Part shown: piece by piece, positions 1 through 64,000 of the stretch
How positions within the stretch are numbered: position 1 is the first letter of the stretch
How the letters are laid out: each line of letters starts with the position of its first letter
From: Amphiura filiformis
Taxonomy: Eukaryota > Echinodermata > Ophiuroidea > Amphilepidida > Amphiuridae
Direction of reading: 5' to 3'
Assembly: GCF_039555335.1 (NCBI RefSeq)
Contig: NC_092636.1
Coordinates: forward strand, 58,841,991 to 58,905,990
DNA length: 64,000 bases
Translations under genes and position numbers: made by a program
Notes under the pieces: model-generated
Told to the model about the DNA's origin: nothing
The model's input: only the letters and a program-made list of their open reading frames with translations
Database searches by the model: none

Positions 1-1000
1 TAATTTGGATTCTTTCTTCTACCGTGTGGGCTCTTTTCTCCAGATTTTCACACCATTTTTGTTTGTTTGTCGTTAAGGCCTATTTTTGGTGAAATTCAAA
101 GACAGTCCTTTTCCTGATCTGTTAACGGATACATCATTTCTTCTTTCAAAATTATCAATTGAATATACTCAGATTACCTCATACCAAAAATAAGGCTTGT
201 AAATTGCTTTGTTCCTTACTTCTGCTTCTTTTTATTACACGTTCCTCAACTACAATTCAAATTTCCCGCCAATGTTGACAATTGTCAGTGTACATATGGC
301 AATGATTTTATGCAAATGAGATTACGTAATTAAAGGTACTCTGATACTAATTGTTGTGTGTTTTGAAAGACAAAGGTACAAACTTTATTGATCGTAAGTA
401 ACAGTCATCTAAGTCATGCATGAGCGGAGATAAATAATGGTTGCGGGATATTATTGACAAACCCTCGTATTCTTGGGCTCTGTCAATCTTCCACAGCATG
501 GGCACCCTTATCATTTTTACTGTAGTGGGGTAGTGGGGGTGATTTATGTTTGTATATGTCTGTGCAAGTGCCTGTTCATATGTTGGTGAGGATAATCAAA
601 TCCACAGCCTATTCCCCACATCAAAATGTAGATTTTTGTTTGCATCAGTAGAAAACTCATTATTTATCATTGACCATATGAATGCTATGTGAAAGTGAAG
701 ACCTGAGCGCAAGAATACTGTAAGTCCAAAAATGATATATCGATCAATATATTATAGATATTTATTTGGTTGATATACAAAATGATTCTTCTTGCCTATA
801 CGTTTAAACGATCATATCTCAAGATGCTAATATGACTTACCGTCTTCTTGCACTGACAGGTCTTCAAGTGTAGACATGAATTAAAGAAGTGTTGTTTGAA
901 TTTTCAAGCCAATCCTCTGCAAGTTATTTTAGGGACTGCATGATTATGTGTACTATAGGGGTTATTCTTAAATGGTCTGTTAAAAATTGCTTGCTCCTCC
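1..1000. other. AT-rich non-coding DNA, nothing recognised
   Basis: No open frame with a recognisable protein, tRNA or clear repeat was found here. The short frames present overlap on both strands and look random. Confidence 0.6.
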
Positions 1001-1005
1001 CTTTC

Positions 1006-1350
1006 ATTGTGCCAAAAAAATCCTCACTGCCCTTTTTGACATGCTGAAAAATCTTTGCCACACCCCTTTTGAAAAAAAAAAAAATCTTTGCCCTTTCTTT
1101 ACACATGTTAGAGTTTGGGGAACCCCAATTTAAAACCTGAAATTATCTTTAATCATGTGATGTGAGTGCATCAAAAGAACATTTTGCATATATTTGAGCA
1201 TTTCATAACATGTTTTTACACCTTTTAAGGGTTAATATCGAAATAGTGCCAAATATCTGTGCCAAAAATCGCTTGCCTCCCCTTTAGCCTGCCAAATAAT
1301 CACCCCCCTTTGGCCTGCCAAACAATCATTCCCCCTCCTTATTCACCATC
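1006..1350. repeat. degenerate pyrimidine-rich repeat
   Basis: The phrase 'gcttgc(t)ccccttt...tgccaaa' recurs several times: near 1006-1060 and again at 1260-1330, where 'cccctttggcctgccaaacaatca' like units are adjacent. It looks like a decayed low-complexity or MITE-internal repeat rather than a gene. The limits are approximate. Confidence 0.4.
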
Positions 1351-1625
1351 CTAGGGGTAATATACATTATTATTGAATCACCCCTAAATGCAAGTGCACT
1401 GTGCACATGTTTTGGGCATAAAAGGTGAAAACCGCACGTCTTTGAAGAAATCGTACCATCCTGTCAATTAAAGGTGGGTAACCTGATTAACAATCTCATC
1501 CCCCACTTTACCTCATCAAAATGCTGATTTTGGTATCAGATATGAAAGTTCATATTTTCTAATAAACATATTGGAATTTGGCATTTCAAATCGGTATATT
1601 TCCGAAGATATCATCAAAAAACTGC

Positions 1626-1974
1626 AGGATTACTTTAATACTCTACTCAAAACACATGTCAGTAACCAAGCAGTTGTCCAACTGACAAAACAGCAAAATG
1701 CACTGTCATGGGACAGCTTCCTGGACTTCCTCCACTTTCACAGCCCAACATTTGGCACCCAGCACAAAAAATCTGTCAGAATGCACACAAGATCCTTGCA
1801 CAGATGATACAACGGTGCTGCTTTCTGCTTTTCATACACCTTTTTCATGAAACAGGGCTGGGCTGTGAATGTGGTCCAGGAAGCTGTTCCATGTCAGTGC
1901 ATTTTGCTGTTGTGTCAGTTGGATAACTGCTTGGTTACTGACATGTGTTACGAGTAGAGTATTGAAGTAAACCT
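1626..1974. repeat. long inverted repeat (foldback, ~120-bp arms)
   Basis: The left arm at about 1626-1749 reads as the reverse complement of the right arm at about 1857-1974. Both contain 'acacatgtcagtaaccaag', 'aacagcaaaatgcact' and 'cagcttcctgga' in mirrored order, with scattered mismatches. A loop of about 105 bp separates them. The overlapping frames in this span are products of the repeat and have no recognisable domain. It is probably a non-autonomous foldback element. Confidence 0.75.
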
Positions 1975-2323
1975 GTGTAATTTTGGTTCAATTTGATGGA
2001 CAGGATTTCAAAATATGACCTTGTGAAAAAAGTTTCTTTTTGAGCTCAGGTTATATCAGGTCACCTTCCTTTAATTGTCAGGTCAACCAGGATATATTGG
2101 TCAAATCAATACTTTGATGTAAACACATCATAGCAAACATGACAAAAGTACCCCGAAACTTTATTGTGGAAGACCTATATTTCTAGCAAAATGACGCGTT
2201 TGAATAACAGCCCCCCCTCCCCATTTTTCTCGCCAATTCACCTGTGAAAAGTTGATGAGTGCATGAAAACCTGTATGGTATTTTGAGGGCAGTGAATGTG
2301 ACACACGACCAATACAACACCAG
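1975..2323. other. non-coding, nothing recognised
   Basis: AT-rich sequence with a C-run near 2210-2222. No gene or clear repeat could be supported. Confidence 0.5.
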
Positions 2324-2665
2324 CACACGACTGGGCTATATAAATACTATCAATATTTCCCAATGGGACATTTACTCTAGGTCAAGACACTGGCTGGATT
2401 TTTATATTCCACAACTACTATAACTGAACTCATTGACTGACTCATTGACTGGAAAGTAATTGTAGATTTGAAAATAGCTATGAAGTTAAGAAATGTAAAT
2501 CACTGTAAACATTGACTATATAGACAACATGCTCCTACTTTTTAAATTGATAAATATGATGTTTACAAAAGCTATATATACAAAAATACTTGACACCGAG
2601 TTGAAATTTAAAAAGGACATTTCAATTAAGATTTATGGGCAATTTTGGATTCACTATGTATTTGA
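2324..2665 (+). repeat. dispersed repeat, copy 1 (pair with 6488-6845)
   Basis: This stretch and 6488-6845 share the same order of blocks: 'cccaatgggacatttactc', 'attccacaact', 'gactggaaa', 'acattgacta', 'agacaacatg' and 'ttttggattcacta'. The similarity is diverged but continuous and in the same orientation, so both are copies of one interspersed element. No coding signature was seen. Confidence 0.7.
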
Positions 2666-3602
2666 CACCAAGGAATACCAATAAGACAGCGTTCAAATTT
2701 TGACTTTCATTTGGCGGACAAATGTGTGAAAAAAATTATTTAGGGGTAAAAACAATAAAAATTCTTGATTGTTTATATGTTTCGAGGATAAAATATCATC
2801 TAGTTTCAGACTTTGGCACTTAAAATTCCCTATTTTTTATATTTTTCCAGGAAAAAAAATCAATTTTTGTCCGATGTTGGCCGAAAATTGTCGGTTTGGG
2901 GTGACAAAAATTTTGATTTGCTAATTTCTTGTGAGTGTATGAACATGAACACTACCAAATAGTGCCTAATTTTGCTAATTGGGCAACAGCGGTACAATTT
3001 TGGTATTAAAAGCATTGAATGGGATCCATGTATTTCTATATTTTCGTAGCATGAGTAGAAACTCAAAGGTTCCGGTAGACTTCTCCGTAGTCCACTTGCC
3101 CATTTTGCATACCGGTACTCTGGCTATTATGCCTACATTAATAAGCATAAAACTCCGATTTGTATTAATTTGTTTGTGTGCAGTTGATAGATTTTAACAT
3201 ATCTGATATTTTCAGTCACCGTACTCCCTCTGTTTGCTAGCTTCCCAAGTGGGATTTTTTTACTTGGGCTTTCGCGATCAATTTAAACTGGTAGATTCCA
3301 AGATCAGAATTGTTCAATATTAAGTGAGCAATTATAATTATGCAAGATATGTTGCATTCAATATAACTTTTAATTATTGTCACTAACCATCTAATTATAT
3401 AAACTCTTTATGACCATTTTACTATTGAACAATTTAATTTTAATAAACATCAGTATAATTTTGAGTTCAAGGAATGCGTTCATCATGATTAATAATAACA
3501 TATTTTTTATCAAAATTCGACTATGGCATAGTCTAAGGTTCGGGTGACAATTGATTTGGAAAAAAGTATAATATTCACCTCATTTTCGATTTGAAAAGGC
3601 CA
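2666..3602. other. non-coding, nothing recognised
   Basis: AT-rich DNA with overlapping short frames on both strands, none with a protein signature. Confidence 0.5.
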
Positions 3603-4015
3603 TATCAATGGGCTGTTCCAGATAATAATCACCCCCCCCCCCTATAGAGGGCACCGGAATTCCATACTCTTTTTGTATGTACTTTGGTCCCCAAAACTCT
3701 TTACAGTCACATACTTCCAACCTATAGAGGGCGTCGGAATTCCAGACTTTTCCCCCCAAATGCGTTAGGAATTTTAGACCTTTTTCCCCCCCAATGCGTT
3801 AGGAATTCCACAATTTTTTACTCTTAATTTCTGAAAATCCATGCAAAGTCATATTCTCCAAACCATAGAGGGCGTCGGAATTCCAGACTTTTTCCCTAAA
3901 TCATTTTGGAATTCCAGACTATTTTCCCCAATGCGTTGGAATTCCAGATGTTTTACTGTTTTGACCAAAACACCTATAGAGGGCATTGGAATTCCAGAGT
4001 TTTTCCCTCATAATT
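3603..4015 (+). repeat. tandem array 'CTATAGAGGGC..GGAATTCCAGA', plus orientation
   Basis: Repeated units carry 'ctatagagggc' followed by 'ggaattccagact'. They begin after a leader 'gggctgttccagataata' at 3609 and a C-run at 3632-3642. The same leader and unit occur in reverse at 9200-9838. The shared flank shows that the array is part of one dispersed element and not two independent satellites. Confidence 0.75.
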
Positions 4016-4203
4016 TTCAGTTCCAGAAAAACTTAAAAGCCATATGTACGATTTCGTTCAAATTTTCATTATGTTATTCTTTTATACCCGAAATGCAGAA
4101 ATAATATTTTTAGGGTTTCTGTCCATCCATCATAAGCTTATAACAAGGTAAAGTGAAAGAAACCCCACTGGCTATTTTGGCCTTGGGTAAAACTAACAAT
4201 TCA

Positions 4204-4410
4204 ATGGAAATTTCAGACAGTGGCATAGCGGGGGGGGGGGGCAAATTAACTTGTAAAAGTATGTACCGACGAAAACGGTTTTGCTGACGGACGTTGTGGA
4301 TTGTTGCCCCAAATTATTTTTCGACGGTTTGAAAAAGTGAAGAGAAAAAAAAATACAGCTAGCAACCGAAAAACAACAAATTTTATGTATAATTCAATTT
4401 GTGTCACAAT
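4204..4410 (+). repeat. dispersed repeat (pair with 41168-41385)
   Basis: It starts 'agtggcatagcggggg', continues 'gttgccccaaattattttt' and 'cggtttgaaaaagtgaag', and ends 'caacaaattttatgtata'. The block order is matched at 41168-41385 ('gttgccccaattttttta', 'cgtttgaaaaagtgaag', 'caacacattttgatata'). It is a G-start element family with no coding potential seen. Confidence 0.65.
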
Positions 4411-5358
4411 TTCTATACATTTTTTTACAGTTTTTATCTTTCTTGTTTCACCACCATGCATGCATCAGGAGTAGGTCTGAAGTGCCAAAACTAAATCCCT
4501 GGATTAACATGATACCTCCCACATTTGACCTTTTCTAAATAGAAGTGGTTACAAATTCAAACTCACTGTCAATACTCTGTTATTTTCAAGTGTTTACCTA
4601 CATATACATGCATGCCATGTACACTGTATAGGGTATAAAGACTATGTACACAGTACACACAATTACATTTAAAATGGGAATTTTCATGTTGTTTAACATT
4701 TATTTTGGGCTAAAATGCTATACTGTAAAATTGAAAATGGCCCGGTAAACACAAAATTTCACCTTTTAGTTTTCCCGGTAGTTCTTAGCCTGCGTAGAAA
4801 ATAGCTGTACATGTATAAACATGTGCAATCCACAGTAATAACTACATGTGGATATTGCATGTGTGCAACTATTACTGTATTAGTGCTTTTTGGGGTTTGA
4901 AATACCCGCTATGTGCTTAGCCCTCCCGTTGAACCTGGCACGGGGTCAGAGGCTAATGGTATTTTCAGAGTTTTGACACTCAGGTAGCCATATTACCATG
5001 GTAACACACTAAATGAAATGTATAAAGTTCTCTACTTGTGTTAACTATGTATAAATGAAAGTAATTGTTGGGAGAAAAGAAAATATAGGCCTATTACATG
5101 TAGAAAAAAAAATTTAGTCAGTTCCAACTTGCATATAAAAATGTTGCTGTATTTTTCGGGGGTATTTGGGAGTAAGTGTTTTACTATTGAGGATAGTTCA
5201 ATGTCATGGGCACTCTGTCTGAGTCTGAAGAAATTAATTTCTATTTTAATATTATCTTGCCTGGACCTGATATCAAAATTATTCAGTAGGCCTACTATAG
5301 TGTATGTGCGAATTTCATATACATATTCTTTTGTCCAATTATCTTGTTATTACGCAGG
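4411..5358. other. non-coding, nothing recognised
   Basis: No supported gene or repeat. It contains only short random frames. Confidence 0.5.
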
Positions 5359-5359
5359 C

Positions 5360-5618
5360 CCGTAGCCACGATTATTTTAGGGGGGGGGGGGGTGCTGAAT
5401 TTTGAAAAAGTAGGCTTTTTTCCAAAAGGTGGTGCAATTTTGTGAAAAGTGGACTTTCTTCCCCAAATTTGGACCCTTTTTTTTGACCAAAAAAGCTTTA
5501 AAAATCCAATTGTTTTGGCTCGCTATATACGCTCGCAAATGCTTTAAATTTTGGGACTTTTTGTATACTTTTGCAGGTTCGGGGAGGGGGGGGGGGGGTG
5601 TTGCACTCGTGGCTACGG
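5360..5618. mobile_element. G-rich MITE with CCGTAGCCACGA terminal inverted repeats
   Basis: CCGTAGCCACGA at 5360-5371 is mirrored by TCGTGGCTACGG at 5607-5618. Each end is followed inward by a long G-run (5380-5392 and 5581-5598). The length of about 260 bp and the lack of a coding region fit a non-autonomous DNA transposon. The open frames on both strands are incidental. Confidence 0.65.
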
Positions 5619-6487
5619 TTCTGTTATTAAGGAACTGCAATCTTGTACATTTTTCTGTAACATTTTGTAAATAGGCCTATATAGCTTGTAAATCCACTTA
5701 GGACAAAAAAAAATTATTGTTGTGGACGTTGCCCTCAAGTGGGAAAATGGGAAAGTTGGGTCGGACGGTCAGATTTCTTCTTTTTTTTTCTTCTTTTTTT
5801 CAAACCTTCAGTTTTTTTTAAAATCCCCTCAAATATTAAATAATGCTTCTTCAATTAGGAAACATTTGTCAATTTTGACTTCTAAAAACCTGTTAGACAT
5901 CAATTAAAGACTAGTCTTTCAATAAAATATTAATTTTAAGTGAAAAACATTGATTTTTTGATAATCTCTCACAGAATGATTTTTTTTGTCTAAATTCACT
6001 ACCGTAACTTCTTATCCAGCTGACCTGACAATAGGTTCAATTTTAAAACAGTATATATTTCATTACTTCAGTAGATGAAAGGATTGACAGGAAAAAGGAA
6101 AAGAAGCCCTATTTCCAGATGGGAAGGGGCACTCGAATTTGGAAATGACAGGGATGTGCAGACACCAAGTTGACACTAGGTGTCTTTCAGTGAGAGAATT
6201 GACACCAAAAATAAAAGGGAGTCATTTGATGAAATCCCCCCCCCCGGTCATTCTTTGAGACTGCATGGGGAATATTTTACCCAAAAAGAGGCATGATAAA
6301 GTAGCCCCATTCCCTTTTTGGAAGACCTATTATGCAGCAAAAGACTTGTTTGGACAACCCCCACCCTGGGTTTTGCCCCTAAACCTATGAGGGTGTGAAA
6401 ACCAAACACCTGCATGATGATAGCTGATGATGCAGATTTCACAGTGAAAATTGCTTGTTTTTTATAGGGCACACAAGGACGCACACG
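5619..6487. other. non-coding, nothing firm
   Basis: AT-rich with a T-rich run at 5780-5820 and a C-run at 6236-6245. The part 6350-6487 may be a diverged extension of the dispersed repeat that follows. Confidence 0.4.
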
Positions 6488-6845
6488 CACACGACTAGTC
6501 CCAATGGGACATTTACTCCAGGTCACTACAGCTGATACTGGCTGCTTAAAAGTTCATAGTAGTATTTATTCCACAACTCATTTTTCAAGTAAACTACACA
6601 CAAACTGAATTCTATGACTGGAAACTTTATAATCCCATTTGCTTCATAATTGTTAAATTTATAAACAGCTATAAAGAAATGTAAATTACTTATTTACACT
6701 GTACACATTGACTATTTAGACAACATGTTCCAACTATATTGATGATATTTTAATACAAATCTTCAAAAATACAAAAATCAAATCAAGTTGAAGTTTACTG
6801 GCATTTCAATTAATATTGATGACATTTTGGATTCACTATTTAAAC
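6488..6845 (+). repeat. dispersed repeat, copy 2 (pair with 2324-2665)
   Basis: Second copy of the element described at 2324-2665, in the same orientation. It shares the block order from 'cccaatgggacatttactc' to 'ttttggattcacta', and internal differences include short insertions. Confidence 0.7.
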
Positions 6846-6888
6846 AGGGAAGTGCCATTTAAAGTCATAATGTACAATCTAATATGAA

Positions 6889-7060
6889 TTTGGTTAATTT
6901 TTTTTTAAAACCTGATTTTTTGGCATATTTGTAATGTTTACACATGTCACAACTTGCACCTAAATGGAATCAGCCAAATTTGTTGTGTTTGTAGGTAAAC
7001 AGAGCAAAAGTTCGACATAAAGTCATAATTCAAGAAATTATGACTTTATGTCCGCCCATA
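6889..7060 (+). repeat. dispersed repeat (pair with 46994-47150)
   Basis: Both places share 'aatgtttacacatgtcacaa'-like, 'cacctaaatggaatcag', 'gtgttt...aggtaaaca', 'cataaagtcataatt' and 'cccatagaac' blocks in the same order. A short inverted repeat (7015-7050, 'cataaagtcataattcaag' against its mirror) lies inside this copy. Confidence 0.65.
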
Positions 7061-7267
7061 GAACTGCGTGTTAAACGGTCAAAATAACAAGCAGTGTTTC
7101 TTTCACGTTACCTCGTTATTTCAGCTCAAAATGGACAGAAACCATTCCCGATCATTATTACTAGTATTATTTCAGCATTTTGAGTATATAATGACAAATT
7201 TTAAATTTGAAGGAAATCGTACATTAAGCCTTTACAGCTATATGATTAAGGAACACTTATAAATTGT

Positions 7268-7430
7268 TCGATAGATTGGAGATTACCAAATGGTGTCATA
7301 TTTAAAACAAATTATATAAGTCAAAATGACTTCCCATAAAACTGCACTGCATTTTGAATTTAACCACTTGAACCTGCAAAATTGCTCTATCTGTGGTAGA
7401 TGGCAAATAATACTTTCCATGTAGGCATTC
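7268..7430 (+). repeat. dispersed repeat (pair with 11690-11850)
   Basis: The shared blocks are 'aagtcaaaatgacttccca', 'aaccacttg(g)a', 'gtgcaaa/ctgcaaa', 'ctatctgt' and 'gtagatagcaaata'. This copy directly abuts the DIRS-like element that starts near 7434. Confidence 0.65.
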
Positions 7431-7433
7431 GCA

Positions 7434-7790
7434 ATGAAGAGATCCGACTTGGAGTGGCAGGGGTTTCTCTTTGGTGAGGCTTTTTGCGCCACGGTTGAGG
7501 ACCGGGCCGAGAAGGCAACCAAAGCGAGCACTCTGAAGAAGTCAGAGGCTGCCCTGACCAAGGGGAAGGGCAGCAAGACGAAGAAGAAACGCAATAAGTC
7601 CAAGTCTTCTGGTAAGCGTTCCTCTTCGTCGGCTCCGGCTTCAGCAGGTCGTGCACCACTGACTACACCGGAGCCCGAGGCTACCTCTGCAGCACCCAAA
7701 AGTCTGGGAAGCGCAAGAGCAGGATCATCAGACAAACCCCTCAAGAAGAGCAAGCGTTCTTCCAAGGGGAGCAAGTCAGATCGTTCCTGA
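7434..7790 (+). CDS. gag-like ORF of the DIRS-like element (118 aa, partial)
   Basis: Open frame of 118 residues from ATG 7434 to TGA 7788-7790. It starts MKRSDLEWQGFLFGEAF and then becomes highly basic and Ser-rich (repeated KK, SKSSGKRSSSS and KPLKKSKRSSKGSK). Such a basic, low-complexity tail fits the nucleic-acid-binding end of a retroelement structural protein. No zinc knuckle is present. The frame lies directly before the RT region, and the spacing suggests a small deletion at the junction (7790-7810). The assignment rests mostly on position, because the protein alone is not diagnostic. It is unlikely to be functional. Confidence 0.6.
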   Translation: MKRSDLEWQGFLFGEAFCATVEDRAEKATKASTLKKSEAALTKGKGSKTKKKRNKSKSSGKRSSSSAPASAGRAPLTTPEPEATSAAPKSLGSARAGSSDKPLKKSKRSSKGSKSDRS

Positions 7791-7797
7791 GGGTACG

Positions 7798-9033
7798 GTG
7801 GTCGACAGTCCATGCTGGCGGCAAGCCATCTCTCCGGGCGCCTGGGTATTGTCTGTAGTGAGCGGGGGTTACAGACTGGAGTTCACCAGTCCCCCCTCGT
7901 GCGCCTGCACGTTTCAGAGGTCCACAGTAGTGCCGTCAGACGGCCCCCAGCGTCGGGCACTACTATCGGAGGTCACTCAGCTTCTCACAAAGCGGGCGAT
8001 TGTCCCGTCTACCCCCCTTTCCCCAAGGGGTTTTGGAGCACATTCTTCTTGGCTCCAAAGAAGACCGGCGACTGGAGGCCCATATTGAACCTCAAGCCGT
8101 TGAACGAGTTCATCAGGCCCAAGAGGTTCAGAATGGAGACTCTCGCTTCGGTGCTAGCCTGTCCCATCAAGGGTATGTGGGCGGCATCGCTAGATCTTGG
8201 CATGGATGACGGTTCTGGGCCTTATGAGGCATATCCAACTGCACCTTCTCACCTTTTACAGGCCCAGTCATCACCCGATATCGTTCGCGGTTCCGATGTC
8301 GGAGATCGCGCGAGAGGAACTCTGGTGGTGGACCCATCAGCCCAATTTGACCGACGCGTCAAAGCTGGGCTGGAGGGCCACATCCACGGGGACACAGTCC
8401 CACATCAACCTTCTCGAGCTATGGGCAGTGGAGAGAACTCTCCAGCACTTCGAGGAGGTGATCGTGGGATCTCATATCGTTGTCCAGATGGACAACACAG
8501 CCGTGGTGCACGGTGGCCTACCTCAACAGACAAGGGGGCACCAGGTCACCTCGGTTGTGCCTGCATGCACTGCGCCTGATAGGGTGGTGCAAGTCCAGGC
8601 ATATTACGTTGAGAGCGATGCACATAGCGGGCGTCACCAACATCCTCGCGGACGATCTGTCACGAGGGAAGGTGTCGGGACCAACAGAATGGTCCCTTGC
8701 TCCGCAGGTCGTCCAGACGATCTTCGAGGTGATGTACCACCCCTCGATAGATATGTTCGCATTTCAGCGCAATCATCAACTGCCGGTGTACTGCTTGAGG
8801 GTCGCAGACCCACAGGCGTTCGCCGTGGACGCTCTGTCCGTAGACTGGGGAGGGATGACTTCATACGCTTTCCCCCGATCTCACTACTCACGAGGGTGGT
8901 GGCCAAGATCGGGAGGGAGGACTGCAACGTCGTTCTGATCGCGCTGTTCTGGCCGAAACACCTGTGGTTTTGTCCGATGGTGGATCTGCCGCGATTCCCC
9001 GAGTTACCAGATCTACTCCGGATGCCCAGATGA
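7798..9033 (+). pseudogene. RT-RNase H region of DIRS-like element, frameshifted and internally deleted
   Basis: Successive frames carry one family profile. The first frame reads GAWVLSVVSGGYRLEF (about 7830-7880) on to KRAIVPSTPLSP. Near 8030 the frame shifts to GFWSTFFLAPKKTGDWRPIL, then FRMETLASVLACPIKG and SLDLG (to about 8195). The YxDD catalytic core should follow but is absent. Homology resumes near 8220 with QLHLLTFYRPSHHPISFA. RNase H landmarks remain: TDASKLGW, INLLELWAVERTL and QMDNTAVV, with the D, E and D residues present. After another shift near 8510 come NRQGGTRSPRLCLHALRLI, ILADDLSRG and SVDWGGMTSYAF. A final shift near 8875 gives CNVVLIALFWPKHLWF and LPDLLRMPR. The block order is that of DIRS/Ngaro polyproteins. 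No complete enzyme is encoded. Confidence 0.85.
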
Positions 9034-9199
9034 GAGGTACCCAGTCATTAAACAAATAAATCTGCCAGCCAAAAATTGACTTGCCACCCACAACCTCCTC
9101 CCCCAGGGCTCATTATTACCATGCATAATGTACCATATCTGGAAGTTAAAATCTGGTGCACTAAATTCCACATTTCAAAGATCTTTTAACAATTTTCAT

Positions 9200-9838
9200 T
9201 GATGTCCTCTATCCCACCATTGGAATTCCAGACTTTTTATGGAAATACAAGTAAAAATTCCAGGATTTTTTAAACATTTCCATGGATGCCCTCTATAGGC
9301 CCCTCACTAGGCCTATACATGGAATTCCTGTTATTTTTTCACACATCGGGAAAAAATTCCATGATTATTCTGATTATTTCATGCATGCCCTCTATAGGGG
9401 TTTGATTGAATGCGCCTGGAATTTCATACTTTTTGCGGAGATTGGGTCTGGAATTCCAGATATTTTTTCAAAAAAAATGTTTGCCCTCTATAGGGGTCTG
9501 ATGGAATGCGCCTGGAATTCCATACTTTGCGGAGATTGGGTCTGGAATTCCAGATGTTTTTTCAAAAAAAGTTTGCCCTCTATAGGGGTTTGATGGAATG
9601 TGCCTGGAATTCCATACTTTTTGCAGAGATTGGGTCTGGAATTCCAGATATTTTTTCAAAAAAAAAGTTTGCCCTCTATAGTAGTTCTATGGAATACACC
9701 TGGAATTCCATATGTTTTTGCGGAGATTGGGTCCGAATTCCAGATGCTTTTTCCAAAACAAATTTGGAATTCCAGATTTTTTTCAAAAAAACATTTGCCC
9801 TCTATAGGGGGTCCTTTATTATCTGGAATAGCCCAATG
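9200..9838 (-). repeat. ~95-bp tandem array 'TTTGCCCTCTATAGGGG..', minus orientation
   Basis: The word TGCCCTCTATA begins at 9287, 9386, 9482, 9574, 9670 and 9796, so the unit is 92-99 bp with one longer spacing. Each unit also has 'ctggaattccagat', 'tttttcaaaaaa' and 'gagattgggtc'. The array ends at 9797-9838 in 'ttatctggaatagcccaatgg', the reverse complement of the leader at 3605-3628. The frames running through it (for example 9282-9593) are satellite translations. Confidence 0.85.
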
Positions 9839-9970
9839 GTATAAGCTATAGGAATGTTTTAAAGGTCATTATAACAAATAAGTAAACAAAAAAAAAAAAA
9901 AAGAAAATAACTTGCAGTATGCTACCCCCACCCTAAGAATTGTGAGGGCATGAAATAATTAATGGATTTT

Positions 9971-10110
9971 GTTAAAAAAATAAGTCCTTCAAAACTGGGA
10001 GGTATAAGGCTAAACAAAGAACATGTTGCTCTTACCAATATCTTTCTCTAGAGCAACATGTTTTTTGTTTAGTCCTAAGTATCTCCATTTTGAAGGACTT
10101 ATTTTTTAAC
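9971..10110. repeat. 140-bp hairpin, ~60-bp arms
   Basis: 'gttaaaaaaataagtccttc' at 9971 and 'gaacatgttgctct' near 10019-10032 are mirrored by 'agagcaacatgtt' at 10050 and 'gaaggacttattttttaac' at 10092-10110. The pairing is nearly complete with a short loop. It could be a small foldback MITE. Confidence 0.75.
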
Positions 10111-10569
10111 AGCAAATTTTCGCTCAAATTTGAGGATTTGGGGCAGAAATGTGCCTGTGCAGTGCTATTTGGAAAATTTTCAAGTTGATAATTATGCATT
10201 TTTTATGTTAGATTCAGTTTCTACACAAAATTTCACCCTAGAAAATGTTCCTTTAGGATATCTTTCACTTTAAGTTTCCACCACTCTGTCTGATCTGCCA
10301 AACGTAAGTCAAAGCTTGAACGCTGTCATAAGTTGTCAGAGAGATTGGAGATTAAAATAAGGATATGATGTCACAGAAGTCATAATGTGACACAATCTGG
10401 TCCATAGGGGCTAAAGGCGGCAAATTTGAAACTGAGATAAAGGTAAAAATATGGAGTAAAAAACAATAACATGCATAAGAAAATAAACATCAAAATCGTC
10501 ATAACTTGAAAACCGAGTATGCTAGACCTTTGGTGTTTTCAGTAAATGATAGAGTACTGTATGTATATA

Positions 10570-11627
10570 CGAGGGTCATTCAAAAAGTTCTACCCATGGG
10601 TCATAACTTTTGTTTTGTTAAAGGTAGCTACTTGAACATTTGCATACATATAGTTCGTAATGTCACCCACAGGTGGTGAAAAAATATGTCAAAATCAGTT
10701 TCTGATTTTTTGTAGGTGACCTGAAAAACACAGTAAGATATGGTTCACCGGAAATGGTCAAAATATGTACAATATTTATAGAGGCGTCTCAAGTACAGTG
10801 TAAAAGATCCCATAATTATTGCATTTGGTCATGATATACTGTAAAAACTGTACAAAACATAAGAATAATCATACATTATTATATGTACTAGTTAAAAGGC
10901 TGCCACAAACTGAAAATGATGGGCATTAATATGCACAAAACTAATAGAACAAATAGCCAGTGTAATAAAATTAGTATAAATGACCACAAACCCAGTTTAT
11001 GAAGATATTGACTTTAATAAATCATGCTGTAAAATGGTGGCATTGTGTCGCTTTCTTTGGAATAAAATACCACAATAGATCACAAAGGGAATTAAATTTA
11101 CTTTTTTGACTGAAAATGTGTTATAGTAGCTTTAACTTTTGTATTTTATCTAATAGGGCAGTTAGAAAACTCACACTGTAGAGATGGACACTATGCTGAA
11201 GCTGATTATCATCATCTGAGATGTTACAAGATATCCCTCCACAAATTGGAATTCTGGGTAATTTCTGTCCATCAAAATTTAACTTTTTCAGTCACAGATG
11301 ATGTTTTGGACTGTAAGGTGTATATTCATTCAAAATTTATATTGTTACTAATATGATTTGTTTGTATAAGAGGGAAGTTCGTACATTGGCTGCACGCATG
11401 TTTTCAAGTTCAATATCCAAAGATGCATCACCGTTTCCGGTGTACCATATCTTACTGTGTTTTTCAGGTCACCAACAAAAATCTGAAAATTATCTTGACA
11501 TAATTTTTTCACCACCTGTAGAAGACAGGTACGTACTATATGTTTGCAAATTTTTAAGTACAATGTAGCTACTTTTAACAAAACAAAAGTTATGACCCAA
11601 CGGGTAGAACTTATTGAATGACCCTCG
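10570..11627. mobile_element. mariner-type non-autonomous element with ~200-bp terminal inverted repeats
   Basis: Left end CGAGGGTCATTCAAAAAGTT (10570) and right end ending GAATGACCCTCG (11627) are flanked by TA at 10568-10569 and 11628-11629, the Tc1/mariner target. Similarity between arms extends about 200 bp and includes 'gtcataacttttgttttgtt', 'caggtggtgaaaaaa' and 'gtgacctgaaaaacacagta'. No intact transposase is present. The element sits inside other dispersed sequence: 'gacacaatctggtccatagg' at 10391 and its mirror at 11680 flank it as an outer inverted pair. Confidence 0.85.
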
Positions 11628-11689
11628 TATTATGTAATAATTACAGTAAATCAATTTTCAAAAATGCCTCCTTTGCCCCCCATGGACCA

Positions 11690-11850
11690 GATTGTGTCAC
11701 AAATTACATGCATTTCACAGAAGTCAAAATGACTTCCCAGAAATTGCATTTGAAGGTCCACATGTCCAGGACCCCAAACTAAACCACTTGGACGTGCAAA
11801 CTTCATCTATCTGTATATCTGCAGTAGATAGCAAATACTTCCCATGTTGT
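11690..11850 (+). repeat. dispersed repeat (pair with 7268-7430)
   Basis: Second copy of the repeat described at 7268-7430, in the same orientation, separated from similar sequence at 10335-10400 by the mariner-type insertion. Confidence 0.6.
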
Positions 11851-11943
11851 TTCCGAATGTGCTACCAGGTAGAACCACACCCTACCCCATGTATGTATTT
11901 GTGAGTATAAAATATACAATGGTCAGGTGTCCAGTCTGTAGCA

Positions 11944-12114
11944 CAACGGCACGCCGTTGATCAACTGAGGGCAATATTTTTAGCAACGCCAGACCGTTGC
12001 AGTCAATAGATGGCATCATTTCTAGCAACGACAGACCGTTGCTAGCTTTTCAAGTATAGAGGGCTTATTTTTGTCAACGCTCGTCCGTTGCCCACTGACA
12101 ACGTTTGCCCGTTG
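11944..12114. repeat. left subterminal array: five CAACG-N6-CGTTG palindromes
   Basis: Five 16-bp units lie at 11944-11959, 11984-11999, 12026-12041, 12075-12090 and 12099-12114. Each is CAACG, five variable bases, then CCGTTG. The spacing between starts is 40, 42, 49 and 24 bp. The half-site CAACGG matches the Myb consensus YAACKG (known for that family). Only the half-sites are conserved between units, which points to selection or copying of a protein-binding site. Confidence 0.8.
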
Positions 12115-12865
12115 CCCGCTGAAAACGACTGCCTGTGCTGTGTGCACAGCGAGTCGCTATTGCGTGGTCGAGACAACAAAATGGAGGGTAAATTTTCCTC
12201 TCAAATATCAAAAAATAATTTGTTTTGATGCGAAATATTACTTATATATACTCCAAATAAATGATTGATTGTAAAAGTATGGCCTAACATATATTTTGGA
12301 AGATCGAACTAAAGGCTCGAAAAAAACTTTGATTCGCCGCAAATTTCGGTCAAGAAATTTCGTTATTTTCCACATATTGGGTCGTGGTCCAGAAAAAACA
12401 CAATATTTTCAGAAGTTTGATATGTTTTCTACTTAAAACAAATATTCAATTTGCAAGAAATATTTCCGCCCGGATAATAACAAGTAAAACATCTCTCAAC
12501 TGTCGAAGTAAAAATATCCGGGAAAAATATGGCATGTTTGAGAATACACGAGGAGACATGTTTATCAGGTCAGCAGAGGTCAACTTTTGCCAATACGTCA
12601 TGTCAATAACCGATTGTGATTGGTCTGTTGATGTACCTAGCTCATGAATATTCACAAATAAACAAACAACGAAGTAAAAAGTAAACAACTTATTTCCCTA
12701 CATACGAACTCTGAGCGAAATAAAAATTAATGTAGCCTACTGGTATGAATGGATTTATTAGATATTATGCAATTGGGGAACTTTCTGCGCCGTAAAACTA
12801 GCAGTTATGGTGCACGGCTACTTGCTAGCGTGCCCGGCTGGCTCAATTTATCTCGGACCAATTTA
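12115..12865. other. interior of large candidate transposon, no gene recognised
   Basis: AT-rich. 'acaaaatggagggtaaat' at 12174-12191 resembles a short start exon with a GT donor, but no protein signature follows. 'cgattgtgattggtct' near 12609 contains an inverted CCAAT box. Neither was strong enough to call. Confidence 0.35.
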
Positions 12866-12873
12866 AGCTTACC

Positions 12874-13196
12874 CCCGGGGGGGGGGCACTCACATGTTAA
12901 GGTGGTACGGGTATGTGCGGCGCTCAAGGGTCCCTTTTTCAGGCTCTCCGGCAGTTCCTTAAGCCCCACATTTGGATCTGCTCCAGTTCTTTGAGCCTCA
13001 AACTCTGACAATTGTAGTTCTTTAAGCTCAAATTTGGAAATAATTTAGAAATTTTTAGCTCAACAGCCTATAATTTGGCCCTAATTTCAGTTCTTCAAGC
13101 CCCTATTTTGCCCGAAAATCAGTTCTTAGTTCCCAAAGTTCGGCGCTCCGCGCCGCACACCCCTACCAAAATTTAAGTTGAGTGCCCCCCCCCGGG
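12874..13196. mobile_element. hAT-like MITE with 8-bp target duplication AGCTTACC
   Basis: The left terminus CCCGGGGGGGGGGCACTCA (12874) and right terminus TGAGTGCCCCCCCCCGGG (to 13196) are inverted. Exact AGCTTACC copies flank them at 12866-12873 and 13197-13204. Eight-base duplications are typical of hAT transposons. The interior repeats 'agttctttaagc' phrases and is GC-rich near both ends ('tgcggcgctc' and 'gcgccgcaca'). No coding region is present. Confidence 0.85.
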
Positions 13197-13204
13197 AGCT
13201 TACC

Positions 13205-14020
13205 ATGTGAATTGGTTGCCAGTTGTACTATCGAACTGCCGACCAAACTATCACAATATTTTCTAAAAGACATCCGAAATAATCATTTATTTATTTCCTC
13301 AATTGTTCAGAATTCCCAACATTGCTTTCGTCAATATTAATGGCTCGTGCTTTATATGGAAGTAATTATTTAAACTAAATTGTAGCCCCTAGTTTAAATC
13401 ATAATTGCACAGAAACAAATAAAAAAGATAGATGTTCATTCAGATTGAATACTACTTTTGCAGGGGCATGTCTTTGGACCGACACGTCGCTGGTTCGACA
13501 TGATGCTAGTCCAACTCGTCACTATTCCGAACATGAAATAAACATCTTTGGTCCGACACGTCCTAGACCGAATATGTAATGCAGTAAACTTCATTGTTTT
13601 GATACCTTCAACATGTAGTAGGCCTACATAATGAAAAACTCTGCCCTAGTCGTTTCGCACATTTGGACTTGCGAAGTGATGTTCAGATTGTATTTTTGGA
13701 CTTAAGGGATTACTTGTTTCAATGTTTTCGGATTGGTGAAGTGTTGGTCAATTTCACAGTTTTCCATTGTCGGACTAGCTCACCTAATTCAGTTTTCGAA
13801 CCTTTCATGTATTGGGAATTTTACCGTTCCGACAAACGCCTGGATTATGGACCCCAATAATTCCCTTTTTGGCCGATTCCAAATCAAATTATTAATGTAT
13901 TAATGATGCAACTACTTTGGTAATTATTATCATGAAACAGTCATACCATTTCTTGGGAGTGATTCAGTAGCCAGACATATTAAAGCGAAATAAAAATGAA
14001 GTAACATTAGTTATCAAAAG
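13205..14020. other. non-coding, small repeated motif only
   Basis: The phrase 'tttgg(a/t)ccgacacgtc' occurs at about 13473 and 13546 with nearby related 'ttcgaca' words, suggesting a decayed tandem repeat. Nothing else was recognised. Confidence 0.4.
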
Positions 14021-14021
14021 A

Positions 14022-14103
14022 GGACGCAGTGGGTAATCGAACCTGTGACGTCGGTATCACAAGTGCCGATCACTTCATAACCAAGACCATGGAGGCCGCA
14101 AGT
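14022..14103 (-). repeat. tRNA-Thr(UGU)-like SINE head, degenerate
   Basis: On the minus strand the order is a box A-like 'tggtcttggttatgaag', an anticodon arm CGGCA-CTTGTGA-TACCG (anticodon TGT, one mismatch in the stem), then box B-like 'aggttcgattacc'. The T-stem is imperfect and the acceptor ends pair poorly, so it is a tRNA-derived repeat and not a working tRNA. Confidence 0.45.
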
Positions 14104-14145
14104 GGACTGCCATTCTATCTATCAAACAAAGAGTTACGGAATTAA

Positions 14146-14404
14146 GGCGACAAAAAAAAGAAAACCTGTTCTACGGGCGGACGGACCTTTCAAGTAGGGT
14201 CGGTCGGGCTTTTTTTTTAAATGACCCATAAAATCACCAAAATCTGTAAATATTTGCAATTTGAGAAAATAAAAAAAAAAAAATTGTTCCTGAAATTGTC
14301 GAAATTTGAGCCGGTATTCATTTGTACAAGAAAATTTTTTTCCCAATTTGTTCAAAATCTTGGTCGGTCGGGCCCGTAGAACAGGTTTTTCTTTTTTCGT
14401 CACC
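14146..14404. mobile_element. MITE with ~40-bp terminal inverted repeats (GGCGACAAAA)
   Basis: 'ggcgacaaaaaaaagaaaac' at 14146 and 'cctgttctacgggc' are mirrored by 'gcccgtagaacaggttttt' and 'cttttttcgtcacc' ending at 14404. Inner 'ggtcggtcgggc' also appears in inverted form. Partly similar sequence near 16556-16760 and 18360-18440 suggests a family. Confidence 0.75.
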
Positions 14405-14961
14405 AAAGCGTGATATTATCGTTATCGTTAAATTCTCAACTTGGTCTGGGCTCATAAAACTCCCGGGCTGAATAGCCATACACGGTTACTTAATATTACT
14501 TAATAAATAGCCGTATAAGGCTACGGAAACATTTTTCGTTTAGAAATCATCTTTTATTAAAAAACAAGCACATCACAATTAATTTATTGTTGTTGCAAAA
14601 ACAGTTCTCACTTCTGAAAGTTTTATTTCTTTTATGTTCTAGCAATACATTTGAAGAATCAAATACTATTTTGAAGAGACAATTTATACAGTAGTTTCTT
14701 GAAACTCCGGGCTTGAAACCATTTACAAAAACTATAATGCATGCACTGGCAGATCCAGGAATTCAAGAAAAACATGCCAATTTATCAGAAGATTACTGGG
14801 CTGAGAGCTTGGATAAAATAATGTTTTTAAATAGCTGATCCTGGATCCACCACTACAATGGTAACAATTATGGCAAAATGTCATTTATAATTTTTCATAT
14901 CACCATGATCACTAGGAATAGGAATCTAAAACCAATTTTAATTGTAATTTAATAATGGGTG

Positions 14962-15873
14962 CACCTAGACAAAATTGGACACCAATGTTTTTGCTTGCTC
15001 GTGACTCTAAACCACCTGCTTGAACAACAAACATATATGCAAAAAGGTCAAAAAGAGAAGAGGGGGATTCTAATTTGCATAAAACAAAAATGGTTAAATG
15101 GCCACAAATGCAGGGCTCAAATTTCAAAATTGAAATATGGATAAAAAAAACCCCATCTAATTGTATTCTTCTCATTATTGGGATTCAGAAATCAGAAAAA
15201 GTATATGAATCATAATACATGCAGTTTGATCTATCTCCGATACAGTTCTTGAGTTGCAGGCATATGGTGAAATGTTAAATTTTGGTCCCAAATGCTCCTA
15301 TTGTGATCAGGTGGTCTCAAATTATTCCGCTGGGAAAAATATTTTAATTAAAGAATAGTTTGCCATATCTCATCAGGTGTTTTGTTATCGGTAACAGGGC
15401 AAATAAATCAAAACCCATTGACCTATTTTGTAATGTTACAAGTTACAGGTATAGGAAGCAAAACACCTGAGATGTGGCAAACTATTCTTTGTTTAAAATG
15501 TTCCAAGGATAATTTGACACCACTGTGATCAAAATCAAACATTTTTGATATTTTTACCCCTGTGGACAATGGTTGACATTTAAAACAATATGCCTCTAGT
15601 AAACCTTAAAACGTGTACATTAGAGATATGTCAAACTATTCTTTTTCTGAATCCCAATATTAATGAGAGGATATACATTGGTATATGTTCTAACCATGCT
15701 AACCAGAATCAAATAATTTTGAAATTTGAGCCCTGCATTTATTTATAGCAGCCACTGTTGTTTTATGCAAATTGGCATTATCCCCCTATTCCCATTTTTG
15801 GATATATTGTTGGGGATGTCTTTTAGAGATCATTACTGTAACAAAAAACATTGATTTCCAATTTTGTCTAGCT
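14962..15873. mobile_element. nested foldback element, ~0.9 kb
   Basis: 'ctagacaaaattgga' at 14964 is mirrored by 'tccaattttgtctag' near 15857-15871. Inner blocks such as 'gcagggctcaaatttcaaaa' (15111) and 'ttttgaaatttgagccctgc' (15718) pair, as do 'gggattcagaa' and 'ttctgaatccc'. A second inverted repeat lies inside: 'aaagaatagtttgcca' (15351) against 'ggcaaactattcttt' (15477), plus another partial copy at 15630. It looks like a composite foldback element. Confidence 0.75.
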
Positions 15874-16045
15874 CCAAACGTAAATTGACTCAAAAGTGGA
15901 GCAGAAGTAAAAATTGTTCAATCATTATGCAAGCAATTGATTTAAATAACAATACAATTTAATAATTACAACAAAAAAATTGAACAAATTTTAATCTTCA
16001 CCCAGAGCAGCCAGCGCACATCAATGTAAAAAACGTTGAAAAAAA

Positions 16046-16128
16046 TGCATCGGGGGGTCTGGCCTGATTAGAACTGGTGACCTTCAGATTACTAGCACGC
16101 ACGCTCTAGCCAATTAAGCCACAGATGC
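16046..16128 (-). repeat. tRNA-Thr(AGU)-like sequence, left arm
   Basis: Minus strand: acceptor GCATCTG, D arm GCTT...GAGC, anticodon loop CTAGTAA (anticodon AGT) and a box B-like 'agttctaat', closing with CCGATGC that pairs with the acceptor. The T-loop region is expanded by a C-run. It is not a functional tRNA. Confidence 0.6.
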
Positions 16129-16326
16129 ACACTGGAGAAGGGCGGAAGATTTAAATCTATATAAGTATTATGTTCAAATGATGTTCGTCGCATTCCTAGT
16201 GGAAGGAATCGGAACTGCAAAATTTAATATAAAATATGCAGTTCTGATGCATTAATATAAAATATGCAGTTCTAATGCCTTCCGCGACGAACATCATTCA
16301 ACCTAAGTTCCGCTCTTCTCCAGTGT

Positions 16327-16408
16327 GCCTCTGTGGCTCAATTAGCTAGGAGCCTAGAGCGTCATGCTAGTAATATGAAGGTCGCCGGTTCGAATCCAGC
16401 CACATGCA
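16327..16408 (+). repeat. tRNA-Thr(AGU)-like sequence, right arm
   Basis: Plus strand: box A 'tggctcaattagc', anticodon arm TCATG-CTAGTAA-TATGA (paired, anticodon AGT), box B GGTTCGAATCC, then CACATGC plus A. The D loop carries an extra copy of 'agctaggagcct' and the acceptor pairs poorly. The intact box B suggests the pol III promoter may still be recognisable. Confidence 0.65.
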
Positions 16409-16996
16409 CTGTTGGTTTGTTTTTTCAACATTTAGGTGCATTGGCTGCTCTGGGTAATGATTAAAATTTGTTCATCCAATCAACTCAGAGAACTAAGTAT
16501 ATAATTTTCAAAAATAAAGATTGTCTTGGCATTTTCAAAACTTGTGTTAGGGGATGAAAAAAAATCCCACAGACTTTTCAAGTAGGATCTTTTGGTCGTG
16601 ATTTTGTCCTTTTTTTTTCTTGGCAGCATTTTGATAATTGTTTGCAAACATATTTTAGAAAAAATTTTGTTAAAAAACGGCTGAATTTTACATGATTTAT
16701 TTTTTTAAATCTCCCAAAATGCTAAATCTGGATCGCTCGAGTCGGTCCTATGTATACAGGTTTTTTTTGCCTTCTCCTCAGAAAGTAACAGAAGTAGATT
16801 TTAAGAAAATGCTTAGTGATTTCAAGCTCGGTACCTGGCATTTTAAATCAAGCCACGGTGAAATAATTACAATCCATTGTATTCCTTAATTATCAAATCA
16901 AGATCGTGTAAATATGCAAATTTCGTTCCATTCACTCTGCAGGCTTCGGTTCAAGGAATGATATCCACAATCCAACAAGAAGACGATGCATCTTTT

Positions 16997-17380
16997 GTCC
17001 GAGATTTACATTGTACTTCTCTAGAATTACTTTTACCCACAGTTACCAGTGACAGTCCAATGATCATGATGATGATCCCAATTGCAATTCAGAGTTCTTT
17101 TTAATAATTTGTAGTTCCTCATTAACCACCGAAGTTCAGTCTTCATCTCGATCTCCGTCGTTTGCCTCTTCATCGTACAGTCTTTGTCAAATAGCGTCCG
17201 AGGTGTACATTGTACTTCCCTATAATTACTTTCGCCTACATTCGCAGTGACAGTCCAATGATCATGATGTTAATCCCAATTGCAATTCAGAGTTCTTTTT
17301 AATTTAATTTGTAGTTCCTCATTAACCGCTGAAGTTCAGTCTTCATCTCCGCCGCTTGCCTCTTCATCGTACAGTTTTTT
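16997..17380 (+). repeat. two-copy tandem repeat, 199-bp period
   Basis: 'gtccgag(a/g)t(t/g)tacattgtactt' starts at 16997 and again at 17196. Both copies continue 'cagtgacagtccaatgatca', 'cccaattgcaattcagagt' and 'gcctcttcatcgtacagt'. There is no coding signature. Confidence 0.8.
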
Positions 17381-17721
17381 GTGTTTTACGAGTTCTGTGA
17401 TTAAATCAAATGGAAAATAAAATAAAAAGATAATTATTTAACAAAGCTAGACATGCTGATCAATTAATCAAAACAATGATTTAATTATTGAATTTACACA
17501 TAAAATGCAAGATAGCTTCACAGTTTGACAACCCTTGATCTATTTTGAAATTAATGTTACACTATCACTAAGTATCAGACAGTCAAACTTGACATAGGGT
17601 CAAAGTTAAATAACGATCATACACAAAAAATATTTATGGCGAGTGGCGAATGTTTTACGGGCCCGACCAACCCAGATTTTGTGTTTCGGGAGAATTTTTT
17701 GTTTTTTTTAGCTCAGATACT

Positions 17722-18025
17722 CAGATAGCGACGTTTTATGTAATTTTTTGTGGGACATGAGAGCACATCGGACATATATCGAATTACATTTTGAAAACGA
17801 GGAATGTCCTTCTGATATCAAATATCAATCAATTGAAAATTTTGACCTTTCATATAGAAGATATAGATTTTTCCCCAAAAGATCTTTTCAAAAAACTAAA
17901 TTATTTGATATCAATATTATCACGATTCATCAGGAGCACATTCCTCGTTTTAAAATATGCAATTCGATATGTCTGATGTGCTCTCAGGTCACACACAAAA
18001 AAAAATGTGAAAAAGTCGCTATCCG
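17722..18025. mobile_element. foldback MITE (family of 45878-46511)
   Basis: 'cagatagcgac' at 17722 is mirrored by 'gtcgctatccg' at 18015-18025. The inner 'gagagcacatcggacatat' pairs with 'atatgtctgatgtgctctc'. Internal phrases 'ccttctgatatcaaat' and 'ttgaccttt.atat.gaagatat.gattttt' match the longer palindrome at 45878-46511. Confidence 0.75.
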
Positions 18026-19084
18026 AGCCCTTACGTTTTACTAAATCATGTAAAATCAGCCATTTTTGTTTTTGGCCAAAATGTTTTGATTTTGATTGAA
18101 TTTTTAAAAAATTCAGAATATTTTCACACAAAAAAATCCTGACCAAAAGTCTGCCCCCCCCGGCGTAAAACAGTGCTTTTATTCGTCGTCTAATCCTATA
18201 TAAAATATGTTTGATACATGGAGGATTGAAATTCAAGTAATTTAGTTTAATTTGCCGTCGGTGGTTCTTCAAATTCTGTTCCATATATTTCAGAGTGCAC
18301 ATTCCCAACCAAAGTTCCCCCTCGAGAATTCTATTGCTGTTATCAAAATTATGATGGGTGGGCCAAAAGAATGGATTGCCCTTAGAGCTCCAAAGTCAGG
18401 GTTGGTCGGTCGGTTTATTTTTTTCCTTACTTTCTTCTTTTCTTTTTTTTTACAATTTTAATATCAAGAAATGTAAGTTCACCTCAAAATACCATGGTAA
18501 ACAATAGTGTAAACAATTGAACTTCCAAACACGGAGGCATGCTTCAGCAAATCTGACTCTAGTTTTACATGTGAAGCCATCGCCGGTGAGCAAATTCGTG
18601 GCTACACTTCTCGAGCAAGGGGCACAGTGGCATAGTGTGGGTCATCAGTTGCGGCACTGACCACGATTGGGGGCACCGGGTCTGATTGGGGACACAAGCC
18701 GGTTTCTGGCATTTTTCCAATGGGATTTTTTAAAATAATTTTTCAATCAATTGGGGGGGGGGTACATACCCCCCATGCCACTGAAGGGGCAACTGGAGGC
18801 AAAAGAGCTCTGACGTGACTGGGGTAAATTTGCCCCATTCGTGGCACTGCCACTGTCTACGTATACAGTTGACATGCATTCCCATTCCATTATACCCCGG
18901 GTGTATACCAAGCGCGTGTACGCGTACTGACCATGCATGATCACATTCACAATATGACTATTTTCTAAAAACATATTTAAACAGGAACTAAGAGAGCATA
19001 CAATTACAAAACATGAAAGATATGATGGTGAACGTGATAATGGGCACTTGCACTTATCATATTATCATTATGAATTAGTTAAAA
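18026..19084. other. non-coding with fragments of G/C-run elements
   Basis: 'gttttactaaatcatgtaaaatcagcc' near 18035-18062 is the reverse of sequence near 16680-16710, and 'ggttggtcggtcgg' occurs at 18400. 18620-18790 holds G- and C-runs around 'ggcatagtg' and 'ccatgccactg', probably a decayed MITE. No gene was found. Confidence 0.4.
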
Positions 19085-19575
19085 TAGATCAGTAAGGGGG
19101 CTGGCATTTTCTTTGGAAGGGGGGGGTCCCAAATATGTCGGTGACCGGAGCCAATTTTTTTATGACCCCCCCTATCGCGGGCAAAATTTTTATGTAATGA
19201 CCCCCTATCGCTGGTCGAAAAATTTTATGACCCCCCTTCCAACTACACAGACTCAAGAAAAATTATTCATTGCCGGAACTAAGGCGCGGAGCGTCAAAAC
19301 TTAAAAGTGAAGAAAATGTGTGGAGCGCGGTAAATTGTTTATTGTAAGTGTAAAGAAGGCGCGCGGAGCGTGTAAAAATTTTGCATAGATTGTACGCACA
19401 TTTCGACTCATGGTTAAAGAATCAGCACAAGAAGCAAAAAATTTTAAGTCACCAGCCCTAAATAATTCTATAACCCCCTATTTTGGGTGTTAAAAAATTA
19501 TAACCCCCTATTTTTGGTCTGAAAATTCTATGACCCCCAGTATTTTGGGACCCCCCCCCGAAGAAAATTCCAGCC
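19085..19575. repeat. irregular array of 'aat(t)tttatgacccccta' units
   Basis: Units ending 'tatgacccccc(t)' recur at 19155, 19195 and 19225, and 'tataacccccta' at 19470, 19500 and 19535. G-runs at 19118 and C-runs at 19550 bracket them. The middle has 'gcgcggagcg' words. It looks like another low-complexity MITE interior. Confidence 0.55.
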
Positions 19576-19788
19576 CCTAAGCTTTAATTTGTCATGTTGT
19601 GTACATAACATACTGACATGACTGACAATGTGACATACACATGATACGTGTACATGTGAATGTCATGTATGAAAACATAGTGAAAGGTTGTCGAATTCTG
19701 CATATTGTCGTGCAACAATGTTCAAACTAAAAACGACAAACAGGTCAGCATGATCAGATTGTTTCAGCAATCTACGTTTATCACAGAC

Positions 19789-19900
19789 CAACGCCGTTCC
19801 GTTGATTTGTCAACGGACAGTCGTTGTTTACAACGCAATCACGTTGATAATTCTGGCAACAACGATACGGCGTTGATATGTGGTCAACGTGTACTCGTTG
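19789..19900. repeat. right inner array: five CAACG-N6-CGTTG palindromes
   Basis: Units at 19789-19804, 19811-19826, 19831-19846, 19860-19875 and 19885-19900 have the same 16-bp architecture as the left end array, with CGTTG kept and the base before it variable (C, T, A, G, T). Confidence 0.8.
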
Positions 19901-20157
19901 GTGGATGCAATTTTGTTGGAAAAAGCCAATTTCCCAAACGATTTACCTCCATGCAAAAATGATTTACCCAGCAATATTTTTGCGGAGTCATGCACATCGA
20001 ACATCATTTTAGTACAAAAATATTCCAACTCACCAAATTATTCCGGTAAAGCACCGTAATTGGCCCATGAAGTTGCCCGTTTCTGACCATAAACATGACA
20101 ATATCGTCGCCATTTTCATGATTATCTCGACTGTGGCAGGGTCGGAGTTGAAGTCGA

Positions 20158-20165
20158 TGACGTCA
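20158..20165. promoter_or_regulatory. CRE-like site TGACGTCA
   Basis: A perfect CREB/ATF palindrome in the right terminal region of the candidate transposon. On the minus strand an ATG context 'catgaaaatggcgacg' lies about 40 bp downstream, and 'ttggtgagtt' after 29 codons could be a splice donor. No function is shown. Confidence 0.3.
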
Positions 20166-20278
20166 TGTGATCGTTGGGCGGAAAAAGTAGTGTTGCCAGC
20201 ATTAAAATATGCATACAATTCCCTAATAGTGAGCACAAATTAGGAAAAAGAGAGCCCAAATCCGATTTCCCGAATTGG

Positions 20279-20341
20279 CAACGGGCAGCCGTTGTTGACA
20301 ACTGCCAGCCGTTGTATTTTACTGTAAACGGCTTGCCGTTG
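20279..20341. repeat. right terminal array: three CAACG-type palindromes
   Basis: Units at 20279-20294, 20299-20314 (CAACT variant) and 20326-20341 (AAACG variant). The last one overlaps the 27-bp terminal inverted repeat of the candidate 8.4-kb element. Confidence 0.75.
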
Positions 20342-20358
20342 TGCTACAGACTGGTGTC

Positions 20359-22143
20359 AGATAGGGCCTACCCATCTCAGGATGGGACTTTCATCCTGTA
20401 CCTATATGTCAATCAATGGAGAGTGCTATCTTGGGTTGATAGCAAGTTCACTTCACTTGTAGGCCTATTATATAGGAGTCTACAAATGTTACCAAAACTT
20501 GCAGGTTCACTACCTTCCTTTTTTATCATTACAACCACTTGACCTTAGAGTAGTCTATACTAGGCCAAGTGGTAATGGTAAATACATTGAAAACAATATT
20601 GAACACAACACAATTCAATAAACAGACACATTATGGAGGAAAATGCTGGAAGGTGTATGGCAGCTCTTCCGTAGATATTATAAGTTACCAAACAATGAAA
20701 CTTGAAACCTAAATAAAAAATGCAAGACAACAACCAATTTGAGACAATGATGATGCTCAATGAGGACAAATTAACTGTGTTTTATATTCATTAACCATAA
20801 CATGAGACAATGGTGCTCAATCAGGACAAATCAATACATACAAGTGAATACAAATTTGAAAGTGAGAGTAGATCTACTCTCACTTCCCAGATGCATGTTA
20901 ACTCCTCTCCTACTTCTCCTCTCAGTTACTGATCATAATCAAAACAAATAGGATGGGTTTGGGTGGTGAGTAACATATGGATCCACATGGATAATTCTTC
21001 ACATGGATCCACTATCCATATAGCAAGTGCCCTAAATTTTAGCCTGGCCCAGGGCCCAGAAAAACTTAAATCTAGCCATGGCTACACAAAATGTACATAT
21101 TATGCTACACTCTGTGTAGATTGTGACAGTCTCCACACTGCAGTGCACACTTTATACCATGCACCCATACATATGTATACATGTCGCATTCGTGCACACT
21201 ATGATACAGAAAAAAACCAGCAAACTGGAAAAACATTTCAAGAATTGTCCTTTGTGGTGAATTTCAAGTTATCATGTTTAATATCATTATTATAGCTTTT
21301 ATTCATCATTTTAATATTCCCCATTCCAATACACTGACTCTCCTGCGTGCACACATGAAGAACTAGGCCTACATGTCAATGTTTGTGTGAGCATAGCTCT
21401 CCGCCACATGCTTGTGCATCGGAGTCAAATGAATAGAGTTTTTTTACCGCCATGTTTACAGAAATTTATGATTTACAGAAGCTAATAGGTAAAGTATTGA
21501 TAAAACTTGGATATAGTTGTCCAGATGTGCATAATTAATGATATTATTAATCATTGTGTGTAAGAAGTTGAGATGTAACCGGAAGTCTGGATATTTATAC
21601 CGCCTGGTCCTGTCCAGTATTACCTTAGAAGTAGAAGGGATGTGTGGATGTGCATGAAATGAACATGATGAAAGGCTCTTTATTCGGAAAGTTGACAAAA
21701 CAATTAAATTGGATGAAATTACTAAATGTATGTTGAAATTATTATTTGTGCAGTCTGTGTGTCAATACACATGCAGACATATTTTTTTTCACATGATGAT
21801 TTTCACATCCCAATATATTGCTCGATTCACTAAGACCACATCAAATCTCTTTTTGTACTTGATTAATTCCACCACAGATCCTGGAAAAGGATCTGATTCC
21901 AAAAATTAAACCAGTTCTACATTTTTTTGTAAATGAGAGTACTTAGCAAGTAAAAATGTCTCAGGAACTCATGGTTCATAAAACAACTTAAAACTTACGT
22001 TGCATATGATTATGACATAATACATTTCTCTTTATAAATGTTTGTTGGTGCGGAATGTAGTTTTATTTATTTATTACATCAAGAGTGTATTAATAGCAAT
22101 TAACAACAAATTAATGTTTACACCAATAGTAATAGCTTTGTTT
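20359..22143. other. non-coding; one 24-bp perfect palindrome
   Basis: 'agtgagagtaga' plus its exact mirror occupies 20861-20884. Near 20750-20830 the phrase 'gagacaatg.tg..gctcaat.aggacaaat' is present twice. 'catatggatccacatgg' and its mirror lie at 20975-21030. No gene signature was found. Confidence 0.45.
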
Positions 22144-22456
22144 ATACCCATACCCATAATGGGACCCATACAAGTATTAAGTCCCAATTTCCGTACCTGA
22201 TGTACCCATGGCCCGTATTTACCCATACTGGGACCTGTAGGCCTATCCGTACCCGTACTCGAGTCCCAATTTTCGTACCCATACCCGTGGCTCCGTATCC
22301 GTACTCGCACCCTATTTTGGGTTCGGACCCGTACCCGTACCCATGGCTAGGGAGCCGTACCTATGGCCTGGGAGTGGGACCCGTACCTGTACCCATGGTC
22401 TGGGCCCGTGCCCGTACCCGTACTCATGGCTTGGGACCCATACCCGTTACATACTT
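22144..22456 (+). repeat. CCCGTA/CCCATGG minisatellite
   Basis: Irregular repeats of 'cccgtacccatggcctggga' type words run across the block, which is much richer in C+G than its flanks. Both strands stay open through parts of it because of the hexamer-like period. Confidence 0.75.
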
Positions 22457-22918
22457 TCCCATGACCAATGATACTGAGTCATCATCTTGAATGGTCATAT
22501 TGTTTTGCATTTAAAGTTCTACAGATATTTAGCTTTCTCAGATTTTTTAGATTTTAAAAATTGGACGTTTCTAGTAGAAGTTATAGAAGATTGCGTAAAA
22601 ATGGTGAATTCTAAGTTTTGACAACGCAACCTATTTTGAAAATCTGTAACATTACTAACCGTTGAGCACAAAGTTATTTGGAAAAAGTTATGCAGGTATT
22701 TTAGTTGTGCCCTGTTCATAATTCTACTAAATAGCCGATATCTATCTATTATTTATGACGTTACGAAGCAATTATTATGGAATTAAGGATTTGTGGCCTA
22801 ATCCCATTCTCACTTTGGCGGTAGTTTTAAATATAGTTATTGTGGTGTGAGTGAGGTCCATGTCATTTGAAATGCTTGCAGAGATCGAACTGGTTGTGGT
22901 ACAGAAAAGACGGCTCCT

Positions 22919-23210
22919 CAATTTACCGTACAGCAGCGTGGATTTCTTTCAAAAACTTACTGGCAAACCGGCAGCTATGTTGAGACGCAAAGAAGATCAT
23001 AGACGATAGTGTATAATTGTAATTTGACGAGCACGGAACTGTCAGGAATCGGCAGAGTGAAGCTTCAGGTGCTCGTAAGACTGTAAGAACTAGAGCGAAC
23101 ATTGCAGCTGTCCGGCAAGCTTTAAGGCGCAACCCAAACAGTAGTTGTCGTCGAAATGCTGTGCCAAACATCCCACGTTCTTCATTTAATCGTATCGTGC
23201 CATTTTTCAA
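22919..23210 (+). pseudogene. IS630/Tc1-mariner-type transposase N-terminal fragment
   Basis: One frame from 22919 reads QFTVQQRGFLSKTYWQTGS then YVETQRRS before a stop. This matches the start of the helix-turn-helix domain of a common Tc1/mariner-like group ('..FLYETGSYVEVQRRF'). After a gap, another frame from about 23059 reads ASGARKTVRTRANIAAVRQA, then LRRNPNSSCRRNAVPNIPRSS and FNRIV, the second DNA-binding helix block of the same family. The catalytic DDE part is missing. A possible terminal repeat of such elements, 'ctgggacaccctgtata', lies downstream at 24191-24207. The minus-strand frame over the region is a shadow. Confidence 0.75.
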
Positions 23211-23630
23211 AGGTATGCGAGTCGTTTTTCATCGATTTTACATTACATGATGCAGTCATGTCTACAGTAGAATTCATCTCGACCTTTGCAGGACTTAACC
23301 CCATTAAAAGCTATTAAACCAAGATAACACTCATTGAAACAGCTCAACTGATTAAATCGGATCTTCTCTGGTTGTGCACAAGTGACTGTTTTCATGTGCG
23401 ATATCGCAATAAAGCTGGTATTCATAGCTTCAGTTGGGTAACCGATTATAAAGGAAACGAAAGGAAACAATGTTATGTGTGGCTTTGTTCACGAAATCAG
23501 ACAATGGCGTGCTTTTTGTAAACCAGCATTCTTGAAAATGAGCAACATAATGATTTTTGACTTAACACGGTTTGGAAATAATTTCTTCATATTTTTGGTG
23601 TTATCTGTCGTTTACATGTCCTTCCTAAAG

Positions 23631-23912
23631 CACAAAAGTACGACCCTCTCCAAACACCTAAATTAGCTAAAAATTTAGGACATGTTACAAAACTATATTG
23701 TCTAGAATTTTAGAAGAGTACTTTTAATATTGGCCGGTTATTTTTCACACAGCGACGTTAACTAGGCAATGTACTATTACCTATAACATTAACTAAAACA
23801 CCAAAAGTACGAATATTTCCAAACATCTAAATTAGCTAAAATTTAGGACATGTTAAAAACTATATTTTCTAAAACTTTAGAAGAGTACTTTTAATATTGG
23901 CCGGTTATTTTT
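23631..23912 (+). repeat. direct repeat pair, 170-bp period
   Basis: The ~112-bp block 'caaaagtacga...ccaaaca(c/t)ctaaattagct...tttaatattggccggttattttt' occurs at 23631-23746 and 23801-23912. Confidence 0.8.
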
Positions 23913-24705
23913 TTCTTTTTTTCTTTAACTAGTCATATCCCCATACTGTTAACGTAGGGCTATTTGTCACGGTCACGCGTCAATGGGAAAGAGCACTGTG
24001 TATTGTGTATAGGAAAACGGACAGTAACTGCAGTATGATTGCATGCCACGCCAAAACAAATAAAGGTAGCGTGCTGAAATTAACAGAATAAGTAGGAGAC
24101 ATGTCCAACATTATAATGCTGGTATCAAAAATAGATACACTGCCCGTCTTCTATTTTTAGTTATTTTTGCAAACACGGTACAAATCATTCTGGGACACCC
24201 TGTATATGCATGTCTATTATAATGCTGCAATTTAATCATTGTAAAGAAAATCTGATGTTGAAACAAAACGAGTTTATATGTTTCCTCATTCCTTTCTCAA
24301 CAACACAATTATGTTTCTCTTCTTCTTCCTTATAAGTGCCTCGATCCCTCATATGTATGATTATTATCGCACTGGTACAGACAAGTTGTACTTATTTTTT
24401 ACTCTGGAACCTAGAGTACATGAGTGTACTTTTGAAGTACAGTCAACAGTACCGGGATGATGCCCTGCACTTTTCGAATAGCCTGTGACGTTCTTTAACA
24501 TTGTTTGTACTCTATGATATTGAAACTGAAGAGAATATTCATCATTCCTCTAAATTGATCAATTAAAATCCCATTGAAATGTTTTTGAAACGGGCAAAGC
24601 ACCCAGGCAAACAGTGTACATTGCGAATATTTATAGAATCATGACCATGCCCATGTAGCCTAGCTTGCTTGCGTAATGTATAGGCCTATGCCTTATTTGA
24701 CAGGT

Positions 24706-25690
24706 AATAATTCGCTGTTCCCATCAACAGCTGTTTTAACTCCACAAGCGTTCTTGATCCCTTCCCTCCTTCCGCTGTTCCATCTATTCCAGTCCAATTC
24801 TTCTTTCTGATTGTATATACATACTATCAACCTCTCTTTCCACAGTATTGAAAGAGAGATGTCAAATGGGTAAGTGTTAAAACACTTAGTCTTCTGTCTT
24901 TCCAAAGTACTTTTTTCTCCACACCCATATTTCACAAAGCTTCCAGTTTCATAACATGTATCCTCTTTCTGCAGTGTCCATGTCTCAGATCCATGTCAGG
25001 CTACACTCCAAACTACTGACTTTTTACAACTCGCATCTGTTTATGTCCTTCTTGTAAGCTTTGGAAAGCAGAGTTTTCTTTTGTTTGTCATGCCAATCTT
25101 TGCTCTAGTATTCGGGCTCTAGTACGACTCTTCCCATGCTGAGTTACCTGCTTTTTCTGCTGTCCATTTATGGTGATGCTTAAAATTCGGCCCTCGTCAT
25201 GTCTTCACTACTTTGAACTTCTTTACATGAATTTTCATGTCATATTCTTTCAATCTTCCATTCAAGCCTTCCATCAATCTTTGTAGACCTGTACCTTAGG
25301 ACTACCATATACTTGCTTGGCAATCTGCAAATACCACATCATCCAATAACTCCCCTCCAAAAGTACACACTCTTGTGTTCTCCCCATCCTATTTACTCTA
25401 CATATCACCTATCATCAATTAATAATATAATGCAGAAGAGATCAGTTACAGTCCTGGGTTACAGTAGACACCCTTGACACACTCCTCTCCCATCTACTTG
25501 GGTTTGGAACTCCTCTGCCACTTGTCCTATGTATTGTTGGATTATTTAATATATTCTGCCACTTCAGTCAACATGGCCAACTCCAATCCCCTTCAGAATG
25601 TCAGACAATGGCTTACAGCTACTTGTAAACATGTGCAAAGTCCCATTGTAGGCATAATACTCCTCATGGGTATACAAATGTAGATGCATA
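24706..25690 (-). pseudogene. LINE (RTE-like) reverse transcriptase 3' relic
   Basis: Minus-strand frames, broken by stops, follow the usual C-terminal RT and tail order. From about 25690 downward come KWQNILNNPTIHRT, a DDVV at the catalytic loop (about 25355), then LMEGLNGRLKEYDMKIHVKK and FKVVKT.RGPNF. Further on are an AEKAGNSAWEESY-like stretch, TNKRKLCFPKLTRRT, VSSLECSLTWI.DMDTAERGY, KLEAL and STLERQKTK, and finally DWNRWNSGRREGI...ACGVKTAVDGNSELL near 24710. These correspond to the phrases of abundant invertebrate LINEs (GxKLNxxKTKVM...WTLKKxDxxRLEAFE...). There is no endonuclease domain and the element is dead. Confidence 0.75.
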
Positions 25691-25699
25691 ATCATGACA

Positions 25700-26591
25700 G
25701 GTTTTTGAAAAATATCAATATCAGACAAAACAGTTAAAAAGTTTAAGTGTTTTTTTCAGGTTTTTTATGTTTGAGTCACGGTTTGGTGTACCTTAATTTT
25801 TGTTGGTGTCCCCGTATGTTAGTGTATGTGTGCAATGAATGTGTGCGTATGTTAATGTTGGGTGTGAGGGGGCGGGGTGTAGCGCACATGTCTACTGTTT
25901 GTATATATATTGTGGTGTGTGAGGTTGGGGTATGTGAGTTTGTTGATGGGGTGTCGTAAGTTGATGGGTTGTGCAGGGTAGGGGTGTGTAATATGTAAGT
26001 CGATATCCCATTGAATTAGACCTATCAATGCATTATTTCAGTGTAACCGTAACCTTGGGGAATAATACAGAACATGAAATGCTTTATCTACTTGGTAATA
26101 CATGGTTGGGTGTGTCATTTTGGGTGCCCAGTGTTTGTGTACACCGGTGTGTGCACAACTATATGACATGTAAGCTTGAATTTTTAAGGTTATTAACAAT
26201 TTCAAACTGTTGCGATTTGGTAGTTCAAGGCATCTTGCGAATGATAGTGAACTTTGGCAAAAACTGCATTGCTCATTTCATAGCGAGCGTGTAGAAGAAT
26301 TCAAATATCACAGATATACTTTTGTAGGTCCTGTGGTTCTTGAGTTACGTTGTAAAGAGCACTGAAACAACAACACTTTAGTAAAACGTACATAACTCAT
26401 TAACAACAATAAATTAAGCAAGTTTGCAAAGTATGCAATTTGTAGAATGAACTTTTGCAAAACAAACGATTTTAGGTTGCTTCGACCTCGTCTACCCTTA
26501 ATCACATTAAACATACAGAGATAATTGATTTAAAAAAATGTGCCATTTTTTTCAGAAATAAAAGATATCGGTACTTTAAATGATGTCTGTG
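25700..26591. other. non-coding, G/T-rich patch
   Basis: 25790-26000 is rich in 'gtgtgt' and 'ggggtgtg' words. 26330-26480 has AT-rich sequence with 'ttcttgagttacg', typical of MITE interiors, but no second copy is available here. No gene was found. Confidence 0.4.
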
Positions 26592-26720
26592 TATGTGGAG
26601 TGGGGGTTGTTGTCTGTTGTGGTGACGGGTGGGATGGATGTGTGTGTGTGTGTGGGGGGGGGGCTGAGGTGCGACGGCGCGGTGTTGGGGTGACAAGTGG
26701 GGGGAGGTGAGTGTTTTGGG
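26592..26720 (+). repeat. GT/G-rich simple sequence
   Basis: (TG)n at 26639-26652 runs into G-runs and 'ggggtgacaagtggggggagg'. The two open frames on the opposite strand come only from this composition. Confidence 0.8.
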
Positions 26721-26809
26721 CCCATATATCTGGGTATGTTTAGGGGTGCATGATGTCCCTGTGATGGTTTGTTTAAATTGCCTGAACTCATTGAGATTCA
26801 AAATTTTGA

Positions 26810-27192
26810 ATTATATGGACTTATTTGGAATATTTGGGAATTACCATGGACTTTTAGGGACTTACGGGATATATTAGGAGTTATTTGGAATTAGTTTGAA
26901 TAATACGGACTTACAGGGATTTACCGGGTTTATTTGGAGTTACTCAGAATTAGAGGGATACTTGGGAATTAAGTGGACTTATATGGACTTACTGGACTTA
27001 TTAGGAGTTATTTGGAATTAGTTTGGAATAATATGGAATTATAGGGACTTACCGGACTTATTTGGAGTTACTCAGAATTACAGGAATATTTGGGAATAAT
27101 ATGGACTTATAGGGACTTACCGGACTTATTCGGAATTAGTTGGGAATAATATGGACTTACAGGGAACATTTAGGAATTACTGGAATAATGGG
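26810..27192 (+). repeat. satellite of ~10-11-bp words in a ~127-bp higher-order unit
   Basis: Short words 'tatggactta', 'tttggaatta', 'agggactta' and 'ccggactta' follow each other every 10-11 bases. Longer strings such as 'ttaggagttatttggaatta' at 26873 and 27001, and 'tatttggagttactcagaat' at 26930 and 27059, recur after about 127 bp, so a two-level repeat is present. Confidence 0.85.
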
Positions 27193-27449
27193 AATTACAC
27201 CCTGTCATGGGGCCTTATTGTCAATTCATCTTGGGATAGGTCAAGTTGAACAGAAAATCTGTTAACGGAGAAAAACAAGCAAAAGAGCATTTTTGCGCCC
27301 ATAAAGCTCACTCCTAATGTCAGACAGATCAATTCAATCGGGAAGACACACAAACCCATCACTGCAGGCACATTCCAAATGTTATTTGAATTGGCAAAAC
27401 AACTTTAAAGCTCACCTAAAGAGCAAATAGATCAAGCATTTTTTTATAT

Positions 27450-28603
27450 TTTAAAATGATATTGCTTAATTTTATTTACTTGAAGGTCCGCTTAAAGAAC
27501 AAAAGATATAATATTATCACAGAACCAGACCTCTAGTATTTTGGATCAATATTATAGAAAATAATACTACATAATTATCACCACGATGGTACCATTAATA
27601 AGAAGTAGCTGTCAACTGATGCTGCTGTTACCTCGGGCAAGCACTATTGATTGTTGTTATTTAATATTACGAGTAGGACGGTTGTAAGGCTAATGAGGAT
27701 TTTGTTTGTTTGTTGAATCGGTTTTGAATATCCCAGTAGTACATACACATAAGGGATCGTTCACAAACACTTGTTGATGGGGGGCTGAAAAAATCATCGT
27801 AAAAGTTTTTCGGGACCCCCCTTTCAGATGTAACAAATTTCAGCCCCCCTTTTTTTTTTTAATGAAAATTATGGGTCAACCTCATAGGAAAGCAAATAAA
27901 CTCAATTTTCTCGGGAAATTTGTGGTCATTTTTTTCAGGGCCCCCCTTAGAAAGGTAAAAACTTTTAAGCCCCTCCCCGCCTATTTTGCATTAGGCCTCC
28001 CTAACAAGTGTTTGTGAATGGCCCCTAATCAATGTCTTATGCCAATCAACATGAATTATCGGGCTTATAACCAGACTAGCTTAATGAAATCCATGTGAAT
28101 GAGAGATGTTTATTTCTCAGTAGATTAAAGACCGACAAAGGCTGTCTACAAACATGCAAGCGACTAATGGAGGCTGCTAATTGCTTCCGAGAATTTACAG
28201 ATGTTTATAAGCCGTTGTGGCCAAATGCTACGGTGCTACAAGCAAAGAGGATCGTGATTTACATCCGTAGTATTATTTACAGTTAACTATACTCTAAATC
28301 GTGTGGTGTCAATTTCCGATCTTTACGTGAGTATCATGTACAAATACCTACTCTACAACACAAAACCTGTGTCACATTAAAACATCTCTTTTGTTAAATA
28401 GTAATTGCTATTGATGTTGATGCTGTAGATTTTCGGCGTGTTATTATTGCAGACGCTAAAACCCCAAACAGCCAATTTGACTCAGCCAAAGTAATAACAA
28501 ACACATGGAAACAGAAAACTTTACTCTGATCTGTAGAAATACTTGCACATGAATTTGATTTTTTTGGCTATAACAATTAGAGCGCATAGATTGACATTAG
28601 TAT
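27450..28603 (+). repeat. dispersed element copy A (copies at 59330-59930 and 46522-46722)
   Basis: 27450-27700 matches 59345-59600 ('tattatagaaaataatac', 'gtcaactgatgctgctgttacctcgggca'). 28070-28290 matches 59690-59920 ('taatggaggct', 'gatgtttat', 'agaggatcgtgattta'). 28353-28603 matches 46522-46722 ('aaacatctcttttg', 'ggcgtgttattatt', 'ctaaaaccccaaacagcca'). The order is consistent, so one element of over 1 kb is spread in three incomplete copies. A short 63-residue frame inside (28095-28286) has no match that I recognise. Confidence 0.7.
27752..28026. mobile_element. MITE with AGGGAYCGTTCACAAACACTTGT termini, nested
   Basis: The left end 'agggatcgttcacaaacac' and right end 'gtgtttgtgaatggcccct' are inverted repeats. 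It interrupts dispersed element copy A: sequence on both sides matches copy B at 59 kb, which lacks the insertion. A second copy lies at 39695-39958 and a right-end fragment at 46904-46934. Confidence 0.8.
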
Positions 28604-28740
28604 ATCGCAAAAGAATTACCCTAACATTACCCATGTTTTGGGAACTATTTTTCCACATATTTTCGCCTATTCCAGCACGTTCTCTATAATCATTGGAATC
28701 CTTCTAGATGATCAGCGGATGGTTAATCCTCATAAAACTC

Positions 28741-28920
<180 letters not shown>

Positions 28921-29099
28921 GAAAAAGTAAAGTTAAGTTAATGGTTAAGAAGGTTAAGATGGTTAATCCTCATATAATTCGGATGATGATGATGATGATG
29001 CATTTCACTGAAGTGATGATGGTGCTTATTTTGTATATTAAGCACGGCAATAAATAGCACCCTCTGTGTTACATTAAGGTTGCTGTTGGGCAATGTTAT

Positions 29100-29484
29100 A
29101 CATTAACGTTACTGTTGGTCAATGTTACATTAAGGTTATGGTTAGGGTTAGAGGGTAAGGGTTAGTGGGTTAGGGTTAGAGTTAGGGTTAGTGGGTTAGG
29201 GTTAAGGTTATGGTTAGGGTTAGTGGGTTATGGTTAGGATGAGTGGGTTAGGGTTAGTGGGTTAGGGTTAGAATAAGGGTTAGGGTTAGTGAGTTAGGGT
29301 TAGGGTTAGTGGATTAGGATTAGGGTTAGGGTTAGGGTTAGTGGGTAAAGGGTTAGGGTAAGGGTTCGGATTAGGGTTAGTGGGGTTAAGGTTAGGTTTA
29401 GGGTTAGTGGGTTAGGGTTAGGGTCCCAGTATCAACAAAAACATCAATACCGCATGGTCGGCAGGTCCGAGGGTTAGGGTTAGG
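29100..29484 (+). repeat. interstitial telomere-like TTAGGG repeats
   Basis: Degenerate 'ttagggttagggttagtggg' repeats fill 29125-29440 and recur briefly at 29471-29484. 'gttactgttg..caatgttaca' repeats precede them. TTAGGG is the metazoan telomere unit. The irregular 'ttagtgggttaggg' variants show an old interstitial block. Confidence 0.9.
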
Positions 29485-32014
29485 GCTAGCGTAACCTTAA
29501 GGGTGATGGACGGTCTCTACTATGTGACGGGCTGTCGATAACGTAAATGTCACCCATATCCATACTGAGAGACAACCCGTCACCCATTTCATTTTTTTTA
29601 AATACTTTTTACCCCATAATTTCCCTCATTCTTTATGCCTTGCCCTCTATCGGTGGCTAATTTACAGTTCAAGCATAGAACAATACCTGGAAGCGGCAAT
29701 AGAAATTAGCATGAGGCCACATTGATATGTAAATAGCGTATTGTTATTTAAATTTGTGCCCAGAGTTATAGAGGGCGGTAGTCAAGTTATGCAGACAGAG
29801 AATGGCTTGATGCGCCAGGCATGTCAAATTGCTGAGTGAACGTGTATAAATTCCCTTTCTGTAAAGGAAATAAGTTAGTTTATTTCGTGTACCAGTTTGT
29901 TATAACAAAAAAATAAGTATTATATTAAATATATTAAGTGTATAAACTTTGAAATGTACGTGAATTTGAAGTGCAGAGCTCCAAATCTAGCTAAGTCGTG
30001 TAGTGTGAAATTATGCTGTGTGACCCCCTCTGCGTGGTAGAATTATATTCATAAAACATTGAATTTAACAGATATATGGGCAGCCAACCACGATTTATCA
30101 GCATTAAAAAGATATATTAATTAACAAAGATAAATAATCAATAATACAAACGACAATTTAAATAGTAAACAAGTCTGAAATCTTAATATGTTGCCACGTG
30201 ATTTCCCGAACACATGATATGTCAACATGTGACCATTATTCAGATTTACCGTAAATATTTGCAGTATTGGTGCACGGCTTGCACATAGTCGTAGTCAACT
30301 GTGCATTTCTTTACCTCCGTATAAAATCAATAATTCATGCTGGGAGCCAATTAACATTCTGTCTGCTTAGTGCAGATTGGTATTTTATTTTACTTGAGAG
30401 CATAATAGAAATACATAAGACGAATAAGGCGCCATGATGGAAGGTCAGGTCGGGTATCAAAGGTTATTATAACTTCAAATACTACTTGTATTTCACACCT
30501 TGCCTCTGTCACGTATTTCCTTCATATTATTGACAGCAAGTCCTAATTTTGACTTTGCTATTGCAAAATGTCATTTCATATCAAATTAATAGACTTTCTT
30601 TGAAAAAACATATCACTGGTGCCTGATGGGAATACCCGTCCGCCATTTCATTAAACTGGATCGTTTTCGCCTGGTTTGTGTCTAGATGTATGGGGGGGGT
30701 GGGGCTATGCTCTCATTGAACAGGCAAAGTTCGCAAAACTAACAACGTTGTTATTTGTCAATATCAATTAACATGATCCAAGGGGTCGAACATGAATTAT
30801 TCATAACGGATCAATAACTGGCCTCACTTTCTAGCTAGTAAACCAGCGAAATTTTTCATAGGTTTTGCGTTGCTAATAGAACAACCGTGAATTTAGTGTC
30901 ACCCCCTTGGTTCAAGCTTGTTTGCTATTGTATTGGGAGCAACATTGTTTTTTCGTTGGCCTGCGGTGCAACCTTGTTTATGAGCTAACGCCCCGTAGCA
31001 AACCACAGCCAGCCCCGTGCCTCATTTCAGTTTTTAACTTACCAAAATTCTGTTTTTTATATTCTATAGTGTCACATATTAACTCAAATAGTTATTAACT
31101 CCGTTAAAAATACTTACTAAAGTGAATTTTGATCAACAGAGGGCGCTATTTACTGCCGTATAATTTGATCAGGGGGGGTGGGACGTTGAGGTTTCGATAC
31201 TAGATTTGGGGTTTTGAGGTTGCAAATGGCGCGAAACTTTGTGTTAAAACCAATGGTGGCATATCCGCTAAGATCGATTACGTTGCCCAATTTCCGTCAT
31301 CAATATCATTTAAACTACCGAACGCACCTCCGCAAGTTTTGGAATGTAGCAAGAAAACGTTATTTTGAGCAACTTTTTCCAGCCCACCTCAGAGGTGGGA
31401 TGGAGAAATTTTGAGAAAAAAGCATTTGAAATTTGAGTTTTCGCGGGGTTTTGGGGATTTTAGTTTAAAATTTGCCGTTGCATTAATCTCTTCAACAGAC
31501 TCAAAGCAGTCGGTCGTGTGGGAAGAGGTTATAGTAGCGTACTGGATGTACTGTTTCATAGTTGGACAAGTACATTGTAGCTCGTCGCCGATTATTTCCT
31601 GGTGATTGATACCGTACGAAGCATCTGCATCTGCATGCCATGGTATGGAGAAGTCAGCTCTTCTGTTTACAACAAGCTAATAGCTCTGTTTACAAACGTG
31701 ATGACAACCTGAGCATATTATACTTGATGGTGAGTGTGCGGAGTATTAAAATTTAAATTGGTATAGTAATTTCACACTGAGTCGCTTTCTCGAGCTCACT
31801 GTTTTCGTACGGTAGGGTCACGGACACTGCCACTGCACTGATATGCAGAAAGCTTATCATTTATATTGCGAGCGAGCACACTGATCAGTGCATGATGTGT
31901 CTCTAGTCCACAATAATTATCCATCTCATGATCTATTTAATAATTATAAACTGTCACTGTCAACTGTGTAACCCTGACCATGCTGACCCTGGCCATGGTA
32001 ATTGCCGTAATTGT
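29485..32014. other. non-coding, nothing firm
   Basis: A 2.5-kb stretch without a recognisable gene. Small features are G-runs at 30692 and 31173 and a C-containing inverted arrangement near 31700-31880. A plus frame at 31214-31414 (66 residues, basic) was examined and has no signature. Confidence 0.4.
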
Positions 32015-32228
32015 AATTTCACTAAACTTTTAACCCTTGACGTAACTCATTTACCGTTCGACGCGTTCACGTTCGTAAAGTTACGAATACCCAAAACTAG
32101 ATGTAACTTAAGGGTACTGTTCGTAAGTAAGTTTAGTGAAATGCAACTTAGGCCTACGACTCGTCACAAGTTACGATTAATTTTGAGACTTACGAAGCTT
32201 CGTATAAAACTAAAGCTTAGTGAAATGG
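32015..32228. mobile_element. small foldback MITE with ATTTCACTAAACTTT ends
   Basis: 'atttcactaaacttt' at 32016 is mirrored by 'aaagcttagtgaaat' at 32212-32226. Inner 'gtaagtttagtgaaatgc' and repeated 'gttacga'/'tcgtaa' words give extra pairing. No coding region was seen. Confidence 0.6.
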
Positions 32229-32263
32229 ACACCTTGATCAAACTGTAACCCTGGGGCTGGGTG

Positions 32264-32608
32264 CTGGGGGGGCACTTAACACAAATGACCATACAAGTAT
32301 GTTCCCCCGGAAAGACCCCCCCCCCCATTTTGGATTTTGCAGCTCTGAAAGACCCCCTATAAGTGACCAAACTAGAGCTCCGAAAGACCCATGATTTTGA
32401 TAATTTCAGCTGTAGAAGGTTTTGTCAGGCAATTTTCAGCCAGAAAGCAAAGCAAGACCCTTGATTTTGACTGTTCGCAGCTCTGAAAGTCCCCATTTTG
32501 CTTGTTTGCAGCTCCAAAGACCCCCTTTTACAGGGCAGCTCCCAAAGACCCACCACCTCAAAATTCGGGGAACATACCCACCAAATTTTGTTGATGTGCC
32601 CCCCCCCT
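32264..32608. mobile_element. G-rich MITE (CCCGGG-type family member)
   Basis: 'gggggggcacttaacaca' and 'catacaagtatgttcccc' on the left are mirrored by 'ggggaacata' and 'ttgatgtgccccccccc' on the right. The interior repeats 'gcagctc(t/c)(g/c)aaagaccccc'. It belongs with 12874-13196 and 44918-45273 by architecture. Confidence 0.7.
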
Positions 32609-32932
32609 CGGCCGTATACCCTGCCTATCCCCTGCTAACTAGTGATCTGGACATATGCTGGACAGGGACTCAAATTCTCCCACTATAGGAAGAGGAATGT
32701 CAGTACTTGACGCTTTAATGTCTTTGTAGTTGTAGTAGGCCTACATACCTTCGGGGGGGGGGGCATTTTTGAATGCCGAGCCCTGACCATGTCTCGGCCC
32801 CATACAACATGGAATTTCTCCAATCGCTGTCCATCGACTTCCAACATGTGATTGTCTTGGTGCCTAGCAGGAAGTTGCAGAATTGCCTGGCTGTCCTGCC
32901 TACTGCCAATATGAACTTTTTATTTATCTCTA
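32609..32932. other. non-coding, nothing firm
   Basis: A G-run at 32754-32763. A 64-residue minus frame (32909-32715) has 'TITCWKSMDSDWRNSM' but no family that I can name. Confidence 0.35.
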
Positions 32933-34063
32933 GATAATTGTCTCAGGATGATGGATTATCTCAGAATAAGTGATTATCTCAGGATAATTGATTATCTCAA
33001 TTTATATTGCAAACAGGGACATTGACAGGACAGGACTTGAGATAATTGTTGAGATAATTTGAGAAAATACATTGTCTCAAGATGTTTTATCTGGAGATGA
33101 TAAATTATCTTGATAGTAAATAATAAATTATCTGGAGATCATTATCTTGAGATAATCAATTATCTTCAGATGATCAATTACCCTGAGATAATAAATTACC
33201 TTGAGACAATTATCTCAAGATAAATATATGGAAATAATAAATTATCTCAAGATAAATATCTCCATAATCTTTTTGTCCGGAGATAAATCCTGCGAAGATA
33301 AATATCTTGAGATAATAAATAATCTTGTCATGATAATAAATTATCTCGAAAAAATACATTATCTCAAGATGTTATTTATCTGGAGATCATAAATTATCTT
33401 GATAGTAAATTATCTTGATAATCTCTAGATGATTAATTTACCCTGAGATAATCAATTATCCTGAGATAATTATTCATTCTGAGATAATCCATTAACCTGA
33501 GACAATTATCTTTAGATAAATGGAAATAATGAATTACTGTATCTCAAGATAAATATCTCCATAAAAAACTTCTCTCTATATATCTTTTTGTCCAGAGATA
33601 AATATCTCATGATGATAAATTATCTTGAGATAATTGATAAGTCACTTTCGAAAAAATACATTATCTCTAAATCTTTTTTTATCTGTAGATTAATATGTTG
33701 AGATAATCTTGAGATAAATTATCTTGAAATAATAAGTTATAAGATGACTTATCTCAAAATAATTTATTATTTCAAGACTCTAATTTGTTATCTTATTTCT
33801 GCAACTAAGTGTCTCAAGAAATTATCTCGAGATAAGTTTTATTAATAAATCTCAAGATAACAAATTATCTCAAGAGAATACATCATCTCAAAACCTTTTT
33901 TCTGGAACTAATAAATTCTATAAAATAATCTCAAGATAAATATGTGGTGATGATAAATAGCTCTTATGATAAATTATCTCAATTTATATTTTTGAAGTTA
34001 AATATATGGAGATAATAGTAATACTGTCAAGATGATAATGTATTATCTCAACTTAATTGATCA
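32933..34063. repeat. AT-rich satellite of palindromic TTATCT/AGATAA words
   Basis: About 1.1 kb is built from 'aattatctcaagataat', 'gataattgattatct' and 'ttatcttgagataa' words. Adjacent words are inverted copies, so nearly every segment is a small palindrome. The core AGATAA equals the WGATAR site of GATA factors. The unit order is irregular, and no long period was apparent by eye. Confidence 0.9.
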
Positions 34064-34777
34064 TCCAGAGGCTATTTAAAGCAAGTACATGTAAAAAGCT
34101 TTTCTTTTTAATTTTTTATGTCATGTAAAATTATTGTTATTATTGTCTTCTGTTTTTTACAGGAAGCATGCATGATGGTTTGGAAAATGGACCTTGTGAT
34201 GGCTATACCATGGACATAGGAAACCATTGATTTTTGAATCAACAGCGGGAACTATTCTTGGTGGTTATTCAATGGAGCTCAATGGATTTTTCAACCTACG
34301 GATTTGTCGCAAACTTCTCACATAGCACTATAACATGATTAGTCGTTTGGATTTAAGTACCAGCATTCAGCAGTTGGGGAAAAAAATCAGCATAGTTGAA
34401 TGAAATACTTAATTGTTAGTAGTTAATGGCATTATGTCAAAGTCTGGCTAACTTTGCGACTAATTTATGAGACATTGCACTGTTTCACTGTTTGATGAAC
34501 TCCAATAATAAACTAAAGGTTAGATCTGCATAATAATTATTTGTGAACAAAAATATTTACGGAAATGATTGTGCTCCTGGAGAACAAAACTATGGTAAAG
34601 AGCTCCAGAATTACTGCAATAATTACATAAACAACTGAATAATGCACCAACTGCCTGCCAAGATTATAATACAGGACATTGATATGATACAGGGTCTTTG
34701 AAAGAGCTGTGCAGTCAGAAAATTTAATATATAATGGCACAACAAAAATGATCAGAATAGAGTATGATGTTATAGTA
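34064..34777. other. non-coding, nothing recognised
   Basis: AT-rich, with no supported gene. The minus frame at 34821-34537 starts inside the neighbouring MITE. Confidence 0.45.
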
Positions 34778-35140
34778 TTAAGGGGTACTACACCCTCGAT
34801 AAATTTGTGTCTATTTTGCATTTTTCACAAACTAATAACACAGTGATAGCAAAAGTAATTATGTATATTATAGGGCAAGGAATCCAATTACTACACTGGA
34901 ATTTCAGTGACCCAAGACAAGCAGTTTGTTATTTATGATAAGAAATAAGGTACCACTAGGATGTACCTCGCTTCCTATCATATACTAAACCGCTTGTCTT
35001 GAGTCACTGAAATTTCAGTGTAGTAATTGGATTCCTTGCCCCAATAATATACATAACTTTTGTTACCAGTGTGTTATTATTTTTTGAGAAAAATGCAAAA
35101 ATAGTCACAAATTTACCACATGGGTGTAGTACCCCCTTAA
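34778..35140. mobile_element. TTAA-flanked palindromic MITE, copy 1
   Basis: TTAAGGGGTACTACACCC (34778) is mirrored by GGGTGTAGTACCCCCTTAA (ending 35140). Both arms share 'gcaaggaatccaattact', 'cactg(g)aatttcagtg' and 'aagacaagc'. The TTAA at each end fits a piggyBac-type target. The length is about 363 bp and the arms meet at a short centre. The overlapping frames are incidental. Confidence 0.85.
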
Positions 35141-35226
35141 AGCATCTGCCAATTTTTTTTTTATAATGTTGAAAATTGACCCATATGGTCTGGATAACAA
35201 TTTGAAAATTGCACCTCAATTCAGCA

Positions 35227-35376
35227 TCGAAGTGGTTACGTAATTCTCTTGGTTACCGGATCACGCTATTTTGATATCCTTCGAGTACCATATACTTTGT
35301 GTGGTGATTGTTTCGATCGTCGTTCATTACTCTGGCGCGTGATCCCGTTGGCATAGTAACATTACGTAACTTCGAT
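35227..35376. repeat. 150-bp inverted repeat
   Basis: 'gaagtggttacgtaat' and 'ggttaccggatcacgc' on the left are mirrored by 'gcgcgtgatcccgttgg' and 'attacgtaacttcga' on the right. It is probably a small MITE. Confidence 0.65.
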
Positions 35377-35700
35377 ACTGAATAGGTGTATAGTGTATAA
35401 TTTCTTGCATTCACAGTTCCGATTATTACAACATATGGGTCAAAAATATTTTTGCAAGCTATAAAATTTACCATTCTGAAATTAAAGAGGAAACCCAGCC
35501 AGAGCAATTCTTCTGAGATAAACCAAACCTGCCTGGTTATCAAATTAGTTAGTGACAATTTACAAGTGACTAGAACTAATGCATATTTATACTATGCCAG
35601 GGTCATTTGTTTGGCAATATTTTCTTAACATGATCAAAGACATTTCACTCCCTGGAGGTTTGATTCACCCCAGAAGAACTACTCTGGCGGGGCTTCCTCT

Positions 35701-36041
35701 TTAAGGTAGTGCGTACTACACCCCTGATAAATTTTGTGACTAATTTTGCATTTTTCTCAAAAATAACTACACACTGGTAATAAAAGTTATGTATATTATA
35801 GAGGCAAGGAATCCAATTACTTCACTGCAATTTCAGTGATTCAAGACAGGTGGTTCATTATATAAATGGGGTATACATTCTAGCGGTACCTCTTTTCTTA
35901 TCATAAATAACGTATCACTTGTCTTGAGGCACTGAAATTCCAGTATAGTATCTGGATTCCTTGCCCCTATAATACATAACTTTTTTTACCAGTGTATTAT
36001 TATTTATAGTCACAAATTTATCAAGGGGTGTAGTACCACCT
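35701..36041. mobile_element. TTAA-flanked palindromic MITE, copy 2
   Basis: Same family as 34778-35140. Shared blocks are 'gtactacacccctgataaa', 'gcaaggaatccaattact', 'aatttcagtga' and 'ggattccttgcccctataat'. The left TTAA (35701-35704) is kept and the right end is eroded ('gtaccacctgc'). Confidence 0.8.
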
Positions 36042-37354
36042 GCAAAAATAAAAACCTAGTAAATATTTCCAGCTATGTAGTAATTGTGATGGTGCTCTTG
36101 GAGCATATGATCACAGTGAATCCATGTTGCAACCATGTAGCATCATAGGGCACGGGGGCACATGCCCCCCCCCCCCAATCGATTGCAAAGTTTAGAAAAT
36201 CCAATTGGAAAATTGCCGGAAAATGGATTGTGCCCCCTCAATCAGCAGCCCTCGAGTTAACCCACAGCACCCACTGCCATAATGCCCTCAAAATATGTCC
36301 TTTACCCAAGGCAGTCACTTGCCGTGCCCTCTAATGAAGTTGCCGTCGGTGCCCCGGCCCAGCCCTGCCCCTTCATAATAAAATCATCTATCTATGTTTG
36401 TGTGTGTTTTCTTCACTTTTGAGAAATTGCCTTGCCACCCTTCTCAAATTTTCAACAGTTGCCATGATGCCCTCTTGAAATATTACAAACTGCCGTGCTG
36501 CCTTGCCTTTTGAGTGAAAATCCAAGGCAATTAACAACTTGCCCTAAAAAGTTGCTGTGCCCTTCAGATCCTTAATTGAGGCCTGTCAATCAGACACAGA
36601 TGCTTTAATTACCCCCCCAATATGATGACCTATGCTATGCCACTGATTACTTCTATTTGATCATTGATGGTGCGTAACATTTAACCTTGGTCCTTTTGGC
36701 TCAAACACATAAAACTGGAATGAAAGCCCCAAGTAGGTCAAATTATGCATCTCTTGACTGGAATTTTCAAATTTCGCAAGGTTGTCAACCAACCATACTT
36801 CCATACAGCAATAATCAGCAAAGAAAAAAAATGGCAAACCATCTTCTCTGCCACTGAACTATGCGGAGTCTGATACCATTGTTTATATGATATTTACCCA
36901 TCTTGCATGTATTTCTATTCCTACTCAAATGCAACACTGAAATAAATTCAAGCAAAGCAAATGATTATGCTTTTAATTTATTATTCTTTTCATTTTACAC
37001 ATACAAAGTCATGATTGTTAACATCATCTGCCAGTGATTGTGTTAAAAGTTACCAAATTTGCCTTCAATAATGTAAAGTAAATCTTCAGATACCATGTAA
37101 AGAGGTTTAATAAAATGTTATTTTTATATAGCATGGTTCTACTAAGTCTTGAGATTGTAGTCATTCTTCTCTCATCTTTAATGCCCATTTGCATTTTTTC
37201 CCCATTTTTTTGGCAATAGCTTGTGTTCATGGTGATCATAATTCAAAATCTTCATTTCATGAAAAACTAGCTCAGTTTGCTGATCGCAAGGCCCTATATT
37301 GCCACATGACTGAGTTAGCAGGGAGTGTTTCAAAATACTTGCATTTCCCTGACA
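36042..37354. other. non-coding with a C-run element fragment
   Basis: 36150-36260 has 'cacgggggcacatgccccccc' and later 'ttgcc(g/a)tgc(c)cctc' phrases repeated to 36580, a decayed low-complexity repeat. No gene signature was found. Confidence 0.4.
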
Positions 37355-37518
37355 ATAATGATATAAAATTGGATGGTTTGAACCCAATACGCAAATTTAT
37401 TGGTCGAGCTATGAGTTTTAAAATATTGGACGAGACAAAGTCAAGTCCAATATTTTTAACTCATAGCGAGACCAATAAATTTTGTATTGGGTGAAAAAAC
37501 ATCCAATTTTATCATTAT
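37355..37518. repeat. 164-bp hairpin with short loop
   Basis: 'ataatgatataaaattggat', 'caatacgcaaatttattggt' and 'tatgagttttaaaatattgg' are mirrored after the loop at about 37431-37443. It is followed at 37536-37617 by four copies of 'ttttggtcaaaa'. Confidence 0.8.
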
Positions 37519-37618
37519 GTTTTCAGAATCTTTTTTGGTCAAAAACATGACTTTTAGTAAAAATTGTGGTTTTTGGTCAAAATGTGATTTTTGGTCAAAA
37601 ATGAGTTTTGGTCAAAAA

Positions 37619-39694
37619 ATTGTGGAAAACAATTTTTTGGGGAAAGTGAGCCTATCCAACAAAGTCCAAGTTTTGAGTCCAAGTGTTGATTATATTGGAC
37701 TCTTTAACTCTGTACAAAGTATAGGAAGGAAGATTCTGAGAACATAATAGAAATAAATTGAGTGTATGGGCAAATGGGGTTAGTTGCACCTTTGAGTCAA
37801 AAGTGTTCAGTGTGGGGCACTAATTGGGGGATGGAGGACTACTTAGGTTAAATCATGATATGACTGCTCTTGTGTTTTTTTAACCAAGAACAAATTTGTT
37901 TATTTCCCAGGCGATAATAAAAATGCGTAAAAGGGTAGTTTTTCATGGGTAGGCACGATACGTGTGTATCGTGTTTAAGGTGTTAAAAACATGAAAAAGG
38001 GGAAAAAAGGGTAGCAAAATTGCAATTGCTAATACGTGGAAATGAAATTTAGGGTATGAAATTTTATGCAAGGAACAAAATCCCTGTATATGTTTAGGGT
38101 GTAAAAACAGGCGTGTGATATCTGTTTAGGGTATCGTTTTAGCCAAGGGTTAAATCCTTGTTTAAGGTGCATTTTAAAAGTTGATTATCGCGGGAGGTGT
38201 ACAGGCCACAATGGGAGTGACCCCCTGCAGGTTTATTTAACCAGTCGGTCCGGGCAGACGCAAGCTCGGGCCCTGATAGGGCCAGGCTCAAACAAAAGGC
38301 TCAACCCAAAGCCTAAAAGCTTACAAGCATGATGTTCTCAGCTGTCTATCCAATCTATCACTACAAGATTCCTATTTTGGCCATCTGCAGACTGGTACAC
38401 ACAAAGTACCTACACAGTACCAATTATGTCACTGCACAGGATCCACCAGCAGTGGCACTGCACTGGTTCTAAACTGGTACTCACCTGGTACTGCACAGTA
38501 CCAGCTAAGTACATGTACCTCCAACTACCTCAGCGATGGTGTACCTGTGCAGGCAGCCCAATATGAATCAGGTAGTGTAACTGAGCTTCATAATATTAAT
38601 CCTAAAACACTTGTTGCCACAGTCCACTGCTTAGATTTAATTTCTAAATTGGAATGTAAAATCTAAAAGTTACTTGTCGATTGCTTGTTGCCACAAATGG
38701 CACAGTCACCAGTACACAGACTCGCAGAGGAATGTTTATTGCAACTTTTCGATCTCAAATATGGTTCCTGACTACCAGTTGCCTGAGTTATCAGTTTCCA
38801 GGGCTTGGTCAATATTTTGCCTTACCACACACACCAACCTATAAATTAAAAAGAAATAGAATAAAATATTATTTCACATCGAACAAGTTTTTACTGCAAA
38901 TTGAAAATGATACGTGGGATACAATGATATTCTGGGAGACAAATTACTGCTGGTGGCAAACATTGGCAAAATGGTGCAAGTGATTATGAAAATGCCACTG
39001 TTAGCGACAACATTTCAAATTCATTTCAAAGCAGTTTGAGGTACCGGTACTCACGCTTTCTTACATGTAGCTCCAACTTCCACTGACATTCTCCGCACAA
39101 AGGTGTGAGGTGTACACCACAGCCACAAGAGGGCACACAGAAAAATAAATTATCAACAAATTCACAACTACTTTCCTCATATGAAGTTAAATTAAAGAAA
39201 TCTTTTTTTTTACATCAGTGTAAATTTTGAGCACATTTGAAGGTGTAAGGTGACCAAAACTGTGACTGAAACTATAGTCTCTTCCCGGAGACTGGCTTAA
39301 TCACAAATGAATGAGCAAGGGTTTGCCGTAATAAATACAATGTACATTTGCCTACCAAATCACAGTTACTTGGCATGGGACAATTACATATTTAGCATTT
39401 TAAATCAAAAAAAGGATGATTTAAAATTGTATTTAAATATAATGCAGGTTTTTCACAACATCCTTAACCCTGCAGTCACATGGCTGCTCACTACAAAAGG
39501 GTTGTAATGTTAGCAATACAGCAGGTTTTTTTTGGGTTGGATTATTTAATGAGTTTGTGTCCCTAAGTATGTGTAGTAAACTAAAAATCAGTGGCTAAAA
39601 TACAATGTACATGGCAAATTCCTTTCTATTCAAAATCTAACTTTGCTGAAACTGCAGCCCATTCATGGTGGATGATCATGGAATTGTCTACATT
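37619..39694. other. non-coding; possible weak exons of the nuclease gene
   Basis: 38390-38530 is rich in GGTAC/GTACC words. On the minus strand, 39090-39055 and 38565-38530 have short splice-site-bounded frames with weak similarity to later EXO1 segments (see findings). They were not firm enough to list as exons. Confidence 0.35.
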
Positions 39695-39958
39695 AGGGAC
39701 TGTTCACAAACACTTGTGGGGGGGGCTGATGCAAAAGGGGGGCTCTTAAAAGTTTTGACCCTTCTAGGGGGAGAGGGGCTCTGAAAAATTGACCACAAAT
39801 TTTCCCGGGAAAATTGAGTATATGGGGGTTGACCCATAATTTTCATGTCAAAAAGGGGGCCCTGAAATTTTTGAGATCTGAAAAAGGGGGCCCGAAAATT
39901 TTCACGATGAAATTTTTTTTGCATCAGGGCCCCCAACAAGTGTTTGTGAACGGTTCCT
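39695..39958. mobile_element. MITE with AGGGACTGTTCACAAACACTTGT termini
   Basis: 'agggactgttcacaaacact' at 39695 is mirrored by 'agtgtttgtgaacggttcct' ending at 39958. The interior has G-runs and 'aaaattttcacgatgaaatt'. It is the same family as 27752-28026. Confidence 0.8.
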
Positions 39959-39992
39959 TAATCTATTTTACTGTATGATACATGTGTACATA

Positions 39993-40605
39993 CGAGGGGG
40001 TATCCAAAAGTTTTTGACATCACCCAGAAGTGAAAGAGCTATATTGATGAAATTTTGTCAGTGTAATCACTGGTCCTTATGTACATGGTTCAAAAATGGT
40101 CTCATAAGTATGTTTACTTTCTTTCCAGGTGGCGCTAGATGGGCAGTAGGCGCATTACCTTTTCATGATAAGATCCTCCACTTTCTTGAGTTTCTTCACT
40201 GTGGCGCGCCATCCATAAGTGATGGACGTCCACTTCTTGGCTAATCTGTGAGGGACATGTGGCTAGTTTGGAAATAACAATTAAAAAAAGCAACAGTGCA
40301 ATATGATGGGCAATCATCACCGTAGATAGCTTTCATTTCATCATAGATTTTATGAGCATTGTAGGCCTAACCCTTCAAATGCAGGAACCTTAATCATGCT
40401 ACGTTCCTCAATTTTCACCATCTTGCAGGTTATGCGCCTATAGCTACTGCCCACCTAGTGCCATCTGGATAGAAAGTAAACTTATACTTATGAGACCATT
40501 TCTGAACCATAATGTACATAAGGACCAGTGATTACACTGACATAATCTCATCAAAATAGCTCTTTCACTTCTGGGTGATGTCAAAAACTTTTGTATACCC
40601 CCTCG
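39993..40605. mobile_element. mariner-type element with long inverted ends and transposase relic
   Basis: The left CGAGGGGGTATCCAAAAGTT and right AACTTTTGTATACCCCCTCG termini are flanked by TA (39991-39992 and 40606-40607). Arms of about 150 bp share 'gacatcacccagaagtgaaa', 'accagtgattacactgaca' and 'gagaccatttctgaacca'. It lies in the intron after the RKRQEKARAL exon of the nuclease gene. Confidence 0.85.
40155..40258 (-). pseudogene. mariner transposase fragment (linker between HTH motifs)
   Basis: The minus strand from about 40250 reads SLTD.PRSGRPSLMDG in one frame and, after a shift, TVKKLKKVEDLIMKR. This matches mariner transposases, where a '..D.PRSGRPS' motif is followed by '...V.KV..LI..DRR.T' leading to the second helix-turn-helix. 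The catalytic D,D34D part is absent. The fragment shows which family gave rise to the surrounding element. Confidence 0.7.
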
Positions 40606-40637
40606 TACAATGTACATGTCATACATCATAGACTTAC

Positions 40638-40699
40638 TTGCAAACTCATTTTGTGTGGCATGGTGGTGCAGGGCTCTAGCCTTCTCCTGTCTTTTTCTC
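40638..40699 (-). CDS. EXO1-like nuclease exon RKRQEKARAL
   Basis: A strong acceptor (ttgcatttctttcttcatgt then catcag, ending 40700) and a perfect donor GCAA/GTAAGT (40637) bound 62 bp. Joined to the previous exon (phase 2) it gives Gly, then RKRQEKARALHHHATQNEFA, leaving one base. EXO1-type proteins have 'RR..RQ.NL.KA..L...G....A..CF' at this place. The frame continuity and both splice sites are independent of the similarity. A mariner-type element (39993-40605) begins only 33 bp further on, in the next intron. Confidence 0.65.
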
Positions 40700-43375
40700 C
40701 TGATGACATGAAGAAAGAAATGCAAATTTAGATATCAAAATTTGAGGAAAATTGAGGTACATAATACATTAGATGCATGCATAAACTCCTCTAGTTGATT
40801 AATTTCACAAAAGTGAGGTTGAGCTTTACCCAAGGAAAATCTAGTACTTGGGCGTAAAAAACAAGCAAACACAAACAGAGAAATATTGAAATTCCCAATG
40901 ATTACACAGACAGTACAAGTACCCACACAGATTTGGTGCCCTAATTTGTATTTATGAACTACACTGTATTGGTAAGCACCGGAAAAATGTATGATTTTTT
41001 AGAGCAAATTTTGCGCATCAATTTCACAAAATTCCTCATTTGTGTGATTTATCATGTTTATCCATAATATTACTAAAATGTGTGCATTTTCCGCAAAAAG
41101 TTCAAATTTGCATTTTTTTAAATTAAATTATGCGTAGAGTTGAATTCGTTAAAATTAAGTCCTATGAGCAGTGGCGTGCATCGCGTGGCGCCCTACCCGG
41201 GGGCTGAAGAAAATTCAATTTTGCGCCCTTCCTCAGCAGCCCTTAAAAGGTTGCCCCAATTTTTTTACGGTCGTTTGAAAAAGTGAAGAACAAAAAAAAA
41301 AAAAAAGGATTTCTTGGCGCTAGCGCCCAAAAGCAACACATTTTGATATATAGTACAATTGTTTCAAATTTTCTGCCCCTTTTTCTTTACTAATTCTTTT
41401 GCCACCTTTCTTCTTCCGGCCCTTCGATTTGGCCACCCCTGCTTTGACTCCGGGGCTGGCGCTAAAAGCCCCCCAAATATGCGCATGATGAGGGCGGTCG
41501 ACTGCATATCCGTCAGTACACGCTTTTCAATACGGAATAAATGCTAACCTCATCGTGACATCATCCAAGCAGCAAAGTTCATTTCCCATGGAAAAAGCAT
41601 GTATTGACGGATATGCAGTTTACCATTCTGCTATGGTCTATTTTCTATACCGGTACTTTTTTCTGCATGGATTGTATTACAGATCACCATGGGTTCTTTC
41701 AATTTTGTGAAAACTTATGGTTTTTTTTGGAAAATGAATACTTTAAAATGGGTATCTTGGAAAAATCTTAAAATTAGTGGCCAAACCTAAAATTCGCGAT
41801 TATACCCAAAATATGTGAATGTTAGCGTTTCACATACATTGTACATATCTTTTCAGATTGATTTTTTTTTACTTCAATTACCAAGAATGAAGATGTAAAT
41901 ACATGATGAATTAATACATACCCTTTTCTTTCTTCCTTTGTGTGCTGCTTTGCTGCTCTGCTTGTAGCTCGATCTTCCCCGTCAAAAACAACTATGGGCG
42001 TAACATTTTGCCTAACCAACACATCTACTGCTTAGCAGAAATCATTGACATACCGGGTACCTGTAAGAACCATAATTGCATAAAAGTGACATAAAAATTG
42101 GTTGATAATACAACTTGTCCCTATCCCAACCCACCCCTTGACCCGTAGCGTATCTGGGGCGGGGGTCACCTGCACCCCCCCATGGCTTTGACCATGAAGG
42201 AAAACCTGAAAAATTATGCTAAATCAGCCTTTTTTACACCTCTGCCTGAGAAAATCTACCCTGTGACCGGGTAAATCTACCGCACACCAGGATTTTGCCT
42301 GCTCTGACAAGTGACCCATACACGGTACACCACTGCTCTTGACAATATAGTCTACCCGTCCCTTGACAATATATATAGTCAACTACCTTAGCTTTATTCC
42401 CTCCAGCAAGCAAGGGACAGGTTGGTCACTGGTCAGTGACGAGTTGTCTTCAAAAATGTGGTGCAGGTTGGCGCAAAGACAGGTTGGCATAGGAACGGCT
42501 TGTCATGTATTCTTAAAATTTACTTCATTAGGAATGTGACCAGGTAACATTAAAACCAATCAACGGTACAGGATGCTTTTTTGGTCACGCAGCTATAAAA
42601 AGACAATTTTCATGGTTTAGAATAGGAGATGAAAAATAAGCCCTTAATCCTTTCCTTCAAGTTCATCACCGAATACAAGTCACACACTTAAAATAATCTC
42701 TTAATATATGAATAGTATTGTAAATAATTGTGGTTCTTGAGAAATATGTCAATTATGAAGATGTTGCGTTTCAACTCTTTTCACATCATAATTACAGAAC
42801 CACAAGATCCACAAAATTGTAACTGGATTCAGCACCACACCCGATTTAAAATGATCATAACAAATTTCACTACATGTAGATGGTATACCATCTACATTAC
42901 ATAGTATTTAATAAATAAGCTTAAGCTTAACTTACTTTCGTGGATCAATTCCAGGTTGTGCAGTGTGCTTCGTTAATATTTATGTGTAGATCCATATGGG
43001 GGTCGTGTGGCGCAATGGTTAGAGCATTGGACTCATGATCGTAAGGTTGTGGGTTCGAACCCCATCTCGGCCATTGCTTCTACTCAACAGACCCTAGAGT
43101 AATCATTGTACCGTCTAAAAATGGACCATCAGGCTATGATGTTTCCAAATAGACGTAAAAGTTTGTAGAAATTGACCCTGTGTCAGCTTGGTGAAATGGC
43201 GATGAAAATCGCCCCTGCCGAGTTCCTCCGGGAGTTTCCAATAAGACAGACAGACAGACATAAATTGATGCGTCAATACCTGCACTTCACCGCCCCTGAA
43301 ATCCGCGGCAGAAACCCTGGCAGAAACTTCTTTTTCTATATTCTTGAATTTTGGGAGTAAAGATTGAATTCCCAT
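40638..43375 (-). CDS. XPG/EXO1-like 5' nuclease gene, N-terminal part (split, possibly pseudogene)
   Basis: Three minus-strand exons in order, over about 2.7 kb, carry the N-terminal block of the FEN1/XPG/EXO1 structure-specific nuclease family. The start has MGIQ.LLP..K. The middle has the '.V.PIVVFDG' strand near the active site. The next exon has the basic RKRQEKA helix that follows in EXO1-type proteins. In this family the enzymes cut 5' flaps or resect DNA ends in repair and recombination. Not found: the exon with the first catalytic Asp and the 'YCWLHKG' helix, expected between 43280 and 42060 where a tRNA-derived SINE lies. An in-frame TAA at 42034-42032 interrupts the second exon. 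Later exons (the 'APYEADAQ' and 'EDSDLL' motifs) are absent or too diverged. It is most similar to EXO1 by motif spacing, but a paralogue is possible. Confidence 0.6.
41168..41385 (+). repeat. dispersed repeat (pair with 4204-4410), intronic
   Basis: Same block order as the copy at 4204-4410. It lies within an intron of the EXO1-like gene. Confidence 0.6.
41501..41619. mobile_element. 119-bp MITE with ACTGCATATCCGTCA termini
   Basis: 'actgcatatccgtcagtaca' is mirrored by 'tgtattgacggatatgcagt'. It lies in an intron of the EXO1-like gene. Confidence 0.75.
41922..42060 (-). CDS. EXO1-like nuclease exon with VFDG motif and in-frame stop
   Basis: The acceptor TTCTTACAG (ending 42061) and donor AAAGG/GTATGT (41921) bound 139 bp: 2 bases, 45 codons, 2 bases. 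The reading is TRYVNDFC, TAA, AVDVLVRQNVTPIVVFDGE, then DRATSRAAKQHTKEERK. It aligns without gaps with the EXO1 stretch '[26 protein letters not shown]', and the TAA falls on the conserved Lys (AAA/AAG to TAA is one change). A second acceptor at 42028 (CTAAGCAG) has the same phase and would skip the stop. Either the copy is dead, the base is an error, or the internal acceptor is used at the cost of 11 residues. Confidence 0.65.
42875..42896. repeat. 22-bp perfect palindrome
   Basis: 'tgtagatggta' followed by its exact reverse complement, in an intron of the nuclease gene. Confidence 0.8.
43001..43073 (+). tRNA. tRNA-Met(CAU)-like SINE head or pseudo-tRNA
   Basis: The acceptor GGTCGTG pairs with CTCGGCC (one wobble, one mismatch), with discriminator A at 43073. 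The D arm is GCGC...GAGC, and box A TGGCGCAATGG is at 43008-43018. The anticodon loop CTCATGA gives CAT at 43034-43036, but its stem TTGGA/TCGTA has two mismatches. The T arm GTGGG-TTCGAAC-CCCAT pairs fully, and box B GGTTCGAACCC is perfect. The broken anticodon stem and the unrelated 3' tail favour a SINE head over a working tRNA. It sits in the first intron of the nuclease gene, on the opposite strand. Confidence 0.55.
43280..43375 (-). CDS. exon 1 of EXO1-like nuclease (32 codons)
   Basis: The ATG at 43375-43373 (context gacaATGG, good for initiation) opens MGIQSLLPKFKNIEKEV and then SARVSAADFRGGEVQ. The alternative ATG two codons upstream would add Met-Thr, but XPG-family enzymes begin directly with MGI, since the N-terminal amine lies near the active site (family knowledge). 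The exon ends at GTGCAG before GTATTG, phase 0. In EXO1 the next residues are V-D with the first metal-binding Asp, so the join 'RGGEVQ/VD' fits the family pattern 'RGKTVAVD'. The insert between the LLP and FRG parts is about four residues longer than in human EXO1. Confidence 0.55.
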
Positions 43376-43494
43376 TGTCACGATTCGATTGTAACCGTGT
43401 GTTGAAGCTGGTCAACTCCGGGATTGTTATTTACGATCAGCTGATTGAAGATCACAGGCTGTTTTTAACGGCTGATATCGCTAATTGTTCAAAA

Positions 43495-43505
43495 TGCGCA
43501 TGCGC
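43495..43505. promoter_or_regulatory. NRF-1 site TGCGCATGCGC
   Basis: A perfect palindromic NRF-1 consensus, with a second partial site 'atgcgcat' at 43511-43518. It lies 120 bp upstream of the exon 1 ATG. NRF-1 sites are common near starts of animal DNA-repair and housekeeping genes (established knowledge), so this is a likely core promoter. No TATA box is evident. Confidence 0.5.
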
Positions 43506-43619
43506 TAGACATGCGCATAAAACAAATCGTGTTCCCGTGGTGTTGCCGTCGGGATTGCCCTGGAATTGCCAGAGAAGTATGTCCCACCCCCCCTGAATTT
43601 GATAATGATCGAGTCTTTA

Positions 43620-43737
43620 TCCTAGACTAGGAGGAGGAGAAGGGGGAGGAGGAGGAGAAGGAGGAGGAGGAAGTAAAGTAAAGTAAAGTAAAGTAAAGTA
43701 AAGTAAAGTAAAGTAAAGTAAAGTAAAGTAAAGTAAA
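43620..43737 (+). repeat. (GGA)n plus (AAAGT)n microsatellite
   Basis: GGA/GAA repeats at 43630-43671 run directly into about 13 copies of AAAGT/AGTAA ending near 43737. The same order, GGA-rich then 'aaaagtaaagttaag', occurs at 28850-28940. Confidence 0.9.
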
Positions 43738-44383
43738 ATACTATTCAAAAATAAATTTTAATCAAATACTAATTAAACATTGAATCATTGGTATTATACT
43801 TGTCCAGTTATCAAAAACTATAGGAAATCCATGTCAATAATAAATATAGGACAGGGAAATCTCATTGAAATTGAGTCGTAAGCTGCGTAAAGACATTTTC
43901 GTTTCTAATAGCGGTAGCTGGTCATACTAAGACTTATCTTTGACGGGTGGTATTAGTAGTAATCGATCAAACGCTCAAACTGTCCCTCCATTTGATTTAA
44001 AGAAAATCTTCGATACGAACTCTTAAAGTAGGCTTAATGTCTGAATTAAGAAGGTAAGACCATTACAAAAGCGAACAATTGACAGCCTTTACTGCATTAT
44101 CAATTCATTCTGTCGCGTGTTTTCTTGGGAGAAGGGGATATCTAATGAAATACGAAATGAAACATAAGTCGGAATCTATTTTTTTTCATATTAAAAATTG
44201 TGATGCCAAGTACGTTGACAAATATTTGAATATTTTGAATTGTCTTTCGTACAAGGTTACTAATGTGACAACGTTATGTGACTGTGACATAATTATACAG
44301 CTGCCAAAAATAGATGTAACATTCGCCTTCTTTATATACCCTTTACTAGCCTGAATCTGCATAGCGTAAAGCACTGCACTTAC
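43738..44383. other. non-coding, nothing recognised
   Basis: AT-rich. A plus frame at 44079-44354 overlaps the minus-strand candidate exon region and has no signature. Confidence 0.4.
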
Positions 44384-44509
44384 GTTTATCACTATAGATA
44401 AAAGAAATAGAGCAATAATACACTGTATTTGAATCACTTGTACTTTTGTAGATTTTACTTCTTTAAATTCAGGTTTATGCTTGCCTATAGCATTCAAATC
44501 GCCCATCAT
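44384..44509 (-). CDS. candidate first exon of a membrane protein (weak)
   Basis: ATG at 44509 on the minus strand opens MMGDLNAIGKHKPEFKEVKS, then TKVQVIQIQCIIALFLLSIV and IN, followed directly by a perfect donor GTAAGT (44383), phase 0 after 42 codons. A short charged cytoplasmic start followed by one hydrophobic segment is visible. The pattern 'K...(I/V)QI..AL..LS' resembles the first membrane helix of MS4A-like four-span proteins, but it is too short to decide. The frame also stays open beyond the donor. It could be chance. Confidence 0.25.
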
Positions 44510-44917
44510 ATAGCAACAGGCCTAACAGGAAAAAACATAGGAGGAAACATGGGAGACAAGCCAGCAGCTGTCTAGAAATCATCTTGAGTTGTTGTACAAA
44601 ATATTCCCTTAGGGAAAATATGCTGGGACGAAGATGGTCAGAAACATAAAGGTGGCTTTATGACGACAGTACAATTGGCAACCTAGACGGCGTTGCTCAA
44701 TGCGTTATTTCAACTTTCGTCCCAATAAACTCACATTTAATTTAACACAACTGTCCTTTAATAGCAATTGATAATGTTAAGGTATCATTGCCATCATTAA
44801 ATCAGATTGTTATATTTTCTTTCAAATGTGTAATTATCACACCCTTCAACAAATATTATTGGCGCTTAAAACGAGCTAAAAGATTCAATACAAGTATTCT
44901 TAAGACTGAAGGTGTAC

Positions 44918-45273
44918 GGGGGGGTACTCAAGTTTGGTTTTGGTAGGGACGTGCCGCTGAGATTTTGGAAGTGGACCCATAAATATACCAATTTTTCAAG
45001 AAATTTGGACCCATTGATATACCAAAAGTCAAAATTTTCGGCCAAATTTAACCAAAATTGTCTTAGTTTTTACAAATTTTCCTAAAATTTTGGTTAGATT
45101 AAGGAAAAATTGGGCTGTTTTCCGAAAAAATTGAGAAAATTTTGAAAAAAGGACCCATTCATACACCAAAATAGGCTTTGAAAAGGGGGTCATTGATATA
45201 CCAGAAGGCTGAAAATGCTACCCATGTTTGCGGCACGTCCCCGTATGGCCATTTGTACTGAGTACCCCCCGGG
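44918..45273. mobile_element. G-rich MITE (GGGGGGGTACTCA termini)
   Basis: 'gggggggtactcaagtttgg' and 'gtagggacgtgccgc' are mirrored by 'gcggcacgtcccc' and 'tgagtaccccccggg'. The interior repeats 'ggacccat..atataccaa'. The ends match the CCCGGG(G)n.ACTCA architecture of 12874-13196. Confidence 0.8.
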
Positions 45274-45580
45274 CGTACAAGGAGGCAGTATGGGACACAA
45301 TGCTGTGTTCTTTTGCAAACACGAAATATTTTCGACTCGTAGTTTTTAGTTTTTAACTTTAGGATACGTCTTATTTCAAGCAAAAATAATAAAATGTCAG
45401 CAGACGTGTTAATGAGATAATTAGATTGAGTCCGTAAAATCACCAACTCGGATTCAAATATCAGTATACCGAAAAACAATCAAAAAAAAAAAAAAAAAAA
45501 AACCATTTGATTGTTGGATACTTTCAAAATTTTCCTATGCTTGCAAAGATAGGAATTAGTATTATTATTAATACATTAGA

Positions 45581-45822
45581 TGCGATCAAGCAAAATGTAT
45601 AGTTGGAACTCGGAAATATTGATTTTAAGAACAAAACAAAGTCAATATATCCTTTTGTTTCCTGTTGTTTTGGAAACTCTTAAAATTGCTCTTATCTTTG
45701 GAACTGGTTGTTCAATTTCAATGGGGCTTTCTGTAAATGCAGATTTGCAAATGCTTGTTACTGTCCTTTAAGAAACGGAAAATTTAATATTTCCGAGTTC
45801 CGACTGATTTTGCTCGATCGCA
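45581..45822. mobile_element. 242-bp MITE with TGCGATCAAGCAAAA termini
   Basis: 'tgcgatcaagcaaaatgtat' and 'ggaactcggaaatatt' are mirrored by 'aatatttccgagttcc' and 'attttgctcgatcgca'. The open frame 45580-45771 lies inside it and is incidental. Confidence 0.8.
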
Positions 45823-45877
45823 TCACATATAACTTTATTTTCAATGAGTTTCACCTTTAAGGATCTAGAATGAGCGT

Positions 45878-46511
45878 TTATGGCGTTTCGACAGTATTTT
45901 TGTGGAAATGAGAGCACCTCAGACGTATCGAATTGCATTCTGAATACGAAGCATGTCTTTCTGATATCAAATAATTTTCATTTTTGAAATTCACGGTATA
46001 ATACAAATTTTATGACAAATTATTAAAATTTGATATTTTTCAAATTTTTGATATATAACAGTCCTCGAAGTAAATGTTATAAATCTAATGATATATCCTT
46101 AAAGTGTATGTAGCTGGGAGGAAAAGCCGATGATCAATTGAAAATTTTGACCTTTCATATTGAAGATATGGATTTTTTCCCCCAAAAGACCTAATTTTTT
46201 TTTTGTGTTTTGGGAAACAAAATCCATATCTTCAATACGAAAGGTCAAAATTTTCAATTGTAGGTCGGCTTTTCATCCCACCTACATGCACTTTAAGTAT
46301 AAATCATCAGATTTATAAAGTTTACTTCGAGTACTGTTAAATATCAAAAATATATATTTTTAATGATTTGCCATAAAATGTGTATTACATTGCGAATTTC
46401 AAAAATTAAAATTATTTGATATCAGAAGGACATTCTTCGTATTCAGAATGCAATTCGATATGTCTGATGTGCTCTAATGTCCCACAATAAATACTGTCCA
46501 AACGTTCATAA
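45878..46511. mobile_element. 634-bp almost complete palindrome (foldback element)
   Basis: The arms of about 300 bp pair through most of their length: 'ttatggcgtttcgacagtat', 'agagcac.tcagac.tatcg', 'ttctgatatcaaata', 'ttgaaaattttgacctttca' and 'gaagatatggattttttcc' all have mirrored partners. The centre is a T-run at 46190-46204. A related shorter copy is at 17722-18025, and one arm alone is at 56873-57004. Confidence 0.85.
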
Positions 46512-46521
46512 CCCTTCCCTT

Positions 46522-46722
46522 AATACACGACACAAAACCTGTTCTACATTAGAACATCTCTTTTGCTAAGTAGTGATTACTTTTGATGTTGTTGATTTTT
46601 GGCGTGTTATTATTTCAGACACTAAAACCCCAAACAGCCAAAGTAATAATAAACACATGGAAACAGAAAAGCTCACTCTGAATACGTGGACGTGGATTCA
46701 TAACAAGAGCGCATAGATTGAT
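46522..46722 (+). repeat. dispersed element copy C (matches 28353-28603)
   Basis: 'acaaaacctgt', 'acatctcttttg', 'ggcgtgttattattt.agac', 'ctaaaaccccaaacagcca' and 'agagcgcatagattga' are shared with copy A in the same order. It starts directly after the 634-bp palindrome. Confidence 0.75.
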
Positions 46723-46993
46723 ATTATACCTTGTACATCTCAAACAGGATTGATTATCACCATGATCACAGTATGTATAATGCTTGGGGATTAGTCAACA
46801 GAACTTGCAAGAAAAACATTAAATTTCTCCGTTAATTGCTATTGTTGGCAATATCAAAATTGTTATAAAGTGGCAATATCAAAATTGTTACTTTCCATGT
46901 CCCCCCCTACAAGTGTTTGTGAACGGTCCCTAATATTCATTAAAGCCATAATACACGATCTTATATAAATATGAAATTGTTATTTGGGTGGGT

Positions 46994-47150
46994 TTTTTTT
47001 TCAAACCTGATATTTGGGCATATTTTTTCCAATGTTTACATATGTCACAACTTAAACCTAATTGGATTCAGTTGCTACATTTATGTGTTTTAGGACAACA
47101 TAGCAAGTTTGAATTAAAGGCATAATAAATTCCCATAGAACACCACAGTT
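46994..47150 (+). repeat. dispersed repeat (pair with 6889-7060)
   Basis: Second copy of the repeat at 6889-7060, same orientation. A right-end fragment of the AGGGAC MITE lies just before it at 46904-46934. Confidence 0.65.
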
Positions 47151-47239
47151 AAGCATCCAAGAGAGTAGATGGTTTTTATTTCATTCAAATGACCAGATAA
47201 CATTCCTGACACTTGTTACCAATTCTTTTTCATTAATAT

Positions 47240-47620
47240 TTGGCAAATAATAACCAAATTACACTTGATGGATACTACGGAATGGTATCAATCGGAGGTA
47301 GACGAATAAATAACCTTGGGTACGCTGATGACACTACCCTTAATTGCAAGAACAGCAACTCAACTTCAAGACCTAATAAACAGGGTAAAGGAAGCAAGTA
47401 CGGAGTAAGGACTGTTCCTTAATGTCAAAAAGACAATGGTATTGATTTGTGGATAGAGGGAAAGCAAACCAGCAGTTAAAGGCTGATGGAGAGGACATAA
47501 AGGTTGAAAACACTTTTATCTTTCTTGGATCACTCATTGATGTCGAAGGAGGCAGCGGTCAAGAATTCAAAAGACACCTGGCCATGACAAGATATTAATC
47601 ATGGAAGCTAATAATCGCAT
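47240..47620 (+). pseudogene. LINE reverse transcriptase fragment with YADD
   Basis: The plus strand reads MVSIGGRRINNLGYADDTTL with the catalytic YADD at 47321-47332. A frameshift follows. Then come QLQDLINRVKEAS-like, LFLNVKKTMVLICG and VENTFIFLGSLIDVEGG (about 47505-47555), followed by EFKRHLAMTRY. This is the palm-to-thumb order of non-LTR retrotransposon RTs ('...YADD..L......L..L...V...S...GL.LN..KT..M'). No endonuclease or start is present, so it is a 5'-truncated dead copy. Confidence 0.8.
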
Positions 47621-48311
47621 TTATAATAACATAGATCTTGTGGTTAAGGTCAATAATATTTAATATCTCTCTCCCATAAAAACTATGCACAGGGGAATCC
47701 TCTCCCAAAATGTTCATATAAGGTTGGAAATCCGACAATTGTGTTCAGTTACTTAACAGAATAAAATTGTAGAATTTCTTCTCGCCCTCATACACTGCTT
47801 AGCACGTGTAGATATAGGTAGTGTATGTGCGACGTCCAGTGGTTCGGAAGTCACGTAAAGCTGTTAGTCCCGTGTACAAGAAGAGTCAAACCCTGTGCAC
47901 GTTAAGTGTCAGAGAAAAGAGAAGGGGCCAATCCCCGGTTCCGATATCTGCAATCAATCCTAGGTTCCAGGATCGCGCATATAGATAAAAACTGTGCACG
48001 TTAAGCCCGTGCGACAATACTCAATTTGAGGTATGCACGTATATAGGAAGAAGGGGAGAATGAAATGACACTCCTTATACCAAGTCTTGTGATCTCCTTT
48101 ATAGAACCTAAACCACTCTTTTTAAGTGTCTGCTTTATTTGCCATTGAGTGCTAACACCGTCATCCTCGCCTCCGACTCGCCATAAATACACGGAATGTA
48201 ACTTTATATTCTGAAAGTGTCCAAGCTAAATTCTCATGGAATGTGTTGATCTTGTTCAAAATGTGAATTTTTAGACTCAATACACGTGTCGATACTTTCC
48301 CTTGGTACTTT
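47621..48311. other. non-coding, 3' part of LINE or flank
   Basis: 'actgtgcacgttaag' occurs at about 47895 and 47992. Minus frames here have no signature. Confidence 0.35.
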
Positions 48312-48440
48312 TCCTCAATATGCGCTGTGAAGTGGTGTGTGCATAAGACAGGTGGTATTAATGGATTCGAGTCCGGGATTCGAGTATTTTATTACCTTCA
48401 TTCACGTCATTTAGGATCTTTATCTTTAGTACAATATTAC
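48312..48440 (+). repeat. dispersed repeat (pair with 62846-62957)
   Basis: The shared string 'tgcataagacaggtggta.taatggatt' is followed by 'gagtatttta' and 'acgtcatttag', same orientation in both places. Confidence 0.7.
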
Positions 48441-49789
48441 AACAGTGTATCATTTCTTTAAACTACCACAAGTATTTTCATTCCTTTAATTGATAATTAG
48501 ATTAAGCATGTAACTGAATTCACTGGTAATTAGTATACATGTAGTTATGACTTACTACTAGGGATGTCCACTGATAATACATTTCATGCTAGAAAGGTTT
48601 CCTACTGGCTGTGTGTGTGTCCTCACCCATGTATTGTCTATGCAAACACACCCCCATGCACTAAGTCCTAATTCCACCAGAAAACATTAACCAATTAACC
48701 AAATTTTACTACCATGACCATTTCATATGCTATCCATCATGGCTTCCATGCACACACAGTATATTGCTCAATGTAGTAAAGATAACCTTTGAGTTGGAGC
48801 AAATTTCCCAAAATTGGTAGTGATTAATGTTACCAAACTTATGCCATGATAAAATATAATCATTTTTGATAAAAGATAAATTAATGTGCTGACCTTAAAA
48901 TTTTGAACAATGTTTAAGACTGCCGCTATTCATTTGAAATAATGCACTTATTGTTCATCTCCTCTATGGAGATTTCCGTGGCAGCCATCTCTATGATCAT
49001 GCTTGAGGTTCCACCAAACAAACCATGAGTTTTGAGGTCTTATATTTTCAGGATGATCTTATTTCATGTTTGTTATATAAGCAAATATAATGTTCCAGAT
49101 AATGCTAGTTAATAAATACATTAAGAATAAGTACCTTAAAATAATATTGCACTTCTGTTAGTATTCCTTTTTGGACTTAACGTTTTAACATGTTCTAATG
49201 TTCTAACCTGATGAATCTATTCACTGATGTTCTATAGCAGCCGTATATAAAACCGTGACACTCGAAAGGACATATCTCTGGAATGATTAAGATTAAGATT
49301 ATCTGAATGCCAAAATGTTTTTTTCATCAATTCCCAGCCAATAAGTTAGGTCTGAATCAAGTTAAAAGTACTTCCATTTTTAGTGGACATGCCTATTACT
49401 ACTGACAGTTGGTCGTTTCAAGTTATGAGCTTCAGAATTCGTGGTTTTCTATTATCCTGCCTAAGCTCTTGAATGACGTCATTACCGATACCTTTGTTTG
49501 TGCCCTTTGTTAGAAACTTAAAACTAGTAGAAAGCCGTTTCGGTTTTCATTTCAGTTTGTTACATAATCGTGTGACCGCAGAATATCAGGTTTGAAATTA
49601 CCTTGATCAAATAGACCATCAAAATATTTCCACCGAGTTAACAAAAGAATAAACACTCGAATAGACACTGGTATTCATATGCATATGGCATGCAGGAGGT
49701 TCGATTGAAGGTTACTTCCAATATAGGCTAGTTGACTTTTTTTCAAGTTATTTATTTCTCGAATGAAATGAGAAGAGAGAAAAAGGGCG
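48441..49789. other. non-coding, nothing recognised
   Basis: No supported gene or repeat. Confidence 0.45.
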
Positions 49790-50020
49790 AGTTTGCGTGG
49801 GTGTGTGTGTGTGGGTGGGTGTGTTGTTGTTGGGGGGTTATGGGGAGGGGGGATCTGAAGAGGGAATGAAGAGGGAGAGTAGAACTCGAGAGTGAGTGGA
49901 TTAGTTTGTAGTGGAGAGGAGATATCTATTGTCACGGGAGAAGGAGACACGAGAGAGGAGGAGAGGAAATATGGGAAAAGGAGGGGATATAGGTGAGTGG
50001 AGAAGGGGCCTAGGTAAGAG
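49790..50020 (+). repeat. (GT)n/G-rich then purine tract
   Basis: 'gtgtgtgtgtgtgggtgggtg' and G-runs to 49852 pass into a GA-rich tract to about 50015. The 137-residue Pro/Ser/Thr frame on the minus strand is a translation of this composition. Confidence 0.8.
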
Positions 50021-53000
50021 GTATGGGTTGTGCTTTCCATGACAATAAATTTATTCATAATCAAATCATCTCCTTCATCATGCATCACTGAAGTCTCATA
50101 CAGTATTGTTACCTTTTACGCTTGATTGTTATCCGATCCATTATAATAATTGTCTACATTATTATGTATACACAAAAGTGGATATGTATCCGATAATACG
50201 ATTAGCACAATTATGACAACAGGCTATTATATATACTCATGGTACTAGTCACTCCTCTTTTCGCCAAACGCCAAGTGTTTCTAGAATGCTGTTAAAATAA
50301 GAAAAATTTTAATGCTAATTTATTGCACATTCTAGGGAAGTGTGGTTACCTTTTTGAAATAGCCGACTGGGAGGGTTTTCAATAAAATGTTTTTTGTGTC
50401 AAAACTAAAGCATACTCTGTATAAAAGAAAATATGAATATTAACTGCACATCATATATAACGATTCGTGATACCCAATTGTGACACATTTGATGTCGTTT
50501 AAGAGGCAGAGAATTTTATTTCAATTTTATATACGCCAAAATATTTTGTTTTAATTTAGTGAGAATGACGATAGAAAAAACGTTGAAAATTCTACGTAAA
50601 AATTACATTAGGCCCCGCCAAAGATTACTGTTTCGTTTTTATGGTAATCTAATATTTTATTACCTGAAATAAACGTTGGGGTCTAATGTGGATTTTTCAT
50701 ATAAATGATAAAAACATCGACGTGTATACAAGAAAATGGTAGGCTCCATTATACTTACCCACATGTATTATACGAGTCGCCGAATATCGATATGTATTGT
50801 GCATGTATAGAAGCCCATTTATTGTCGGATTTCTGTATGTAGAACACGTAGTTATCAACAACTGAGCGCTATAAATACACATTAATGTGTTAAGTAAATA
50901 AAATTCCAAAATATGATAGGTTTTCTGTCTTTGCTTGTCACGTGGTAGGCCTGTGTTGAAGTTGCGACTATATGTTCAAATAAGTTTCAATATGGATACC
51001 AAAAAGACGAGCGGTCTAATATTTTCGTACCCATACATTCAAAATTTAGACTCTTAGTTCTTGGGTTATTGGTCAAAATATGATTTGACAATTTTTACAT
51101 ACAACTCAATAACTGTAAAACTTATCGAATTAATTATGTCTCTTTTGAAATTCTCAACAAAATCCTTAAAATTCATTTCTCACATTGTACAAAAAGAGGT
51201 TTATCTTTAAGAAAAATATTGAGTCAAAATCGAACGCTCGTAAGCCTCCAAAATATCTCTATTGATTTATGCATTGTGTATGTGAAACCAACCAGAAACA
51301 GAAAATTGCACCACGCAAGCATTATTTACATCCAAGATCATACTACATGAGCTGTTTTATTTTGTTTGTTTTTTCACATAAACACTAATGATTGGCAATT
51401 ATTGTTTAATATCACAATATTAGTTGGGCCCGCTTGTTTCTGGGACACTGTATATTTCGAAAGCCTGTAGGAGCCTAAAATAAATAAGTAAATGGTAATT
51501 GAGTTTTGAGTGAGACAGCGAGAGTATAATGTGATCAACTAGGCGATGTCGTGGTTTTGGTAATGTGATTTTGTTCCGTCTGTTGTTGATTTTTCATGGT
51601 CATAAATAAATGAAATATCATTCAAACTACAAAGTACGTATTCCCGAAATGTCCATTGTTATAGGTTTTTTTTAAATTGCTATTAGCTTATCTTGAACGA
51701 AGCTTACTTTCTATAGGTAGTGAACACTGTTTCGTTTAAGAATGATGTTACAACAATTATGTGCCGTATACTTTGAATACTTATAGTCTGACCACATTTA
51801 ATAATGACTAGTTGCAGCGCCAAATAATTGAATCATATTATCACATACAATAACCCATCATTTAAGTCAAGGATGTAACGAGAGAAATTTCATTTTGTGC
51901 GTCTTAGTTCCAAGAGGTTAGTTACGTTACTCTGACTTAAATAATACACGCACAATGCTGTACGCAAAAAGTGCCAGTTACATGTTCACCCATGCGTATC
52001 CTAAAAAAGTTATAATTGGAACCAGCAACCAATAGCTGCATGTTTTAGCTCGGAATTGAGACCTCGTTGCAATCGTACAAGAAATAAAGAGACGATGATT
52101 CAACACCCACTGAAGATGCAAATTCCAAAGTTTCAGTTTGCTCCATTGCATGCCCCTTTGATTTGTCTAGCGCCGTGTTTTCCATTGATTAGCACAGTGA
52201 AACTAGTGCCGTGCTTTCGGTGATTATAACATGGTATTGCAACTTTTGACTTCGTTCCTTCCGTAAGTTTTAGATCACTGTTTCTTTAATTCTTAACCAA
52301 TTTCAACAAAGGGGGTCTTAAATCAGAGCTAAACAGACAACGTACTGTTGCTGATACTTAAAGCCATATTATAACATTTTTAAACAAAATAGATTAGCAT
52401 TTCTTTGCTATAAAATGTTAGCTTTTACTGTCAGATATATCCCCTTTTATTTTTGAGCCGAACAACTACGCCAAAGCAAAGAAAATTGGAATTTACTACC
52501 AGCGCACATGTCGCCAATACGTAGCACTCGTTCGGTCATGTTGTGGTACGACCCTTTGTTGTGTATATCACCGCGCACGCCGTGTACGGACTGTGTGTTA
52601 TGAACATCGTGTATGCGTTCGACTAATAATTCCATCGTAATAATAAAGCGCCGAATCCGGCGTTTTATTCAAAATCTCGGATATTGACAAAACTACAGCA
52701 CCTAGAGTCTTGATATTTGCAGGGTATATTGGTTTAATAAAGTACAACTTAATCGTGTAAAAAAAGGAATTTTAAAAATTCAGTGAGGGCGTCTTCCTCA
52801 GCAAATGTTATAATATGGGTTTAATGTTGATATATTTGTCTATGTTTTAGATATACAGGGGTGAACATAAATGGTACCTGAATGTTTTTGTTCACTGTAT
52901 ATTATCGTGAACCAATTTCATCAACTACAGAAGCTTAAAATCAGATTCCTAAAAGACGTTGAGCTTTTACATTCTATTTCGAAATATCCAAAGAATTTTC

Positions 53001-54624
53001 CTTTTGTAAAATATTTTTTCACGCCAACAGGCAATTTCAATCTTATACCGTATGATTGATTTGTCAAACAGTAGATATCATGTCAGGGGATGTGGGAGAA
53101 CGTCTGGCAAGCATTTAATGTGGCTTTAATACAATTATTACTCTATACTCTATCATTTGGAAGCATTAAATATATACCCATGTGTGTTTTGTTCTCTTGT
53201 TCCATTTCTCTCTCTCAGATTTTTTTAACGTATATCCAAGCACTATGTTTTTAACTGACATTACTGAAGAAATAAACTTTATTGCTTTTTATTTGACCGA
53301 GAAAATTAATTTCATTGCAGGTGTATCTCTGAATTAACGTTTTGAACCACCAGGTTAAAAACCAGTTTGACCCCTGCAGAAATAATGGTTTGGTCCTGTT
53401 AGTTTATTGCTAAAAGATCAATATGAAGTGATATAAGATCAATATGAGGTGATACATGTGTATTGTCTATTTGTTTATCATGGGCACCATCAGTGTTCAT
53501 TGGGCCAATCAGCGATCACCTTTAACAAGGCTTGATTCTTGTGTGTGTGTATGTACCACCATTATTCTGTCAACATTCATGCAGACAAGTCATGTGGTGA
53601 ATTTTTTCTCCCACCCACCACTCCCTATTGCAAGGTGTGCATTTAAAGCCATTAAAGGTTTGAAAATAGTATAATAAAAGCCGAAAGTTTATGGCTAATT
53701 AAAAAATGTTGATGTATAAGAAAGAATAATCTTGGATAATCAAAGAAAATTTAATAAAATATGTGACATTATCTGAAGAAGATTATATGGTAAATTAAAT
53801 TTAATACTGTAACAAAAAATGTGCAACTCACTTTGCTTTGTTTGTTCATTTAAACTACTGGGTGAATAACCTACACCAGGATATTATCTACATAAGTGTG
53901 GTACCAGTAGCAATTATAGCAAAGATGTATTAATATCGAATTGTTGGACTCGTGGAGCAGTTTACCATTGGTATGTTAGTCCTGATGATCTTTTTCAAGG
54001 GGCTTATTTAATCATTTTAAATTTCTAACTGTTTTTGATGTAGTGCTTATAGATGGGCAATATATGTATTTTATAACGTTTTTCTGGCGAATAAAATGAA
54101 ATGAAATATGTAATTACTTACAAGAGTTAGGGGTGTGCAATTTGACATATATTCATATGCTCTGGGCTCTTTTATATTTATGATGGCGGTATCAGCAAAG
54201 TTCGTTGCGATAAAAATGTCATAAGACCACCCTGTGTTTGGCTATATTAAAGAATAAATTTTGCAGGTACTTCATCTTGTAGAAAAAGTAGTTTGGCGGT
54301 AACTCTTCTCTGAGCTAGTTTAACATGTTGAATGAACTGTTCTATGGGTGTGATTTAACTTTCACTATAATATTATCAAGGATTACTCAATGTTAAAACA
54401 GTCAAGTAAGGCAATGTTTTCTAACATGTATTTAATTATGTACATGTATACTTTATATATTTTCATATTGGATTAATATACTATTTTATATCCAAATTAA
54501 CCTTTCAGGAATTTCTCTCCTAGGATTCCAGGAAGCAATCTCTTGGAAGAACAGTATTCATGCACAGTTATCGTAAAGATTCAGCCCACTATTCACTAAT
54601 ATAATTATTCATTTGTTTAGTTAT
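50021..54624. other. 4.6 kb non-coding, one weak frame
   Basis: No recognisable gene or repeat pair was found. The minus frame 52635-52447 (62 residues, MELLVERIHDVHNTQSVHG...) lies in a short CpG-richer patch with an ATG and a terminal stop. It could be a small exon, but no family was recognised. 'ctgggacactgtata' at 51439-51453 resembles the terminus of the GGGTGTCCCAGA mariner-type family. Confidence 0.35.
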
Positions 54625-54990
54625 GACATGATCAGCTCCTGATTCATGATCAATTCAGCTCCCAGGTAGATTGTTCACTGGGGAGGTACTAGATTCCAGG
54701 TAGATTGTTCACTGGGACGGTATATCCAATAATATATTCATTATGACATGATCAGTTCCCAGGTAGGTTGTTCACTGGGTTGAGGTAACTTAGGTAGGTT
54801 CATCTAGGTCCTGATTCATGATCAATTCAGCTCCCAGGTAGATTGTTCACTGGGGAGGTACTAGATTCCAGGTAGATTGTTCACTGGGGCGGTATATCCA
54901 ATAATATAGTTTTGTTATGACTTAATCAGCTCCCAGGTAGATAGTTCACTGGGGAGGTATCTTAGGTAGGTTCATCTAGGTCCTGGTAAT
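54625..54990 (+). repeat. two-level tandem repeat with CCCAGGTAG...CTGGG units
   Basis: 'caggtagattgttcactggg' recurs through the block. The longer string 'tcctgattcatgatcaattc' at 54637 and 54809 gives a 172-bp period. Each short unit begins CCCAGG and ends CACTGGG, so it is an imperfect palindrome. Confidence 0.85.
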
Positions 54991-55837
54991 AATACTAACT
55001 ATATTTTCAAAGTATTGTGGAAGCTGTTTTCTTAATGTGCATGCTAATTTATTATAACATATGATATTTGATGCAAATAAATTTATGAATGTCTGTCTGA
55101 ATGCCTGACAGATACGCAATTGGTGTTTGTGGTCGAATTATTTCTGTCTGGGGGTAATGTGCTGATTTTAACATGTATCGACCGATTTTTAGCGCGACTA
55201 TGCATAACAAAATAATTTTTGACCAGCGTTCAGAGTGCATACCCATATCAACAAACACAAATTTTGAGGATTCCTCTGAAAATATAAGGGATTTCTCTTT
55301 CAAGATTTACTAAAGGATTTTCCTTACCCAAGAGGGATTTGTTTGGACGCTTTGCCTAACTGAGTCAAGCTTTACCCCAATAAAATGCAGCATTCCTGTT
55401 CCTTTTAAATTAATTAGCCTAGATTCACGGAAACGTGCTAGCTAAATGTTTTATCTGGTATATTTACAAGAGAATTGTGTTTTATAAGACATGCCCTGTG
55501 AGAAACACAGTTTAAATGCAAATTAATCAAATTGGGATAAGAATAATGCCATAACAATTTAGTCATTGTATACATCATTCTTGAAATGTGGCAAATTGAA
55601 GTATTGAAATGGAACCTTTGAAGAACACTAGGTACATTCAACTGTTGATGACAATCCCCCGCCACTTTTGTGTAATCTTATATAGGACAGCCGCTTCAAA
55701 TAAAAAAATATCAAAGGATTTTACTTCTAGAAAGAAAAACTTGTTTCAAGAATTGTTACAGTTACATACTCTTGTTTCCTATATAATATTAAAGTTCCTT
55801 TAAATGTATTATACATTCTTGAGGATTTAACAAAATG
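54991..55837. other. non-coding, nothing recognised
   Basis: No supported gene or repeat. Confidence 0.45.
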
Positions 55838-56153
55838 CAGGGTGTCCCAGAAAAAATTACCTGGTGAATGAATTTGGACATAAGTCAAGAAATAGACATT
55901 AGAATCACAAATTTAAAATGCCAATTTTATTTGATTCGGTTGACTGGTTGCAAAGAAATTAACGATTACAAAATGCACGCATCAATGCATTTCATTACAA
56001 GTTTCATCAACAGGCACTTTTTTCATACTCGCTCATCCCTTTCTAAAGTTTGTGTATCTCATTAAATCTAGTCCTCATTATCTTTTTCATAATCCGACGG
56101 TGTTTTATGTTATTCATGCTTTCACAAACAACAGTTTGTCCGAGACACCCTGT
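55838..56153. mobile_element. mariner-type MITE (CAGGGTGTCCCAGA termini)
   Basis: 'cagggtgtcccag' at 55838 is mirrored by 'ccgagacaccctgta' ending near 56154. A related end 'ctgggacaccctgtata' occurs at 24191-24207, downstream of the transposase relic at 22919-23210. The open frame 55868-56065 is incidental. Confidence 0.7.
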
Positions 56154-56872
56154 ACACGCTTCGTGTATACGCGTCAGGAGTGACATGTATGATGGATTTG
56201 TGTTCTAAGGTAGCTTGCTCAACTTGCAGCCCTGTGGCTTGGTTCATGGTGTTGAGAAGGTTGAAAATGCATATCGATAGGACATTGTTTTTGCAATAAA
56301 AAATTGAAAAGTCCTTTTATGATTAAATTGAGGCAATCAATTGCTACCAGAAGCGTTTTATTGAATCATTCAAAGTAGCTAACTAAAATCATATACAAAT
56401 TTCAATACGAAATTCACCATTGCCCCTAGATGATTAAAGTGCATATTTTACAAAAGGCTGTGCGTATAATCTTACCTTGGTTTGAAAGTGTAGCCCCAAG
56501 TTTCAAAATATTGTATTTTTCAGCTTCAATATCTTTTTCTATAAGTCTTTTCTAAATCCGGTCAGAGTAACATTTGGTTTTGTTAGATGAACATGCGAAG
56601 ACATCCTCCTTTTACATTATTATTCTAGAGTGTAAGGTGCAACATACAGAAGTTGTAAAAAACAGTTTACGAACCCAAACAATTATAATTAAACTGACAA
56701 CAAATAAACACAAATTCCGACCAGCACACAACACAACTTGACAAAGACGGATGCCCTCGCCATTAGGCCACAGACTCCCACTGTTAAACCTTTCTGAAAT
56801 ACACGTGTGTTGAATGTGTGTTGACATTTGTGAGAAGTATGTCCAAGGCCCAAAATGTGTGTTGAAATTTGC
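56154..56872. other. non-coding; possible decayed tRNA-derived repeat
   Basis: On the minus strand 'tctgtggcctaatggcgagg' near 56768 looks like a box A region, but no convincing box B or cloverleaf follows. Confidence 0.35.
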
Positions 56873-57004
56873 AGGTCTTTTGGGAACAAAATGTATATCT
56901 TCAGTACGAAAGGTCAAAATTGTCAAATGATGGATGGCTTTTTCTACATACACTTTAAGCGTATATCATTTTTTAAATAAAGTTTGCTTCGAGGACTGTT
57001 AAAT
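56873..57004 (+). mobile_element. single arm of the 634-bp palindrome family
   Basis: 'caggtcttttgggaacaaaat', 'atcttcagtacgaaaggtca', 'catacactttaag' and 'cgaggactgttaaatata' match the right arm at 46195-46345 in order. Only half of the palindrome is present. Confidence 0.75.
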
Positions 57005-59329
57005 ATACGTCATTCTACTATGATACGTCATTCCAGCTCAATTAGATACATGATGACTTAATAAAGTGGAAATATAACACCTATTCAACAACTCTTCCTA
57101 TACCTTTGTACAGGAGCCAACCGTTGTTAATCCGTGGTGAACCAACACTTTTACTGTAGCGTATACGCGAACGCGAGCGAGACTACGCGTTACGCGAGAG
57201 CGCGTAAAATTCGTCATGCCTGGAACCTTATTGCGTATGCCAGCTTACAAGTTGAATTCAGTATTTATCAGGAAGCGGCTAAACATTGCCGTTTTATTCT
57301 GTAGTTTTATTGCTGATATCAAAAGAGAAATCAAGTAATTTTTTAATGTTCAACATCTGCACTAAACTAATAGCGCTCAAAATAAAATGAACTTACATTA
57401 AAACATAGTCTATACATAAACAACAACAATCATAAGGGCAACAAATTATAATATTGACGCTGTTATTTGAAAACTCCTTGGAATGTCAGAATTACAATTT
57501 AAGTGACTCAACCTCGAAGGATCATGCAGTTTTCACCTGCATTGCTATTCCATAATTGTATTGTATTATAGTGCACTCATCCATTGGTCGATATCATATT
57601 ATATTTCCGTTTAAGTCACCTTACCTCGTTTTCTGTTTTCAGTCCAAATTACGATATTCAAACAGAATTGAGGGGCTCAATATAAAAACGACCTATCCCA
57701 CATTTAGGTTATTTTGAGAAAACTCGGCTTCTGCATTAGAATTCTCAATACAATACATAACAATTTTACTTCTTACGTTGATTTTACAATTTTACTAAAG
57801 TGTAAAGTCATGATTCCAAATCATGATGTTTCATGTTTGGAATCATGACATTATGGTGACCATTTTCAGCAGCGCCCTTTATTTTCACCAAAATTTGGGA
57901 AAGGCCGTTTTTATATTGTGATTCATAATTAAGAAAAATGTTGTTTGTGTGATACCTTATAAACGTTGATATTTGATATGTTGAATTACCAAAAATAACA
58001 CATACATTACACGTTCTCATCCAATCACATTAGCCCTCGATAGTAATTTTCTATAAACAGTGAGTTAATAATAACTTTTTGAAACACATTAGCTCAGCTG
58101 TGCTGAATGTAACCTTTTCCTATTGCATTCAATTCCCTAATAGGGTTCAAGAACCAATCTGTTTCTATTTTGTGTATTTTTTAAGAGTTTCCTATTCAAA
58201 TTTTGAAGTTACTCAAGGACTATTGGCTCAAAGGTGCTGACCGTATACAACTTAAGAAAATCGCATTTTCCAGTTGTATTAGCATTAGGAAAGATTATTT
58301 ACTCAGTTCTGTTATCCCTTGTTGACTTTGGCAATGTTACATTAATAATAAGTGACACTATTGATACATACTTATTGTTACGGATCGCAACAACTCGAGG
58401 TCAAAAACACCTTTTACTCAAATTCACTTTAAAATGCAACAAACCGCAAACAAACTTTTTTAACGAAATATGAATCTTTCATGAAAAGTATAATATGATT
58501 GGACAATGAGTTTGCCTGTGAACATAAACGCATACGTGAATCACAATATTGATTTTACTTATCCGGCAGTTACTACAAATTGCTGTTGCGCTCAATGTTC
58601 CAGACAAATGATGTATGTACTGATTCAAACTTGTCCTGCGAAAACCACTGTTCAGCAAAGTCCACTGTTGACTTGTATGTATTATCCTTTGTGTACAAAT
58701 CCTTCCACAGATGACAATTTCCAAAATGTTGCTGCTTTCATCAATTACTTACTTTCTTCAGGGCACATGCTCTGTGTCAACTATTCCACTTACAATGGCA
58801 GATGTGTTGTTTCATAAACAAATTTTAAGCACGTTGACAGAAGAATATATTCCCCTTTGGGGAAGAAAAGAGCACTTATACTGGGTCCCCTCAAACTGTA
58901 TGCAATTGTCGTTTATTAATATTGCTGACGACTCCAACTTCCTTACAACACACAAGGACATCAGCGAACTTACAGCCACTTTAAACCGAACTCGATAAAC
59001 TCAAGTCTTTTCTTCAGGGCTACAAATCCTTCGCTCATTTTCTGGTGGTCTATTCAACCTTCCCTTTACGATTATCCCGGTGAACAAAATGTTAGTGGTC
59101 AGTGAGGTTAAGATTCCTAATCTTAATTCTTACTATAAAACTCCTAATCATGCTCGCGATTGTCAGACCAATCAAATCAATTGCAAAGACACATATACCA
59201 ACTATATACATGTATTACAAGCACATATTAAAGGTGTTATATATATATATATATAGTTATTAACCTAATCAGTCAATAAATCGCTCGGCGCTTTCTTTGT
59301 ACGATACGATGTTATTTAAAAGGTGTCAT
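57005..59329. other. non-coding; CpG cluster and weak frames
   Basis: 57155-57215 is a short cluster of CG dinucleotides ('gcgaacgcgagcgagactac'). Overlapping plus frames at 58506-58817 and 58711-58998 contain Cys-rich and mixed sequence without a recognised family. A short (TA)n lies at 59238-59255. Confidence 0.35.
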
Positions 59330-59930
59330 GAATAATAGTTATACATTTTACTTACTTGAAGGTAAATCCATTTACCAAACAAATATTATCAGCAACCTGT
59401 CTTCTGGTTTCTTGATTCAATATTACAGAAAATAATGCTTAAAGGGGAGTAAACATGAGCGTAATTTTATCACATAACGTACCTCCACGACAGTATTCTC
59501 AATAAACAGTAACTTTCAACTGACGTTCCGTTGCTGCTCCCTCGGGCAGGTGCTATTGATTATTGATATTTAATTTTAGGGTAGCTTTAAGGCAAATAAG
59601 TTTTTACTTGTTTGGCGAATACGTTTTCCATACACACTACAGAGGTATAATTGATGCCTGGGTATTGATGCCAGGATATAAATCAGCACTGACAGCATGA
59701 TATCAGCATGAAATCGATGTGCATGTAAAAATGTAGTCCCAGTACATTAAAGGCCCGCAAAGACTGACAAAATAACAAGCAAACGCCTAATGGAGGCTTT
59801 TAATTCATTCGGATATATATGTTTATGGAGACATTGTGAGCAAAATGCCATGAGGCTAAGAGTATATTAGCCAAAGAGGGTCGTGATTTAAATCCGTAGA
59901 TTTATTCAGAGTCAACAACTCCAGCATCAA
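59330..59930 (+). repeat. dispersed element copy B (matches 27450-28290)
   Basis: It matches both flanks of the nested MITE in copy A but has no MITE, giving the pre-insertion arrangement. Confidence 0.75.
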
Positions 59931-60269
59931 CAAAAAAGTAGTTGCCACACCTCTGTAACTTTTCAACATTATCTATTTTGCAGTTCAAATCGTCATGGTT
60001 ATTATATATTTGAGTGTAGATAAATCTTGTTGAAACACAAAAAGATTATCACTAATGCTAAATGCAACAAGATGCCTATGAACTTTGCTCTTGAAGGATG
60101 CTGCGCCGTTGTCAGATATGCTATATGGTAAGCTATTTCAAACGTGAACTGCAATGTGGATGAAGGTCCTGTCAGTAGATATGATTCTAGAAACTGATAT
60201 TGTGAGAGTGTGGCAATGCTGGAGCAGGTAGATCTTCTGACTACAAAATGGCTTTGGTAGCCATGGTAG

Positions 60270-61760
60270 CAGTGCCGTCACATCTGGTGGCACAAGCAGG
60301 TGTGTATTTTGTAGAGGACTGCTGCTGCAACCACTTGACGTCTTTGATGGAGAGATGTGATATTCAGCTTTGTGCTTGCTTCTTCTTCACATACGCCTAT
60401 GATTCGAAGGGCTTTCCTCTGGAAAGAGTGGTGGCGCTGGCACTCATCCAAGACAGTGAGGAGTAATTCCACCACATCAGGGTTATTTGCAACTCTCCTC
60501 AGAGCGCCTAGCATCTGTCCTGCTCTGGATAGACGTCCAGGTCAGCTTGCTGTCTACCGTTACTCGGGGATCTCCAGCTCCTCTTTCTCAGCCAGTTTGG
60601 TGGAACAAAACAGAAGATCTAGCTCGGTTAGATTCCTCTTTCCTGAAATTGTCATTGCCTTACATTTCGTTGGGTCGAAAGTTGCCTTCCATTTATCTGC
60701 CCATATACTCATTTCTCCAGGTCTCTGTTCAGGCTAGCAGTAATAGCGTCAGTGGTGTTTCTAGATGTAATCTTAAGGTAGAATCATCTGCATAGAGTTA
60801 GGGTTGGTTTTCACATTCATCACCCAGGTTATCAATGAAGACAGAGAAAAAAAGCGTGCCCAAAATTGACCATGGGGAACTGTTGCATTGATGGAGGAAG
60901 TGCTTGATGACTGGCCAGATAAGACAACTTTCATCGAATGAATTATCAGGTAGCTCCAAATCAAGGTGAGCAGCTTAGCAGATACTCCTTTTGCAATGAG
61001 TTTCGAGCAAAGGCCAATATCCAAGACATTGTCAAATGCTAATTTGATATCCAGGGTAATCAGGCGCACTTCGATGCCTCTGTATATGGAGTTGTATGAG
61101 GATGTCAGCAGTGCTGTGGTGTGGCTTAAATTCAAACTATATATATCTGCAATCAGTTGGTTTCCAATGATGTACTTAAACAGTCTCCATGACCTTGCAG
61201 AGCAGGGAGATATAGATGGATTAGACTTCGAGTGGTCTTGCAAGTTCTGCGCTGCACTCCTTCAGGACTCTTGCAGGGATTTCATCAGGACCCGTAGTTT
61301 TATCTGGTTGTAGATTCCTGAGAAGCTTCCTAACCTCTTTGACCTTGGAGGCTATCTTTTCCATTGAGCACGTTGCTGAATGCTGAGCTTCAGGAGCAGA
61401 AAAAAATGACAGCTTTGTCCTTTGATGTAGTGTAGACTTAACGCCCATCCTTCAGCACTGGTATATCAACTCTGGTGGACTTACCAGACAGGGTGTTAAC
61501 AGTGTTTCATCATTTCTTGCTGCTGAGGCTGAGAGTTTTTCCTCAACTTGTTGTTGTAGCTCCTTGTGGCTACATTCTCTGGATGATTGTACTTCTTTAT
61601 GATGTTGTACTGTTCGTTTGCAGTGATCAAACCATACCTTGTCATCAGCCTTCTTGGAAACAAGATTTGCTAGTATGAAAATCTCCTATGCATTACTGAT
61701 AATAGTGTTGATTTTGCTGCAACCTTCCTCTGGGTCATCAGGTTGAAGTGCAAGAGACCA
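60270..61760 (-). pseudogene. long LINE (jockey/CR1-like) RT relic, minus strand
   Basis: Reading downward from about 61760: DWSLALQPDDPEEGCSKI, KLSASAARNDETLL and then STRVDIPVLKDGR followed by VYTTSKDKA (pre-RT linker). Next are LRNLQPDKTTGPDEIPARVL and KECSAELARPL (about 61320-61230), YIIGNQLIADIYSLNLSHTT, EVRLITLDIKLAFDNV and LLTLIWSYLI...VVLSGQSS. YADDST has its catalytic YADD at 60794-60783. After it come WADKWKATFDPTKCKAMTIS, NLTELDLLFCSTKLAE and ALRIIGVCEEEASTKLNIT with LHQRRQVVAA near 60320. All are landmarks of jockey/CR1-type ORF2. At least four frame changes and the missing endonuclease show that it is dead. Confidence 0.85.
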
Positions 61761-62845
61761 GTCTGCATAATGTCCATAATATCTCGTCTTCACAGAGAGG
61801 TGATGCTGTGTTTAACTCAATATCATTTACCTTTTAGCGAGCATTATCATATTAATAGATGTGATACATGTGTGCAACGTGATAACCAAAGGCTTACATA
61901 GCAACAACACTCCTTCAAAATGGAGTAGCAAACGCCTCAGTCATAACCAGGGTTGCAATTTCTGATCACAAACGCTAAGGGTTGAGTCTAAGATACGGCT
62001 TACAGCAACAATCCACTTTCTACACTTACCTTTAGGTGTTATATCTTCTAGTTCTGTAAAATGAAACCAACTTTGGTGGATGTTTTCGATGTTATTAAGA
62101 ATTATATATCCAAAAACTGGTCATTTCCAGTGTTCAAAATATTTACTTCAATTTGTCAACCTAATTTGTGTAACAGACAAGCTGATTAGACAAGTGATTA
62201 TCAATTTCTTGGTTGTAAGTTCTCTAACTTTGAACATTTTTATTAACCTTATTACCAGGCATCTATAATTTCAAAAGCGTTCTTTAAAATCATTGGAATG
62301 CTTCAAGTTCAAGATTATCAAAAAATATATATTCTTCATTACACCATTTCCAATATCAATACTACATTGTATCACAAATGAAGTTTTCAATTATTCGTAA
62401 TTCATGTACTAGCCAAAATGTTCGTTCCATGATTTAATTAAGATCAGGGTAATCAATTGAATGGATACCTTTGGTGATATTATGCGCATTTTCCAACGCA
62501 AATCCGTTTGAACATAGAGAGAAAGTTAACATTTTGCAATTCTGAATTAGGTCATTACCCGTTTGCTAATAAAATGGGTTGGTTTAAAGTTTTACCTTGT
62601 GGATGTCACTGTGGCACCAAGAACTTGACATCCATTTCTATATCATACCACATGTGAATGTGACAGTACCTGAAATACACGGCTTTCTAACATATTCTAC
62701 AATACCAAGATTTTGTCCCTACATTAAAATACACGTCATTGACGTTGTATAAATGTTTACCTAAAGTGTGTATATGCCTAATCTAACAGGAATGTGAAGA
62801 TTTCGACTTTTCATCTGACACCTCCATATAGGTCAACATTTCTTC
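61761..62845. other. non-coding, nothing recognised
   Basis: No supported gene or repeat. Confidence 0.45.
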
Positions 62846-62957
62846 CTCATGCGCGCAATGTGTTGTATGCATAAGACAGGTGGTACTAATGGATTGGAGT
62901 ATTTACTATCTTTCCTTTACGTCATTTAGTGCAACTCGACAATAGTGCATAAAACTA
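62846..62957 (+). repeat. dispersed repeat (pair with 48312-48440)
   Basis: Second copy of the repeat at 48312-48440. Both have 'tgcataagacaggtggta' and 'acgtcattta'. Confidence 0.7.
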
Positions 62958-62999
62958 AATCCCATTAATGTGCAACTTATGCAACTCATGCAAATTAAA

Positions 63000-63113
63000 G
63001 TTTGCTTTAGAGTTGGCAAAAGTTTTGTTATTCAATTAATTAATTATGGCATTACTCCTCATCTTAGGTTTACTGTAGAGTTAGCAGAAGTGTTGTTATT
63101 CAATTAATTAATC
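63000..63113 (+). repeat. two-copy tandem repeat, ~67-bp period
   Basis: 'gttta/tgct(g)tagagttagc(a/g)aaagt(t/g)tgttattcaattaattaat' is present at 62999 and 63067. Confidence 0.8.
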
Positions 63114-64000
63114 TCACGAAGGGGGCATTTTACCCTCTCCTCATGTTTTTTCCGTCGCCATGAAATGCTATACAAACCGCCAAACGGCCCCATGTAATTG
63201 TACACCCATTCGCTGAGTATTTGAGAGACATTTACAATTATTGCTATCAGAAGGATTGAATGGTTCGTTGACATCAACATATATGACAACCATACTACCG
63301 TCATACCCCTGCAGTCGACATGCCAATTTCATTATGTAAATTATTCCCTGTGCCGATTTTCTAACGCTTCTGGTTAGGAACGTTTCTTTATAGCTTTAAG
63401 TTAAAAGAATACTCTTTATTGATATTCTTTCTACTTGTTTCTGTTTTGTTTGCCATTCATATTTTGCCTCCTTCTGAAAACATCGGACTTTGGTATTCGG
63501 TTCTTTTCCTATTTTAGAGTAATTCATACAAGCTCCACGTATGAAGAAAAGGAATCATGAATCGGTATATAACTCTAGTCTCACTGCCGAGCCAATCACA
63601 ACGAAGTGCAAATTGATTGCCATATTGCCGCCCTATGAAACGTTACTGGTTTATCCACAAAATGCCCATGTAAGTTTAAAATCATGTACACCTGGTAAGG
63701 CAATCCCAACGCGTACTTTATTTCTAGTGATTCAAATTTTAAGTAAGGTCTTCCAAGCTTGCGCACTTTTGGCATCACACAATGTCCAATAAATGAAGAG
63801 TTACGCAAAATGAATAACATTGTGTTAGCATGGTTATGGGAAAGTTCTCAGTTTTAATTAACTTCTGAACATCGTAACATTTCTTCCGAAAGAAGGAGTA
63901 CTATCGTGGTTCACTTAACCAATTTTAATTTCATCTTGGAAAGTGTGGAATTATGAATTCAATATATACAATATGCTACGAGCATAATTAAAACTTTAGT
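63114..64000. other. non-coding, nothing recognised
   Basis: Frames on both strands at 63541-63820 overlap and have no signature. Confidence 0.4.

Follow-up and report, generated by a model that had tools for sequence, protein, structure and literature searches.

The segment at 11932-20353 of the 64-kb stretch of DNA analysed here (the window) is probably a single insertion of a non-autonomous cut-and-paste DNA transposon, present as one copy in the window. Its transposase is best, but still tentatively, assigned to the hAT type with 5-bp duplications (hAT5). The identity of the terminal inverted repeats (TIRs), the exact flank match and the confinement of palindrome arrays to the ends favour the reading as one transposon, while it is weakened by the single known copy, by the lack of any transposase trace at the cut-off and by a duplication that can also be read as 3 bp. 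The element is very likely a fresh example of a kind of mobile DNA that is already known.

Borders and terminal inverted repeats

The borders of the element consist of the following features:

11927-11931, plus strand: left copy of the target duplication, GTGTC (TGT at 11928-11930 under a 3-bp reading)
11932-11958, plus strand: left TIR, starting with CAGTCTGTAGC and covering palindrome 1 except for its final base
20327-20353, minus strand: right TIR, 26/27 relative to the left TIR
20354-20358, plus strand: right copy of the target duplication, GTGTC, matching the left flank

The first-pass annotation had reported 27-bp inverted termini with one mismatch and GTGTC outside both ends, and both observations were reproduced: the two TIRs are identical, in inverted orientation, at 26 of 27 positions. 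The segment thus has the TIRs and target-duplication flanks by which cut-and-paste DNA transposons are generally recognized. With up to three mismatches allowed, only two sites in the 64-kb window match the initial 18 bp of the TIR (0.01 expected). The window was also scanned for 16-bp TIRs with at most one mismatch, 60-12000 bp apart and with a matching 5-bp flank, low-complexity ends being excluded; this returned four pairs, including 11932-20353, whereas 20 order-2 Markov sequences contained no such pair.

It is not certain that GTGTC is a 5-bp duplication of the 8.4-kb element. Because the outer bases of GTGTC are complementary, the TIR can be extended by one base and the duplication cut to 3 bp, giving TGT and 28-bp TIRs with CCAG...CTGG termini. 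GTGTC stands on both flanks as previously described, but a duplication of 5 bp is the preferred and not the only reading of these flanks.

Palindrome arrays in the ends

A spaced palindrome, CAACG-N6-CGTTG, is arrayed in both ends of the element:

11944-12114, plus strand: left array, five exact palindromes (starts 11944, 11984, 12026, 12075 and 12099)
19789-19900, minus strand: right inner array, five exact palindromes (starts 19789, 19811, 19831, 19860 and 19885)
20279-20341, minus strand: right outer array, one exact palindrome (20279) and two with one mismatch (20299 and 20326)

All 11 exact copies in the 64 kb lie within these two ends (five at 11944-12114, five at 19789-19900 and one at 20279-20294), as do two of the three one-mismatch copies (20299 and 20326, both in the right end), the third, at 62494, being outside the element. 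The same halves with spacers of 0-5 or 7-15 bp were not found anywhere in the 64-kb window. In 20 order-1 Markov resamplings, exact palindromes averaged 0 and those with up to one mismatch 0.95; among the 25 listed of 817 gapped-palindrome classes, this one showed the greatest excess over expectation (11 vs 0.019).

In both ends, the outermost palindrome has its centre 20.0 bp inside the tip, the right copy having one mismatch. Beyond it the ends are not mirror images, since the right end carries two arrays, one with palindrome centres 20-67 bp and the other 461-557 bp inside the tip. The earlier description of the same arrays inside both ends is thus borne out by the confinement of the 11 exact copies, but the right end is split and not mirrored. 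The halves and the 6-bp spacing are constant in the 11 exact copies, while the middle six bases differ among all of them (two copies are one base apart), a pattern that fits a protein bound to two half-sites better than the copying of one repeat. The right-hand palindromes are irregularly spaced (22, 20, 29, 25 and 20, 27 bp). Of the five palindromes of the left array, three belong to 40-bp units that are partly conserved (100, 83 and 60% relative to the reference copy), and duplication may therefore account for some of the left palindromes.

The palindromes are the likely sites at which a transposase provided in trans would bind. A DDE/D transposase encoded elsewhere in the genome could act on the element as a dimer on each palindrome, with one subunit per CAACG half-site. 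The centres of the two half-sites lie 11 bp from each other, roughly one turn of the helix, which would bring both subunits to the same face. Bound to the palindrome whose centre is 20 bp from each tip, the transposase would have its catalytic domain placed on the terminal CAGTCTGTAGC; the additional palindromes may raise the local transposase concentration and help to pair the two ends. Joining with a presumed 5-bp stagger would then produce the GTGTC duplication.

Interior of the element

Six nested units and three short motifs were located inside the element:

12178-12186, plus strand: YY1-like AAAATGGAG, left end (speculative)
12874-13196, no strand: nested short inverted-repeat element with the 8-bp duplication AGCTTACC at 12866-12873 and 13197-13204
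14146-14404, no strand: nested inverted-repeat unit without a visible clean duplication
14960-15876, no strand: nested unit with inverted repeats that contain TA at 14966-14967 and 15869-15870
15981-16474, no strand: nested long palindromic unit without a clean duplication, 68.5% identical with its reverse complement
17720-18027, no strand: nested palindromic unit, pieces of which recur near 45.9, 46.1-46.5 and 56.9 kb
19097-19577, no strand: nested inverted-repeat unit GGGGCTGG...CCAGCCCC with TAAG on both flanks
20108-20116, minus strand: YY1-like AAAATGGCG, right end (speculative)
20158-20165, minus strand: TGACGTCA, right end, found at two places in the window (motif reading speculative)

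The first-pass annotation had counted at least five smaller elements in the interior; six inverted-repeat units are present, with a clear duplication in two only, and at least two of the nested units are later clean insertions. The TA pair of the unit at 14960-15876 is no proof of duplication, as it lies within the inverted repeat and CTAG is self-complementary. The window holds four YY1-like sites, two of them in the element, one per end; we take AAAATGGAG and AAAATGGCG to be YY1-like, and presumably TGACGTCA is likewise a named motif, both readings being speculative.

A Pfam search of the six frames of 12141-20320 returned no family at the cut-off, and hence no hAT or RAG domain. Together with the end-confined arrays, this agrees with the earlier view of one large TIR element with no recognised transposase, and the absence of a hAT transposase with its dimerization domain is expected of a non-autonomous member. 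Three weaker matches are attributed to chance: Baculo_VP91_N (E 0.003, 17.7 bits against a cut-off of 24), on the minus strand near 17.85-18.15 kb and overlapping an AT-rich nested unit, and CHDCT2 (E 0.44) and DUF7470 (E 0.081), both below the cut-off.

The element has a CpG observed/expected ratio of 0.87, compared with 0.35 and 0.40 for the 2 kb on either side, which gives no support to the previous statement that the element is old. In 150-bp windows, those on the left border or within it have ratios of 0.74-1.83, compared with 0.18 for the window in the left flank; on the right, the windows within the border lie at 0.80-1.79 and two windows of the flank at 0.00. Without the six nested units, the core of about 5.4 kb has a ratio of 0.94, falling to 0.86 once the palindromes are removed, while the nested unit at 14960-15876 is at 0.20. 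Outside the element, 1-kb windows of at least 0.79 occur, for example, at 7-9, 22-24, 30-32, 41, 43-46, 50-53 and 57 kb. These high windows elsewhere, the low nested unit and the contribution of the palindromes make CpG content a weak support for the unit.

Alternative explanations

The borders could instead belong to two separate short elements of the same family, in opposite orientation and 8 kb apart, with GTGTC matching by chance. The interior is rich in other short inverted-repeat units, which suggests that short elements are common here, but each would need an inner TIR, and none was found at up to three mismatches in 18 bp; a chance 5-bp flank match has a probability of about 1 in 1000, and the CpG shift falls at the outer borders, with the core minus nested units at 0.94. 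This makes two short elements improbable. The same absence of an inner TIR counts against macro-transposition, in which the outer ends of two nearby elements would have moved the intervening DNA once, the interior being captured host DNA that belongs to no family; such an event is unlikely, even though no element gene was recognised in the interior (Pfam, six frames) and the right inner array at 19789-19900 is possibly a remnant of a second element end. A more serious contender, if not a likely one, is an element that was once autonomous, and not born non-autonomous, whose transposase has decayed past recognition: the core of about 5.4 kb outside the nested units is large enough, both ends have YY1-like sequences (two of the four sites in the window; speculative), and in the right end a short minus-strand open frame is followed by a donor-like GTGAGT (also speculative). 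Nevertheless, the 26/27 TIR identity and undepleted CpG speak against great age, and yet the six frames gave no Pfam family at the cut-off.

A family with a 3-bp TGT duplication and CCAG...CTGG termini, hence not hAT5, is rather unlikely. The complementary outer bases of GTGTC speak for it, but it requires two extra chance flank matches (1/16), against one chance complementarity (1/4) for the 5-bp duplication, which we infer to be favoured about four to one. RAG-like and Transib elements also make 5-bp duplications, and in the passages considered RAG-like target duplications are nearly always 5 bp and the first 3 bp of the TIR are CAC (PMC7204232). The tip is CAG here (CCA in the 3-bp reading), so that the terminal bases contradict a non-autonomous element of this kind, and no RAG domain was found at the Pfam cut-off in six frames. 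Fifteen bases across the left border (TCCAGTCTGTAGCAC) also occur in a laboratory 12RSS oligonucleotide, as far as the excerpts show (PMC5520896, PMC12682277), but they cover its spacer and no more than three bases of the heptamer, at a distance from the border where cleavage occurs; given this position and a text search across millions of papers, the overlap is taken as chance. The topic of PMC7481187, judged from part of its text, is YY1 and ProtoRAG. A RAG-like or Transib origin is highly improbable.

Comparison with known systems

The termini of the element, CAGTC, depart at the fifth base from the general hAT terminal form, YARNG, and the target duplications of Ac/Ds and Hermes are 8 bp, unlike those of the element. 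Among the named groups checked, hAT5 is the best fit, and membership of the element is possible. This group, whose duplications are 5 bp long (Kapitonov and Jurka 2007, Repbase Reports, as cited in the portion of PMC12730594 considered) shares the duplication length with the element in its preferred reading, so the earlier label "hAT-related" has a documented counterpart, but no hAT transposase domain was found in the element and the 3-bp reading weighs against it. Similar to the element, hAT elements such as Ac and Hermes have TIRs and subterminal transposase-binding repeats. According to the excerpts considered, Ac requires subterminal AAACGG hexamers, which its transposase binds (PMC3260210), and Ac/Ds has several copies up to 200 bp from the ends, to which the CAACGG/CCGTTG half-sites of the element are similar. 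Ac/Ds is also alike in its non-autonomous copies whose interiors differ from Ac, but it has 11-bp TIRs and, unlike the element, a fixed-spacing palindromic pairing of the motif is unmentioned in those passages. In Hermes, the excerpts describe BED domains that bind subterminal repeats, with one quasi-palindromic pair close to the tip (PMC10368747), an arrangement resembling that of the element; in contrast, the motif is AAGT and the term quasi-palindromic is there applied only to STR1-STR2.

The P superfamily (8-bp duplication; PMC7776569) and KDZ (Zisupton; 8 bp in the part of PMC12730594 considered) were rejected in view of the 5-bp flank match, as was IS3EU, whose usual 6-bp duplication and TA..TA termini (PMC10045372) are both absent from the element. 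Among the literature matches listed, no title or abstract opening describes a layout with palindrome-arrayed ends, and none of the text matches to the first 11 TIR bases is about transposons by title, some being on RAG.

The TIR pattern had no matches in viral and prokaryote collections, where an animal-type element is not expected. The paired-palindrome pattern was found in eight stretches on seven viral contigs, with no TIR-like sequence within 10 bases on either side, and in 98 stretches of the prokaryote collection, of which the 80 listed are all bacterial by title. One viral match to the TIR-plus-palindrome core was dismissed as chance, its CAGTCT lying seven bases further out than in the element; it has a single palindrome in 5.5 kb and no TIR copy.

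A second large unit

A unit at 3611-9833, 2.1 kb to the left of the 8.4-kb element, is laid out in the same way but around a different palindrome, GGAATTCC, all 16 copies of which lie inside its ends. Like the element, it has TIRs, a flank match of 5 (or 3) bp, a length of several kb and one short palindrome arrayed in, and confined to, both ends; unlike the element, its TIR is GGCTGTTCCAGATAAT and its palindrome has no spacer. No Pfam match was obtained up to E 0.1 across 4050-9000. The layout recurs in the window with a different palindrome and is therefore not unique to 11932-20353. It is a long shot that the two units form one undescribed superfamily, whose transposases would read family-specific palindromes in both ends while the layout stays constant. 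The sequence TATAGAGGGC, possibly CTCF-like, occurs 11 times in the window, with nine copies in this unit and one in the element; the broader form, YAGRKGGC, has 20 sites in the window, compared with 5-12 in 10 resamplings, and 11 of the 20 fall in the unit.

If 11932-20353 is indeed one transposon, its likely transposase-binding sites would be legible by eye, as a fixed-spacing palindrome repeated in both ends, and end recognition would be open to a DNA-binding assay given an autonomous partner. The presence of two units with different palindromes within 17 kb suggests that palindrome arrays may mark transposon ends in this genome more often than isolated examples indicate.

Termini and extent of the element

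Direct inspection of bases 11500–20800 of the window confirmed the inverted termini described in the first-pass annotation. The 27 bp at 11932–11958 differ from the reverse complement of 20327–20353 at a single position (26 of 27 match), and each terminal inverted repeat (TIR) is bordered on its outer side by GTGTC, at 11927–11931 and 20354–20358. A whole-window TIR search (16-bp inverted ends with at most one mismatch, low-complexity ends excluded, 5 bp of matching flank required) retrieved four pairs, whereas 20 sequences simulated with an order-2 Markov model yielded none. Of the four, only the pair bounding 11932–20353 showed no mismatch across the 16 bp. The first 18 bases of this TIR have no further copy in the 64-kb window with up to three mismatches allowed, and the same settings revealed no inner TIR that could make a short element of either end. 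Together, the TIR pair with its matching flank and the lack of an inner TIR support the proposal of one large element, and this ~8.4-kb sequence is very likely a real, single, non-autonomous DNA transposon.

The fourth pair of the search delimits a 183-bp unit at 1709–1891, composed of TGGGACAGCTTCCTGG and its inverted copy (one mismatch), with TGTCA on both sides. A short distance to the left of the element, a unit of ~1.07 kb (10566–11631) begins with TATACGAGGGTCATTC and has inverted arms of ~200 bp with 86% identity.

The length of the target duplication must be interpreted cautiously. The outer bases of GTGTC are mutually complementary, so the borders can also be read as 28-bp TIRs (CCAG...CTGG) with a 3-bp duplication, TGT. 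The proposed 5-bp duplication agrees with the match of GTGTC on both sides, but TGT is a second reading of the flanks; by a count of coincidences, we infer a preference for 5 bp over 3 bp that is about fourfold at most.

Interior and nested units

Six inverted-repeat units lie within the element, including the following.

Nested units and their flanking evidence
12874–13196, nested unit, clear duplication AGCTTACC
19097–19577, nested unit, clear duplication TAAG
14960–15876, nested unit, matching TA inside the self-complementary CTAG of its inverted repeat

Because of this position in CTAG, the TA match is no proof of duplication. The earlier count of at least five smaller elements thus holds for structures, whereas clear insertion evidence is restricted to two of the six. 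The old age deduced from them is weakly founded, since the element's ends differ at a single base and its CpG is undepleted. The CpG observed/expected ratio was 0.87 across the element, compared with 0.35 and 0.40 in the flanking 2-kb stretches, and it shifts near both borders. Because the window has other CpG-rich stretches and one of the nested units is poor in CpG, this contrast counts only as supporting evidence for a single unit.

In agreement with the absence of a recognised transposase, no Pfam family attained its cut-off in six-frame scans of 12141–20320 (stops read as X); Baculo_VP91_N came closest, with 17.7 bits vs. a cut-off of 24. A short open frame occupies 20030–20239 on the minus strand, where GTGAGT then follows; nearby are TGACGTCA, which we take to be CRE-like, and a presumably YY1-like site. 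This frame may be a remnant of the first exon of a gene belonging to the element.

Palindrome arrays and a second unit

The gapped palindrome CAACG-N6-CGTTG has 11 exact copies in the window, each located either in the outermost 183 bp of the left end or in the outermost 565 bp of the right end of the element, which confirms the arrays reported inside both ends. CAACG/CGTTG with any other spacer from 0 to 15 is absent from the window, and allowing one mismatch adds three copies, two in the right end and one far outside at 62494. The half-sites, whose centres are 11 bp apart, and their spacing are constant, while the six middle bases differ in all 11 copies. At both ends, 20 bp separate the tip from the centre of the first palindrome; the remaining copies are positioned differently on the left and right. 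When every 5-base half-site with at least three different letters was surveyed at spacers of 0–12 (817 classes present at least once), CAACG-N6-CGTTG shared the top count among the 25 commonest classes with TGGAA-0-TTCCA (11 each), with a lower expected count (0.019 vs. 0.180). Elsewhere, the TTATC/GATAA palindromes clustered at 32924–34034 probably represent a simple GATA-type repeat, and a tRNA-Met (CAT) at 43001–43073 is the sole Rfam match in the window to attain the gathering score.

The whole-window TIR search also detected a 6223-bp unit at 3611–9833, with ends GGCTGTTCCAGATAAT (one mismatch) and flanks CAATG, or AAT with GGG...CCC ends. All 16 copies of GGAATTCC in the window are in its ends (seven at 3656–3995, nine at 9222–9773), as are nine of the 11 copies of TATAGAGGGC; one further TATAGAGGGC copy is inside the left array of the 8.4-kb element, at 12055. 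Therefore, two units within 17 kb show the layout of TIRs, palindrome arrays confined to the ends and a long interior, but differ in their palindromes. Pfam searches of the interior (4050–9000) gave no match up to E 0.1. Open frames at 7425–9030 resemble pieces of a reverse-transcriptase element, which we take by eye to be DIRS-like; their sole match, RT_RNaseH, is below cut-off (E 0.033), and a PDB search with 8194–9030 gave no match up to E 1.

Possible superfamily and proposed recognition of the ends

Among the groups compared, hAT5, i.e., hAT elements with 5-bp duplications according to an excerpt of PMC12730594, is the best-fitting name for the element. RAG-like and Transib ends begin with CAC (excerpt of PMC7204232), whereas the element reads CAG. 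Its 5-bp flank match also differs from the 8-bp duplications of the P superfamily (PMC7776569) and Zisupton (PMC12730594) and from the usual 6-bp duplications of IS3EU (PMC10045372), so none of these groups fits. A 15-base stretch across the left border recurs in a laboratory 12RSS oligonucleotide; as presented in excerpts of PMC5520896 and PMC12682277, this match spans the spacer and misses the functional heptamer end, and we took it as chance.

The arrays have parallels in hAT elements: in excerpts of the respective studies, AAACGG hexamers in several subterminal positions are bound by the Ac transposase (PMC3260210) and the Hermes BED domains bind subterminal repeats, a quasi-palindromic pair among them (PMC10368747). 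Such analogies do not establish the element as hAT. A transposase dimer recognising the two CAACG half-sites should select for constant half-sites and fixed spacing, and the variable middle and shared position of the first palindrome complete the pattern that would be expected under this selection.
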